Below, one piece after another: positions 1 through 64,000 of a DNA stretch of 64,000 nucleotides. Each line of letters starts with the position of its first letter. Positions within the stretch are counted from its first letter, which is position 1. A program made the position numbers and the translations under genes. The stretch covers positions 56,176,206 through 56,240,205 of the forward strand of contig CM067367.1 of NCBI GenBank assembly GCA_034401795.1, given 5' to 3'. Source of the DNA: Chaetoderma sp. LZ-2023a. Lineage: Eukaryota > Mollusca > Caudofoveata > Chaetodermatida > Chaetodermatidae. The notes under the pieces are model-generated. The model was not told the DNA's origin. It did not search any database and was given only the letters and a program-made list of their open reading frames with translations.

Positions 1-149
1 CTCCATATTCTCCACCTGCGGCTTCACGGGCCGCAGCAACCTCTCCTCCTCGGCCTCCTCGTCTTCAGACTCCGAAGAGTCGTCACTAGACGAGTCAACC
101 GTGGAACCGTCCTGGCGGACGGCTCCCACACCTGACGGACCGGCCACCG

Positions 150-617
150 CTACTGGACCACCCGGAGGTGGCCGCAGAGAAACAGAAACCCGTCTGGCCG
201 AAGCCAGACGGGACTGCCAGGGGACCGTACGAGACGGCCCCCTCGGTAACCAGTCCAGAATCCTGTCCGAGGACAGGATCCGTACCAGGCATGGGGAGAA
301 ACTGCCCCCCAACCTTTGGTAGCAGGGACGACACCAGCGTGGTCAGAACGCAATGCAGAAAAAGCCTGCAGAGCCGGACCAAACCACGCCGGCGGTGCCA
401 TCTCCGCCACCTCCAGCTGGGGACGTGGAGCACCCGCACCGGCCGAACCGGGCGCTCCACGATTTACTCTCGGACCGCCTGACCCCGCGTCAGACCCAGC
501 CAAGTCCTTCTGGGCAAGGAACTTAACCATCGTTTCGACGGACCACACTGCACAAACATTACACCTATGATCTATATTACACAGGGCACACATAAAACAC
601 ACATGGTCCTTGAACAT
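150..617 (-). pseudogene. gag-like ORF1 N-terminal part (DIRS copy A)
   Basis: A 155-codon minus-strand frame begins with a cysteine-rich segment, CFMCALCNIDHRCNVC, followed by a tryptophan. This is the sort of zinc-knuckle-like N-terminus seen in ORF1 of DIRS-like elements. The same segment occurs in copy B near 31985-32060. After about residue 90 the similarity to copy B continues in another frame (95-460 minus), so a frameshift lies within the gene. ORF1 products of this class are thought to act as gag-like nucleic-acid-binding proteins. That role is family knowledge, not shown by this fragment. Confidence 0.5.
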
Positions 618-1576
618 TACACGGACAAACTTATGGCAGTCGTCACATGATGGCGGGGCTGGCTTGGCCTATAAAATAAGCACAAACCTACAATAAACAA
701 GCGGAACGAGACCCGGATGGAAGGCAGACAATTAATTTTCAAATAATTTGACTCATAAATTAACCGTAACCTCCCCGCACCCCACCCCGCCACGTTACAA
801 CAACGATCGCATTGATTATGACGACAAGTACGCGGCGGGCACAACACACCCATAATAGATCCTCCAGGATGTGTAACGGCTCCAGGAATCATATCGCATA
901 GCATTCAGGGTATATTTACTAATCAATATAAATTATACTCCTAACGAACGCAGCACGATATGTGAAGAAAACAACAAAATGTATAACAAAACTGCTGTCT
1001 CACACGGTAAAACCGCAGACCACACATCTACTCAAGAATTTTGAAACCACCGATCATTGCAAACCGATCGTGATCGCACGTAAACTTGACCATTCTAAAG
1101 TTTCCGGTACCATTTTTAGTACGCAGCACCCAGAATAAGATGCGCGAATTAATGAAAAAATTTTTCTTCACATAAACATCCGAGCGACCGGGTGTGACGT
1201 CACCCGCTCGGATTCTACGGAGAACGACGTCAGCCGATATTCGTGTTAGAAATACCGTAGCAAACACCTATTTTCATATCTGCCGATCGCCTGTTGGGGT
1301 TTAAAGAAGGCGATCGTCTGGCATATATCGTTGTTAGCACACGTCCCAGATTCTATGGGGACAGAAATTGGAACATGCGACACAACGAAATTTAGAGACC
1401 TAAGTCTTTTAACTATGGATAATAAAGAACAATACAACCTGGTTGTCTTGGGCGGTATTCTCCATAGTCCTTAGTTAATCCTTTCAGAACACACAAACTA
1501 TCACTGATTAAAGACTTAGATTATTTTAAAACACTAAAATCCTTAATGCAAAAAGCATGTATTGCTCTTGTTGCTA

Positions 1577-1745
1577 TGCAAACAAGAATGAGCTCTATGG
1601 TAAACGGGTACTCGGCAGTTGGGAGCCGGGTACCCGGTTCCCAGGAGTCGGTAAAGCTTTCTAAGTCTATAATCCTAGAGCCGCTGTCAAGGCCAGCTGT
1701 ATATCAGAAGTAACAGAATGGTGAGTATTGATCGAAGGAGAAACT
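1577..1745 (-). repeat. inverted terminal repeat of DIRS copy A
   Basis: The stretch from GCAAACAAGAATGAGCTC to the terminal AACAGAATGGTGAGTATTG is shared with the right ITR of copy B (37171-37339). It is also shared, in inverse orientation, with the left ITR of copy B (30889-31018). It contains a small internal palindrome around GGGAGCCGGGTACCCGG. Confidence 0.75.
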
Positions 1746-3043
1746 GAGGTGTGCAGACTAGTTATAGACTACGTCAGTGCCTGTAATGAAAAACGGGAAA
1801 CCAAACTAGCATTCCTTTCAGGTCAGTCCAGTACTGAGTCACTAGCAGCCGGTACTTCGCATGCGTGTAAATGTATTTATGTGTATAACTTTTATGCCAT
1901 GTTATAAATCATGTCCATTTGGCTGTGCCAATAAAATGTTCTATTCATTCAATTCTACTCTGTTAAGCTGTGTGTGTAATTGTATACTCCTGTCTCATAT
2001 TCTCGCGGATTCCATATTCTCACGGCAATCCTATTTTTGTATATAAACAAAAACAAACGCCCCCTACCGTCTGTTTCCCATGGCGACTCTGTAACCAGGA
2101 AGTCAAAGATGCTCGCAAACAACTTTTTTTCAAAAATGCCCATCCTATTAGTGAGTAAAATAGAAAGCCACAATGTAGAAACACCTGTCGAGATAAGATC
2201 CGCGCATATACTCTGCTTCCAAAACTTATCACTAGCTCACAAAAAACTAATATATAAAACTTCTATCTGACTGAAATAAGTCGCCTGCTGATGTATTTCA
2301 GGCCTGCCCAAACTGCGACAACGAAACGGTTGTTCGCGTGGCGGTTACGCAAATGTTTTTTGCACAACCCATTTTTCGTTCGCGCAGTCTAGTCAACTGA
2401 AACATTGAATTTACATTAGTCTATGTCCTAATAGAAGCCGTCGCCAACATCAACCCCTAGAATTTCATAGCACTTTCTGAAAGGAGAAACTCCCTTATAG
2501 AAGCTAACCCCCAAACTCAAAATATTGGTTTGATAAAAAGTTTCACGCTGGCTCAATAAGGGCGGAAAAGATAATGTCAACATCATTTTGACAGGCCTAT
2601 AAAATTTTGATGGGAAGTTCCTACCGGGTTAGTTGTACCAAAGAATCGCGATTTTCACAACAAAATCAGATAAATCTTCTATATCAAATGGTGGAACAAT
2701 GAATCTGATCATTCTAGATTTAAATCATGGCACAACAAAGGTTAATTCAGCAACAATATACATCTATAAACGTTCGAAAATAGCCCTGACAGGCGTATCG
2801 TTTCGTCACGTAGCGGGAAGAAAAATAGGAGGGTGTGTCTTGAAAGAGCCAATCAGTGAACGGCTCACCTCCACTTTGTAGAGAACTAATAAATATTCAT
2901 TACCTCGAAATATTATAATGTCCAAAATGGATACCACGAAAGAACTTCGGTTGTCATTTTCCCAGGGACATTTCCCGTTATTTGTGTCGGTAAATCTTGC
3001 AAAATTATTTAATCTGGCTGCTAACATCTTGTATAATAAAGGA
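1746..3043. other. no gene recognised
   Basis: AT-rich flanking DNA beyond the end of DIRS copy A. Only short frames in conflicting phases are present. None shows a domain, a repeat relationship or composition that I can tie to a family. Confidence 0.5.
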
Positions 3044-3051
3044 GGCGATAA

Positions 3052-3298
3052 CAGGGTTTCCACTAATTTCTAAACACAGGAAGTCTGGAACTTCCAAGGG
3101 GATGCTATTGGGAGTCCAAGCAAGAAACATGGAAGTCTAAAATGGTTCAAATACATGTAATTTGGTTAAAATCATTGTTTTTACAGATGTCAGGGCCAAA
3201 AAATAGGAAGTCCCAGACTTCCTTAGTGTGTTCTTTGGGAGTCCGAACATGAACTTTGGGAGTATAGGACTCCCGGACTTCCACTAGTGGAAGCCCTG
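3052..3298. mobile_element. hAT-like MITE with 8-bp target duplication
   Basis: A 247-bp non-coding element. The left end reads CAGGGTTTCCACTA and the right end, reverse-complemented, reads CAGGGCTTCCACTA. It is flanked on both sides by the exact octamer GGCGATAA (3044-3051 and 3299-3306). Termini starting CAGGG plus an 8-bp duplication are the hallmark of hAT transposons. Internally it carries several diverged copies, in both orientations, of AGGAAGTC / GGGAGTCC motifs. It has no coding capacity, so it would need a transposase in trans. Confidence 0.85.
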
Positions 3299-3411
3299 GG
3301 CGATAACACTTTTTTTTAAATCGGACGGATTTAATAAAGATTGAAATGGATAGAACCTGGTATGTTGAGATGATTTGCGATGTAACTAGTGCCCTATCAG
3401 AGACTAGTTCC

Positions 3412-3526
3412 CTGTCAATGATTGAGCCAGTCATTTCGGTGGTAAATTTTTAAATATAGTCCTCTTATGGCCAGTAAATGGATATTTAATATGAGAATAC
3501 ATTGATCTTGACGATTAAAGGGTTAA
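3412..3526 (+). mobile_element. TTAA-type MITE fragment (right half)
   Basis: Shares CCAGTCATT-C-G-GGTAAATTT, AATATAGTC, GGCCAGTAAATGGATAT and the terminal GATTAAAGGGTTAA with the MITE copies at 7649-8028 and 37340-37536. The left half is absent. The terminal TTAA fits a TTAA target duplication. Confidence 0.6.
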
Positions 3527-3584
3527 TACTGACATGTCATTTCCATTATGTAACCGAGATGAATTTTACCTTCAAATAGTATCA

Positions 3585-3720
3585 TATCATATCCGCCCTG
3601 TAGGTGGGGCTTAGAATACACCTTCCGTATCCTCTGCGTGTCGTAAGAGGCGACTAAAAGAGGTAAGGGTGAGGTAACCCTGACAGAAACCTCGAGTGCT
3701 GAAGACGAGGTTCCAGGCCG
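3585..3720 (+). repeat. possible SINE-like segment
   Basis: A GC-richer block in AT-rich surroundings, containing CCTCTGCGTGTCGTAAGAGG, which can pair at its ends. It resembles conserved cores I associate with dispersed repeats of marine invertebrates. A partial echo, GGTCGTAAGAGGTGAGTAGG, occurs at about 51752-51771. I cannot confirm tRNA ancestry because no clear A and B boxes are present. Confidence 0.25.
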
Positions 3721-4927
3721 CACGGCGCACTCTAATAGACCATGGATCCACGCACTTAATGCTTATGATCATGTCGATAGTCACTTACAGGACTGGCGGT
3801 ATGATCAGCGAACGAAAAGAAGAAGTATCATATTCAAAATTGGCTACACGAACTCAAATGGGTTGCGCCAAAGAAATTTGCGCAAATTTTCAATTTGGGC
3901 AGGCCTGTATTTATATCAGCAGCATCGACATGTCCCGTGACCAGCGATTCCGTCTCGCTGCTGGACGATTAAAGTGTATGGAAAAAATAAGGGTTGCCAT
4001 TTATAATGAGCTCAGAAAGTCGCTACGTCATTTCACGTTATCATGTAATAATTTTAGGGTTTTCCCAATCACGCGTCTTATAAACAAACAATGGCATGAC
4101 CTACTGCATACAGTATAAGAGAAACAAGCTCTTAACTGATTTTCAAAGAAATAATAGCGTTTTGTAGAAGACTGTTAACCTGGAAAGCAGTCTTGATATT
4201 TTTTTCTGTGTTTTGACTACGTGATAACTGAGTTTGAAAGGTGTCAACTAAATTTAGCTATACATGAAAAATACAACAATTATTTAGGCCTATCAATGGT
4301 TTTTTTATTTGGATCAGTGATTATTGTACACAATGTATATCTGTCGGCGAAGTGCGCTTTTCGGGCTTCAAAATGGCCACCATCCTTAAATCCTGTTGAT
4401 ACTTAGAGGGGCCTACCTTTAAAGTTACATTTAACCAATAAGACAAGAGATACTGCGCTAAAACATAACCATGTGAAAACTAATACATTGAATTTCATAA
4501 TTACTGTGACAGAATTTTAACCTGGAAAAATGTTAGATTTTCAATGGATTTTCACACGCAGTACCACGGTACCGTTGACCCTTAGGTCGCGCTAACACAT
4601 GCCAAATTTTGACACAGCACAGTGACTTCCAAATAATATTGTAGCGCAACGGTTAATGCCTTCAGAGTAAGAAGAACATGTATAAAAAGACAATTCTTCA
4701 CTCTGTCAATCATGATAAACTGCTTGTGCTCTAGCGATGATATTTTGTGAAGCAATTGACGTGAAGTTATAGATTGAATTAAGTACCACGGTAGCGTAGT
4801 ACCCCCATCCTTCTTTGTTTACCGCGAGAATATGGCAAGTTCGCTGAAATATGACCACATACCCTGGTGTTTTCCCAGTGATACAAAAACTTTCCTCTGC
4901 ACAAATTGGATTAGATTTTGTGGATAA
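3721..4927. other. no gene recognised
   Basis: Contains a 140-codon plus-strand frame (3696-4118) with no recognisable motif and no support from a repeat or paralogue in the window. I see no other structure. Confidence 0.4.
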
Positions 4928-5382
4928 TTGGAATAGCGGTATCATACCCACTCCACTGGCGGTAATCCTCCACTCGCGGCAGAGTCCCACACGCGGCAGT
5001 AAGATAATTCACATATTCCTGTCAATGCAAGGGAAACAACACCGTACGACGTAATTCGATTGCTTGCTATCGCCCCCTGGTTTTTCCTCTCGCATAAGTG
5101 TATCCCTATAGCGACCCAAGGTTTTGACCTCACCCATACATTGCAAACCGCACCCCCTACAACCCAGTTCCTACGCCCATGGTCATAGCCACTCTACAGC
5201 TATTTAACTCCAAAGTAATATTTATTCAGTAATAAGTATACAATGGTGATTTTTTAGGTTTAACTTGGGCGCAACAGTACCTTAGTGCATCATTCTCACT
5301 GCCTCGAGCGGAGCTCTGCCGCGAGTGGAGGATTACTGCCAGTGGAGGAGATATGAAATTATGATACCCCGTTCCCGATAAT
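4928..5382. mobile_element. MITE-like inverted-repeat unit
   Basis: Two arms of about 60-70 bp (4928-4987 and 5312-5382) are inverted copies. Both contain TCCACTGGC-GTAATCCTCC followed by ACTCGCGGCAGAG, and both have GGTATCAT near the outer end. One arm has a ~10-bp insertion. The 325-bp centre has no coding signal. I found no convincing target duplication, so superfamily is unassigned. Confidence 0.5.
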
Positions 5383-5794
5383 TGGGAAAATAGGACTGAC
5401 ATTCAAATCTCAACATTTCAATCAGAGATAATTTATTTTATTGTGATGATTGCCATAACCACCGTGAGAATATGGAACACCATGATATATGTATGTTTAA
5501 TGTTAGGTGTCCGGCACCACTATGACTATATAGGCAATGCATTCAGCACACAACCTCAACCTGTATTGAAAACATGTAATATCGGTATTCAAAAAGCAAA
5601 TTGTTCAAATACGAAAACTGATACATTTTACAGTAAACGCTGCTATAATTGTTATGTTAATGTGTAGCGGGAAGAATGCAATTTTAGTCAATATCTTAAA
5701 TTATTTTATACTAGTTTATTGCATAACAATCGACAATTCTTGTCAAATAAGGCGCCAAATTATTTTAAGCTATCTCGGAGGTGCAGGGTTTACG
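5383..5794. other. no gene recognised
   Basis: AT-rich DNA with only short unrelated frames. Confidence 0.4.
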
Positions 5795-6840
5795 GCTCAA
5801 TCATTAATAATCTGTAATCTGTACTCGGAACGCCAGCCTCGATGGGCTCACCCCTGGCACGAGCAGGGTAACGAATAGTTGCAACTTGAGTTGCACAATA
5901 GTTTATTATTAAAGTTTTTATTAATTTAACTAATGTAACTAATGTTCGGAAGACACGAAGAAGCAACGGATGTTGCCGAGCACACGCGCACAAGCTGGAT
6001 TGAATCCGTTGCGACACTGACGCTCCTGGGAGAGTATCCAGGTTATATTAATTTCCCAGGAACCGTAGCTCAGGCAAGCAATTCGAATCGTGTTGAGAAG
6101 TGTGTGCATACTGTACATAGTTCGTGTGTGACAGCTTGACAAAAGTCAGTGCGGAAAAAGGTGTATGTGCACAACGTACAAATTCACGGAGATTTAGTTA
6201 TATACAGATGGCTTTCCAGGTCCGTTCGCTTCAAATGAAGGGCATAGCAGAGAGCGCGTGTGATTCTGGATACTTTTTGATAGTTCTCTGCAGACAGGTT
6301 GATATCGGAGCAGGTGAAAAGTTTGGAGTGGTCCAAGATTAGTTGAGCCACGTTTTCTGGGTCAGCAATCAGCCTATCATATGCTACTGGGTCGATCTCC
6401 TGGAGTACAACAGAGCGGATATCTTCTAGATACGGTTTTCTGGATTCCATCAGCATTGGATAAGTTACGAGGAAGTGAGTTCTGTCTTCTTTTGTTAGCC
6501 GACAAAGCTGGCATGTGTCAGGTGCAGCAAACTGATTAAAGCGACTACGATTAGCTTGTAGAATGTATGTATCAACCAGGAGTTTCGCTTTTATCGTGGC
6601 ACGTCTTACATCTCTTGTTGTATTATCAGTAGAGCTCCAGACATGGTGGACACGGTTCACTGAGCAGTCAAGAACGTTAAGATACTTGAGGGTGGATTTT
6701 GTGCTGGCGTCATTCTTCCAGGCTTCATGAACAACTTTATTAACCTGTGTGTCTACTGCTGCTTTCCACTGAGGTTTTGAAGGGATGCTGTCAATCAGCT
6801 GGTAGATACTTGGGAGATCATGCATGAGAGCGGATCACGT
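5795..6840 (-). mobile_element. non-LTR retrotransposon (LINE) copy A, 3' end
   Basis: A 5'-truncated LINE on the minus strand. The coding part (6184-6825) is followed downstream by a 3' segment whose reverse complement contains GAGCCCATCGAGGCTGG (about 5830-5860). The same 3' motif follows the homologous coding fragment at 41446-41510, so it is the family's 3' untranslated end. Confidence 0.65.
6184..6825 (-). pseudogene. LINE ORF2 C-terminal fragment with zinc-finger-like motif
   Basis: 213 codons matching the plus-strand fragment at 40843-41429, with shared blocks LKYLN, VNRVHH/VNQVHH, NTTRDV-RATIKA-LL and DTYILQ-NRS. Near residue 120 it carries CQLCRLTKEDRTHFLVTYP, a C-x2-C-x8-H-x4-C-type knuckle typical of LINE ORF2 C-termini. 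Here the last cysteine is tyrosine, while copy B keeps cysteine. The reverse transcriptase and endonuclease regions are absent, so this is a dead 5'-truncated copy. The clade is not assigned. Confidence 0.6.
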
Positions 6841-7103
6841 GGTCTGATGCGAATGTCGCAGTATCAGCGATCTTCTCACAGAGCTATGTCGGAGATAAAG
6901 CCGCAGGAACGGGAGCTAAATAATGATCACCGCGTTGAGCCAGTATATATCGACCTCTGTGCAATGAATTACAAAAGGCGTATTTTACCGTGGTCATCGC
7001 TCTAACATCCAGACGCGATCATCTTAACGCGTTAATGCGTCTGTTCTCTCGGGTTTAGTTTTACAAAATGCAGCATTAAAAAAATTAAAAATATCTCCAC
7101 CAT
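6841..7103. other. no gene recognised
   Basis: Short non-coding interval between LINE copy A and a CA microsatellite. Confidence 0.4.
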
Positions 7104-7114
7104 CACGCGCACGC

Positions 7115-7169
<55 letters not shown>
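7104..7169. repeat. (CA)n microsatellite
   Basis: About 66 bases of CGCA then uninterrupted CA dinucleotides. Confidence 0.95.
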
Positions 7170-7172
<3 letters not shown>

Positions 7173-7309
7173 GTGAGCAAAGAGTAAATCATATTTTTAT
7201 GACTATAATATTTTTTTCGACCATTTTATGGTTTCTGTAGCGTTGTTATTTGTCTGATAGTTGTTGACACATCTATAAAGCTCAAATGCTTCACGTAAGT
7301 AGAATATAT

Positions 7310-7394
7310 ATATTATTTTGTTTTATGCTCGAGAAAAAGTTCATATGGCCTATTCTAATATGAACTTTTTCTCGAGCATAAAACAAAATAATAT
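7310..7394. repeat. perfect 37-bp inverted repeat (hairpin)
   Basis: Arms 7310-7346 and 7358-7394 are perfect reverse complements around an 11-base loop (GGCCTATTCTA). Each arm contains TTTTATGCTCGAGAAAAAG or its complement. A transcript from either strand would fold into a long uninterrupted stem. It could equally be an abutting pair of inverted transposon ends. Confidence 0.9.
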
Positions 7395-7648
7395 TACACT
7401 AAACTCAAGGCAAGGGCCATATAATTTTTAGTGCAAGCCGCCTACAGAAATACAAGAAATGGCATGTTACAGTATCCAGAGTTCAGAATTTGCCATGGAC
7501 TCCCCACCCACTCCACCCCTGATTCGAGGGTAGATTGTAATTAACTTTTCCCCTGGCAATGACCCACTCACCACCCCCCCCCCCCACCCCACCCCTCTAG
7601 CAAATGACACTCAAGTAGACGTTATAATTTAGCTTTTCTTGTGTCAAG

Positions 7649-7876
7649 TTAACCCTTTATTGGCCAAGCCCACCAAAAATCTGGATCTGCAGTGGTCTTG
7701 AGGAATGTAGGCCAAGAGACGCCTGGGTTGTTTTTTTAAGTTTACCGTTAGAATGACTGGTTCGATTACCGAGCCTGTCTTTAAGGTAAACATTTCAAAA
7801 ATAGTCTTCTCTTAGTATGTTGTGATTAAATTAGCAACATTTTTTATTTTCTTGAACATTAAGCTTTTATGCGCAT

Positions 7877-7928
<52 letters not shown>

Positions 7929-8028
7929 CGCAGCACACGCACGCACACACATACACCCAAGTTCAAACGGACATTCAATAAGCAAATATTTAGATTTTCG
8001 TCACAAAATTGAGCCATTGAAGGGTTAA
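7649..8028 (+). mobile_element. TTAA-type MITE, nearly complete, expanded by a microsatellite
   Basis: The element starts TTAACCCTTTATTGG and ends CCATTGAAGGGTTAA, giving inverted ends inside a TTAA duplication. Internal blocks GGTCTTGAGGAATGTAGG, GTTTACCGTTAGAATGACTGG, AAAATAGTCTTCT and GACATTCAATAAGCAAATA recur in the other copies. An ACGC microsatellite plus flank (about 7815-7962) sits between AATAGTCTTCT and GGACATTCAATAAG, where other copies have only about 15 bases. TTAA duplications are known for piggyBac and Kolobok. No transposase is seen. Confidence 0.7.
7869..7951. repeat. (GCAC)n microsatellite
   Basis: About a dozen GCAC units followed by imperfect CA/GCAC, inside the MITE at 7649-8028. 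Confidence 0.9.
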
Positions 8029-8384
8029 TGGGCCATTATAAAGAAGTGTTCATTATAAAATGGCATGCCAAGCTTATCTCTGCCCCACCCTCTGCGTGTG
8101 CACTTGCGTGAGTGCGCGGAAATTGATTGTAGCGCAATTCCACCAGAACAGTTAAACTGACTAATCGTAAGTATGACCAGTTATGACTCTGAATATATCA
8201 GATCTATTTAGGCATACGCGCCTACAATCATATCGTTTAATATTCCACAAGTCTTGCTGATACCGAGTAAGTAAGACACAACATGGTAACCAATTTAACA
8301 CTCATCAATTTAAGTTTCATGATCAAAGATATCTCAACAACGTTTCAGATTTTTACTGGTGAAAATTTATCGACGGGTTCTGTT
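8029..8384. other. no gene recognised
   Basis: Non-coding DNA before the TCTG/TTTG tract. No structure noted. Confidence 0.4.
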
Positions 8385-8475
8385 ACGCCATCTGTCTGTC
8401 TGCTGTCTGTCATGCTGTTTGTTTGTTTGTCTGTATGTCTGTTTATCTGTTTGTCTGTTTGTCTGTTTGTTGGCG
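8385..8475. repeat. (TCTG/TTTG)n microsatellite
   Basis: Imperfect tetranucleotide tract. It stands immediately before the ~177-bp tandem repeat, and a TTTGTCTGTTTG stretch also precedes the related repeat near 38380, so it may belong to that repeat family. Confidence 0.85.
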
Positions 8476-8489
8476 TCAAATCTCCGTTG

Positions 8490-9240
8490 AGCTAATGTCT
8501 CTGCAGGGGTTCGCCCTATTGGGACTAAACTTGGACACATGATTAAGTTTTTTGTTTACCTCAACATATTGTCTTATATCTCAGGATCGGTTCACCATGT
8601 TGGGCCTAAACTTTGACACATGCTTCCTTATATCAAGGAGATGGAGCGCAATGATAATAAGGTCATGCGGGCAAACCTCAAGGGCACTGTGACCTTGGTA
8701 TAACACTATCTTTTACAGTTAAGTTTTTCGTTTAGCTCAACATATTGTCTTATATTTAAGGATTTGTTCATCCTATAGGGGCTAAACTTAGACACACGCA
8801 TCCTTATATTAAGGGGATGTAGCACAATGATATTGGCATCATGCGGTCAAAGGTCAAGGTCACTTTGACCTTGGTATATAACTCTATTTATTTACAGCTA
8901 CGTTTTTCGTTTAGCTCAACATATCGTCTTATATCTCGGCATGGCTTCACCTAATTGGGAATCAACTTGGACACATGTTTCCTAGTATCAAGGGGACGAA
9001 GTGCAATGATATGGAGGTCAAAGGTCACGGTCATTGTACCATTTGACTTGTATAAAAGTGGACTAACAGTACCGGTAGATTCTTCTGCTTAGCTCATTTT
9101 GCTTTTATTTCAGAATTGTCCAAATTATTGGAACCACGCATGGCCATTTAGTTGCCTCAGCCTGTCGGAGCATCACAATGACATTCAGACTTCTGACGTC
9201 AAGGTCATTGTGATCTTGATACAAATCTAGATTTTCATTT
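8490..9240 (+). repeat. ~177-bp tandem repeat carrying AGGTCA motifs
   Basis: TCAACATATYGTCTTATAT occurs at about 8561, 8737 and 8916, giving a period of 176-179 bp, and a decayed fourth copy starts near 9095. Each unit has AAACTTGGACACATG, then TATCAAGGGGATG, then GGTCAAAGGTCA and GTGACCTTGGTATA. A single related unit is at 38330-38645. The 3' end reads CAATATCCCGTCGGTGTAACACTGATGTCTTGT here and nearly the same there, so the termini are shared. Confidence 0.8.
8858..8870. promoter_or_regulatory. oestrogen-response-element-like palindrome
   Basis: GGTCACTTTGACC is an exact match to the IR3 consensus GGTCAnnnTGACC bound by steroid-type nuclear receptors. It is preceded by another AGGTCA half-site (8851-8856). 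It lies inside a tandem repeat with no adjacent gene, so regulatory activity is conjecture. Confidence 0.35.
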
Positions 9241-9799
9241 GGAAATGCATAATGCTGGGATTTTCGGCAATATCCCGTCGGTGTAACACTGATGTCTTGT
9301 CTTTATGATTCAATGCTAACAAATTTTCATACTTCAAATTTCAAAATGCGTGTGTACGTTGGTGTATGCGTGCGTGCGAGTGTTATTGATGGGTTTGGAT
9401 ATAATACTTCTTTGGTGGCACTGGTATGAGACGCTGAAAACTTGCTGAGAAAATGTCTGCATCTCTACACACAACGTATCCGTGAACATCTAGATATCCT
9501 GTCCGTAAATGAGTACATGACGTTAAAACTCCAGTTTTAGTGATTGATATTCGACTGACAGTGAAGTAACGACAAATTTTGCAAAACATAATCTAAAAAC
9601 AAATGGATTCCTGAGTTAGTGTGTCCACTTTCGTCCACGTGGAAGACCACACCAACCCCTGCTGTTAGATGCACAACCGGGAGGAATATCTTGTAGATCT
9701 GTGTGGGTCAGTCAATAAAATAATTGGCATGCGATTCAGTTTAGTAAAAACACTTATTGCCTTCGCATATGCTTTAATGAAATATGTAATTTCGTCATT

Positions 9800-9802
<3 letters not shown>
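9241..9802. other. no gene recognised
   Basis: Includes the shared repeat end near 9260-9300. Otherwise no gene or repeat was recognised. Confidence 0.4.

Positions 9803-9885
<83 letters not shown>
9803..9885. repeat. (TA)n microsatellite
   Basis: About 83 uninterrupted bases of alternating TA. Confidence 0.97.
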
Positions 9886-9888
<3 letters not shown>

Positions 9889-10469
9889 ACTACAAGTTAG
9901 GGTAAGAATCTATCTGTTTTTGGGAAAACAACAGAAATATGTCTTTAAAATGTGTGGGTTTTTTTTAGATATAGGTCCTATTTGTTATTTTTTATTCATA
10001 TGTGAAACGATTTGATAATCTTGCAATTTACCCAATGCATTTGAGCGAAAAATGACTACTTACCTAGCAAATTGTATTACTAATAAATGCATGATTAAAA
10101 TATTAGCACATGTATTGGTCTTCGATGACTTTCGTTCAATCGATCGGTGTACATTCCATGTATGAATTATCGCTGTACACCCTCCTACAGTGTGCTATGG
10201 GGTTATTAAGGTCTTAACAAATTGGTAATGCAAGGGTGATTCCTTTCACCACCCTCTGCTGGTCAGACTAATAAAATAGAATGCATGCGGGTATCAATGG
10301 TCAGTGCTCAATAGTGGGGCGCCCGCCCAGATGTTTTATGACCTATAGTGACTGCGCTTGATTGAATCTGTAACTGTTATAGTTTCGCACAAATTTCTGC
10401 CACGAGCTTAGTAGCATCTTTGTCTGTCAGCATTCGCTTTTAGGCAGATATACAAACAACGTATAAAGA
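9886..10469. other. no gene recognised
   Basis: AT-rich non-coding DNA leading into the 90-bp array. Confidence 0.4.
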
Positions 10470-12668
10470 GACAAATATTACAAAAATCATCAGATTTCTT
10501 AATCCACATGTTGTGATCAAATAAAGTGCAACACTTGAAATCAGATTTCTATATAAAATGACAAATATTACAAAAATTATCAGATTTCCTAATCCACATG
10601 TTATGATCAAATAAACGGCAACACTTGAAATCAGATTTCCATATAAAATGATAAAGAGAAGAAAAATTATCTGATTTCTTAATCCACATGTTATGATCAA
10701 TAAGCGGCAACACTTGAAATCAGATTTCCATATAAAATGACAAATATTACAAATATTATCGGATTTCTTAATCCACATGTTATGATCAAATAAATGGCAA
10801 CACTTGAAATATGATTTCAATATAAAAAGACAAATATTACAAAAATTATCGGATTTCTTAATCCACATGTTATGATCAAATAAATGGCAACACTTGAAAT
10901 ATGATTTCCATATAAAAAGACAAATATTACAAAAATTATCGGATTTCTTAATCCACATGTTATGATCAAATAAAAAGCAACACTTGAAATCAGATTTCTA
11001 TATAAAATGACAAATATTACAAAAATTATCAGATTTCTTAATCCACATGTTATGATCAAATAAACGGCAACACTTGAAATCAGATTTCCATATAAAATGA
11101 TAAATATTACAAAAATTATCAGATTTCTTAATCCACATGTTATGATCAAATAAATGGCAACACTTGAAATATGATTTCAATATAAAAAGACAAATATTAC
11201 AAAAATTATCGGATTTCTTAATCCACATGTTATGATCAATAAGTGGCAACACTTGAAATCAGATTTCCATATAAAATGACAAATATCACAAAAATTATCG
11301 GATTTCTTAATCCACATGTTATGATCAAATAAATGGCAACACTTGAAATATGATTTCCATATAAAAAGACAAATATTACAAAAATTATCAGATTTCCTAA
11401 TCCATATGTTGTGATCAAATAGACAGCAACACTTGAAATATGTTTTTCATATAAAATGACAAATATTACAAAAATTATCAGATTTCTTAATCCACATGTT
11501 ATGATCAAATAAACGGCAACACTTGAAATATGATTTCCATATAAAATGACAAATATTACAAAAATCAATAGATTTCTTAATCCACATGTTATGATCAAAT
11601 AAATGGCAACACTTAACACAAGATTTCCATATAAAATGACAAATATTACAAAAATTATCAGATATCTTAATCCACACATTATGATTAATAAGCGGCAACA
11701 CTTGAAATCAGATTTTCATATAATATGATAAATATTACAAAAATTATCAGATTTCTTAATCCACATGTTGTGATCAAATAAACGCCAACACTTGAAATAT
11801 GATTTCCATATAAAATGACAAATATTACAAAAATTATCTGATTTCTTAATCGACATGTTATGATCAATAAGCGGCAACACTTGAAATCAGATTTCCATAT
11901 AAAATGACAAATATTACAAAAATTATCAGATTTCTTAATCCACATGTTGTGATCAAATGGACAGCAACACTTCAAATATGATTTTCATATAAAATGACAA
12001 ATATTACAAAAATTATCAGATTTCATAAGCCACATGTTATGATCAAATAAACGCCAACACTTGAAATATGATTTCCATATAAAGAGACAAATATTACAAA
12101 AAATCAATAGATTTCTTAATCCACATGTTATGATCAAATAAATGGCAACACTTAACACAAGATTTCCATATAAAATGACAAATATTACAAAAATTATCAG
12201 ATTTCTTAATCCACATGTTATGATCAAATAAAGGGCAACCCTTGAAATCAGATTTCCATATAAAATGATAAAGATAAGAAAAATTATCCGATTTCTTAAT
12301 CCACATGTTGTGATCAATAAGCGGCAACACTTGAAATCAGATTTCCATATAAAATGACAAATATCACAAAAATTATCAGATTTCTCAATGCACATGTTGT
12401 GATCAAATAAACAGCAAAACTTGAAACATGATTTCCATATAAAATGACAAATATTACCAAAATTATCAGATTTCTTAATCCACATGTTATGATCAAATAA
12501 AGGACAACACTTGAAATCAGATTTCCATATAAAGTGATAAAGATAATAAAAACCATCAGATTTCTTAATCCACATGTTGTGATCAAATAAACGGCAACAC
12601 TTGAAATCAGATTTCCATATAAAATGATAAAGATAAGAAAAATTATCTGATTTCTGAATCCACATGTT
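10470..12668 (-). repeat. 90-bp tandem repeat array, about 24 copies
   Basis: Unit blocks: CACTTGAAATCAGATTTCC, ATATAAAATGACAAATATTAC, AAAAATTATCAGATTTCTTAA, TCCACATGTTATGATCAAAT, AACGGCAA. Most units are exactly 90 bp (for example 10981 to 11071), with a minority of 88-89 bp at GATCAATAAG. Because 90 is a multiple of three and the minus strand has no stop in two frames, long minus-strand frames with a 30-residue repeat (for example WIKKSDNFCNICHFIWKS) appear. They shift phase at each 88-89-bp unit. I treat these frames as a by-product of the array, not as genes. Confidence 0.9.
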
Positions 12669-15600
12669 AGTAAAGCCTGACTAAGGTCTAGTTAAGGCTT
12701 AAAACCCTGGCTAAGGCCTAGGTAAGGCACACCTAATACCTAGCAAAGCCTGGCTAAGGCATTGGCAATGTCTAGCAAAGCCTGGCTAATGCATGGCAAT
12801 GGCGTAGCAAATCCCGGTTACATTCTAGGTACGGCTTAGCTAAGGCTGGCTAAGGCCTATCCAAGGCCTTTGTAATGCATAGCAAAGCCTGGCTGCGGCC
12901 CAGGTAATGTCTTGCAAATTTTGGATACGGCGCAGGTAAGGACTAGTAATGCTTGGATAACGCCTAGGTAAGGCCTAACAAAGCCTGACTAAGTCCAAGG
13001 TAGAGCCTAGGTAAAACCTAGCAAAGTCTTGCTAATGCCTAGGCAATGTCTAGCAAAGCATCGCTAAAGCCTAGGTAAAGTCTATCAAAGCTTCGCTAAC
13101 GACTAGCAAAGTCCTGTTAGGGCCACGGTAAGGCTACATAATGTCTAGGCTAAGGCCTAGGTAAGGTCTTGCAAAGTTTGGTCAAGGAATTACAAAGCGT
13201 GGCTAAGGCCTATGTAAGGCTTAGTAAAGCCTGGTTACGGATTAACACAGCCTGGCCAAGGCCTAGGTAGGGCCTGACTAAGATCTAGCAAAGCCTGGCT
13301 AATGCATGGCAATGGCGTAGCAAATCCCGGTTACATTCTAGGTACGCTTAGCTAAGGCTGGCTAAGGCCTATCCAAGGCCTTTGTAATGCATAGCAAAGC
13401 CTGGCTGCGGCCCAGGTAATATCTTGCAAATTTTGGATACGGCGCAGGTAAGGACTAGTAATGCTTGGATAACGCCTAGGTAAGGCCTAACAAAGCCTGA
13501 CTAAGTCCAAGGTAGAGCCTAGGTAAAACCTAGCAAAGTCTTGCTAATGCCTAGGCAATGTCTAGCAAAGCATCGCTAAAGCCTAGGTAAAGTCTATCAA
13601 AGCTTCGCTAACGCCTAGCAAAGTCCTGTTAGGGCCACGGTAAGGCTACATAATGTCTAGGCTAAGGCCTAGGTAAGGTCTTGCAAAGTTTGGTCAAGGA
13701 ATTACAAAGCGTGGCTAAGGCCTATGTAAGGCTTAGTAAAGCCTGGTTACGGATTAACACAGCCTGGCCAAGGCCTAGGTAGGGCCTGACTAAGATCTAG
13801 CAAAGCCTAGCTAAGGTCATAAATACCTAGATAAGGCTTAGCAAAGCCTGGTTAAGGCCTAGGTACTGTCTTGCAAAGATTGGCTAAAACCCAAGCAAGG
13901 CCTTTGTAAGGCTTAGCAAAGCCTGGCTACGGCATAGATAATGTCTTGCACAGCTTGGCTAAAGCCTAGGAAAGGCCTACCAAAGCATTCTAAGGCCTCG
14001 GTAAGGCTTGACAAAGCCTGGCTAAGGCCTAACAAAGCCTGGCTAAGGCCTAGGTACGGTCTGACTAAGTCTTAGCAAAGCCTCGCTAAGGTGTAGCTTA
14101 AGTTTAGCAAAGCCTAGTTAAGGCCTAAGTAAAGTCTATCAAAGCCTGGCCTATGTCTAGGTAAGGTCTGAAAAAGTGTGGCTAATGCCTGCGTAAGGCA
14201 TAGTTAAGGCTTACCAAATCCCGGCGACGGCCTAGGTAATATCTAACAAAGCCTGGCTAAGGCCTAGGTACGGTCTGACTAAGGCCTAGCAAAGCCTAGC
14301 TAAGGTGTAGCTTAAGTCTAGCAAAGCCTAGTTAAGGCCTAAGTAAAGTCTATCAAAGCCAGGCTTATGTCTAGGTAAGGTCTGAGAAAGTCTGGCCAAT
14401 GCCTGCGTAAGGCATAGTTAAGGCTTACCAAATCATGGTTACGGCCTAGGTAATGTCTAACAAACCATGGGTAATGCCTAAGTAAAGTCTATCAAAGCCT
14501 GACTATGGCATGAAAAAGGTCTGGCTACGGCCTGGATAAATCCTATATAATGCCTAGCAATGCCTAGCTAATGCATGGCAACAGCTTAGCAAATCCAGGT
14601 TACGATGTAGGTAAGTTCTAGGCAAGGCTTAGCAAAGGCTGGCTAAAGCATATCCAAGGCCTGTGTAATGCGTAACAAAGCCTGGCTGCGGCCCAGGTAA
14701 TGCCTTGCAAAGCTTGGACAAGGCGCAGGTCAGGACTACTAATGCTTGGATAATGCCTAGGTAAGGCTTAACAAAGCCTGACTAAGTCCAAGGTAGAGCC
14801 TAGGTAAAACCTAGCAAAGTCTTGCTAATGCCTAGGCAATGTCTAGAAAAGCATCGCTAAGGCCTAGGTAAAGTCTTTCAAAGCCTCGCTAAGGCCTAGC
14901 AAAGTCCTGCTAATGCCAAGGTAAGGCTACGTAATGTATAGATAAGGCCTGCCTAAGACATAGGTACGGTCTGGCAAAGTTTGGTCAAGGAATTACAAAG
15001 CGTGGCTAAGGCCTATGTAAGGCTTAGTAAAGCCGTGTTAAGGATTAACACAAGGTAGGGTCTGACTAAGATCTATCAAAGCCTAGCTACGGTCATAAAT
15101 GCCTAGATAAGGCTTAGCAAAGCCGGGCTAAGGCCTAGGTACGGTCTTGCAAAGATTGGCTAAAACACGTGTAAGACCTAGTAAAGCGTGGCTAAGGCAT
15201 AAGAAGGGCCTAGCAAACCATGGCTAAGGCCTAGGTAAAGCCTATCAAAACCTGAATAAGGTCTGGCTACGGGCTGGCCAAGGCCTACAAAAGCCTAACT
15301 AAAGCATGGCACCGGCCTAGTAAAGCCATGTTACGACATAGGTAAGTTCTAGGTAAGGCTTAACAAAGGGTAGCTAAGCCCTAGACAAGACCTTTTTAAA
15401 GCTTAACAAAGCCTAACTACGACCTAGGTAATGTCATGCAAAGCTTGGATAATGCGAAGGTATGGCCTAGCAAAGCTTGGTTATGGCCTAGGCAAGTCTT
15501 AGCAAAGCATGGCTAAGGCCTAGTTAAGGCCTAACAAAGCCTGGCTATGGCGTAGGCAATGTCTAGCAAAGCATTGCTAAGGCCTAGGTAAAGTCTATCA

Positions 15601-18600
15601 AAGCCTGATTAAGGCCTGAATAACGCCTGGCTACGGTCTGGTTAACGCCTAGGTAAGGCCTATGTAAGGTCTAACACAGCCTAGCTAAGGCATGGCAACA
15701 GCCTAGCAAAGCCATGTTACGACCACGGTAAGTTCTAGGTAAGGTTTAGCAAAGGCCGGCTAAGGCCTAAGCAAGGCCTTTGTAAGGCTTAGCAAAGCCT
15801 GGTTACGGCCTAGGTAATGTCTTGCAAAGCTTGGCTAAAGCCTATGTGAGGCCTAGCAAAGCATGGCTAACGCCTAGGTAAGGGTTGGTAAAGCCTGGCT
15901 AAGACCTAGGTAAGGCCTAACAAGGCCTTTGTACGGCCTGACTAAGGTTTCGCAAAGCCGAGCTAAGGCGTGGCTTAAGTCTAGCGAAGCCTAGCTAAGG
16001 CCTAGGTAAAGTCTAGCAAATCGTGTCTTATGCATAGGTAAGGTCTGAGAAAGTCTGGCCAATGCCTGCGTAAGGCATAGTTAAGGCTTACCAAAGCCAG
16101 ACTAAACCCTGTGTATTGTCTTGCAAAGCAAAGCTTGGCTAAGGCCCAAATAGGGCTTAGCAAATCATGGCTACGGCATAGGTAAAGTCTAGCTAAGGCA
16201 TGGTAACGGCCTAGCAAAGCCATGTTGCGACATAAGTAAGTTCTAGATAAGGCTTAGCAAAGGCTAGCTAAGGCCTAGGCAAGCCCTTGCAAAGCTTAGC
16301 AAAGCCTGGCTATGGCCTAGGTAATGTCTTGCAAAGCTTGGATAAGACGCAGGTATGACCTAGCAAAGCGTGGTTAAGGCCTAGGTAAGGCCTAACAAAG
16401 CCCGTTACGGCCTAGGCAATGTCTATCAAAGCATGGCTAAGGCCCAGGTAAAGTCTATCAAAGCCTGACTAAAGCCGGAATAAGGCATGGCTATGGCCTG
16501 CTAAGGCCTAGGTAAGACCTAAAAAAGCCTAGCTAAGGCATGGCAACGGCCTAGCAAAGCCATGTTACGACCTCTGTAAGTTCTAGGTAAGGCTTAGCAA
16601 AGGCTGGCTAAGGCCTAAGCAAGGCCTTTGTAAGGCTTAGTAAAGCCTGGCTACAGCATAGATAATGTCTTGCATAGCTTGGCTAAAGCCTAGGAAAGGC
16701 CTACCAAAACATTCTAAGGCCTCGGTAAGGCTTGGCAAAGCCTGGCTAAGGCCTAACAAAGCCTGGCTACGGCCTAGTTACGGCCTGACTAAGGCCTAGT
16801 AAAGCCTAGCTAAGGCGTAGCTTAAGTCTAGCAAAGCATAGTTAAGGCCTAAGTAAAGTCTATCAAAACCTGGCTTATGTCTAGGTAAGGTGTGAGAAAG
16901 TGTGGCCAATGCCTGCGTAAGGCATAGTTAAGGCTTGGCAAAGCCTGACTAATGCCTAACAAAGCCTGGCTATGGCCTAGGTACGGCCTGACTAAGGCCT
17001 AGTAAAGCCTAGCTAAGGTGTAGCTTAAGTCTAGCAAAGCATAGTTAAGGCCTAAGTAAAGTCTATCAAAACCTGGCTTATGACTAGGTAAGGTGTGAGA
17101 AAGTCTGGCCAATGCCTGCGTAAGGCATAGTTAAGGCTTGGCAAAGCCTGACTAAGGCCTAACCAAGCCTGGCTATGGCCTAGGTACGGCCTGACTAAGG
17201 CCTAGTAAAGCCTAGCTAAGGCGTAGCTTAAGTCTAGCAAAGCATAGTTAAGGCCTAAGTAAAGTCTATCAAAACCTGGCTTATGTCTAGGTAAGGTCTG
17301 AGAAAGTCTGGCCAATGCCTGCATAAGGCATAGTTAAGGCTTACAAAATCCTGGCTACGGCCTAGGCAATGTCTAACAAACCATGGCTAAGGCCTAAGTA
17401 AAGTCTATCAAAACCTGACTATGGCATGAAAAAGGTCTGACCACGGCCTGGCTAAAGCCTATATAATGCCTAGCAAAGCCTAGCTAAGGCATAGCAACGG
17501 CGTACCAAATCCAGGTTACGACCTAGGTACGTTCTATGTAAGGCTTAGCAAAGGCTGGCTAAGGCCTATCCATGACCTTTGTAATGCGTAGCAAGGCCTG
17601 CTTGCGGCCCAGGTAATCGCTTGCAAAGCCTGGATAAGGCGCAGGTAAGGACTAGTAATGCTTGGATAATGTCTAGGTAAGACCTAACAAAGCCTGACTA
17701 AGTCCAAGGTAGAGCCCAGGTAAAAACTAGCAAAGTCTTGCTAATGCCTAGGTAATGTCTAGCAAAGCATCGCTAAGGCCTAGGAAACGTCTATCAAAAC
17801 CTCGCTACGGCCTGGCAAAGTCATGCTAAGGCCAAGGTAAGGATACGTAATATCTAGATAAGGCCTGGCTATGGCCTGGCTAAGGCCTAGGTAAGGTCCT
17901 GCAAAGTTTGGTCAAGGAATTACAAAGCGTGGCTAAGGCCTATGTAAGGCTTAGTAAAGCCTGGTTACGGATTAACACAGCCTGGCCAAGGCCTAGGTAG
18001 GGCCTGACTAAGATCTAGCAAAGCCTAGCTAAGGTCATAAATACCTAGATAAGGCTTAGCAAAGCCTGGCTAAGGCCTAGGTACTGTCTTGCAAAGATTG
18101 GCTGAAACCCATGTAAGACCTAGCAAAGCGTGGCTAAGGAACAAGTAGGGCCTAGCAAACCATGGCTAAGGCCTAGGTAAAGTCTATCAAAGCCTGAATA
18201 AGGCCTGAATACGGTATGGTTATGGCTTAGCTAAGGCCTACAAAAGCCTAGCTAAGGCAAGGCACCGGCCTAGTAAAGCCATGTTATGACATAGGTACGT
18301 TCTAGGTAGGGCTTAGTAAAGGCTAGCTAAGACCTAGGCAAGACCATTGTAAAGCTTGGAAAAGCATAGCTACGGCCTGGGTAATGTCTTGCAAAGCTTG
18401 GATAAGGCGCATGTATGGTCAAGCAAAGCTCGATTAAGGCCTAGCTAAGTCTTAGAAAAGCATGGTTAAGGCCTAACAAAGCCTTGCTACGGCCTAGGTA
18501 ATGTCTAGTAAAGCATGGCTAAGGCCTAGGTAAAGTCCATCAACGCATGACTAATACCGAAATACGGCCTGGCTAAGGCTTAGGTAAGACCTAGGTACGG

Positions 18601-21545
18601 CTAACAAAGCCTAGCTAAGCCATGACAGCTGCCTAGCAAAGCCATGGTACGACCTCGGTAAGTTCTAGGTAAGGCTTAGCAATGGCTGGCTACGGCCTAA
18701 ACAAGGCCTTTGTAAGGCTTAGCAAAGTCTGGCTACGGCCTAGGTAATGTCTTGCAAAGCTTGGCTAAAGGCTAGGTAGGGCCTCGCAAAGCATGGCTAA
18801 GACCTAGGCAAGGCTTGACAAAGCCTGGCTACGGTCTAATAAAGCGGGCTAAGGCTTAAGTATAGCCTGACTAAGGCCTAGCAAAGCCTAGCTAAGGAGT
18901 AGCGTAAGTCTAGCAAAGCCTAGTTAAGGCCTAGGTAAAGTCTATCAAAGCCTGGCTTATGTCTAGGTAAGGTCTGAGAAGGTATGGCCAATGCCTGCGT
19001 AAGGCATAGTTAAGGCTTACCAAAGCCTGTCTACGACCTAGGCAATATCTAGCAAACCATGGCTAAGGCCTAGGTAAAGTCTATCAACGCCTGACTATGG
19101 CATGAAAAAGGTCTGGCTATGGCCTAGGCTAAGGCATATATATAAGGCCTAGCAAAGCCTAGCTAAGGCATGGCAACGGCCTAGCAAAGCCCGGTTACGA
19201 CCGAGGTAAGTTCTAGGTAAGGCTTAGCAAAAACTGGCTACGGTCTATGCAAGGCCTTTGTAATGCGTAGCAAAGCCTGGCTGCGGCCTAGGTAATGTCT
19301 TGCAAAGCTTAGATAACGCTTGAATAACGCCTAGGTAGGGCCTAATAAAGCCTGACTAAGTCCAAGTTAGAGCCTAGGGAAAACCCAACAAACTCTTGCT
19401 AATGCCTAGGTAATGCCTAGCAAAGCATGGCTACAGCATAGGTAAAGTCCATAAAAGCCTCGCTAAGGCCTAGCAAAGTCCTGCTAAGGACAAGGTAAGG
19501 TTATGTAATGTCTAGATAAGGCCTGCCTAAGGTCTTGCAAAGTTTGGTCAAAGAATTACAAAGCGTGGCTAAGACCTATGTAAGGCTTAGTAAAGCCTGG
19601 ATAAGGTTTAACACAGCCTGGCCATAAGTGCCTAGGTAAGGCTTAGCAAAGCCTGGCTACGGACTAGGTACTGTCTTGCCAAGATTGGCTAGAACCCAGG
19701 TAAGACTTAGCAAAGCGTGGCTAAGGCCTAGCTAAGGTTTAGCAAGACATTACCTAGGCCCAGATACGGCCTGACTAAGGCCTAGCAACGCCTAGCTAAG
19801 ACCTTGGTAAAGTCTATCAAAGCCTGACTTATGCCTAGGTACGGTCTAAGAAAGTCTGGAAAATGCCTGCGTAAGACATAGTTAAAGCTTACCAAAGCCT
19901 CGCTAGGGCCTAAGTAACGTCCTGCAAAGCTTGGCTAAGGCGCAGGTAATGCCTATCAGCTTACTTACGGCCTAGGTAATGCTTAGCAAACCTGGCTAAC
20001 CTGGCTACGGCATAGGCAATGTCTAACAAACCATGGCTAAGGACTATGTAAGGTTTATCAAAGCCTGACCAAGGCTTGAATATGGCATGGCTAAGGCCTA
20101 TGTAAGGCCTAGCAAAGCCTAACTAAGGCGTGGCAACGGCCTAGTAAAGCCATATTACGACCTAGCTAAGGTCTAGTTTGGAATTAGCAAAGCCTTCTGT
20201 GGCCTAGGCAAAGCCTTTGTAAGGCTTAGTAAAGCCTGGTTACGGCCTATTTAGTGTCTTGCAAAGCTTGGCTAACGACTAGGTAATGCCTAACAACTCC
20301 TGACTACGGCCAAGGTAGGACCTAGTTAAGACCTGGCAAATTCTGACTAAACCCTATGCAATCTCTAGCAACGCATGACCAAGGCTTAGATAGTCTATCA
20401 ATGCCTCGCTTAGGCCTAGCTAAAGCCTAGCAAAGTCTGGCTACGGTCTAGGTAAGACAAATATGAGGCTTACTAAAGCCTGGCTAAGATTTAGCTAATG
20501 TCTAGATAAGGTCTACCAAAGCATGGCTACGGCATAGGTAAGGTGTTACAAAGTTTGCCCACGGACTAGGTAAGGGTTAGCAAAGTGTACCTAAGGCTTA
20601 GGTAAGACTTAACAAAACCTGGCTAAGGCCTAGGCAAGCCTGGATAATGCTTAGGTAATGTTTTGCAAAGCCTGTCTTGGGCTTACGTAAGACTTGTTAA
20701 AGCCTTAGTAAAGCCTGGTTAAAACATAGGTACGGCCTATTTAAGGCCTGGCAAAGCGTATTTAAGGCGTATGTAAGGCCTAGTAAAGCAATGATAAGGT
20801 CTAGCAAACCATTGCTTAGGCCTAGTTAATGCCTAGGTAAAGTTTGGCAAAGTCTGGCTAAGGCCTTTTTAAGGCTTAACAAAACCTGACTAAGTCCTAG
20901 TTAAGGCTTAAAACGCCTGGCTAATGCCTAGGTAAATCTTAGCAAAGCCTTCTAAGTCCTGGCGAAGGCCTGTCTAAGAACTGGCTAAGATCTATGTAAG
21001 GTCTTGCAAAGCCCATGTAAGACTTGTTACGGCATAGCAAATCCTGGCGAAGGCCAAGATAAAGCTTGGTGAAGCCTGGCTAAGGCCCATGTATGGCCTA
21101 GGTAAATCTTAGCAAAGCCTAGCTAAGACCTATGTATGGCCTAGAAAAGGCTGGCCACGGCCTGGTTAATGGCTGACTACAGCCTGCCTAAGGCCTGGTG
21201 ATGGTCCGGCTAAGGCCTTCTAAAGCCTATGTAAGGTCTTGCATAGACATAGCAATAACAGGCTACGGTCAAGGTAAAGACTTGCAAAGCATGGATGCGA
21301 CCCATGTAAATACTAGCTACGGCCTAGGTAAGGCTTAGCAAATCCTGGCTAAAGCCTATGTAATGTAGTGTATAATGCTTGGCTAAGGCCTAGCTAAGGT
21401 CTAGGTAAGGCCTAGTAAAGCCTGGTTACGGTCCAGGTAATGCACAAGTAAAGCTTAGCAAAGCCTGACTAATACCTAGGGAAGGCCTGCCAAAGCCGGG
21501 CTACGGCCTAGGTAATATCTTGGTAAGCTTACCTAAGGCCCAAGT
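12669..21545 (+). repeat. GCCTA/TAAGG satellite array 1, forward-oriented part
   Basis: A continuous degenerate satellite built from 10-11-bp modules such as GGCCTAGGTAA, GCCTAGCAAA and GCCTGGCTAAG, often grouped as ~32-bp triplets. Higher-order copies are visible. A ~513-bp block (about 12770-13283) is repeated almost identically at about 13283-13796. A ~203-bp block is repeated three times at about 16750-17340. Frequent TAA/TAG makes it nearly free of open frames. It abuts the 90-bp array directly at 12668/12669. Confidence 0.95.
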
Positions 21546-23376
21546 AGAAGGCCTAGTCAGGATTTGTTAAGCCTTAAATAGGCCTTGCCTAGGCATTTGC
21601 ATGGCTTTCATAAGCCTTACGTAGACCTTATCTAGGTCTTAGCCAGACTTTACTAGGCCTTTGCCATGCCTTAGCCAGGTTTTGCCTGGCTATAAATAGG
21701 CATTTGCCAGGCTTCGCTAAGATTTACCTAGGCCATACATGGGCCTTAGCCAGGCTTTGCTACGCCTTAACTAGGCCTTAGAAGGTTTTGCAAGACCTTA
21801 CATAGGTCTTAACTAGGCCTTAGCCAGGGTTTGCGAGGCCTTAGCTAGGCCTTAGCTAGGCTTTGCAAGACCTTTTCTTCGCCTTAGCCTGTTATTGCTA
21901 AGTCTATGCAAGACCTTGCAAAAGCTTTAGACAGGCCTTAGCCTGACCTTCGCCAGGGCATAGGCAGGTAGTAGCCAGCTGTTAACCAGGACGTAGCCAG
22001 ACTTTGCTAGGCCATACAAACCCGTAGCCAGGTTTTGCTAAGATTTACCTAGGTCATACATGGGCCTTAGCCAGGCATTGCCACACTTGAACTAGGCCTT
22101 AGCCAGCCTTTGCAAGACCTTAATTAGGGCTTAGCCAGCTCTTAGACAGGACTTAGAAGGCTTTGCTAAGATTTACCTAGCCATTACCTAGGCATTAGCC
22201 AGGCGTTGTTATGTCTTAAGTAGGACTTAGTCAGGTTTTGCTAAGCCGTAATAAGGCCTAACCATACTTTGCCAAACTGTACTTATGCCTTACCTAGGCC
22301 TTAGCAATGGTTGGCTAGGCCCTACATAGGCCCTAGACAGGTTTTACAAGACCTTACCTGGGTCTTAGCCTGTTATTGCTAGGTCCATGCAATACCTTCA
22401 TAGGCTTTAGAAGGCTTTAGCCAGGCATTAGGCAGGCCTTAGCCAGGCATTAACCGGGCCTTCAGCCAGACTTTGCTAGGCCACACATAAGCCTTAGCCA
22501 GGCTTTGCTAAGATTTACCTATGCCTTGCCTGGGTCTTATCCATGCCTTGCTAAGCCTTAACTAGGCCTTAGTCAGTATTTTCTAGGCCTTACTTGGCCT
22601 TAGCCAGGCTTTGTTAGGACTTATCCATGCTTTACTAGGCCTTATATATGCCTTAACCACGCTTTTCTAGGCCTTAAATAGGCATTACCTGTCTTAACCA
22701 GGCTTTACTAAGTCTTACCTAAGCTCGAGCCAAGCTTTGCTAAACATTGCCTAAGCATTAGCCAGGCTTGCCTATACCACACTTAGGCCTTACTTAGGCC
22801 TTAGCCAAGTTTTGTTAAGCCTTACCTAGGCCTTATGTACACTTTGCCAACCCTTACCTAGTCTTGGCCAAAGTTTGCAACACCTTACCTAGGCCTTAGC
22901 CAGGCTTTGGTAGACCTTATCTAGACATTACCTAAGTGTTAGTCAGGATTTACTAAGCCTCACATTGGACTTACCTAGGCCTTAGTCAGACTTTGCTAGG
23001 CCTTAGCGAGGCTTTGGTAGACTACCTAAGTGTTAGCCATGCTTTGCTAGAGATTGCCTAGGGCGTGGCCAGACTCTGTTAGGTTTTACCTAGGCCCTAC
23101 CTTGGCCTTAGTCAGGATTTGTTAGGCCTTACTTATTCGTAGGCCAAGCTATGTAAGACACTACCTAGGCCATAACCAGGCTTTGGTAAACGTTACAAAG
23201 GCCTTGCCTAGGCTGCAGCAGGCTTTGCTGATTCCTAACTAGACGTTATCTATGTCATAACATGGCTTTGCTAGGCTGTTGCCATGCCGTAGCTAGCTTT
23301 TTCTAGGTCTTAGACAGGTCGTAGCCAGGCCTTATTCAGGCCTTAGTCAGGCTTTGATAGACTTTACCTAGACCTA
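21546..23376 (-). repeat. GCCTA/TAAGG satellite array 1, reversed part
   Basis: From about 21546 the same satellite continues as its reverse complement (CTTAGCCAGGCTTTGCTAGG), to about 23376. The switch is abrupt, within a few modules, next to GTCAGGATTTGTTAAGCC. No unrelated DNA is seen at the junction. Confidence 0.92.
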
Positions 23377-23432
23377 TCTCGGAGTTCCGAATGCGCATTA
23401 AAACGTCGGGTCAAAGGTCGAATGCCAGTCAA

Positions 23433-23625
23433 GTCGTCCCATCCACCAACTCGTCCCACGTTGGAAAGTCAAGTCGTCCGAAATAAAAAAGTCAACTCGC
23501 CCAAAAATCCAAACAGACGAGTCGGTCTGTTATGCTAGGACGAGTTGACTTAGGCTGGTACCCGACTCCTCATACCCTCGCTGACGATTCTCTGGCTCAG
23601 GATATGGGGGCCGGTAACGGCTGCC
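23433..23625 (+). repeat. left inverted repeat with GTCAA-TCGTCC motif cluster
   Basis: At least six variants of GTCAAGTCGTCC or its complement (GGACGAGTTGACTT) lie in about 130 bp, followed by the GGTACCCGACTCC and GGCCGGTAACGGC blocks shared with the right end. Clustered subterminal motifs of this kind often serve as transposase binding sites. That role is inference. Confidence 0.6.
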
Positions 23626-24061
23626 ATCTTTGTACGCGATTTACGTACATGACGTCATTACACAGATAGGGGAAATCCATACGACAGCCAAAGCGAAATG
23701 AAAGCTATTTAACCCTTGTACGACACCGCTTCGGGTATTAGTATGGTCTTATCTTACTCATTTCGTTACACTACATAACTAAAATGGAATTTTTCACTAA
23801 AGACTATTGCCCCAAATTAAAAAAGTCGCGCTATTAATCTAGATTATTTTCTTGAAGGATAGCAGTGGGCACACTTCCAAATTTTGTTACCAGTTTTCGT
23901 TCATCGCTTAGTACTACTAAATAGTTAGCTACTTATAATAGTAGAAGGCCTAGGCTACTTATTTACTTGTTATGTGACTCTTCTAGAGTTTATTTTGCGG
24001 GAATACTTGTATAAATTGTATAAAGTATACTAGTATTTCCTTCAAAATCAGCTTGGCCTAC

Positions 24062-24404
24062 CGCTAAGGGTAGTGGGGGAGGGTGGGTGGTATTGGGGTG
24101 AGGGTGGCTGATTGGTGGAGGCAAATGAAAATCGTTTCAGCAGGGGTGTTTCCTGCGAAGCTTTGAAAATTTGATCAATTGATTACTTTCTGTATCATGA
24201 TTCCAACACATTATGCTGAATATTTTGAAACTAAAATTACTGGAATTGTAGAGGCTGTCACAGCATCTTACGATAATATTATTTGTGTCCTTGGATCATA
24301 TGGTCACATTTCTGCACCATTGGATTAATATAATTTGGATAATGAGGGGTACCACAGAGCTCTGTTCCCCCTCCCCCCACCCCCCCCCCCCCCCACCCCC
24401 AACA
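24062..24404. repeat. G-rich tract followed by C-rich tract
   Basis: At 24072-24110 four or more runs of three or more G with short loops meet the usual G-quadruplex pattern on the plus strand. At 24366-24400 a long C run puts the same potential on the minus strand. Confidence 0.6.
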
Positions 24405-24739
24405 TTCACCCCCAGCTAAAGTATATATAAGGCACCATGGAATGATGGATGCCCTTTTTAAAATCAGTTTCATTGCCATAATACATATAATAATGATTTA
24501 TGACCAACCATTAAAACCATGAATGATGTTAACTCTCCAGGTAAATAACTATGATCTACACGTGAACCACTAATCCTGTGATCATGTAGGCCTTAATGGA
24601 TCAGTAACAGATAACTCATTTATTAATGGTAAATCCAGATTGATCCATTTGGATCACTTGTTTTTCACAAGTAGCAAATCTAAATATATAAAAAAAAGGA
24701 CTTACATTTACTGCTTACTTTATCAAATACCTGTAATCC

Positions 24740-26640
24740 GTAGCTGGTTTAATCTGTGAAAGGTTATTGTTGAAATTAAAGTTGTTGTTAATTATGTCAA
24801 TATTTACATGTAAATTTAGTTTGAAAATACAAATATGTTGGCCTGAAATGTGCAAATTTGTGATTAACAGCAAAGTTACACAGAAATGTAAACATTTTGA
24901 CAGTTAAATGAGAATCTGGTTTTGAAATAACAGAGATTTAAATGGAAATGTGAAGACTTTACAAAATTCAGGCTAGTATTATGAAAATTTAAGTCAGAAA
25001 TATAAAAAGCTTTCAGCCTGAAACAAGGGCATTTTGGTTTATATCAGATTAATTTCAGGCCACACTTAAATTATTGTTTATTTGGGGTAACCAACTTAAT
25101 ATTTTGGTTAAGTATGCTTATATATCCAAAATATATTATAGGGTTTAATACTACAAACAGACCATAATTTAAGTGGTCTCTGTGATCTTGAGACATGATA
25201 CCCAGACTGCCAGAGATCAAGGTAGACTTTGGAACCAAGAGGCACAATGGGTATGGTGGGCCTGTATCACTCACCTAGGATATCAGTATCTGTATAAGAA
25301 ACATTTAAAATTGGGTTTCAAACACAGATTATGGATTGAATCATGGAAATGTGTACTTAAATGCAGAAATTTGTGCTGAATTGCAAACATTTCTTGCTGA
25401 AATTTGTAAATTTTTTGTTAAAAGCAAAAGTTTAGAGAAATATATAAATTTTGACGGTTAATATGTCTATCTGGGCTCAAAATGTTAAATCTGTAATGGA
25501 CCGTTTCGTCAAATATTAGCCAGTGTTTAAAATTTAACAACAAATTAGAAAATTTTGACCAAAGATGAAAGAATATGTGTGAAAATGCAAAATTTGGTAC
25601 TGAAATCTGTGAATTTGGGATTATAAGCAAATGTTTACCAAGAAATATATAGATTTTCACAGTTAATAAGAATATCTGGGTTCAAAATGCTAAAAGAAAT
25701 TTCAAATGACCAGTAATCTGAGAATTTAAGCTGGAAATATGAAGATTCTGGTCAGAAACATGCAGTCTTGGACAGGATACAAGAAAATTTGGACTAAAAA
25801 GCAACTGCTTTGTTTAGAAACAAAACATATGGGTGCAAAATGCAAAAGTAAGGCAATTTATGCTGAAGATACACACATTTCTGTATGAAGAATTGATAAC
25901 TATGTTCCAATTATGAACATTTTATCAGGAAACATGAATATTTTAGGTAAAAAATTTAAGAATTTACCGGTAGGCCCAAAATGCCAAAACTTTGATATGA
26001 AATAATGGCCACTGGCCAATAATGTCAAATTCCTATTCAACAGGCCCAAAACCTATATTATTGCCATGTTCACTGTGAAAATTCATCAACTAAGATAGCC
26101 GAGTCTAAACCCCTAATGGTAATTAAGCCGGCAAAAACCAGCCCTTGTAGTGGTATTGGTATTTTCAAGAATTTATCACTGTAATACTAAATAGCAAATC
26201 TAAATATATAATGTTGTCATTGTCAGTCATTCCAATGTTAAAATTTCCAAAAAAATTTCTTGGACTGCAAATGGACATTCACTAAGTAAAATGACAATTT
26301 TCTTAACCAATCCTAACCATTAACAGCAACAATTTTGACAGGAAATATGAAGACTTTTGACTGAAATGCATAATTTTTATTCAGAAACATGAAAATCTTG
26401 GTACAAAGGCAGAAATATTAACATTGGCTGAAAATAAAAACATTTCTGTACAAAGCATGGATATCCAAGTTCCAAATTGAAAATTATGACAAAAACATGA
26501 CCATTTAGGTCAGAAATGAAAGAATTTGTATCCAAAAAAAGATAATTTCCATGCAAAACAAAAGAATTGATGATCATGGACACTGGCTCAAAGATAAAAA
26601 ATCTATATATCACTGTTTTCACTGTCAAGACCATCAACTA
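24740..26640. repeat. AT-rich, highly degenerate short tandem repeat region
   Basis: Recurrent variants of AGAAATATGAAGATTTTGG and similar phrases (CAGAAACATGAAAATCTTGG, GGAAATGTGAAGACTTT) suggest an old tandem repeat of about 25-30 bp, now heavily diverged. TAGCAAATCTAAATATATA occurs both at about 24672 and about 26190. No coding frame was recognised. Confidence 0.45.
26105..26322 (+). mobile_element. TTAA-type MITE, diverged copy
   Basis: Contains AATTTATCACTGTAAT, CAGTCATTCCAATG, AAATTTCCAAAAAAATTTCTTGG and GCAAATGGACATTCACTAAG, in the order seen in the other MITE copies, with a short insertion of local repeat in the centre. Confidence 0.55.
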
Positions 26641-27729
26641 CATGTAACAACAGCTCAACTGTGATTGGTCGATAACGTTGAGTTTGCTTTAGCTTAGCTG
26701 ACTTTTCACACACATATGTCTGGGGAAAACATCTACCAGTAGATCAATCTGTCCTAGTTTCTTAAGAATATATGTAAGCGGTAAATTTTCTTAAATTTGA
26801 ATGGTCACTAATAATAACACATTCAGCCAGTAAGCTCTGCATGAAGTGGATGATGGTGTGACTTAGTGATCCAAATAGGCAAGGGCCTCTATTCCAAAAC
26901 CAGAATTTGCTACTGGTAGAATGGTTAAAGGTTTTTCAAAAAATTTAACGACATGCAAACAAACATTGCCTATTGTTTTATTTATTGAGCTATTTAGACC
27001 AAATATATTGCCATAGAATAAGCTCATTTGGCCTCTCAGGCTTTTCAGACCAGGTGAGCTATAACTGAGATCTGCAGAAAACTAAATATTTTGAAAATAA
27101 TTTGTCTGAAAGTGATTTACATGTAGGTCCTGCGGGTTGTGCAGCTATATCCTTAAATCGAATAATGTGACTGAATTAATAAAGAAACAAGGAGTGCTTT
27201 GGTCATGCTCACTCTGATTACAAATACATCTGTTTTTAAGAGAGATGATATGAAGATTGTAGAATATCTTGAAAATAACCTGATTGACAGGTGTTTGCGA
27301 ACAGCAGGTTTCAGTGAAATTGTTTTTAAAATAGTTTGCCTATTGAAATATCATGCGCGTACACTGTCATTGTCATACAGTGAAATTGAATATTTTTTCC
27401 ACTGTTTTTATTAATATATATTTTTTTTCAGATGAGAGTTCTCACCTCAGATGGATATGTTACTAAATGTCAAACATGACCATGTCACCTAAGTCATTAT
27501 TTCACAGACGTCATTATTGTTTTGTGTGACAGCATTTTCTCATTGAGTGTAGGGGTACAGCATGAAATATATTGCTCAGATTTCCTGACTTTCCAGCTGA
27601 TCATTGAACTCTTATATAAAATTTTTCATTCCAGTGAATTAAGTTGTGATTTACTTCTTGGACAGCAGATTTTCTATCCCCACACCTTTTGAAAAAATGC
27701 TGGAATAATGAAATCGCACTTGTTTGTTC

Positions 27730-27909
27730 ATTTACAGGCCACGATGAGACTATTTTTTTTTAAAGTTTACCATTGTAATGACTGATTCTGCTGTCGCACC
27801 AGCCAATCGATCAGTGTTTAACTTTCAAAAATAATCTCTTGGTGTACAGAGCCATTTCTCAAGACCACTGCAGAAGCTATTTTGGCCGGTTCGGTGATTA
27901 ACGGGTTAT
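27730..27909 (-). mobile_element. TTAA-type MITE, reverse-oriented copy
   Basis: Contains ACAGGCCACGATGAGACTAT, AAAGTTTACCATTGTAATGAC and, in the complement, GCAGTGGTCTTGAGAAATG, ending ACGGGTTA. The order matches the reverse complement of the copy at 7649. One terminus is decayed. Confidence 0.6.
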
Positions 27910-28936
27910 ATTCAAGTCATTAACTCATTCAAAACCCAAAAACCATACAACATATTCCTCATGGTAATACGAAGTTGTTGGTTGCACAAGGTACATGGAC
28001 ATTTTGAGCTGATAGATAGTAATACCAGTTTAACCCTCAATGTCTCAATTTCAAGACAATTATACAGGAAACCTGTTAAATATTTTTAATCTATGGCAAC
28101 AGCAGCTCAGTCAAATTGGTTTCAAAATACTCAATATAATATTCATTATTGTACATCATAAAGAATATCAGGCTAAACAAATTATTCTGGATGAAAAACA
28201 TTATGTTGAATATTGTGTTTTAACTAGATTCAAGATTCTTTACTTTCATATAGATAAATAATTTAATGGTTCAAAACAGGCATCCACCAAAGACTACGGC
28301 TATGTGGTGCTGGGCCTTTGACAAACTAGGTAAATGCACAGATGAAAAAAACTTAACAACCTACAACAGTGGACGACTGATATCCTCCTCTCCCCCTCCC
28401 CCCCCCCACCCTTTCCAGAATAACAACAGCCTACAATACAGTAGTACTAGAGTCCAGCTCGTAAATACGTTTTTATTTCCAAAGCTTGAATATTTTCGCA
28501 TCGCTGGCTTCCAATCAAATTAAGTCCAAAATATTCAACTGTACATTTTATCTTGTTTTGGAAACAATATAAGTTATTTCTGATCCGTATTGTACGCCAA
28601 CAGCGGGAAGTTGACATTTCCCGGAATCTTAGAACACGTTTACAGAAATGTATTTCAGCAGCTTGAATCTGACAATGCGCTACAGATTAGTACACAATTT
28701 TGCCAAACAATGTTTGTTTGCATTTCATAATATGGACTAGACACTGAATAAGTGCCGTTTTACGCGATGTATTTCCGTGTTCATAATCAGCTGATTAAAA
28801 TGTAAACAGAGGTATTTTACATTCCACTCGTTTGTTTTGGGGTTCCCCCGGGCTAAAAATTAACAACCAATAGAAATATTCGGTCTTACGCGTATGCGAC
28901 TTATCTACATTAGCCAATCAGCGCCGTGGACTCAGT

Positions 28937-29062
28937 AGCCGTTACCGGCTCCACTATTGCGATTATGAGCAATTGGAGTCGGGTACCAGCTTAGAGTTGA
29001 CTTTCATAGGTGGGACGAGTTCACTTATTAAAGGGCCGGGTTGGTGATTGGGACGCGTTAAC
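28937..29062 (-). repeat. right inverted repeat of the 5.6-kb candidate element
   Basis: Reverse-complement counterpart of 23433-23625, with the shared blocks GTTACCGGCT, GGAGTCGGGTACCAGC, AGTTGACTTTCATAGG, GGGACGAGTT and GTTGGTGATTGGGAC. Confidence 0.6.
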
Positions 29063-30240
29063 AATATTATTTGATAAGTAATGTAATGATTGAAATTTGT
29101 TTCTTTTTAAAATAAATTCTTGTTGTTATTATTGCATATTCACCACTCGTTGACTTTTGTTGTTACAATTATTACTGATGGCGACTTATAATATGATTTC
29201 ATGTGCCAAATTTGGTTATTCTATATGAAAGTTTCTGCAGATATGCCTTGGAAAAACAGACAAACGAACAGGCAGCTCCACCAGCAATACTCACACTGGC
29301 AGTTGGTGGCGTAAGTAATTAGCTTGGATTTACAATACGTGTAAAATAGCTACATGTAATAGCCTACTAGGCAGTCAAGTTGTATATCAGTTTCTGCAAC
29401 ATCGATTGTAAAACTATGGAAATCTGCATGTAAAATGGATCTAATATGTGAGTTATTTATAAAAGAAAATTGGTCCAAAGGGCTAATATGAAGCCATCTT
29501 CAAAAATCAGTTTCTGTGACATAACTATCTGTAGCTGTGGCGAATTCATTAAAAACTTAAATCTTGTTATTCATGCTACTGAAGGCGGGTGTGAGTAATG
29601 CAGTTGGTGCCGTCTTGTTTGTCTGTCCATGCAATATATCTGAGTACAAGTCACCAAATTGTGCGGGTCCAGGTGACCATGTTACCCCTTTGAGCCCAGT
29701 TTTAGCAATACAGATCTAAGTACACCATGACAGTAGAATTTGTGATCGTTAAAGAAATGTATATTTGATATAAATTGGATGTTCATGAAACGATGCACAT
29801 GAAAAGCAGTTGATTACGGCATGTACTCCTTTCACAATCAGGATCGCGTCTATCACATGTGTGGAAATGTAGCAAACCGAACCACTTGTTAATCGGATAA
29901 AATGGAAAATGATTGCAATAGACATGATTAAACAAGAAACTGTCTGTCTGGAAAGTTTCTACCCATATAGTTTGGCTCACTGACCACTTCGCTGTCCTCT
30001 TCTAAATTCTCTTTAAAGCTGTCATTAGATGAATAATATGTATCACTATGCTTATCCAGTATCTATCATCAGGGTTATTATCATTAGTCTTAATTGTCAT
30101 ATCAGCGCTGTTGATGTTACTGAAGAGGCGGCAGGTATTTTACAGGGCCTATGTCCATACTAATTAGAAATGGCTCTCAGAAATGTCAGGGGTTTTTGCG
30201 ACTTCATAGACGGGCACAGTGATGTAGCCAGAATACAGCA
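29063..30240. other. no gene recognised
   Basis: Non-coding. Several short phrases recur (AGTTTCTGCA, CAGTTGGTG-CG), hinting at an old tandem or dispersed repeat, but I cannot define a unit. Confidence 0.35.
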
Positions 30241-30836
30241 TCTAGAGGGGAATCAAATTTTGCGATGTGTCTCAGAGAGATGGTGTGTGGGTGGGTGCTG
30301 ATGGCTGGATTAGGTCTGATGAAAAAGTTATCGAAATCGACGTCGGGGGGGGGGGAGGTGGGTGGGTGGTGGTGGTGGGATTTGGGGCTGATCATCTTGA
30401 AAATTGGTTTCCGTACGATGACTGTGCTACTGTTTGTTGGATCGCTTTGAAACTTCAAACGATGACTGGGCTGGATCTGTAGAAGGAACCGATTGAAATC
30501 GGCGCTGATCCAAAATCCAATATGGCCATCAGCCATTATTATCTTGAAAAGATACCTTCGCTATTGTTTTTCAGACCACTTTAAAGTTCATAGGATATCT
30601 TGACTAAGGCTGAGGAAGAAACATATCAAAATCTGCGATCACCCGAAATCTAATATTGTCACTTACGACCAGTGTGGCTATCTTGAATATAAATTAAAAA
30701 TTTTAAATGTCTTCTCAAGAAACAATTGGCCGATTTTAACCAAATTTTATATGACCCATCCTTGGACCATAGGGATACAAGGTTGTTCAAATGAAGCCCA
30801 TCGACATATATATTTGGCCGATTTATAGAACCCTCT
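30241..30836 (+). repeat. old dispersed/tandem repeat, left part, interrupted by MITE and DIRS copy B
   Basis: Phrases such as ATCTTGAA, GACC-AA-TTT-AT and GGGATACAAGGTTGTTCAAA recur at 37640-38280. The repeat appears broken at about 30836 and resumes at 37537. The phrase GCCGATTTATAGAA before the break and CCGCTTGGGCGATTGA after it are contiguous in an uninterrupted unit at about 38030-38090 (GTCGATTCTTAGAA ... CCACTTGGGCGATTGA). A strong G-quadruplex-type tract is at 30344-30388. Confidence 0.6.
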
Positions 30837-30888
30837 TTAACCCTTTCATGCCAAAGCCGGCCTATGCAATGGTCTTGAGGAATGTCCA
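30837..30888 (+). mobile_element. TTAA-type MITE, left remnant split by DIRS copy B
   Basis: TTAACCCTTTCATGCC followed by GGTCTTGAGGAATGT matches the left end of the MITE at 7649. The remainder lies at 37340-37536 on the other side of the DIRS insertion. Confidence 0.7.
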
Positions 30889-31018
30889 TTCTCCTTCGAT
30901 CAATACTCACCATTCTGTTACTTCTGATATACAGCTGGCCCTGACTCCTTGGAACCGGGTACTTGGCTCCCAACTGCCGAGTACCCATCTACCATAGAGC
31001 TCATTCTTGTTTGCATAG
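30889..31018 (+). repeat. left ITR of DIRS copy B
   Basis: Starts TTCTCCTTCGATCAATACTC, then ACCATTCTGTTACTTCTG. It is the reverse complement of the right ITR apart from missing about 42 bp that contain AAAGCTTTCTAAGTC. That segment is present in copy A and in the right ITR. Confidence 0.8.
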
Positions 31019-31945
31019 CGACAAGAGAATACATGCTTTTTGCAGTTGGAAAGTCTTAAGATTGTTTAAGCCTAACTCTTTTTACTGTGATTAATTGTGA
31101 TAGCTTGTGCGTTCTCAAAAGGATATTTTGGATTAATATGGACGCTTCCGATGATACCAGGTCGTATATTTCCATGTTATTCCATAGTTAAAAGACTTAG
31201 GTCTCTAAAATTTCGTCTGTGTCGCATGTTCCAATTTCTAACCCCAAAGAATCTGGGACGTGTGTTAACAACGAAATATGCCAGATGATCGCCTTCCTTT
31301 AAATCCCCAACAGGTGATCGGCAGATATGAAATTAGGTGTTGGCTTATCGGTGTTTTAACACGATTATCGGCTGACGTCGTTCTCCGTAAGATCCGAGCG
31401 GGTGTCGTCACACCCGTGTTTCTCGGATGTTTATGTGAAGAAAATGTTTCATTAATTCGCGCATCTGATTCTGGGTGCTGCGTACTTTAATTGGTACCAG
31501 AATTTTCAAGTTTTGCGTGTTACCACGATCTGTTTGCAATGATCAGTGGTTTCAAAATTCTTGATTTAGATGTGTGGTCTGCGGTTTTACCGTGTGCTAC
31601 AGCAGTTTGTTTACATTTTGTTGTTTCTTCACATATCGTTTTGGCCTTCGTTAGGAGTATAATTTATATTTATTAGTAAATATACCCCGAATGCTATGCG
31701 ATATGATTCCTGGTTTCATTATACATCCTTGAGGATCAGTGTATGGGTGTATTATTGCCCGCTTCGTTCTTGTCGTCATAATTCAATGCGATCTTTGCTG
31801 TAACATTGCGGGGTGGGGTGCGGGAGGGTGACAGTTAATTTATGGTCAATATATTTGAAAATTAATTGTCTGCCTTCCATTTTTGTTTCGTTCCGCTGGC
31901 TTATTGTAGGTTTGGTTTTTCATAAGCCAAGCCAGCCCCGCCATC
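31019..31945 (+). other. DIRS copy B 5' non-coding region
   Basis: Aligns in inverse orientation to about 650-1576 of copy A, for example at TTAAAAGACTTAGGTCTCTAAA and GATGTGTGGTCTGCGGTTTTAC-type blocks (each under 25 bases). No gene is predicted. It probably holds the promoter and leader. Confidence 0.55.
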
Positions 31946-33421
31946 ATGTGTCGAGTGCCACATATCATACGGATTCTATGCAAGGACCATGTCTGTTTCC
32001 ACTGTACTAAGTGTAGTCTTGACAGTAGGTGTAATGTGTGCGCTGTGTGGTCGGTCGATATGATGCTTAAGTTCCTTGCCAGAAGGACTTGGCAGGGTCT
32101 GACGCGGGGTCAGGCGGTCCGAAAGTAAATCGTGGAGCATCCGTTCGGCCCGTGGGGGCGTTCCACATCTGCAACCGGAGGTGGCGGAGATGGCACCGCC
32201 GGCGTGGTTTGGTCCGGCTAGGCAAGGTGTCTTACATAGGGTTCTGCCCACGCTGGTGTCGTCCCTGCTGCCAAAAGTTGTAGGGCAGTCTCTCCCCATG
32301 TTTGATTCGGACCCTGTCCTTGGACAGGATTCTGGACTGGCCACCGAGGGAGCCGTTTCATACGACCCCCTGGCAGTCCAGTCGGGCTCCGGCCTGATGG
32401 GTTCTGTCTCTCTACAGCCACCTCCGGGTGGTCCAGTAGCGATGGCCGGTCCGTCAGGCATGGGAGCCGTCCGCCAGGACGGCTCCACGGTTTTCCTTGT
32501 CTAGTGACGACTCTTAGGGGTCTGAAGATGAGGAGGCGAGGAGGAGAGGGTGCTGCGGCCTGTGATGCCACGGGTGGAGAGCATGGAGGTCGATTCCGTC
32601 CTGACGGAACCGTCCTCCATCTGTCTGGCTTGGCTAGCCAGGGTGGACCAGTCTGTGGTTTTGACCACAGCCGAGGTGGATGTACCTCGTCCATCGGTGC
32701 ATCGATTAGGACGGGGATCTTGCCCGCAGCCCTGATCCAGTCTGTTGGACTGGATCCATGGTTTATGGTGTTGCTTGATGCTATTTATAGCAAACAACAC
32801 ATGAACAAGGGCCAGCTTCTTGCGGCCTCCATGGAGGTACGGGCGAGGTGTCGTATTCCACGGGGGGAATACGACACGTATGATGTTGTCCCGTCGGTCA
32901 CCGAGGATGACCGCTGGGTACTGGGTGTCCAGAGTGCTGGAGCGGGTGGCCCCGCCCTGGCACTGGTGGACAGAGCTCAGGTACACCATAATGAAGTCCT
33001 GTCCCTGTGTGATGGGTGTGTGAGGACAGCGCTGAGTGCTGTCAACCACTCTTATCGTCTTCTTCAGTCGGTGTGGGCTGAAGTGGGGGCAGGCCACCCT
33101 GTGCCACCTGTGGCGCTTTCGTGCGTTAATGACGGACTGGTGCTGTCTATGGACGCATTGGCAAGGGTGCAGGCACGTGTGACTATGTCCAGGAGGCAGA
33201 TGGTCCTTGACCATATGCGTCCAGATACTGCTGTCAGGGAGCGTCTTGTCAGGGAGCGTCTTCTTGGGACGCCCCTGACAGGCCTTAGCATCTTTGGTGG
33301 CCAGGCACTGGCCATCTTGGAGGACACGGCCAGCATTGTGCAGAATCGGTTGGCAGTTTATCTGACTGTAGTCAGGCCGCTGACCGGGCAACCTTCAAGA
33401 AACAGAGAAAAAGCAAGGTGA
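31946..33421 (+). pseudogene. DIRS gag-like ORF1 (frameshifted)
   Basis: The N-terminal segment (31946-32128) has the knuckle-like CFHCTKCSLDSRCNVCAVW, also found in copy A. Similarity then moves through other frames (32089-32283 and 32181-32504). It ends in a 305-codon open frame at 32504-33421 with no recognisable catalytic motif. Position upstream of the RT and the cysteine cluster fit a gag-like, RNA-binding ORF1. A minus-strand frame of almost the same extent (32501-33391) is a shadow in GC-rich DNA. At least two frameshifts separate the parts. Confidence 0.55.
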
Positions 33422-33847
33422 AAGCCTAAAGCATAGTGCTGCTTCTGTTTTCTGCTGGGTTTTCTCAGCCGCCTCGGCGAAGAAAGCCAAGAAGGTTGTG
33501 GGGGCCTCTACCCTTCCCAATATTGCTCCTGACCGCCCGAGAGGCGGGAAGGGGAAGGGGGGAGGTAAGTCCTCAAAGGGCAGACAGAAGGGAGCGGATC
33601 GTACCCGAGGGTACGAGGGCTCCCTTCGCATCTGCCTGGACCGCACCTGTGCGACAGGAACAGCGGTGCCAGTTAGACCGGCCAAGCCAAGACCAATATG
33701 GTTCTCTCTCTCGTCAAGAGAAGGGGGGGGGGGGGCGGATACGCGAGCCAGACACCCCCATTAGGCATTGAGGCGTCTATAATGGTTGGAAGGCTCATGT
33801 GTTTTCGTCGAAGTTTGGAGAGGTGTGACGTCAGACAGTCTGGTCCT

Positions 33848-34792
33848 GGGATGGTTATCCCAGGGGTACATACCTGAGTGGTGGGACTTTCCACCACAGA
33901 ATCTGTCTTTGGCACCTGTCTGGTCACCCGTTCAACGGGACCATACAAGTTAGAAGCTATTAAAAACGAAGTGTCAGGTTTGCTTCTGAAGGGAGCAATA
34001 AACCAGCAAACCGGAACACTCCAGGCTTCTATTCAAACATGTTCCTTGTCCCCAAGAGCACAGGGGGATGGAGACCCGTACTCAGTCTTAGGCCATTGAA
34101 TTGGTTTATCCATATGTCTCGGTTTTCAGATGGACACTCCGAGGTCGGTAATGGCAGGATTGAGGAAGGGTGTGTGGTGTGTATCGATCGATCTGAGAGA
34201 TGCATGTTCCCACATTCCTATGAACGGGAGTTGTCACAGGTTTCTGAGAGTTGCGTTTCAGAATCTAGTATGGAAGTTTAAATCCTCCCATTCGGCCTGC
34301 CGACAGCTCCAAGGGGTTTTCACCAGAGTGGTCCTTGTGGTGACAGCGTTTCTCCGAAAAGAAAACGTGGCGCTTCACACCTACATAGACGATTGGCTGA
34401 TCATCAGCCAGGTTAGAGGTGGATACTGCTCTGGCTCTGAAGTTGCTTTCAGATCTAGGCTAGATAGTCAACAAGGAGAAATCTGAGTTGACACACCACT
34501 CAACATTTCGTTTATTTAAGGATGTGATTCGATCTCGAGGAGGGCAGGGTTTTTTACCCGTCAGAGCCCAGAGTGGTGTCTCTGTTAGCCATCCTCAAGA
34601 GTTTCGATTGGGAAACCACATTCAGGCGAGGCGGTTTCTTCAGATGCTGGGCATGATGGCCTTCATGTAGCAGGTATACCCGTACACTGCTCGGATGCGA
34701 AGACCTATCCAGTTGTATCTGATGTCTCTGTGGAAACAGAATAGAACCCCTGTCAAAACTGGTGCCAGATTTGGAGCCAATAATGTTGCATC
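33848..34792 (+). pseudogene. DIRS reverse transcriptase domain (frameshifted)
   Basis: RT blocks are spread over three frames: KNEVSGLLLKGAI (33878-34099 frame), FLVPKSTGGWRPVLSLRPLN (34039-34281 frame), then GVWCVSIDLRDACSHI with the motif A aspartate, and TYIDDWLI with the motif C aspartates (34130-34486 frame). RFLQMLGMMA near 34640-34670 belongs to the connection before RNase H. The enzyme would copy the element's RNA into cDNA. Motif residues survive, but the frame breaks mean no full-length protein. Confidence 0.8.
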
Positions 34793-35329
34793 TTGTATGG
34801 TGGGAAAAAGCGTCAGAATCTCCTAGTAGGGGTTTTCGCTGCACCTACTCCACCCCAGCTGTCCGTGTACACGGATGCATCGCTGGAGGGATGGGGGCCC
34901 TACCTGGGAAAACACCAGGTCTCGGGCACATGGACTCTTCAAGAGAGCCAGCTGCATATCAATCTGTTGGATATGATGGCAGTGGAACTGGCATTGGAAA
35001 AGGTTTCTTCCAAAGGTCAGGGACAAGGCGATATTGATACGGTCGGACAACTCGACAGTAGTATCATACAGAAATCGCCAAGGCGAGACCAAGTCACCCA
35101 CACTATGTATCTAAGTGTGGCACTTGATTCAATGGTGCAGGAATTACTCGGTTGTTTTAAAGCAGCTCATATTCCTGGGCGATTGAACATTCTGGCGGAT
35201 GCTTTGTCTCACAGACAGAGAATTCTGCCAACAGAATGGTCTCTTAACCCTCCAGTTCTTCACAGGATCTTCGAGCATTGGGGCAAACCCAACGTGGACT
35301 TGCCACAGGGGAAAATGCTCAAATCATGA
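34793..35329 (+). pseudogene. DIRS RNase H domain
   Basis: 178-codon frame with SVYTDASLEGWG (first catalytic Asp), the INLLDMMAVELAL block (Glu of the active site), and HIPGRLNILADALSHRQ. This last block is the typical DIRS/Ty3-type RNase H ending in which the His-Asn-Asp cluster lies. It would remove RNA from the RNA:DNA hybrid. The middle part, where a DNS-type aspartate motif is expected, reads TVGQLDSS, so the catalytic Asp there may be disturbed. It follows the RT directly, as in the family. Confidence 0.75.
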
Positions 35330-35489
35330 CTTATGTCTCGCCGATACTGATCCTGAGGCCGTCGATACAGACGCTCGGGCGTTAAGCTGGAGAGGGATGC
35401 ACGCTTACGCGTACCCACCCACCATTCTTCTACCGAAGATATTGGTGAAGATCAGGGAGGAACCGTGCCTGGTCCTGCTATAGCGCCAT

Positions 35490-36644
35490 TTGGCCCAGCA
35501 GGGCGTGGTTCACGGATCTTCAAGGTCTGCAGGTGGAAAGTCCAGTGCAGTTACCCGAGATTCCGAACATAATCTCCCAGGCCAAGGGACGCTTCCTACA
35601 CGAGCGTCCCGAAATGTTATTGACTGCGTGGTTGTTGTCAAACAACATTCCACCTCGGAGGGCTTTTCTCGACATGCTGCAGATTTCATCGCAGCTGCGA
35701 GAGGGAGGTCAACCTTCAAGTCATATAACAACAAGGTTAACGGATTTGCAGACTGGTGTGAGGAAAAGGGTATTGTTACCTTTCATTCCACTATTCAGCA
35801 AATAGCAGACTTTCTATGTGAGCTGTTCTTTTCAGGACTAGCTCCTGTCACAATTGCTGGATACAAGTCAGCTTTGGCATCAGGTTTCCCTTGTCTAGAC
35901 AGCAGGGATAGTCCAGAGGTGGCCCAGTTGAGTGTGATGGTGAAGGGAATGAGCAATCTCCGACCGAGACAACCGGTAGTCATTCCAGCCTGGAGTCTAT
36001 CTTTAGTGCTTAATGTACTGGCCAAGCACCCTTTCGAACCGTTGCGTTCGGCTAGTCTAAAGCATTTGACTCTAAAGGCGGTCTTTCTATTGGCAGCTTC
36101 CTCAGCTAGAAGGCGCAGTGTGATCCATGCACTTTCAGCAGTGAGGGACCGATTTATTGTCTCCAGAGAGGGTCTGTGTCTACTGCCAAGAGCAGAGTTT
36201 ATGTCAAAGATTCAATCTTTGAGATATCCCGGCAAACCGATCGTTATACCGAAACTAAGTAGGTTTGATCGTGATGCCAGTGTCTGGTGCCCAGTCCGTG
36301 CTTTGACTAAGTACAAAACGGACAGACTCGTTATGGTCGAATGATAGACATCTGTGGATCTGCCATAAGGAGCCGTATGGCGCCGCATCCGTGGATTCTA
36401 TCTCTCGTTGGGTAGTCGAATGCAATCAGACTACCCGTGAGATTACGACTGGTCACCAAGTGCAATGCGCAAGGGCACGATGTTAGAAGAATAGCCGCCT
36501 CTTCCGCCCTTTTACAATGGTGTTCCATTTAAGGACATCATGGCTGTTGCACAATGGCACTGTGAGTCCTCTTTCACGGATTACTATATGAGGGATGTGT
36601 CAGACTTCGCCATTCCACTCGCTTTAGCTGTTTTGAGACGATAG
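35490..36644 (+). pseudogene. DIRS tyrosine recombinase (frameshifted)
   Basis: An open frame of 284 codons (35490-36344) holds the SAM-like N-terminal domain (STFKSYNNKVNGFADWC, IADFLCELFFSGLAPVTI) and the first catalytic arginine block SSARRRSVIHALS. After the stop at 36342 the enzyme continues in other frames. SISRWVVECN is near 36400, the H-x-x-R motif GHDVRRIAASSAL at 36473 onward, and the tyrosine block WHCESSFTDYYMRDVS at about 36552-36600, ending at a stop at 36642-36644. The R, H-x-x-R and Y residues of the family are all present but in three frames. The protein would integrate the circular cDNA. Confidence 0.8.
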
Positions 36645-37136
36645 CTATATGACCAGACTGCTATTCTTCCTTTTTTGGCATTTGTAAGAAAGAATTAAGA
36701 AGCAGACATGGTCGAGCGAGAGGATATCAACCAGATTGTGTCACTGATGGCCGGACAAGTGAATGGTTGGAGGCTCCAGGTCTGAAATCCAAATATCATG
36801 AGGTAATTCAGGATTGAGTGTTTTGTATTATGTCTATATATCATGATCTTCATCTTATATATTCATGCTCATTCCCAGGCTAATATATGCAAAGAGCAGT
36901 TAACCCTCTTGGCATATTTGTGTTTTCAGGCGAGATACATGTTCGTGAGTTCTCTCCCTTTTCTTAGGAGAAAAAAAGGGGGGGGGGGCAGTGATGCGAA
37001 TGTCATTCGGTTCCGTTAACTTGACAGTCCTTTTTAGGTCTCCGTTAGTCAAGTTTTAAGTCTAACTCTTTCTCCAAGGGGCAAAAGTAGCATGTATGGC
37101 TTGCCCCTTCCCACCATGTTACTGACCAAATCTGGT
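36645..37136 (+). other. DIRS copy B 3' non-coding region
   Basis: No further frame is recognised. A G run near 36978-36987 follows an A run. It ends where the internal complementary region begins. Confidence 0.5.
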
Positions 37137-37170
37137 GTATATCAGAAGTAACAGAATGGTGAGTATTGAT
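37137..37170 (+). repeat. internal complementary region of DIRS copy B
   Basis: Repeats the outermost part of the element end, GTATATCAGAAGTAACAGAA then TGGTGAGTATTGAT. It sits directly against the inner edge of the right ITR. DIRS elements carry such a region, which is thought to template completion of the terminal repeats and circle formation. Confidence 0.7.
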
Positions 37171-37339
37171 GCAAACAATATGAGCTCTATGGTAGACGGG
37201 TACTCGGCAGTTGGGAGCCGAGTACCCGGTTCCAAGGAGTCGGTAAAGCTTTCTAAGTCTATAGTCCTAGAGCCAGCTGTCAGGGCCAGCTGTATATCAG
37301 AAGTAACAGAATGGTGAGTATTGTTAGATCTCGGAGAAA
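37171..37339 (+). repeat. right ITR of DIRS copy B
   Basis: From GCAAACAATATGAGCTC to AATGGTGAGTATTG, then TTAGATCTCGGAGAAAG. The reverse complement matches the left ITR apart from the ~42-bp segment noted there. The last ~16 bases are a looser match. Confidence 0.8.
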
Positions 37340-37536
37340 GGGAAATTTACATTTCCTGCATTCACAGGCCAAGAAAAGACTGTTTTTTGAAAATTTATCA
37401 CTGGAATGACTGGATCGATAACCAGGGCAGTCATTCCAGCGGCAAATTTCCAAAATAGTCATCTTGGCCTGCAAATGGATATTCAATAAGCAAATATTCG
37501 TCGTTTCTTGACCAAATTTGGTAATTAAAGGGATAA
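37340..37536 (+). mobile_element. TTAA-type MITE, right remnant split by DIRS copy B
   Basis: Contains ACAGGCCAAGAAAAGACTG, ATTTATCACTGGAATGACTGG, its near-inverse CCAGTCATTCC-like block, AAATTTCCAAAATAGTCAT, GCAAATGGATATTCAATAAG and the end AATTAAAGGGATAA. It is the clearest copy of the MITE's central palindrome. The terminal ATAA is a decayed TTAA. Confidence 0.7.
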
Positions 37537-38285
37537 AAATTGCCTCCCCATAGCCGCTTGGGCGATTGATTCGAAATTAAAAAAAGAACATGTAGGGCAC
37601 AAGCTGAACAAAGTGTGTTAGAGAGAGCTTGATGAGTCAAATGCTTCGCGGCCATCTTGGATGACCTAATTTTCGTGAAAATAACCTCCAGAATCGCTGC
37701 GAGGATCGGGCTAGAATTTGGGAAGTATGACTAGGGATTAAGGACCCGTAGTTTGTTCAAAGCTAAGTCAGTGCATTAAAACTTGGCCACCATTAACCAA
37801 GCAGATTTCAGAATATTGGTCGCCATGTTCATGATATTGGAATTTAACTGTTTGCCAGCCATCTTGCACCCCCCCCCCCCCCACGAAAATCTATACTAAA
37901 TCAATTAGAAATATAAACGTTCTCGAGAACCACCAGACCGAATTTGGTAGAAAGCATCCTGGGGCCATCGGGATCCAAGTTTGTTCAAAGTAAGCAGATT
38001 GACCAATGTAGCCGGTACCCATCTTGGAGTTTGGTCGATTCTTAGAAACGTCATTAAAATCTCTAAAACCACTTGGGCGATTGAAACTCATGAATTTGGT
38101 CATCTTTCAGCAGCCATCATGAATGACCTAATTTTCCTGGAAATAATTTCTCCCGAATACTAGAATGGATCAGGATGAAATTTTGGAAGTATAATTAGGA
38201 ACTAATGGTCATTCAAGTTTGTCCAAGGAAGGTTAGTATGATAAAAAAAAAACCATCAGAATTCTGCATGTTGGCGGCCATATTG
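37537..38285 (+). repeat. old dispersed/tandem repeat, right part
   Basis: Two or more related units contain GACCTAATTTTCGTGAAAAT / GACCTAATTTTCCTGGAAAT, CCGAATTTGGTAGAAAGCAT, GGGATCCAAGTTTGTTCAAA and GCCATCTTG. It continues the repeat seen at 30241-30836. No gene. Confidence 0.55.
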
Positions 38286-38329
38286 ACATATATGATGGAT
38301 TTTGAAGCCACAATTGGTTTTATTAATGG

Positions 38330-38645
38330 CGAACATTATAATTTTCGACACTATATCAATGGGCTCTATTAGTTTGTCTGTTTGTCGGCGTACTTTATAT
38401 CTCACCAATGTTTCAGCAATTAAACATGGCCACATGCTTTTGTATATGATGAGGATGGAGCACACGAATATTGAAGGTCATGAGATCAAAGTTAAAGGTC
38501 ACTGTGACCTTGGTATAAAACTGTTTATTACGGCTAATTGTTTGGTTGGGTTCACCCTATTGAGACTAAACTTGGAGACATGATTACCTAAGATTTTCAC
38601 CAATATCCCATCAGCCACAGTAACACTGATGTCTTGTTTAGTTTT
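38330..38645 (+). repeat. single copy of the AGGTCA-containing repeat
   Basis: Related to 8490-9240, with TTTGTCTGTTTGTCGGCGT, ACATGGCCACATGC, GGATGGAGCACA, AAAGGTCACTGTGACCTTGG, GGGTTCACCCTATTGAGACT and the end CAATATCCCATCAGC ... AACACTGATGTCTTGT. Confidence 0.7.
38497..38509. promoter_or_regulatory. oestrogen-response-element-like palindrome
   Basis: GGTCACTGTGACC matches the IR3 consensus GGTCAnnnTGACC exactly. It occupies the homologous position of the repeat to the site at 8858-8870. Function not shown. Confidence 0.35.
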
Positions 38646-38989
38646 TTGGGAGTATGGCGATTTCAAAATTTCCACTTTCGAAACTTGGATAAAATGTTCT
38701 GTGGCCATCTTTGATATTTCCACCACCAAAAACTCCCAGAATAAAGCAATGGGAAATTTACCATGTTTCCTTTGGCACCGCTGAACCGATTCTAACCAAA
38801 TTTGGCAGGACACCTTGTTCTTGTAGCAAATCTGGCCAAAACCGAGTTCTACTTATAGGTGAGGGCCTTTCTAGTTCAAATGCATCTATGTTCCCGATGG
38901 GCGATGCAGGAACTGTGGGAATATTTTGCATTATAATTTCAAAATAAATGTTTCGGAGGAAGGCGTAGTTATTATCCCCACGTTTTAAA

Positions 38990-39830
38990 AAAACGTTGGG
39001 ATATTGTAATCGCCTCCATCCTTCTGTCCATCCGTCCGTCATGCTATCTTCTCGCAAAACGTTGGTTGGAATTCAACCAAATTTGTTATGTGGTTTACCC
39101 ATGTGATTCCGCTTTGCAAGACGATATTTAGGTTTTTCTCCATCTCCACCCCACCTCACCCTACCCCGGTGGCAGGACAGGTGTCAAAAGGTCAAATCAC
39201 TTGTAACGCAATACCTCTGAAACGGTTACACGGAACTCAACCAAATTTGATATGTGACTTACCAATATGATTGCGGAGTGCAAGCGGCCATTTACATTTG
39301 GCTCCGCCCACAGGGGCTGAGTCAAAGGTCAAATTTTAACCTGCAGAAATTCATTGTAATGCATCTCATCCGAAACTGTGCGACAGAATTCAACCAAATT
39401 TGGTATGTACAAATACCCATATCAATCTGGAGTACATGAGCCCATTTGTATTTAGCCCTGTCCCAGGGGTGGGTGGGTGTGTGGGTCAAAACGTCACAAA
39501 ATTGATTGTAATGCAACTCTTCCGAAACCATTGAACGGAATTCAACCAGATTTAGTATGTGAGTTACCCATATCAATGTGGAGTGAGTGAGCACATTTAG
39601 ATTTGGCCCCATCCACAAGTGGTGGTAATGGGGGTCAAAAGGTTATGAAAATGGTTGTAATGCAACTCCTCTGACACTGTTGGATGAAATTCAACAAAAT
39701 TTGATATACGAGTTACCCATATGATTGTGGAGTGCAAAAGGACATTTACATTTGACTCCCCACCCCCACCCCTCCTCCACCCGGGCGTGTGGTGGGGTGT
39801 GAATTAAAGTTCAAAACTGTGAGCCACTCA
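38990..39830 (+). repeat. ~150-165-bp tandem repeat, five diverged copies
   Basis: The phrase GGAATTCAACCAAATTTG or close variants recur at about 39069, 39233, 39386, 39538 and 39687. Each is followed by a TATGTG-GTTACCCATAT block, GGAGTGCA-G and a purine/pyrimidine-rich GTC-AAAGGTCAAA block. No gene. Confidence 0.75.
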
Positions 39831-40109
39831 ATCTAGTTTTTATTTGTTTGAGCTATCAATCTGAAACATCTACATGAATCTGGCATACTTACGCATAGAT
39901 CAATTAGTCTCTGGATAAGTGTCTTCAGACGCTTCGCTGCTGGAGGATTGCCTCTTGATTTACACCGTTCTTATCAATACACATATCACGACAGCTGCTG
40001 CCCTCAATGCTACAACGCTAACAAAGTTAAATCTATTCTGACAGCCTCTTTTTAGTTGTCTCTTCATTATTTTCTTAAATCCCAGGAACAAAAGAAATCG
40101 CTAAACGTT
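39831..40109. other. no gene recognised
   Basis: Non-coding DNA before the palindrome. No structure noted. Confidence 0.4.
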
Positions 40110-40390
<281 letters not shown>

Positions 40391-40718
40391 GGAATCGCGT
40401 GTGCAGAATTTCGATATGTCAAGAGTTATCAGTTTCCATGACATCAGATTACCTGTGCGATAAGTATGTGGACCAATTCACGAATCAATTGTTATTTCTA
40501 GGAATAGAAAATAATTGAAATGTTTTTGAGGATTTTCTAGTTGTGACAGTTAAATACAGTCGATTACATAATTTTGCAGCAGGCTATCAATCGTTAACAA
40601 AAGCTAAACCGAAAGCGAAAGTAAATGCGGAAATACAATGGCCGATATTAACGTCACGTGATGCGCGTTGGATTTCCCTCTTCCGTTTCCGTTTTTCGGT
40701 AAGACGAGCAAAATGGTC

Positions 40719-40754
<36 letters not shown>
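40719..40754. repeat. (ATCA)n microsatellite
   Basis: Eight to nine ATCA units. Confidence 0.95.
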
Positions 40755-40842
40755 CATTCTATTTCCTGTGAGAAGGCTATGCTGGCCTGTAATGACAAAT
40801 TACTATAAACTTGCAATTATATAGTGTGTTATTTACATAAGC

Positions 40843-41429
40843 GTGGTTAATTTATACTCCGAGATAAAGTCTCTAGAATATCAGACAGCTGCGAGACAAT
40901 TAACTGCAAAGAGCACCACAAGTAATAGCTGGTTCATACAATGTCAACACTTGCTAACCAAATACTACCTTCCTAGCATGTACCAGCTGATCCACTGTAT
41001 GCCTGATAAAGATCACTGGAAGGCAACTATTTACTCGCATATCAATGAAAATATACACGCAGCCTGGCAAAATGATGCTATTGCCAAACCTACTCTTAAG
41101 TACCTTAATGGCAAAGTGTGTACAGTAAACCAAGTACACCACTGTTGGAACTCCGCGGAGAATACAACCAGAGATGTCAAAAGAGCAACAATCAAGGCAA
41201 GACTATTGATACATACATCCTTCAAACTAATCGTAGCTGCTACAACCAGCATGCAGTATCAGACATATGCCAGTTATGCAAGCTGTCAAAAGAAGACAGA
41301 ACTCATTTCCTAGTAACATGTCCACTGTTAATGGACACAAGAGCGCCATATCTAGCTGATATCTACACAGTCATACGTCATGAAACAGAAGCACCCACAT
41401 TCAACAGCTTAACATTCGTATATATTTAA
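40843..41429 (+). pseudogene. LINE ORF2 C-terminal fragment (frameshifted)
   Basis: The frame at 40843-41313 gives LPSMYQLIHCMPDKDHWKA and LKYLNGKVCTVNQVHH. Near 41210 the phase changes to the 41118-41429 frame, which contains DTYILQTNRS and CQLCKLSKEDRTHFLVTCP with all knuckle residues present. The end is shorter than in copy A: the final ~70 residues are missing, consistent with a deletion before the 3' untranslated segment. Function in retrotransposition is family knowledge. The copy is dead. Confidence 0.6.
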
Positions 41430-41520
41430 AATAGACATTGAAATACAGACTTTATTCGTCACTACTTACCCTGCTGGAGTAGGGGTTAGCCCATCGAGGC
41501 TGGAGTTACCGATATAAATA
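40843..41520 (+). mobile_element. non-LTR retrotransposon (LINE) copy B, 3' end
   Basis: Coding remnant plus a 3' segment with TTATTCGTCACTACTTACCC and GCCCATCGAGGCTGGAGTTAC, shared with LINE copy A at 5795-6840 in opposite orientation. 5'-truncated, as is usual for LINE insertions. Confidence 0.65.
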
Positions 41521-41750
41521 CAGAATGGCTAAATCATCGATTGACAAAGCTGAAATGCAGTATTTGACGATCGCTGAAACGGTGATAATACATCGTTTCA
41601 TTGGTTGTTAAATGCTCAGATGGTCTTGTATTTAAATAGTGAACCGAGTTATATAGCTTAGAGACCAATCTGAGATAGTGTATTCGCCTGACTGTGTGTA
41701 TGATTACTACATTCTGCGGCTGTAGTAGTAGAAACATCTTACAGCTGCAA
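41521..41750. other. no gene recognised
   Basis: Short interval between two LINE remnants. Confidence 0.4.
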
Positions 41751-42300
41751 TCAGTCCTTCTTCGCTTTTGCCCACTGTGTCTTGTCCTCAGCCGCAATCC
41801 TTAGCTTCCTCAGGTCCATTCTTGACTTGAGTGTACAGAGTCCTGCTTTCTTGAGGTCACCTCGTGGCACGCTTAGCAGATTTATGCAATGACGTCCTCT
41901 TCTGGCTTTGTATTTGCTGGCTCCGAGTAGGGCGAATTCCAAGGCTCTGTGCTGGCATCTCTTCTGGCATCCTTAGCACATGGCCAAACATGGACCATCT
42001 TTGCTGGGCGACTTTTACAGACAGTGGGAACGTATTACACATCTTATATAGTGCATCGTTGGAAAGTATGCTGTCTGGCCATCGGTGTCCAGTGATGGTG
42101 TGTAGATGTTTGCAGTGGCAGGCATCGAGTTTGTCTAGAGCTGGCTTTGGAGCTGGCCAGCTGTTGCAGTTATACAATATCAAGGATACGCAGGTTGCAT
42201 TGTATAAACGTAGCCTCTTTATCAAGGGCATCTTTGATCTACGAATCCATAGCTTCCAGAAGGAGTGGAAAGCTATGTTCCCCATGCCGCAGCGTGCAGA
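41751..42300 (-). pseudogene. second LINE family, RT C-terminal fragment
   Basis: The minus-strand frame 41857-42285 contains KRLRLYNATCVSLILYNCNSW, LDKLDACHCKHLHTITGHRW, LSNDALYKMCN and RWSMFGHVLRMPEEMPAQ, the pattern seen after the RT core of many LINE ORF2 proteins. It continues in another phase (41751-41942 minus) as KYKARRGRHCINLLSVPR and DLKKAGLCTL. One frameshift lies near 41860-41940. It does not match copies A/B, so it is another family or another part. Clade unassigned. Confidence 0.6.
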
Positions 42301-42889
42301 AATGTCAGCAGCAATTTGCCTGACTATGTACCTGTAAAGATATTAAGCTTTTAGAGAAAGTGAGAATCTATATTTTAAACTATATAAAGTAGACATCATC
42401 GACTACACTAGCACATGGAAAAAAATGGATAGACCTCACAAAAACCTACAAATACCTCAACAGGCATTGTAATACGGATACGTCATCTCTATTCGAACAA
42501 CCTCAGAGACCTCTGCGACGCTCCTTTTAAGATTTACAAATTCAGATTAACACAGAACTGGGCAAACACTTCTCTCCATCCAGAGTAGTGGGGAATTTGA
42601 ACAAGCAACCAGAAGATGTTACTGTACCCACCATGGAAATATTAAAAAATAGACTAAGAGCTGTACCCTTAGGCCAAGATGGCTAGACAACCAAGTAAGC
42701 AAGTAAGCTATGTTCAAAGAGTAAAATTCCCATCAGTTCGCCATGATTAGCGATGCAACTGTGTGATCGCACCAACTTGCAATTGCCCTCACAGTTATGG
42801 TGTGCCACATGCATGCAAGAACTTCTGGCACTGAACCCTCTATGCAGGTTGACATGACTGCTGCGTTAGCAAGCCCGATTTTCAGCTAT
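42301..42889. other. no clear gene; possible retroelement tail
   Basis: At about 42660-42710 the sequence GGCCAAGATGGCTAGACAAC precedes two AAGTAAGC units, like the short repeat tail of some LINEs on the plus strand. Evidence is weak. Nothing else recognised. Confidence 0.25.
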
Positions 42890-43110
42890 GCATTGGTAGG
42901 CGTTATCTATGACTTGGCAGGCCTTGGGTAGGCCAGAACTAGACCTTAGACATGCTTTGGCAGGCCTAAGGTATGCCTTGGTGGACCTTAGACATACCTA
43001 TGGTGTGCCACAGCTAGGCCTTGATAGGTCTTATGTAGGCAGTTGCTAAACCTTGGTAGCCCGTTGGTAGGCCTGTGTTAGGCCTTGGATTCGCCATAGT
43101 TGGGAATATG
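42890..43110 (-). repeat. GCCTA satellite array 2, reversed start
   Basis: Modules read as TAGGCCTTGG, CTTGGCAGGCC and TTGGTAGGCC, the reverse complement of the rest of the array. The switch lies at about 43100-43125. Confidence 0.85.
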
Positions 43111-46100
43111 CTTGGTTGGTCTAAAACCTACCAAGGCCTATCTAAGGCATACCTTGGACTGGCTAAGGCATAGTAAGACAAAGTTAAGCCTTAGCAATGT
43201 CTAGCTAAGGCATACCTTAGGCCTAGCTATGGCCTACCAAAGCCTACCTTAGGCCTAGCTACTGTTTAGACAAGGCCGAACGTAGGCTAGCTAAGGCCTG
43301 CGAATGCATAGCTAAGGCCTACAACGTCCTAGCTAACGCCTACCTCAGACCTAGCTAAGGCCCAACTAAACATATACGGCATAGCTAAGGTCTACCAGGG
43401 GATAGCTATGGACTAGCAAAGGTATGGCTAAGGTCTACCAAAGGCCGACCTCAGGCCTAGCTAAGGCATACCATAGGCCAACACAAGGCTTAGCTAAGGT
43501 CTACCAAGGTACCAAGGTGTACCATAATCCAGACTACGGCCTACCAATGCCAAGCATATGCATAAATATGGTCGACACAATGCCTAAAATAGGGCTAACA
43601 ACGGGGTACCAATTCCTAGCACCTGCCTACATATGGCCTACGAAAGCCTAGTTGCTGCTCACCATACGTATGGCTAAAGTCTAGCATAGCCTACCAAGGC
43701 AGGGCTAAGGCCTAGATATGGCCAAAATAATGCTTGCCAAGGCATAGATAAGGCCTACCAAAGCATAGCTAAGGGCTACCTTAGGCCTGGATAATGCCTA
43801 CCACATGCCTAACATATGTCTGGATAAGGCCTAGAAAAGCCAGGCTATGACCTACCTGAGGCCTAGCTAAAGGCTACCAATGCCCAGCTAAGTTCTACCT
43901 TAGGCCTAGATATGGCCTACAAAAGCCTATATTAGGCCTAGCTAAGAGATAATTAAGGCCTACCAAGGCCTAGCTAAGGCCCACTTAAAACATATCAAGG
44001 CATAACATAACTTAGGCCTATCTAAGGCCTATCAGGGCATAGCTACGGTCTAACAATGTATAGCTAAGGCCTACCCTAGGCCTGTCTAAGGCCTATCAAA
44101 GGCCGACATCAGGCCTAGCGAAGGCATACCATAGGCCAACACAAGGCTTAGCTAAGGCCTACTAAGGCATAGCCAAGACGTACCATAATCCAGATTAAGG
44201 CCTACCGAGGCCAAGCATAGGCCTAACTACGGCCGACCCAAGGCCTAACGTAGGCCTACCAACGGCCTACTAAGGCTTAGCACCTAATGTTTGCCAAGGC
44301 ATCGATAAGACCTACCAAGGCATAGCTAAGGGCTAACTTATGCCTAGATAATGCCTACCATAGGTCTGCATAAGGCCTAGCAAGGCCAGTTTATCGTCAA
44401 TCTTAGGCCTAACTAAGGCCTACCAATGTCTAGCTAAGTTCTACCTTAGGCCTACTAAGGCCTACATTTGGCCTAGCTAAGACATAATTAAGGCCTACCA
44501 AGTCAGGGCTAATGCATACATAAGGCTTAGCTAATGCTTGCCTTAGGCCTAGCTACGGCCTACCAAGGCCTCCCAATGCATGGATAAGGCCTACCCTATT
44601 CCTACTTAATTCCTACCAAGGTCCAATTAATGCCTAAATAAGGTCTACCAATTCCTAGCAAGGGCCTACCTTAGGCGTAGCTAAGGCCTACATAAGGCCT
44701 ACCAATGCCTTCCTTAGGCCTACCCAAGCCTACGAATGTCTAGCTAATGCATACCTATGGCCTAGCAATGCCTAGCTAAGGCCTCCTTAGTCCTAGCCAA
44801 GGCCTACCAAGACATAGCTAATGCCTACTACTGTTTAGCCAAGGCTAATATATATATGGCATGCAAGGCATGGCTAAGTCCTAGCTTAGGCCCACTTAAA
44901 ACATACCAAGGCATAGCTAAGTCATACTTTAGGCCTAGCTAAGGCCTACCAGGGCATAGCTAAGGTCTAACAGTGTATAGCTAAGGCGTACCTGAGGTCT
45001 ACCAAAGACCTACCTAAGACCTATCTAAGGCCGACTTCATGCCTAGCGAAGGCATACCATAGGCCAACACAAGGCTTAGCTAAGGTCTACCAAGGTACCA
45101 AGGTGTACCATAATACAGACTAAGGGTTACCAATGCCAAGCATAGGCCTAACTACGGCAGACCCAAGGCCTAACATAGGCCTACCAACGGGCTACCAAGA
45201 CTTAGCACCTGCCTATATAAGGCCTATCAAGGCCTAGCTGCGGCTCACCATAGGTATGTCTAAGTTCGCCGAAGGCATACGGTAGGCCTACCAAGGCATG
45301 GCTAAGGTCTAGTTATGGCCTACCCACGGTCTAACAAGTCATAAATAAGGCCACCCAATGCATAGCTAAGGGCTACATTAGGCTTAGGTAATGCCTACCA
45401 TTGGTCTGCATAAGGCCTTGCAAGGCCAGGCTATGGCCTACCTCAGACGTAGCTAAGACCTATCAATGTCTAGCTAAGGCATACCTTAGGCCTAGCTATG
45501 GCCTACCAAAGTGTACCTTAGGCCTAGCTAAGACATAATTAAGGCATACCTAAGGCCTAGATAAGGCCTAACTTAGGCCAAGCTAAGGCCTACCAAGGCC
45601 TAGCAAAGGACTACCAATTCATGCCTAAGGACTACCATAGGCCTACCTAGGTCATACCAAGGCCTAACTAATGCCTACCTACTGCCTAGCAATTCCTAGT
45701 TATGGCCTATTTTAGGCATACCTAAGTCCTACATAACGCCTAGCAATGCGTAGGTCTAGCTAAGGCCTACCAAAGCCTACCTTAGGCCAGCTAAGGCATA
45801 ATTAAGGCCTACAAGGCCTAGCTAAGGCCTTCCGTAGGCCTAGCTAAGGTCTGCCTAAACCTCTCAAGGACTATCTGAGGCATACCCTAGCCTCGCTAAT
45901 GTCTACAAAGGCCTAGCTAAGCCCTACCAATGTATAGCTAAGGCATACCTCAGGCCTTGCTAAGGCCTACCAAAGCCTACTTTAGGCCTAACTAATGCCT
46001 ACCTAAGGCCTACCAATTCCTAGATAGGGCCTACCTTAGGCCTAGCTAGGGCCTACCTAAGATATACCAAGGCCTAGCTAAGGCCTATCAGGGCATAGCT

Positions 46101-48770
46101 ACCGCCTTATGCCTACAATTGGCCTGCCTAAGGCCTACCAAGGTCGAGCTAATACCTACTGTATGCCTAGCTAAGGAATACCATAGGCCAACACACGGCT
46201 TAGCTAAGGCTTACCAAGGCATAGCCAAGGTGTACAATAATCCAGACTAAGGCATACCAATGCCAAGCATTGGCATAAATACGGTCGACACAATGCCTAA
46301 CATAGGCCTGACAAAGGGCTACCAAGGCCTAGCACCTGCCTACATACGGCCTACCAAGACCTAGCTGCGGCTCACCATAGTTATGGGTAAAGTCTAGCAA
46401 GGCCTTCCAAGGCATGGCTAAGGTCTAGTTATGGCCGACCTAATGCCTTCCAAGGCATAGATAAGGCCTACCAAGGGATAGCTAAGGGCTACCTTAGGCC
46501 TAGATAATGTCTACATAAGGCCTATCAAGGCAGGCTATGACCTACCTCAGACCTACCTAAAGCCTACCAATGTCTAGCTAAGTGCTACCTTAGGCCTAAC
46601 AATGGCCTACCAAAGCGTACCTTAGGCCTAGCTTTAGAAATAATTAAGGCATAGCCAAGGCATACCTAAGGCATAGATACGGCCAAACTTAGGCCAAGCT
46701 AAGGCCTAGTACCTGCCTACATACGGCCTACCAAGACCTAGCTATGGCTAACCATAGGTATGGGTAAAGTCTAGCAAGGCCTTCCAAGGCATGGCCAAGG
46801 TCTAGTTATGGCCGACCTAATGCCTTCCAAGGCATAGATAAGGCCTACCAAGGCATAGCTAAGGGCTACCAGCGCCTAACACCTGCCTACATAAGGCCTA
46901 ACAAGGCCTAGCTGTGGCTCATCATAGTCTACCAAGGCCTACTAGGGCGTGGCTAAGGTCTAGTTATGGTCTACCTAATGCCTGCCAAGGCACAGATAAG
47001 GCCTACCAACGGATAGCTAATGGCTACCTTAGGCCTAGATAATTCTTACCATTGGCCTGCCATAGGTCTGCATAAGGCCAGGCTATGTCCTACCAATGGC
47101 TGGCTAAGGTCTACCATAGGCCTAGCTAATACCTAGCTAAGGCCTACCAAAGCCTACATTAGGCCTTGCTAAGACATAATTAAGGCCTAGCAAAGAAGCA
47201 CTAAGGCATGCGGTCTAAGGCCTAGCTAATGCTTACCTTAGGCCTAACTACGGCCTAGCGAAGGCCTACCAATGTATGGCTAAGGCCTACCCTATGCCTA
47301 CTTAAGTTCTACCAAGGCGTAATTAATGACTACGTAAGGCATACCAATTCCTAGCTTGGGCCTACTTTATGCCTGGCTAAGCCCTACGTAAGGCATACTA
47401 CTGCCAAGCTAATGTATACCTAAGGCCTAACAATGCCTAGCTAATGTCTACCTTAAACCTAACTAATCCCTACTCAAAACACACCAAGGTCTAGCTAAGC
47501 CATACCTTAGGCCTAGCTAAGGCCGAGAAAGGTATAGCTAACGCCTAATAAGGCATGGCTAAGGTCTAGTTATGGCCTACCCAAGTCATAGATAAGGCCT
47601 ACTAATGCATAGCTAATGGCTAGTTAATGCCACCATAGGCCTACCATAGGTCTGTATACGGTCTGGCAAGGTCAGGATATGGTCTACCTTAGGCCTAGCT
47701 AAGGCCTCCCAATGTCTGGCTAAGGTCTGCCTTAGGCCTATCTAAGGCCTACCAAGGCCTAGCTCAGGCGTACCTAAAACCTACCAAGGGCTATCTAGGG
47801 CATACCTTAGACTGGCTAAAGCATAGCTAAGCCCTACCAATGTCCAACTAAGGCATAACTTAGACTCGCTAAGGCCTAGCTAAAGCCTACCAAAGCCGAC
47901 CTTAGGCCTAGCTAAGGCATAATTAAGACCCACAAAGGCCTAGCTAGGCATATATAAGGCCTAGATAATGCTTACCTTAGGCCTACCTAAGGCCTACCAA
48001 GCCCTATCTAAAGCATACAAGGCATGGATAAGGCTTACCCTAGGCATGCTTTAGTTCTACCAAAGCCTAATTAATGCCAATCTAAGGCCTACAGTTTCCT
48101 AGCTAGGGCCTACCTTATGCGTAGCTACGGCCTATCTACCGCCTACCAACGCCTAGCTTGGGCCTAGCTATGGCCTACCTAAGGTATACTCAAAGCCTAG
48201 CTAATGCAAACATAAGGCCTACCAATACCTAGCCAAAGCCTACCTTAGGCCTAGCTAAGACCTACCAAGGCATAGCTAATGCCTACTGCTGTCTAGCTAA
48301 GGCCTACCTCAGTCCTAGCTAACGCCTGCCAGGGCATAGCTAAGGCCTACTACTGTCTAGCTAAGGCCTACCAAGGTATTGTTTAGGCCTATCTTAGGCA
48401 TACCATAGGCCTGCTTAAGGCATAGCAAGGCCTACTTTAGCCAACACAAGGCTAAGCTAAGGCCTACCAAGACATATCCAAGGCGTATGACAGTCCTAAC
48501 TAAGGCCTACCAAGGTCTAGCATAGCCCTAACTACGGCCTACCCAATGCCTATCAACGGGCTGTTAAACCCTAACCCCTGCCTGCATATGGCCTACCAAG
48601 GTCTAGGTGCAGCTCACCATAGGTATGGTTACGGTCTACCGAGGCATACCTTAGGTCTACCAAGACATGGCTAAGGTCTAGTTATGACCTACCTACGGCA
48701 TGCCAAGGCATAAATAGTGCCTATCAAGGCATATTTAAGGACTACCTTAGGTCTAGCTAATGCCTACCAA
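43111..48770 (+). repeat. GCCTA satellite array 2, forward part
   Basis: Degenerate 10-11-bp modules such as GCCTACCAAG, GCATAGCTAAG and GCCTACCTTAG, related to array 1 but with CTACC/ACCTTAGG variants dominant. Diverged higher-order copies are marked by ACCATAGGCCAACAC at 43471, 44128, 45056 and 46180, with a decayed one near 48425. No coding frame. Confidence 0.93.
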
Positions 48771-50300
48771 AAGCACATGTCAGCACAATCACTGATTTCT
48801 CATACGATACACCGCCCCCCGCCCCCCATTATTTGGGTGAGGACATGCCCCGCCCCCTGTTCCGCCAGCCTTAGTTGCCCGTTTCCTATTTTTTGCCGAA
48901 TTCGGCCGGGAACATTCTCAGACACACAGAAATGTATATTACTACTAATAAAAACATTAACCTTTGACCTCGTTATCCTTGTAATGTGTCTTAACTGGAT
49001 ACATAACCATGAACAGAGTTTATCACTGCAATAGTAGGCATTTAAGCGATTTGTTTTTCAATCGCAAAATGGTTTTTTTGACAACACAGACGTCTGATAT
49101 ACATACCTTAATGTAATTCCGGCTTTTGTATAAAGAAGAGCACGTGTTGCTAACTGTGTGTACCCAGAGCGATAGTACTATCCCCGGGACATTATAAAGG
49201 ACAATATGATAAAGATGCATGAACCTATTTTGTAGATATACAAGCAAACTATAAAAATTGTAGCAATACAGTTTATCCTCTATGTATAGTCCACACGTCT
49301 ATAAAGGCCACATTTTCCTGGTACCCAGGGTAGCCTTTATAGACAGGTTTACCTGTAAATAAAATATACGATAAAGCCTTCAGAATATACGAAAGAGGTG
49401 TCAAAAGTAATGGAATCTTCGTGAACAACATGGTCACAATATTTTATAAATTCTCCCTTTAAATGGATGTAAATGGTTAAGCTACACCAGAAACGAATAC
49501 AGTCTGGTTGGCCATGTCACAAAATAGTCTCCTATGAGATTTGTTTGCCAAATTATTTTCTTTTTAAATGTCACCTTTAGAGTCTCAATAAACGGGTTTG
49601 AGGTGGCCATTTTACTCTTTTTTTTCATTTAGACATTTTATTGGGTCATTCAAGGTCATCTCTCAGAACTATGTCGAAGAATAGGCATACGTGTATATCA
49701 TATATGAAAGCTAGACTATAATATGAGGGGTTTAGCATGAAAATTGTCTGTATATTGAATCTATACACGTTTTCTGGACATACACCAAACATGTGTTATT
49801 TGTAACGTAGACATCATAAGGTTTAAATTGATATGCTTTATGCCTGTAGTTTAGACAAATGACCACGAATGACGCCGTAAAATGCCCAACTGGAAAAATT
49901 AAAATTCCCATCCATTTTCTGACCTAAAGATGGCATTAAAACAAGTGCGAAGGCGCCTAATCGCAACTTAGGCAGCGTTGTCAGATTTGTCCTAAATTCC
50001 GACAGACAGACCGACAAACATACTTATACTATTCGCAGTCGCGAAAAAGATTGGCAAGCAAATCTCGTGGAATCACAGTCAAACAGACACTATGCCTCTT
50101 GAAAGGATATTTGATTTCTGCTCACTGTCTACAGCCGGGGATAATGAGGTGTACTTTGTTGGAGGCATGTCTCCTGCTCCAAAAGTGTTTTCCTAAAAAA
50201 TAAACGGATTACAGTCATTCATATCATTAAGTTTATCTGAAATTACTGTAACATAATAATTATAATCAACTATAATTTTTGTATTGTAATCTAAAGAATA
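48771..50300. other. no gene recognised
   Basis: Non-coding DNA after array 2. The frames present are short and unsupported. Confidence 0.4.
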
Positions 50301-50312
50301 ACGCACACACAC

Positions 50313-50381
<69 letters not shown>

Positions 50382-50382
50382 C
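50301..50382. repeat. (GCAC)n microsatellite
   Basis: About 19 GCAC units. It creates an apparent repetitive frame on the minus strand that is not a gene. Confidence 0.95.
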
Positions 50383-50694
50383 AACTATTTTATGAAAAGA
50401 AAAATATTTTATATCCGTAACTTGTGCGTATTTTAATAACTCAACTTAGTAAAAAATGGCGGATGTGGAAGCAGAAGAAAAGCATTGGGTAGAATTTGTT
50501 CTGACGTATGTGCCTCGTGTTTGAGAGCACTACAATTATGTAATATATATACTAATACTACATAATAGTATGCTTCTTGGAGTATGAGTCTCTACTATTA
50601 TGCAGTAAATATTACATAAAAAGAGACCACTCAGACCCACTCAGGCGCACAGTGGTGTACATTACTACCATTTACAGTGGGAACGCATATGGTT

Positions 50695-50940
50695 GGTGGA
50701 TGGATGGGTGGATAGATGGATGGATGGATGGAAGTAAGTTTAGATGGATGGAGGGATAGAGTGGTAGAGTAGTTTAGAGAGGGTGGGTGGAATGATGGAG
50801 TGGTGGATTGATGGGGTATTTTTGAGTGATAATGGATGGATGAGTGGTAGTGGGATGGGTGGGTGGGTTCTACCCATCCATCCATCATTCTACACACTCA
50901 CCATCCATCCATCTATCCATCATTCTACCCGTCCATCAAT
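50695..50940. repeat. (GGAT)n tract followed by inverted (CATC)n tract
   Basis: GGAT units on the plus strand (50695-50870) turn into CATC units (50873-50940) at TGGGTGGGTTCTACCCATCC. The two halves are inverted and can pair. Confidence 0.85.
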
Positions 50941-51262
50941 TTGCGCATAGAATCCCGGACATACTCTCACCCGGGCAAAATCAGTACTGAAAATGTGGGT
51001 TTGATAGATCGTTGCTGTCGGAGAAGCTGTGTACGCCGGACGCGTCACACCCAACGGGTAATACTAGTTAGTTAACAACGTGTCTCTGCATAGGCCTATA
51101 GAACAATATAACACATCTGGATCAGCTGTTATGACGGTAATGTCAGAACTGGATTACCACGTGCGTACAGACAGAAATAACCTGCTAACTCGCCTGTTAA
51201 GGACAACCGAAGATGTGAAAACCCAGAAGCGAAGAATTGTCTAATCTAAAAACAATGGATTG

Positions 51263-51416
51263 ACCCCCCCCCCCCTCACCCCCCCCCCCCCACACACACA
51301 CGCGCGCGTGTGCACATATATACGCGCACGCACACATGCATGTACATGCACACACGCTCACACACACACGCACGCACACATACACGCACACGCACGCACA
51401 TGCTTACACACACACA

Positions 51417-51484
<68 letters not shown>

Positions 51485-51490
51485 CACAGG
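51263..51490. repeat. C run plus compound CA/GCAC microsatellite
   Basis: A C-rich run (51263-51291) leads into mixed CA, CGCG and GCAC repeats, with a pure GCAC block at 51416-51470. Long frames on both strands here are microsatellite artefacts. Confidence 0.93.
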
Positions 51491-51777
51491 CTCACAAACA
51501 GGCGCACGCATGCACACAGATACGACACGTATATGCACAATTTAATGCACGCAAACCCGCATGTAAACACACATATACACACACGCACGGATGTACTAAC
51601 GCACGCATGGCCGGCCGAACCTAATACGCATGTGCAGGTGCAAAGATATGTGCACATGCAGACGTACATTCATGTAAGAATGCAAATACACACATACATA
51701 CTCATGTAAATTTGAAGGACTGTACATGGCTGTCTACTTACACGAATATGATAGGTCGTAAGAGGTGAGTAGGTAGA

Positions 51778-51960
51778 TTGATCGATCGATCGATCGATCG
51801 ATCGATCGATTCGAATCGAATCGATTCAATCAATCATAGAATGAATGAATGAATGAATGAATGAGTCCGTCAGTCAATCAATCAAACAATCGATCAGATA
51901 ATCAGATAATCAATCAAGCGATCGATCAGATAATGAATCAATCAGCCATTCAGTCGGCTA
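51778..51960. repeat. cluster of tetranucleotide repeats
   Basis: GATC units (51778-51811), TCGAA/TCGAT variants, GAAT units (51839-51865), then ATCA/GATC variants. Confidence 0.9.
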
Positions 51961-52989
51961 AGCAGTCAATTAGACACTAACAAAAATTGTGACAAAATCA
52001 TAAAAATTGGTTGCTGACGTTGATTGAATGCTATTGTGAGATTAGTCATTATCAGATAGTATATTTTGCAAACTGTACTAAATCTCAATATTTGGACACT
52101 TGTTTCTAGCTATTTACTGGATGATAAATACAAATCATTTAGCCAATAAGAATATTTGTATTTTTGCGAAATTAAATCAACCAATTCCTTATTTACACAG
52201 TAGATTTAGAAGCATCGATATCCCGTTCATAATCTTATTGGGGGAGGAGGGGGGGGGGGGGGGGGAAGTCAAATGGCAAATGCGTTTAATTTTAACCAAT
52301 CATAAGATTGATGAATAAAACAATTCGACCAGTACATAAATCAATCATGAAAATATCACTAAATTCAAATGAGCTTTTTAGACATGCGTGTATGTGTACC
52401 GCCCCAATAACCAATCGGATACGTTGCTAATGGACCTGATCCATGTACCAAGTGTATATTGGTGAGTCTGCATGTCGCCAATTGCATGTCGGAACAGGGA
52501 CCATATACCAATTGTAGGCGTGGTCTATAGCATGTGGATAACCGCAGCGGGCAATAATTCATAGCAGTGTCAAATATAAATATATGAAGCTATGATAGAA
52601 TGTTATATTAACTTGTTTTTTGTATTTCCGATGGGTTTCCCTCGAAATCTCGATGGAACATTATAGGTTTTCTATGATAGTCCGACGAGTTCTGATTAAG
52701 ACTAGGTAACTTTGAACATTTTAAGGGAATCGGTCGATAAATAAGAGTTGGGAATATAATTACTTTTGCCCCTTATTTGAATCCTGCGTGTTTTCACGGT
52801 ATCGAGAATATCCATTCACAACGTAATTCCGACACTAAGTATTCCACTGTTCGGGGAACTCAAACCTAAAAGTACATCAAGTTCTGCCCTATCTACGGGC
52901 GACGTGGTGTTCGCATTGCACGTCCTGGAGGTGGGGGTGGGGGAAGCGACGCAGTAGCAATGGCAATTATGGAACACCGTAGCATAATG
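51961..52989. other. no gene recognised
   Basis: Contains a G run at about 52243-52266. No supported gene. Confidence 0.4.
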
Positions 52990-53742
52990 ATCGTTTATAC
53001 ATATATAAATGTGTCTGCTTAATCCTGATCTCATGGTTTATATACACTTATATACATTTCTGTCTGCTTAATGCTGTTTTTAACACTGTCTGCTTAATGT
53101 TGGTTTATGCATATATACATGTGTCTGCATAATCCTGATCTCATGGTTTATATACACTTATATACATTTCTGTCTGCTTAATGCTGTTTTAACACTGTCT
53201 GCTTAATGTTGGTTTATGCATATATACATTTGTCTGCTTAATCCTGGTTTCGTGGTTTATATATACTTATATGCATTTCTGTCTGCTTAATGCTGGTTTT
53301 TAACACTGTCTGCTTAATGCTGGTTTTTAACACTGTCTGCTTAATGTTGGTTTATACATATATACATTTGTCTGCTTAATCATGGTTTCGTGGTTTATAT
53401 ATACTTATATACATTTCTGTCTGCTTAATGCTGGTTTTTAACACTGTCTGCTTAATGCTGCTTTTTAAAATTGTCTGCTTAATGTTGGTGTATACATATA
53501 TACATTTGTCTGCTTAATCCTGGTTTCATGGTGTACATGTATATATAATTATATACATTTCTGTTTGCTTAATGCTGGTTGTTAACATTTGTCTGCTTAA
53601 TCCTGTTTTTATATATACTTGTATACATTTCTGTCTGCTTAATACAGGTTTATACCACTGTCTGCCTAATGCTGGTGGATACATATATACATTTGTCTAC
53701 CTAATACTGGTTTCATGGTTTGTATATGCATTTGTCTGCCTA
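52990..53742 (+). repeat. TGTCTGCTTAATGCTGG minisatellite, left part
   Basis: A core of TGTCTGCTTAATGCTGGTTT alternates with ATACATATATACATTT and TTATATAC spacers in ~110-bp composite units. The array stops at the CTA (53740-53742) that is duplicated around Academ-like element 1 and resumes at 57382. Confidence 0.85.
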
Positions 53743-53818
53743 TAGTCCGGGAGCCAATTTTCAAAAGGGGTCTAGAAGAATGGTTTCGTAGCACACCCAG
53801 TATTCAGAAGGTTTGTCT
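53743..53818 (+). repeat. left TIR of element 1
   Basis: An outer 12 bp, a diverged spacer, then CGTAGCACACCCAGTATTC plus GAAGGT (53787-53812). The spacer is about 10 bp longer than in the right TIR. Confidence 0.8.
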
Positions 53819-54237
53819 CTATATTATGCTAGACCGATGTCTTGGGTATATACTGTGCCGTGTTGTACAAGTAAATTGTGGTATCACTAACCCGTGAGAA
53901 GCCCATTTACAATAGGTGTTGAATGTAGCTCTCAAACAATTTTCACAATGGTAAATTTTTCACAAACTTAAGCGCATGTTATATCAATACAATCTTAACC
54001 AAAATGGAAAGGAGTGATCGTATATCGCAGATTTATAGATAATCAACCTCGTTTAAGGCACCCGTATGTTGCTTTGTACATATTGGGGCACTTAGGTCTT
54101 CTTGTGACTAGCAATACCTTAGCTACAACAATACCCATGTTTTCTACATTTTTCATAATTAAACTTTTAACTGACATGCAGTGCATGTCTACACAAGCTG
54201 GCAGGACATATTTATCATGTGAGCAAATGAGAGAATG

Positions 54238-56937
54238 TTACTCATCCGTGTCAGAGTCATCTTCGACAATTGTATGCTGAACATTGTCACACATTTCATC
54301 TCCCATACAAAGACATGCTTCAGTGCAGAGTAGATTGTTAGTCTTGCATTGACAGAGATCTGTTCTTTTGCAGGCAGACTTTTGACATCTACATGATGTG
54401 AGTTCAATTAATCCAAATGGAGCAGGATCCTTTGACATTAGAACAGGCTTGAGTAGACCATCCACTATACTCCAGCCATGTCCATTTGGAGATGGAAGAT
54501 TCTGAACAGCTTGCAATGAACGTCTCCAAACAAGAGCTTGAAAATTGGCCCTTTCGGTGTGATGCTTTAGACTATTCGATGTAGGTGGAAGATTTTCATT
54601 TGTTTGTCTCTTTTGACAAAAGAGCCAATAACGGGTTTCATCAGCTGTCTTTCCCACATCCCTGGTGGTATACAACTCACAGACAAATTTCTCACATAGA
54701 ATTGCAGTATTCGGTGATAAGTCAACATGTTCGCCGAGTTGGGCTAAGCTAAGCTGATGACATTCAGATGACTTTAAGAGATTGAATGCTTTTCTCTTAG
54801 CGACTCCAAATAATGCACTAGTGCTATCACAACCTGTAAGAGAATGAAACCCAGGCAAAGACAGACAGATAGCTGGGCCCAGTACTTGAGCAACTGTATG
54901 TATTGGTATGTATCGCAATTTGTCCTTTGTGCCCGTACGGAACCATAGTTCAGAACAGTGAAGCGAACGATACGTATATATACTAAGTACTACCACGTCT
55001 GTATCAGGAGACTGTATAACAACACGCATGTGGTCTTTTGAAGCATGTAGCGCGTGCAACATCATACGCGTATCTGCTTCCTCGTGATCTGATCGAAGTT
55101 CTTCCAAATACGACGAATTGTTCGCTGAAATGACAACAACATCCATTCCATCGTTAAAGCCACCAGCAAGAATGACGCAATTGTCGGCAGATAGCATATT
55201 TGGACCAGTATCATGCCACCGCTTGCTGAGAAATGCAACCAGGTTACTTTTTTTGCTTGGATTGCTGATATACTTGGCCCATTGCTTTGGAACGGGAGTA
55301 TTTTCTCCAGCAATCTTTACTTCCAATGCTGTTGATGACCCACGTTTTAGCCGCTCTTCCGCTTTGAGAGATTCCAGTCTATCATATCTGTCAAAAACTA
55401 TATCTACTCTGTTGCAGTCTTCTTGATTCAGTTGAACTCTAAAGATGTGCCAGTATTTATCAGCCAATTCTCCAAATGTAGACGTACCTCCAGTTTTAAC
55501 CATTTGCACAATTGCCATGCCATCTACTACATAAGCTGTTACGCCTGTCTTGTCAACAGGTGGAAGCCGTCCATCAACATTTACTTCCTTTTCTAGTTCA
55601 CTTAACAAAACACGTTTCACATTCTTTCTTAGAGTCCCATCCGTATGTGACAATGATAGTGGAACAGCAGACAGATCATACGTCATCACTAGTTTTAAAT
55701 CAACATCTCTGGACCTTGCGGCAATAATTAATCGAACAAATAGTTCGCGGTCAGATCTCACATTGTGAATTTTTTCATCATTTGTTTTGAGTTTTTTCTT
55801 CTGTGCTAGGCTGGCAAATGTTTTAAGTTTTAAGTGTGGCAACGTGTCCCAAAAGCTTCTCGTGTTAGTGTCCAGCCGCTCCTGAACAAAATTTTCCATA
55901 ATCTCCTTACCAATGTCACAGGCGGAAACAAGTCTCTTGGCGATTTCACTAGGCAATACCACGCCAGTTGCAATGTTTACAAGCGGAAGACACTTGCTGT
56001 CGTCGTTTTCCGCAATATTAAAGGGATTGGTCATTATATCTGATGAGAACATCGAAAGTATCTTCTGCACATCGGTTTCATCCCTGTTCATTCGATTAGT
56101 CCCCATTTCCTTATGTACTCCAAACATGTGACTATCTTGTAACCCACACATTTGCTTTGTGACCGTTGTTATGGCTGCCCTCTCGTGGCTAGTTAAAAAC
56201 CACCTCTCCAGAGCTCCTGGCTTTTGTGTTATTCCAATAATACCACCTCGCTTTTTGGAATCCAAATTAATCGATTGCTCTAAGGCCATATCTGTCCACA
56301 CTTGATTGAATGGATGGTCTGAGCGACTTACGGAATGATTTCCATTCAAGAATTGTTCATGTACATGGGGATGTGTACTTGGAAGCATCTTCATGTCCGC
56401 AAGATATATTGGCAGCCATCTTGCATATTTGGTTCTGTCCATGCTGTAGAAATATGGCGCCATAGCAGCAGTAGCAGATAGGTGTGCCTGCCAATCTCCA
56501 GTTCTCTCAGCTCTTATGAATCCAAGCAGCAACTCTACCATATGAATATATGAGTTCCAAAATGCGAACAGGTGTGATTTCGAGCTTGACTCAACTTTAA
56601 AGGATTTGAACAGCTGTTGCAATTTATTCACGTACATACACACCTCTTTGAAATTTTCTTGCAGTGCGTCTAAGTCGTCAATGCTGCTTCGGCACATCTT
56701 AATTTCCTCATCCAGAGTCTCCAATTCTGTTGGAGTAATGTGGTCTTCATGTTGTCCATTTTGTTGAACCCATTTGGAAAAAGACTGCCATTGTAATCGC
56801 AGCAGCGCTTCCATAACCAATTTGTGAGCCCTCACTCCTCGATTATATGACTTCCCTTTAAGTAGAGCAGCAGCCGTGCTGCTACCATATGTGTTGGCCT
56901 CTATGAGGAGATCTTCTAAGCCAGAGTCATCAAACAT
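54238..56937 (-). CDS. XPG/FEN-like nuclease with C-terminal CXC domain, transposon-encoded
   Basis: 899 codons, intact from 56937 to a stop at 54238. Residues 214-224 (WTDMALEQSIN) and the GGIIG that follows look like the end of a DDE-type domain whose start is missing. Residues about 465-720 fit an XPG/FEN-like nuclease: VVDG (Asp472), VFDRYD (Asp514), HEEADT (Glu619, Glu620, Asp622), SPDTDV (Asp645, Asp647), and TGCDSTSALFGVAKRKA (Asp704), a helix-hairpin-helix-like block. Residues 849-884 are a cysteine-rich CXC (tesmin/TSO1-like) motif, CRCQKSACKRTDLCQCK, a DNA-binding type. The tail is acidic. The Met start is doubtful: coding similarity continues upstream after a frameshift at the C run 56978-56984. 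Likely acts in the nucleus in transposition. Homologous parts lie in element 2. Confidence 0.75.
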   Translation of the reverse strand: MFDDSGLEDLLIEANTYGSSTAAALLKGKSYNRGVRAHKLVMEALLRLQWQSFSKWVQQNGQHEDHITPTELETLDEEIKMCRSSIDDLDALQENFKEVCMYVNKLQQLFKSFKVESSSKSHLFAFWNSYIHMVELLLGFIRAERTGDWQAHLSATAAMAPYFYSMDRTKYARWLPIYLADMKMLPSTHPHVHEQFLNGNHSVSRSDHPFNQVWTDMALEQSINLDSKKRGGIIGITQKPGALERWFLTSHERAAITTVTKQMCGLQDSHMFGVHKEMGTNRMNRDETDVQKILSMFSSDIMTNPFNIAENDDSKCLPLVNIATGVVLPSEIAKRLVSACDIGKEIMENFVQERLDTNTRSFWDTLPHLKLKTFASLAQKKKLKTNDEKIHNVRSDRELFVRLIIAARSRDVDLKLVMTYDLSAVPLSLSHTDGTLRKNVKRVLLSELEKEVNVDGRLPPVDKTGVTAYVVDGMAIVQMVKTGGTSTFGELADKYWHIFRVQLNQEDCNRVDIVFDRYDRLESLKAEERLKRGSSTALEVKIAGENTPVPKQWAKYISNPSKKSNLVAFLSKRWHDTGPNMLSADNCVILAGGFNDGMDVVVISANNSSYLEELRSDHEEADTRMMLHALHASKDHMRVVIQSPDTDVVVLSIYTYRSLHCSELWFRTGTKDKLRYIPIHTVAQVLGPAICLSLPGFHSLTGCDSTSALFGVAKRKAFNLLKSSECHQLSLAQLGEHVDLSPNTAILCEKFVCELYTTRDVGKTADETRYWLFCQKRQTNENLPPTSNSLKHHTERANFQALVWRRSLQAVQNLPSPNGHGWSIVDGLLKPVLMSKDPAPFGLIELTSCRCQKSACKRTDLCQCKTNNLLCTEACLCMGDEMCDNVQHTIVEDDSDTDE

Positions 56938-57121
56938 CTTTCCAATAACAGCTAAGTAGTTTAGCGCAATGTGGAATCCCCCCCAGTCTGATCACAGTGT
57001 CACTAAACTCTTCTTTATATCGCCACTGTATCTCCTTTGCCTTGACATATATGGCCAAGCCTTTGGTATATGCATGCAAAATGTATGTTGGATATATGTT
57101 AGGTCGATATCCGTCTAAATA
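56938..57121 (-). pseudogene. upstream continuation of the element 1 gene, out of frame
   Basis: Reading upstream, the frame stays open past the annotated Met as GFHIALNYLAVIGK. At a run of seven C (56978-56984) one extra base puts the preceding codons in another phase, where YVKAKEIQWRYKEEFSDTVI and RLGG are read. Dropping one base would give the smooth join RLGGFH. This phase is open to a TGA at 57122-57124. The zinc-finger and first DDE parts seen in element 2 are absent. This is either a true mutation or a homopolymer sequencing error. Confidence 0.6.
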
Positions 57122-57320
57122 TCATATATGGTGAATCTAATACGATATTACTTTGAGTTATGACACGATCATGCTTATATCGTTGTGCACTGTGGATACA
57201 GCCAAAGCCTAGACCCCCTATGCAAAGAAATCAGGATAACTAATTAGTGCTACCACAATTTGTTTGTACAACAGGGCTTAAAATGTGTGGGACATGTCCC
57301 CCAAGCCACAGCAAGTGTCA

Positions 57321-57381
57321 GACCTTCCGAATACTGGGTGTGCTACGTCGCGATTCTGACCTAGCTTTAGCTCCTGGACTA
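57321..57381 (-). repeat. right TIR of element 1
   Basis: Inverse counterpart of 53743-53818: ACCTTC, GAATACTGGGTGTGCTACG and the terminal GCTCCTGGACTA. Confidence 0.8.
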
Positions 57382-57712
57382 CTAATGCGGATTTCATGAT
57401 TTATATTTACTTATATACATTTCTGTCTGCTTAATGCTGGTTTTTATCACTGTCTGCTTAATGCTGGTTTATACATATATACATTTGTCTGCTTAATGCT
57501 GGTTTTATGCATATGGATTTTAAGTAGACACCAAATCGTGTATATTTTATATTATTAATTTCGTTGATTAACTGGATTCATACGTTAGGCTAAATACAAT
57601 TTTTACTTAGAATTTGCTGTTTGACTTAATATATCTGCCATAAGTAAAGATATACAAAATTGTCTGCTTAATACTGGTCTTTAGACACTGTCTGCTTAAT
57701 GCTGCAATTAGA
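57382..57712 (+). repeat. TGTCTGCTTAATGCTGG minisatellite, right part
   Basis: Resumes with CTAATGCGGATTTCATG and several TGTCTGCTTAATGCTGG units to about 57510, then an unrelated AT-rich stretch, then two more units at about 57660-57710. Confidence 0.8.
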
Positions 57713-57734
57713 GATATATATATATACACTGAAT

Positions 57735-57985
57735 AATGAATTCCCAGACTTCCAATTTCAAGGTAACTATACAGGTAAGCTGATGACCATTTTGAAACTA
57801 ATTTGACTGGGTGCTTTTAAAGGTTTGCTGTCTCTGGCCGCAACAACGCCAGGTCAAATTAGTTTCAAACTATTCAACACGATGTTGACTGGGTGCTGTT
57901 GCTGCTTGTGGCAGTAACATCGCCCAATCAAATTAGTTTCAAAATATTCACCAGCATGTTTTGTGAATAGCAAAGACATACAATT
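57735..57985. mobile_element. palindromic MITE-like unit
   Basis: TTTGAAACTAATTTGACTGG appears directly, and its inverse (CAAATTAGTTTCAAA) twice. The centre has GGGTGCTGTTGCTGC against GCAGTAACATCGCCC. A diverged relative lies at about 28045-28140 (AATTTCAAGACAATTATACAGG, GTCAAATTGGTTTCAAAAT). Confidence 0.5.
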
Positions 57986-58061
57986 CGTACAACGTATCGG
58001 ACTATTAAGCATTTAAGACGGACTAAATTGAGTCAGTCATGATTATGACGTAATCCTATAC

Positions 58062-58379
58062 TAGTCAGGGTCACAGTGTAAAAAATATTTTTTTCGTTCA
58101 GAATTTTTGGGGATTTGTAAAACTATATATTTTCGGAAAGCTTTTAATGTGTCTATTTCAAAAACCAATGTTTGCATTTGCACAAAAGTCTTCATGGCGG
58201 CCATCTTGAATTTCAAAATGGCCGCCATCGAAAATCTTTGAAATCCAATATATCTGCAACCATATGACCTAGATTAATAATTTTGATGACTATATCTATG
58301 TTTTCTGGGTCAGTGAATGCATTGGTAACATTTATAATAAACTTCAAATAACAGAAATCATGTTTTGGTAGATAAGTCC
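58062..58379 (+). repeat. left TIR of element 2 (~318 bp)
   Basis: Matches the inverse of 63680-63988 over nearly its whole length, for example TCGTTCAGAATTTTTGGGG, CAAAAACCAATGTTTGCATT, TCCAATATATCTGCAACCAT and ACATTTATAATAAACTTCAA. It contains a small palindrome around GATGGCGGCCATCTTG / AAAATGGCCGCCATCG (58195-58230). Confidence 0.88.
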
Positions 58380-58533
58380 TGACTTAATATGTAATTTACA
58401 GACAGCATCTGCAAATTTGTAACTTTTTGTGATAATGTTGCAATGATGAATTTTATTTGGCATATAACAGAGTTATCTCACCAATTTAGTCTAAGTATTC
58501 AAGCAACAATCAATGTGCTGCATCAGTTGCTGT

Positions 58534-58611
58534 CTACCTAGCAACATTGGCGTCATCTTCATCATCTGATATAGAGACATCAACGATTGAGTCATCATCA
58601 TTTTCACACTG
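58534..58611 (-). pseudogene. element 2 gene, acidic C-terminal tail, out of frame
   Basis: After CQCSA the preceding segment meets a stop. Skipping one base gives CENDDDSIVDVSISDDEDD and a stop at 58534. This parallels the CDN...EDDSDTDE tail of element 1, so the tail belongs to the gene and a 1-bp indel separates it. Confidence 0.6.
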
Positions 58612-59317
58612 CGCTGCATTGACAAAGCTCAGTGCATGGTAAGTCTTTGGATTTGCACGAGCATCGATGAGAGGAACAATTCGATTTGCATTGACACCTA
58701 ACCATCTCAATGAGAGACTTTGGAGCTGGTAAAACATCTGTTGCTTTTGCCTTTAGTTGGCCACCTGTCTCCTTGTAGTATCCATTCTGTAGTGGATCCA
58801 GAAACACATGATGTGAAATGTCTGCCTGACCCCACACATTTGCCTGAACTTGTACTCTAAGGACATGCTGTTTCAAAGCACCAATAGTAGGCGGTAGACT
58901 TTCACTATCAGCAAGCTGCTTACAGAATAAATGCCAACGTAACTCTGGGATGTTCTCGATTCTAATAGACTTTGGACAGTATGCAGCGCACACAAATTTT
59001 GCCAGAGTTGAATGTAGTTCATCTGTGATCTCAGTGCTTCTCGATAAATTTATCAGAGCGTCAATTACATCCCTGTCTGCCTTTAGGAAAAGCTTTAACC
59101 ATGTTGATTTACCTATCCTAGAGAACCTGCCAATATTGTCTGCTCCAGTAAAGGCATGGAATGCAGGTAATGCTCTTACTTTCTCCATGCCTAGAGTTTT
59201 CCATATAGGCCGTAGCTTAATGGTACCAGAAACCATTGAGATAGACGTATTCTTAGGTAGATTGTCATAATATGCTATTGCCAGCACTAAGACATCAGTG
59301 TCTGGAGAGAAAATCAC
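58604..59317 (-). pseudogene. element 2 gene, XPG I-like region and CXC domain
   Basis: 237 codons in the same phase as the next segment upstream, from which it is separated only by an in-frame TAG at 59318-59320. It begins IFSPDTDVLVLAIAYY (two Asp of the nuclease centre) and has FHAFTGADNIGRFSRIGKST, the HhH-like block with Asp. It ends with the CXC motif VRCQCKSNCSSHRCSCKSK and CTELCQC. Every block has a counterpart in the element 1 protein (residues 642-884). Confidence 0.7.
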
Positions 59318-60478
59318 CTACTCTGCTGTATCAAGATTTCGCTGTGTTGCACATATGGCATGATAGATCATTAATGTATCAGCTTCCTCATGATTGTTGT
59401 TCTCAAAATGTAGGCTTCTATTACTTATCGTCTGGCCTGATGCTGATGCTATGACCAAGGTAGATGAGTCTTTATTGTACTCAATAGTCTTCTCTGCCAG
59501 ATACTGCGCAAGGTCATTCTTTGTTTGGTCATGAGACAAAAATCTTGTCATAGGGATATGCTTGATACTGGTATCATCTTTGACTTGATATCTAACTGGA
59601 TCCTTCCCATGTCGTCGTTTCTCTCTGGTCGTGTTTTTCAGGGAATCTGCTTGATATGTATCAAATACAAGAATGATCTCATCATATCCTGCTGTCAGAC
59701 TCATTAACCTGTCATTAAAACATTTACTAAGGTCGTTGACTGTCACAATAGTTGCTGGTTTCTTTGCCAGCTTCTGGACAAGAACCATTCCATCCACAAC
59801 TGCGATTCTCCTACTAGATTCCTTAGTTGCGATGGCAGTTGCGACGCCAGTTGCTTCTGTTGCACGTAATAAGAGTGAATCCTCTGTGCTCTCGGTTTGT
59901 GGTAGGTCAGTCAGGAGCTTGATTAACTTCGACTTGTCAGTGCACTGTAGGACAGAGCCACACGGAGCAAACAGCGCCCTCGGTGTCAGTGTGAATTCAA
60001 AGTTGCCGATCGAATACTTCAAATCAATGTCTCGACTCGACTTTGCGAGAATCATCAGCCTAGCATATAGATTCTTTGCCAGCTTCTGGACAAGAACCAT
60101 TCCATCCACAACTGCGATTCTCCTACTAGATCCCTTAGTTGGGATGGCAGTTGCGACGCCAGTTGCTTCTGTTGCACCTAATAAGAGTGAATCCTCTGTG
60201 CTCTCGGTTTGTGGTAGGTCAGTCAGGAGCTTGATTAACTTCGACTTGTCAGTGCACTGTAGGACAGAGCCACACGGAGCAAACAGCGCCCTCGGTGTCA
60301 GTGTGAATTCAAAGTTGCCGATCGAATACTTCAAATCAATGTCTCGACTCGACTTTGCGAGAATCATCAGCCTAGCATATAGATCTTTAGTTTCCTTGAG
60401 ATCAACAGCTTTGTCACGAATACGTACTGTTGTCTTTTTGTTTCCAGATGTATACATCTTGTTTTTCTCACGCTTCAC
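59318..60478 (-). pseudogene. element 2 gene, XPG N-like region with 104-codon in-frame duplication
   Basis: 386 codons. A 312-bp unit (about 59760-60071 and 60072-60383) is present twice in tandem with only a handful of differences. It repeats LYARLMILAKSSRDIDLKYS through RRIAVVDGMVLVQKLAK, so the protein would carry the first XPG aspartate (VVDG) twice. Downstream are LVFDTYQADSLKN (Asp) and NNHEEADTLMIYHA (Glu/Asp cluster). It ends at the TAG at 59318. The start is not natural: the sequence upstream is in another phase. Relative to element 1, about 150 codons between the DDE-end block and this region are missing. Confidence 0.7.
59760..60383 (-). repeat. 312-bp tandem duplication inside element 2 gene
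   Basis: Two direct copies offset by exactly 312 bp, nearly identical (differences include CCTTAGTTGCGATGG against CCCTTAGTTGGGATGG, and GCACGTAAT against GCACCTAAT). Either a recent tandem duplication or an assembly artefact. Confidence 0.9.
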
Positions 60479-60492
60479 TGGTGCCCAAAGGC

Positions 60493-61389
60493 TTACCTCT
60501 CCATTAATGCATGATCCGCACCAATTGAAGTGAATGGAATGTCATTCTTAGTCACTGCAATGTTTTCAGTTTCAAATTCTTGCCATGTGTCTGGATGATT
60601 CTGCTTGAGTGCATACATATCTGCTATGTATCTTGGCCAAAGACGTTTGTATTTGATTCTATCAAAAGCAAAGAATGACTTGCTCAGTGCTTCTCCAGCT
60701 TCAAGATGAAGGGTCAGATCAGTATTTCTGGATGCTGCGACAAAGAAAAGGATTGTTTCCACATGGTGCAGATAGTTCATTAATGACTTGAACATCGCAT
60801 GTTGGGACCTCTTTGTCACCCATGTGTGAAAGAGATTCAGCATATCAGTATTAGACAGCACTTGGAGAAGATTGCTATGAGCCGGCATCGCTGATTCTGC
60901 CTGGCTGGCTTGGTTTGATTTACTGCATGCCTCTCCTATGTCATCTGTAGCTGATATGCATGCATCCCTTAGATTTGGATACTCTTTGAAGAATTCGCCA
61001 AAGACCAGTTCATACAATGCGATGTAAGAGTAGATATTAGCATGAAGAGAACGTGAGTAGTGCTTGCATTTCAGGATTTGTGTCGTTGTGGTAGAGCTAA
61101 AGCCATCAGCCTCGATCCATGCATCGTCTATTCCGGAATTCTCAATAGAAGTACCGAGAGCTCTCAATGCAGCCATGACGACATGGAGTTCACCAAGTCT
61201 TGGGATAACACCACTCTTTAAATTGGCATTGACATCTACAAGCTGCACTGCTTTCTCATACAGGGCCATGTCAAAAGTAATGACTGTTAGATGGTCTTTA
61301 CCAACAGCCATCTTCGTCAATGTTTGTGCTTGTTTAATTACAGTCATTAGCGTTGACCATTCATGAGCCAGCTCTGGGAGAAGAGGCAA
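60493..61389 (-). pseudogene. element 2 gene, central part (to DDE-like Glu region)
   Basis: 298 codons. SGIDDAWIEADGFSSTTTT aligns with SGLEDLLIEANTYGSSTAA of element 1, and DRIKYKRLWPRYIADMYAL with DRTKYARWLPIYLADMKML. It ends PFTSIGADHALMER then a stop, where element 1 reads ALEQSIN and continues. So the region after this point is deleted here and the putative catalytic Glu block is altered. The upstream frame (62075-61404) joins by a frameshift near 61403-61410. Confidence 0.65.
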
Positions 61390-61403
61390 TGCACCAACAT
61401 TGG

Positions 61404-62075
61404 TTAGAGATCTACTTGAGATGACAGGAGTGAATTATACCCAGCCCACCCAGGAACCAAACACATCTCTTTCCTTTCATCCATCCTCGCAACAACAGAT
61501 GCTATGACCCAACCCATATGGGTCAGCTGATAAGAGTCTGCAACACCGGTTTTACTCAACACAAAATTACTTTGCATTCCAGGTTGAGCCTTTGGTGTGA
61601 CGCATGGCAACATAGATGTGTGTTGTGGTGTAATGGATAAGCTCTTTGCATCACCAATGTTTAAAGGTGGTGCAATGGGTTCCCCGGGTGCAGAAGCTTT
61701 TTGATAGACCGCAACAATTGTTCCATGTGTAGTACATTTACCATCAATGGTATCCTCAGAAAACTCGGTGTTGTCCACAGCAAAGAAAACAAATGTTCCT
61801 TTCTTTAGAAATGGTGGTACATACAGATTATTGAATTGTCTCATGTTTTCGACAACCGAGTTAGCTATTGCTGTTTCTAGAAGCATGGTACGGTGGTAGG
61901 ATATGCAACAGTTCTGTGCATGAAGAAGATTCACAATCTTCTTATTCCTGGTGTCGTGATGCACAGATAATGCCAATCCTAGAACCTGAGAATTTTCTTT
62001 TCTTTGCTGGGATCTGCATTTTTCAGAAGAGGCAGCTTTAGGTCTATGCATCACTTGTAAGCACTGCTCTATCAA
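61404..62075 (-). pseudogene. element 2 gene, putative DDE catalytic core part
   Basis: 223 codons. It contains SQVLGLALSVHHDTRNKKI, LHAQNCCISYHRT, then FVFFAVDNTEFSEDTIDGKC and TTHGTIVAV. The invariant-looking Asp in AVDN (residue 101) within a hydrophobic strand resembles a DDE-type catalytic Asp. This reading is inference. The frame overlaps the preceding segment by 32 bp and joins it by a frameshift at about 62045-62075. This part is absent from element 1. Confidence 0.55.
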
Positions 62076-63258
62076 CGAGACACTCTCTGGTTTTGCTATC
62101 CAACCTATCTACAGGTCCAACCATTATCCATCGTATCAGTGTGTATAGTTCACATGGGATGTCATCCATATTGCTGGAAACAAGGACTGAACCAGGTTCA
62201 CCATCATTCTTAGTTAATGTTGTGATGCTTTTTCGAACAATCTGTGCTGCCCTATAGATCGACTTCATGCCTTCCATACCATCTTCTTCACACATCGCAG
62301 AATGAACCATTTCTTCCTCACATGCTTCTAGCGAGTACAGAACGGCACACTTGCGCCTGTCCTTTTGAAGGACAGATCTTACATGATTTAGCTCAGAAAG
62401 GATTTTCTCCTTCAGCCACTGCCTACTAAATGTAGGTGAATGATTGTCCAAGGATTTACGGTCAAACATGTTTATATATGTTATTTCTATGTCAGCCATA
62501 GACAGATAAGCCCCATTTCTGGTGTGTGTATCAACAATATGGATAATTTCAATCAGACATGCCATTTGCCGGGAGAGATCATTCTCAGCATTTCTTGTAG
62601 TATCTGAATCTCGTAAAATGTGGAAAACATGCTTCCTCCAGCATGGCTTGTGATACCGGACATCAATTGCATGTGCATCACACTGGGAAAGCGAGGTATT
62701 TAATCTAGTAAGTAATGCTGTATCTTGTGCTATTTTCAATGCATCTCTTAGGGCTTTACCAGCATTATGAGTTCGTAATTTGAACAACTGCTGATTATGA
62801 TCGTCTGTCTGGCAGAAGAAACATAGTTCCTTACACAGTGGAATTGTCGAGGAACGTGTAAATACTGAAGTTGATGTCGATGCCTCATCAATAGCACTTT
62901 TCCTCTTTATCCCACGTTTCTGAGTAATGTAAGACCCACTAGATAGTGCATCCTCTATGCGATTTCGAGCACGTCGTATTTCTTCTTTGTTAGTGGCAGT
63001 AGAGTAACAACTGCGATGCCAACCCGCTTTATGTGAAGATAGGTCACCATATGTGCAAAGTCTAAGTCTTTTCTGAATTTCAATGTATGAACCATCTTTC
63101 AAAGTTGCTCTCTCTTCGACTGCTTGCAACAAATTGGTAAATGAGTCTATTCTTGGATGCTGCACCATTGGTCCTTTAACAGTAGCATCCGTCTGGCATA
63201 AAATGCATAGCTTCCAGTTTGTTAACTCCTGTGTTGCATCAAGCTGTACATCGCTCAT
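62044..63258 (-). CDS. element 2 gene, N-terminal part with two zinc-binding-type modules
   Basis: 404 codons from a Met at 63258, just inside the right TIR. Two similar modules each have C-x2-C and H-x2-C: CILCQ (Cys18, Cys21) with WHRSC (His81, Cys84), and CFFCQ (Cys146, Cys149) with YHKPC (His203, Cys206). They are probably DNA-binding or dimerisation fingers of the transposase. A long alpha-helical-looking region follows (SFTRQWLKEKILSELNHVRS-type text near 280-310). The frame ends at a TAG at about 62044, where the rest of the protein continues in another phase. As it stands it could encode a truncated protein of unknown activity. Confidence 0.6.
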   Translation of the reverse strand: MSDVQLDATQELTNWKLCILCQTDATVKGPMVQHPRIDSFTNLLQAVEERATLKDGSYIEIQKRLRLCTYGDLSSHKAGWHRSCYSTATNKEEIRRARNRIEDALSSGSYITQKRGIKRKSAIDEASTSTSVFTRSSTIPLCKELCFFCQTDDHNQQLFKLRTHNAGKALRDALKIAQDTALLTRLNTSLSQCDAHAIDVRYHKPCWRKHVFHILRDSDTTRNAENDLSRQMACLIEIIHIVDTHTRNGAYLSMADIEITYINMFDRKSLDNHSPTFSRQWLKEKILSELNHVRSVLQKDRRKCAVLYSLEACEEEMVHSAMCEEDGMEGMKSIYRAAQIVRKSITTLTKNDGEPGSVLVSSNMDDIPCELYTLIRWIMVGPVDRLDSKTRECLVDRAVLTSDA

Positions 63259-63679
63259 GATGTACTCAAATTTGATGACAAAATATATTTGATCAATGCT
63301 TATTGCAAGATTACAAACGATAATCCTGAAGATTATTGCTGTCTGATTATGTTTATTGCAAATCTATGAGCAGACGATCATTTGAACAACTTTTCTGCAA
63401 AAATTTGCTTTCAGTTTACTTTTACTGGTGAATTTGAAAATTACCCTGGGCCATCCATTATTGTAAAATTGTGACACGCCGCTCACCATATACATATTCT
63501 GTCATAATATGTTTATTAATAAACATGATGACAATGTGATTACGTAGATAACAGGCCATTGGGCTATATCGTCATTCTATCCCCTCTATAGGATTACTAT
63601 GGGCTACTGTAACATTTAAATAGTGTAACAAATATTGATTTAGAAAAAAGATGTTGTGTGAGAATTGCTTATTATTTTG
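63259..63679 (-). other. element 2 5' non-coding interval
   Basis: AT-rich stretch between the gene's apparent start and the inner edge of the right TIR. The promoter would be expected here; no specific motif was identified. Confidence 0.4.
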
Positions 63680-63988
63680 GGAATTATCAACCAAAACATT
63701 ATTTCTGGCACTTGAAGTTTATTATAAATGTTATCAATGCATTAGTTGACCCAGAAAACCTAGATATAGACATCAAAATTGTGAATTTAGGGTACATGGT
63801 TGCAGATATATTGGATTTCGAAGGATTTATATGGAGGCCATTTTGAAAATTCAAGATGGCCGTCATAAAGACATTTATGCAAATGCAAACATTGGTTTTT
63901 GAAATTGGCATATAAAATGCTTTCCAAAAATATATAGTGTTACAAATCCCCAAAAATTCTGAACGAAACTACATAGTGAACCCTACTA
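63680..63988 (-). repeat. right TIR of element 2 (~309 bp)
   Basis: Inverse counterpart of 58062-58379, ending GTGAACCCTACTA before the TAC duplication. The minus-strand frame at 63699-63953 lies wholly inside the TIR and is not a gene. Confidence 0.88.
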
Positions 63989-64000
63989 TACGTCACGTCG

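Follow-up and report, generated by a model that had tools for sequence, protein, structure and literature searches.

The AcademX lineage, reportedly described by Kojima in 2020, encodes a nuclease of the XPG type, and to our knowledge the reason for placing a nuclease beside a DDE transposase in AcademX has not been settled by experiment. Academ is one of the 17 DDE/D superfamilies used in a survey in which the curated mollusc Academ consensus sequences had a mean length of 5,565 bp (PMC10294476). Target site duplications (TSDs) are 3-4 bp in AcademX and 9-10 bp in AcademH and are related to the encoded nuclease or helicase (PMC10045372). Duplications of 3 bp have also been described for Zator (PMC10045372) and for PIF/Harbinger (PMC2213677). 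The available part of PMC11071193 contains nothing on Academ elements, and a limited library of literature yielded four papers that mention Academ by name, no paper linking an XPG nuclease with a DNA transposon and a transposase, and none on DUF6589.

The window, i.e. the whole 64,000-nucleotide stretch of Chaetoderma DNA that was analysed, contains, in a minisatellite, an element (Table 1) that is probably a cut-and-paste DNA transposon of the Academ type (AcademX-like), present here as a dead copy, young and internally deleted. Judged from published descriptions of the Academ lineages and from putative protein folds, it fits the AcademX type in its terminal inverted repeats (TIRs), its 3-bp TSD (3-4 bp in AcademX), the nuclease-like second part of its protein and a full length of about 6 kb. 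The family differs in a putative C-terminal CXC domain and in how widely its copies lack the N-terminal half; neither of these is mentioned for AcademX in the available parts of those descriptions. With AcademH it shares only the superfamily name; AcademH has a 9-10 bp TSD and a helicase, whereas the family has a 3-bp TSD and its 1,621-aa protein found no helicase match in Pfam.

The window copy and its insertion

The element is 3,639 bp long and its termini are TAGTCCGGGAGC...GCTCCTGGACTA. The two 170-nt ends align with each other with a local score of 94, the maximum of 500 shuffles being 35, and the subterminal inverted repeats (53787-53890 and 57244-57347) are 70% identical. An empty-site test was made by aligning the joined flanks to the upstream minisatellite array (52985-53735). 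The join through one CTA scored 121, the highest of the four, against 108 with both CTA copies, 112 with neither and 114 with two bases dropped. One CTA therefore restores the minisatellite repeat, and transposition with a 3-bp TSD, as the original prediction had it, is borne out. Taken as an insertion, the window element is ordinary.

Table 1. Features of the element, in positions of the window.
Feature	Position	Strand	Remark
TSD CTA, left copy	53740..53742	.	
Whole element	53743..57381	- (coding strand)	internally deleted member of 6.17-kb family
Left terminal region	53743..53912	.	terminal and subterminal inverted repeats; gene's downstream end
899-codon frame	54238..56937	-	residues 723-1621 of full-length 1,621-aa protein
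Putative C-terminal CXC (Tesmin/TSO1-like) cysteine domain	54283..54396	-	Pfam TCR E 0.15, aa 848-885, below cut-off
Acidic motif region, presumed FEN1/XPG-like	54772..55524	-	vvDGm, vFDr, EEAD, DTDv, tGcD
Codon of proposed third catalytic residue E735	56899..56901	-	full-protein numbering; putative triad
Coding remnant in other phase	56978..57059	-	upstream of 899-codon frame
33-mer across deletion junction	57044..57076	-	junction ~57059
Right terminal region	57212..57381	.	gene's upstream end
TSD CTA, right copy	57382..57384	.	

The element had been described as a shorter related transposon; it is instead a member of a 6.17-kb family that has lost an internal part. Its 899-codon frame is the C-terminal part of a longer gene, of which the apparent start is an internal methionine, and upstream of the frame reading continues open after a shift of phase. 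This shift falls at a run of seven G (G7, 56978-56984), which in 20 other copies is G6 (15 copies), G5 (two) or unscored (three). Relative to another copy, L010, 2,528 bp are gone, with a 1-bp overlap and no filler at the junction. The loss takes in the start codon and roughly 682 codons from the beginning of the gene, and the proposed catalytic residues D499 and D682 lie in the deleted part or at its edge. Even when as many as two mismatches are allowed, the junction 33-mer occurs once in the genome; the deletion being single-copy, there is no sign of movement after the window copy lost its 5' half. That the window copy and a further copy, L012, share one deletion was considered and rejected, as their breakpoints differ.

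In the mechanism proposed for the family, the full-length protein would bind the TIRs via N-terminal C..C-H..C fingers, a DDE-type centre (D499, D682, E735) would cut and join, and a FEN1/XPG-like nuclease and CXC DNA-binding tail would assist end processing. Insertion into AT-rich triplets would then give the 3-bp TSD. Interrupted gap repair after excision is the probable origin of the window copy, and the 1-bp overlap at its junction points to it.

Deleted copies across the genome

The genome searched was the element's own (2.44 Gb). The original prediction had named the lack of other copies sharing these TIRs as part of an outcome that would speak against it; probes for the end and the nuclease matched at 1,394-1,475 places. 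When the left TIR was used as a DNA query, three places were returned; this count was set aside because the search tool skips common words, and pattern counting of the other end gave 1,469. The genome search yielded 51 scored matches, 96-100% identical, out of 23,884 first-look candidates, and the best-scoring 20 after the window copy were read. The full length of the family is about 6.17 kb; four of the 20 copies are full length (6.16 kb), and in two of these four the whole 1,621-codon gene is uninterrupted. An exact 3-bp TSD was found at all 20 scoreable copies (19 of those read and the window copy, one of the 21 being unscoreable), with no exact 4-bp match among them. The TSD bases were A or T in 54 of 60 cases, as against a fraction of 0.623 in the flanks (p 3e-6).

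Most copies appear to be without the transposase-like half and to have the nuclease-like half, which was unexpected. The N-terminal part was matched by its probe at 167 places; this probe was chosen from four full-length copies and the others from 21, so that divergence may make its count too low. The 5' end was matched at 1,469 places and the start of the nuclease at 1,394. So strong an asymmetry of the deletions would not be expected from abortive gap repair alone. What makes the family remarkable is that, going by the probe counts, one and the same half of a two-part enzyme is missing from most copies, through many different deletions, and the other half is retained; this lopsided loss could reveal the purpose of the nuclease. 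A natural deletion series of this kind, in which the ends are exact, TSDs are present and full-length relatives survive intact, makes the question testable.

There were 40 deletion-size classes on one contig, a figure in which classes may split or merge true junctions, and the 17 deleted copies read had 13 distinct junctions, none with filler. One of the copies, L018, has the deletion size of the shared, 70-copy class and another junction; it may be a converted version, which would leave 12 junction types. The left breakpoints of the 17 copies fall at nt 181-568 of the full-length element and the right breakpoints at 2088-2951, the right side being bounded by the search query. The kept 3' part has an apparent floor of ~1.7 kb, just enough for the nuclease and CXC; this is an estimate from the largest deletion size and the breakpoint range, and the kept part could be shorter at the eight of 95 5' ends where the nuclease-half probe was not found. 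Apparent mirror-image losses make up at most four of the nine N-probe matches on contig C1.

The asymmetry may tentatively be put down to mechanism, with repair synthesis after excision running far inward from the 3' (gene-end) terminus but stopping within 0.2-0.6 kb of the 5' one. Loss of the DDE half and retention of the nuclease half would then need no selection. The left breakpoints, and the right ones within the limit set by the query, are consistent with this, as is the single-copy deletion of the window, which likewise retains the nuclease half. However, the kept 3' part seems to be floored rather than tailing to zero, and the small number of mirror-image losses on C1 also counts against an explanation by mechanism. 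Selection among elements is possible, if doubtful: derivatives would spread in trans only with the nuclease half, either because its product acts on the element encoding it or because a needed DNA site lies in the 3' half. One deleted form has 70 dispersed copies, with different exact TSDs in four of the five read (the fifth was unscoreable), whereas that of the window has one; this dispersal argues for selection, as do the probe counts for the nuclease start and the 5' end set against that for the N-terminal part. On the other side, inserted copies decay neutrally, the one-copy deletion of the window also has the nuclease, and DNA transposons do not usually have nuclear proteins that act in cis. 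It is rather unlikely that the nuclease half behaves as a selfish unit in its own right, with DDE-less derivatives that arose repeatedly and dominate a burst of ~1,470 copies, the nuclease being needed in cis and the transposase in trans.

The encoded protein and its superfamily

The acidic motifs of the second part of the protein, which we take to be those of FEN1/XPG nucleases, have their residues in order and conserved with element 2 of the window (58062-63988) despite 28% protein identity. A FEN-1 profile gave a weak match to the last motif only, slightly above the shuffles (score 24.1, P 0.027, the best of 40 shuffles being 20.9). This result counts against the nuclease reading, and the FEN1/XPG-like fold is a candidate one. 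D499, D682 and E735 are conserved with element 2 as well and may form a DDE triad. DUF6589 was matched by aa 700-906 of the full protein with an E of 6e-4, at 19 bits as against a cut-off of 27. No match to XPG/FEN1 or a DDE transposase was obtained in Pfam, NCBIfam or PDB sequences, and no relatives were found in IMG/VR contigs, phages, plasmids or one genome per GTDB prokaryote species.

Element 2 and the window element had been assigned to separate families of the same type, and this assignment stands, with 28% aligned-protein identity and a tblastn E of 4e-36. The two agree in domain order, with parts that are 27-33% identical, and in their TAGT termini, and element 2 also has a 3-bp duplication (TAC). 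Their TIR sequences differ beyond TAGT, as was claimed, with scores of 19 and 17 against a shuffle mean of 19. Element 2 is itself damaged: it contains frame breaks, a stop and an internal tandem duplication, and a stretch of it is missing.

That the same anatomy belongs to another superfamily (PIF/Harbinger, Zator or an undescribed one) with an acquired FEN1-like nuclease is unlikely. PIF/Harbinger and Zator also give 3-bp TSDs (PMC2213677, PMC10045372) and the catalytic domain is named by no library model. However, in the available parts of these sources only AcademX is linked to a nuclease and 3-4 bp TSDs together. Nor did the 1,621-aa protein match a Harbinger or Zator transposase in Pfam at E up to 10, a search in which the HMMER filters drop many weak matches, and the family differs from PIF/Harbinger in having a single 1,621-aa gene with a FEN1-like part.

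An open frame in a young copy

The 899-codon frame is open through youth and not selection. The 41 copies measured are 0.09-1.28% divergent from the majority, which upholds the recent activity that had been suggested, and the window copy, being young, still has its frame open. Across the 899-codon stretch 32 of the 51 best-scoring matches, the window included, are stop-free. The long frame had also been read as a possible sign of selection; this reading did not survive a comparison of dN/dS among genomic copies, in which private changes gave an omega of 1.16 (N110:S32:X5) in 20 segments picked without regard to frame. A stop or indel was present in 11 of these segments and nine were open. The segments were taken along contig C1, and seven paired places were skipped that were already in the set, were full length or had a spacing more than a few bases off; nine of 20 is therefore if anything too high. 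A first test on 21 copies had given an omega of 0.75 for private changes, and less weight is given to it because those copies were chosen by protein similarity. Shared changes, in both cases few, gave an omega of 0.60 (N12:S7) in the 21-copy set and 0.76 (N9:S4) in the 20 segments. An autonomous family of short elements, or a lone nuclease gene maintained by selection, is most improbable: the open codons in the window and in the stop-free copies, the synonymous lean of the shared changes and the lower omega of the similarity-chosen copies would suit it, but the same sequence sits inside the 1,621-codon gene of the two intact full-length copies, the private changes in the 20 segments are neutral and the deleted form of the window is one copy.

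Element 1 and the mobility of its family

The original prediction of a transposon inserted in a minisatellite with a CTA duplication was borne out for element 1, a copy bounded by terminal inverted repeats (TIRs), since rejoining its flanks with one CTA rebuilt the minisatellite best (score 121 vs 108, 112 and 114 for three other joinings). The two ends of the element aligned with a score of 94 vs a maximum of 35 among 500 shuffles. The predicted 899-codon frame is also present; its protein extends upstream of the ATG in another phase, and the frame is part of a gene, not a whole gene. A search of the window's own genome (2.44 Gb, 2,753 contigs) with the 899-aa protein gave 51 scored matches, 96-100% identical, among 23,884 first-look candidates, and 32 of the 51, the window counted in, were without a stop. 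The 20 best-scoring matches after the window were fetched with their flanks. Four of these are full length (6,163-6,166 bp), so that the reading of element 1 as a shorter transposon had to be abandoned: it is a copy internally deleted by 2,528 bp, a loss that starts in non-coding sequence upstream and extends to codon ~682 inclusive. The whole frame is open in two of the four full-length copies (L010 and L015), encoding a protein of 1,621 aa, and broken in the other two.

Features of the window
Feature	Position	Strand	Details
Element 1	53743-57381		termini TAGTCCGGGAGC and GCTCCTGGACTA; CTA flanking each side
899-codon frame	54238-56937	minus	within element 1
G run inside the gene	56978-56984		7 in window; among 20 fetched copies 6 in 15, 5 in two, three not scored; lengths other than 6 shift the reading phase
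Element 2	58062-63988		own TIRs TAGTCAGGG... / TAGTAGGG...; 3-bp TAC duplication
Internal tandem duplication in element 2	near 59750-60390
284-codon frame	35490-36344		resembles DIRS/Crypton-type tyrosine recombinase (impression from sequence)
Satellite array	10462-12669		90-bp unit, about 24.6 copies; periods 269 and 449 likewise called
Degenerate arrays	12672-23352 and 43129-48552		long; 11-bp TAAGGCCTAGC-like unit; orientations opposite in parts

Insertion with a 3-bp duplication and dispersal of the family are shown by the target-site duplications (TSDs), which were exact over 3 bp, with differing flanks, in 19/19 scoreable fetched copies and in 20/20 when the window was added; none of the 19 had an exact 4-bp match. 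TSD bases were A/T in 54/60, vs 0.623 in the flanks (p 3e-6). C stood just before the AT-rich triplet in 11/20 sites and G just after it in 9/20, and a target preference of the palindromic form C-WWW-G is possible.

Encoded protein and class assignment

Element 2 encodes a homologous but longer protein. Residues D499, D682 and E735, in the middle part of the 1,621-aa protein, are conserved in element 2 and are taken as a putative DDE triad; DUF6589 matched aa 700-906 with an E of 6e-4, at 19 bits vs a cut-off of 27. Two C..C...H..C finger-like repeats were read by eye at the N-terminus, while the CXC tail matched Pfam TCR with an E of 0.11, below its cut-off. The acidic motifs vvDGm, vFDr, EEAD, DTDv and tGcD occur in an order that presumably is that of the FEN1/XPG nucleases, and their acidic residues are kept between the two families at 28% identity. 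Searches of Pfam, NCBIfam and PDB found no nuclease of this kind. When profiles were compared with four FEN-1 sequences the score was 24.1 (P 0.027), vs 20.9 for the highest of 40 shuffles, and the match was confined to the last motif. Formal support for this candidate FEN1/XPG-like region is thus weak.

Academ is counted among 17 DDE/D superfamilies; its curated consensus sequences from molluscs have a mean length of 5,565 bp (PMC10294476). AcademX elements have been described with TSDs of 3-4 bp vs 9-10 bp in AcademH, a difference related by the author to the encoded nuclease and helicase (PMC10045372). The present family combines TIRs, a 3-bp TSD, 6-kb length and one long gene with DDE-like and nuclease-like parts, a set of features that fits AcademX; it therefore works like an AcademX element and is probably a member of that lineage. 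The DDE part would do the cutting, the nuclease part may help, and the deletion in the window copy may derive from interrupted repair of an excision gap.

Age and selection

Distances from the majority sequence were 0.09-0.85% for the 20 fetched copies and the window copy, 21 in all, and 0.34-1.28% for 20 others, and the measured copies are therefore young, in line with the recent activity originally read from the long open frame. Selection, the other reading of that frame, was not upheld. Private changes in the 21 copies, a sample biased by its choice on protein similarity, were N162:S76:X5 (N nonsynonymous, S synonymous; omega 0.75) and shared changes N12:S7:X0. Twenty segments were then taken along contig C1, a contig of the same genome, from 64 paired, frame not looked at and seven skipped; private changes were N110:S32:X5 (omega 1.16), shared changes N9:S4:X0 (omega 0.76), and nine of the 20 were free of stops and indels. 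Inserted copies thus seem to decay neutrally, and the open 899 codons of the window copy reflect youth. Shared changes are few, and weak constraint in lineages that moved would be compatible with them.

Internal deletions and their asymmetry

Internal deletions were found in 17 of the 21 copies, with 13 different junctions, at which BLAST overlaps were 0-10 bp long, with mismatches in the longer of them; none of the 17 carried filler sequence. One junction, common to five of the 17, has 70 matches genome-wide. Four of these five have different exact TSDs (the fifth was not scoreable), which shows that this deleted form moved in trans. The junction of the window copy occurs once in the genome.

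Genome-wide probe counts (pattern matching, <=2 mismatches; reversed controls zero for each probe) gave 1,469 matches for the 5' end, 1,394 for the nuclease start (nt 4393) and 1,475 for the CXC region (nt 5537), and 167 for the N-terminal coding probe (nt 1952), a count that may be somewhat low because this probe was designed from four full-length copies, the others from 21. Exact hits were also paired on contig C1, which lessens the bias of choosing copies by the 899-aa match; diverged copies are missed, as only exact matches were listed, and pairing requires both probes, a limit from which the genome-wide counts are free. Downstream of 95 5' ends a nuclease-half probe was present in 87, neither in 8, and the N-terminal probe in 7. 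Among the 67 pairs of 5' end and nuclease start within 7 kb, four were full-length copies and the others carried deletions, 62 of them measuring 1,609-3,362 bp and the remaining one 674 bp; deletions >1 kb fell into 40 size classes (<=4 bp apart; sizes are not junctions). At 64 paired places the distance between nuclease start and tail was <200 bp off that expected. Of the nine N-terminal hits, five lay at the full distance from the 3' half or close to it, two had a reduced interval between the N-terminal part and the tail, and for two both 3' probes were missing, so that at most four resemble mirror-image losses. The family thus tends to lose the DDE half and keep the nuclease half, a property not just of the fetched sample.

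This asymmetry may arise because elements require their nuclease half in cis, a reading favoured by the 70-copy deleted form and by what looks like a minimum length of the retained 3' part, estimated at about 1.7 kb. It may also come from directional repair synthesis, favoured by the single-copy deletion of element 1. The gene of element 2 is broken into several frames with one in-frame stop, and lacks a stretch that element 1 has.
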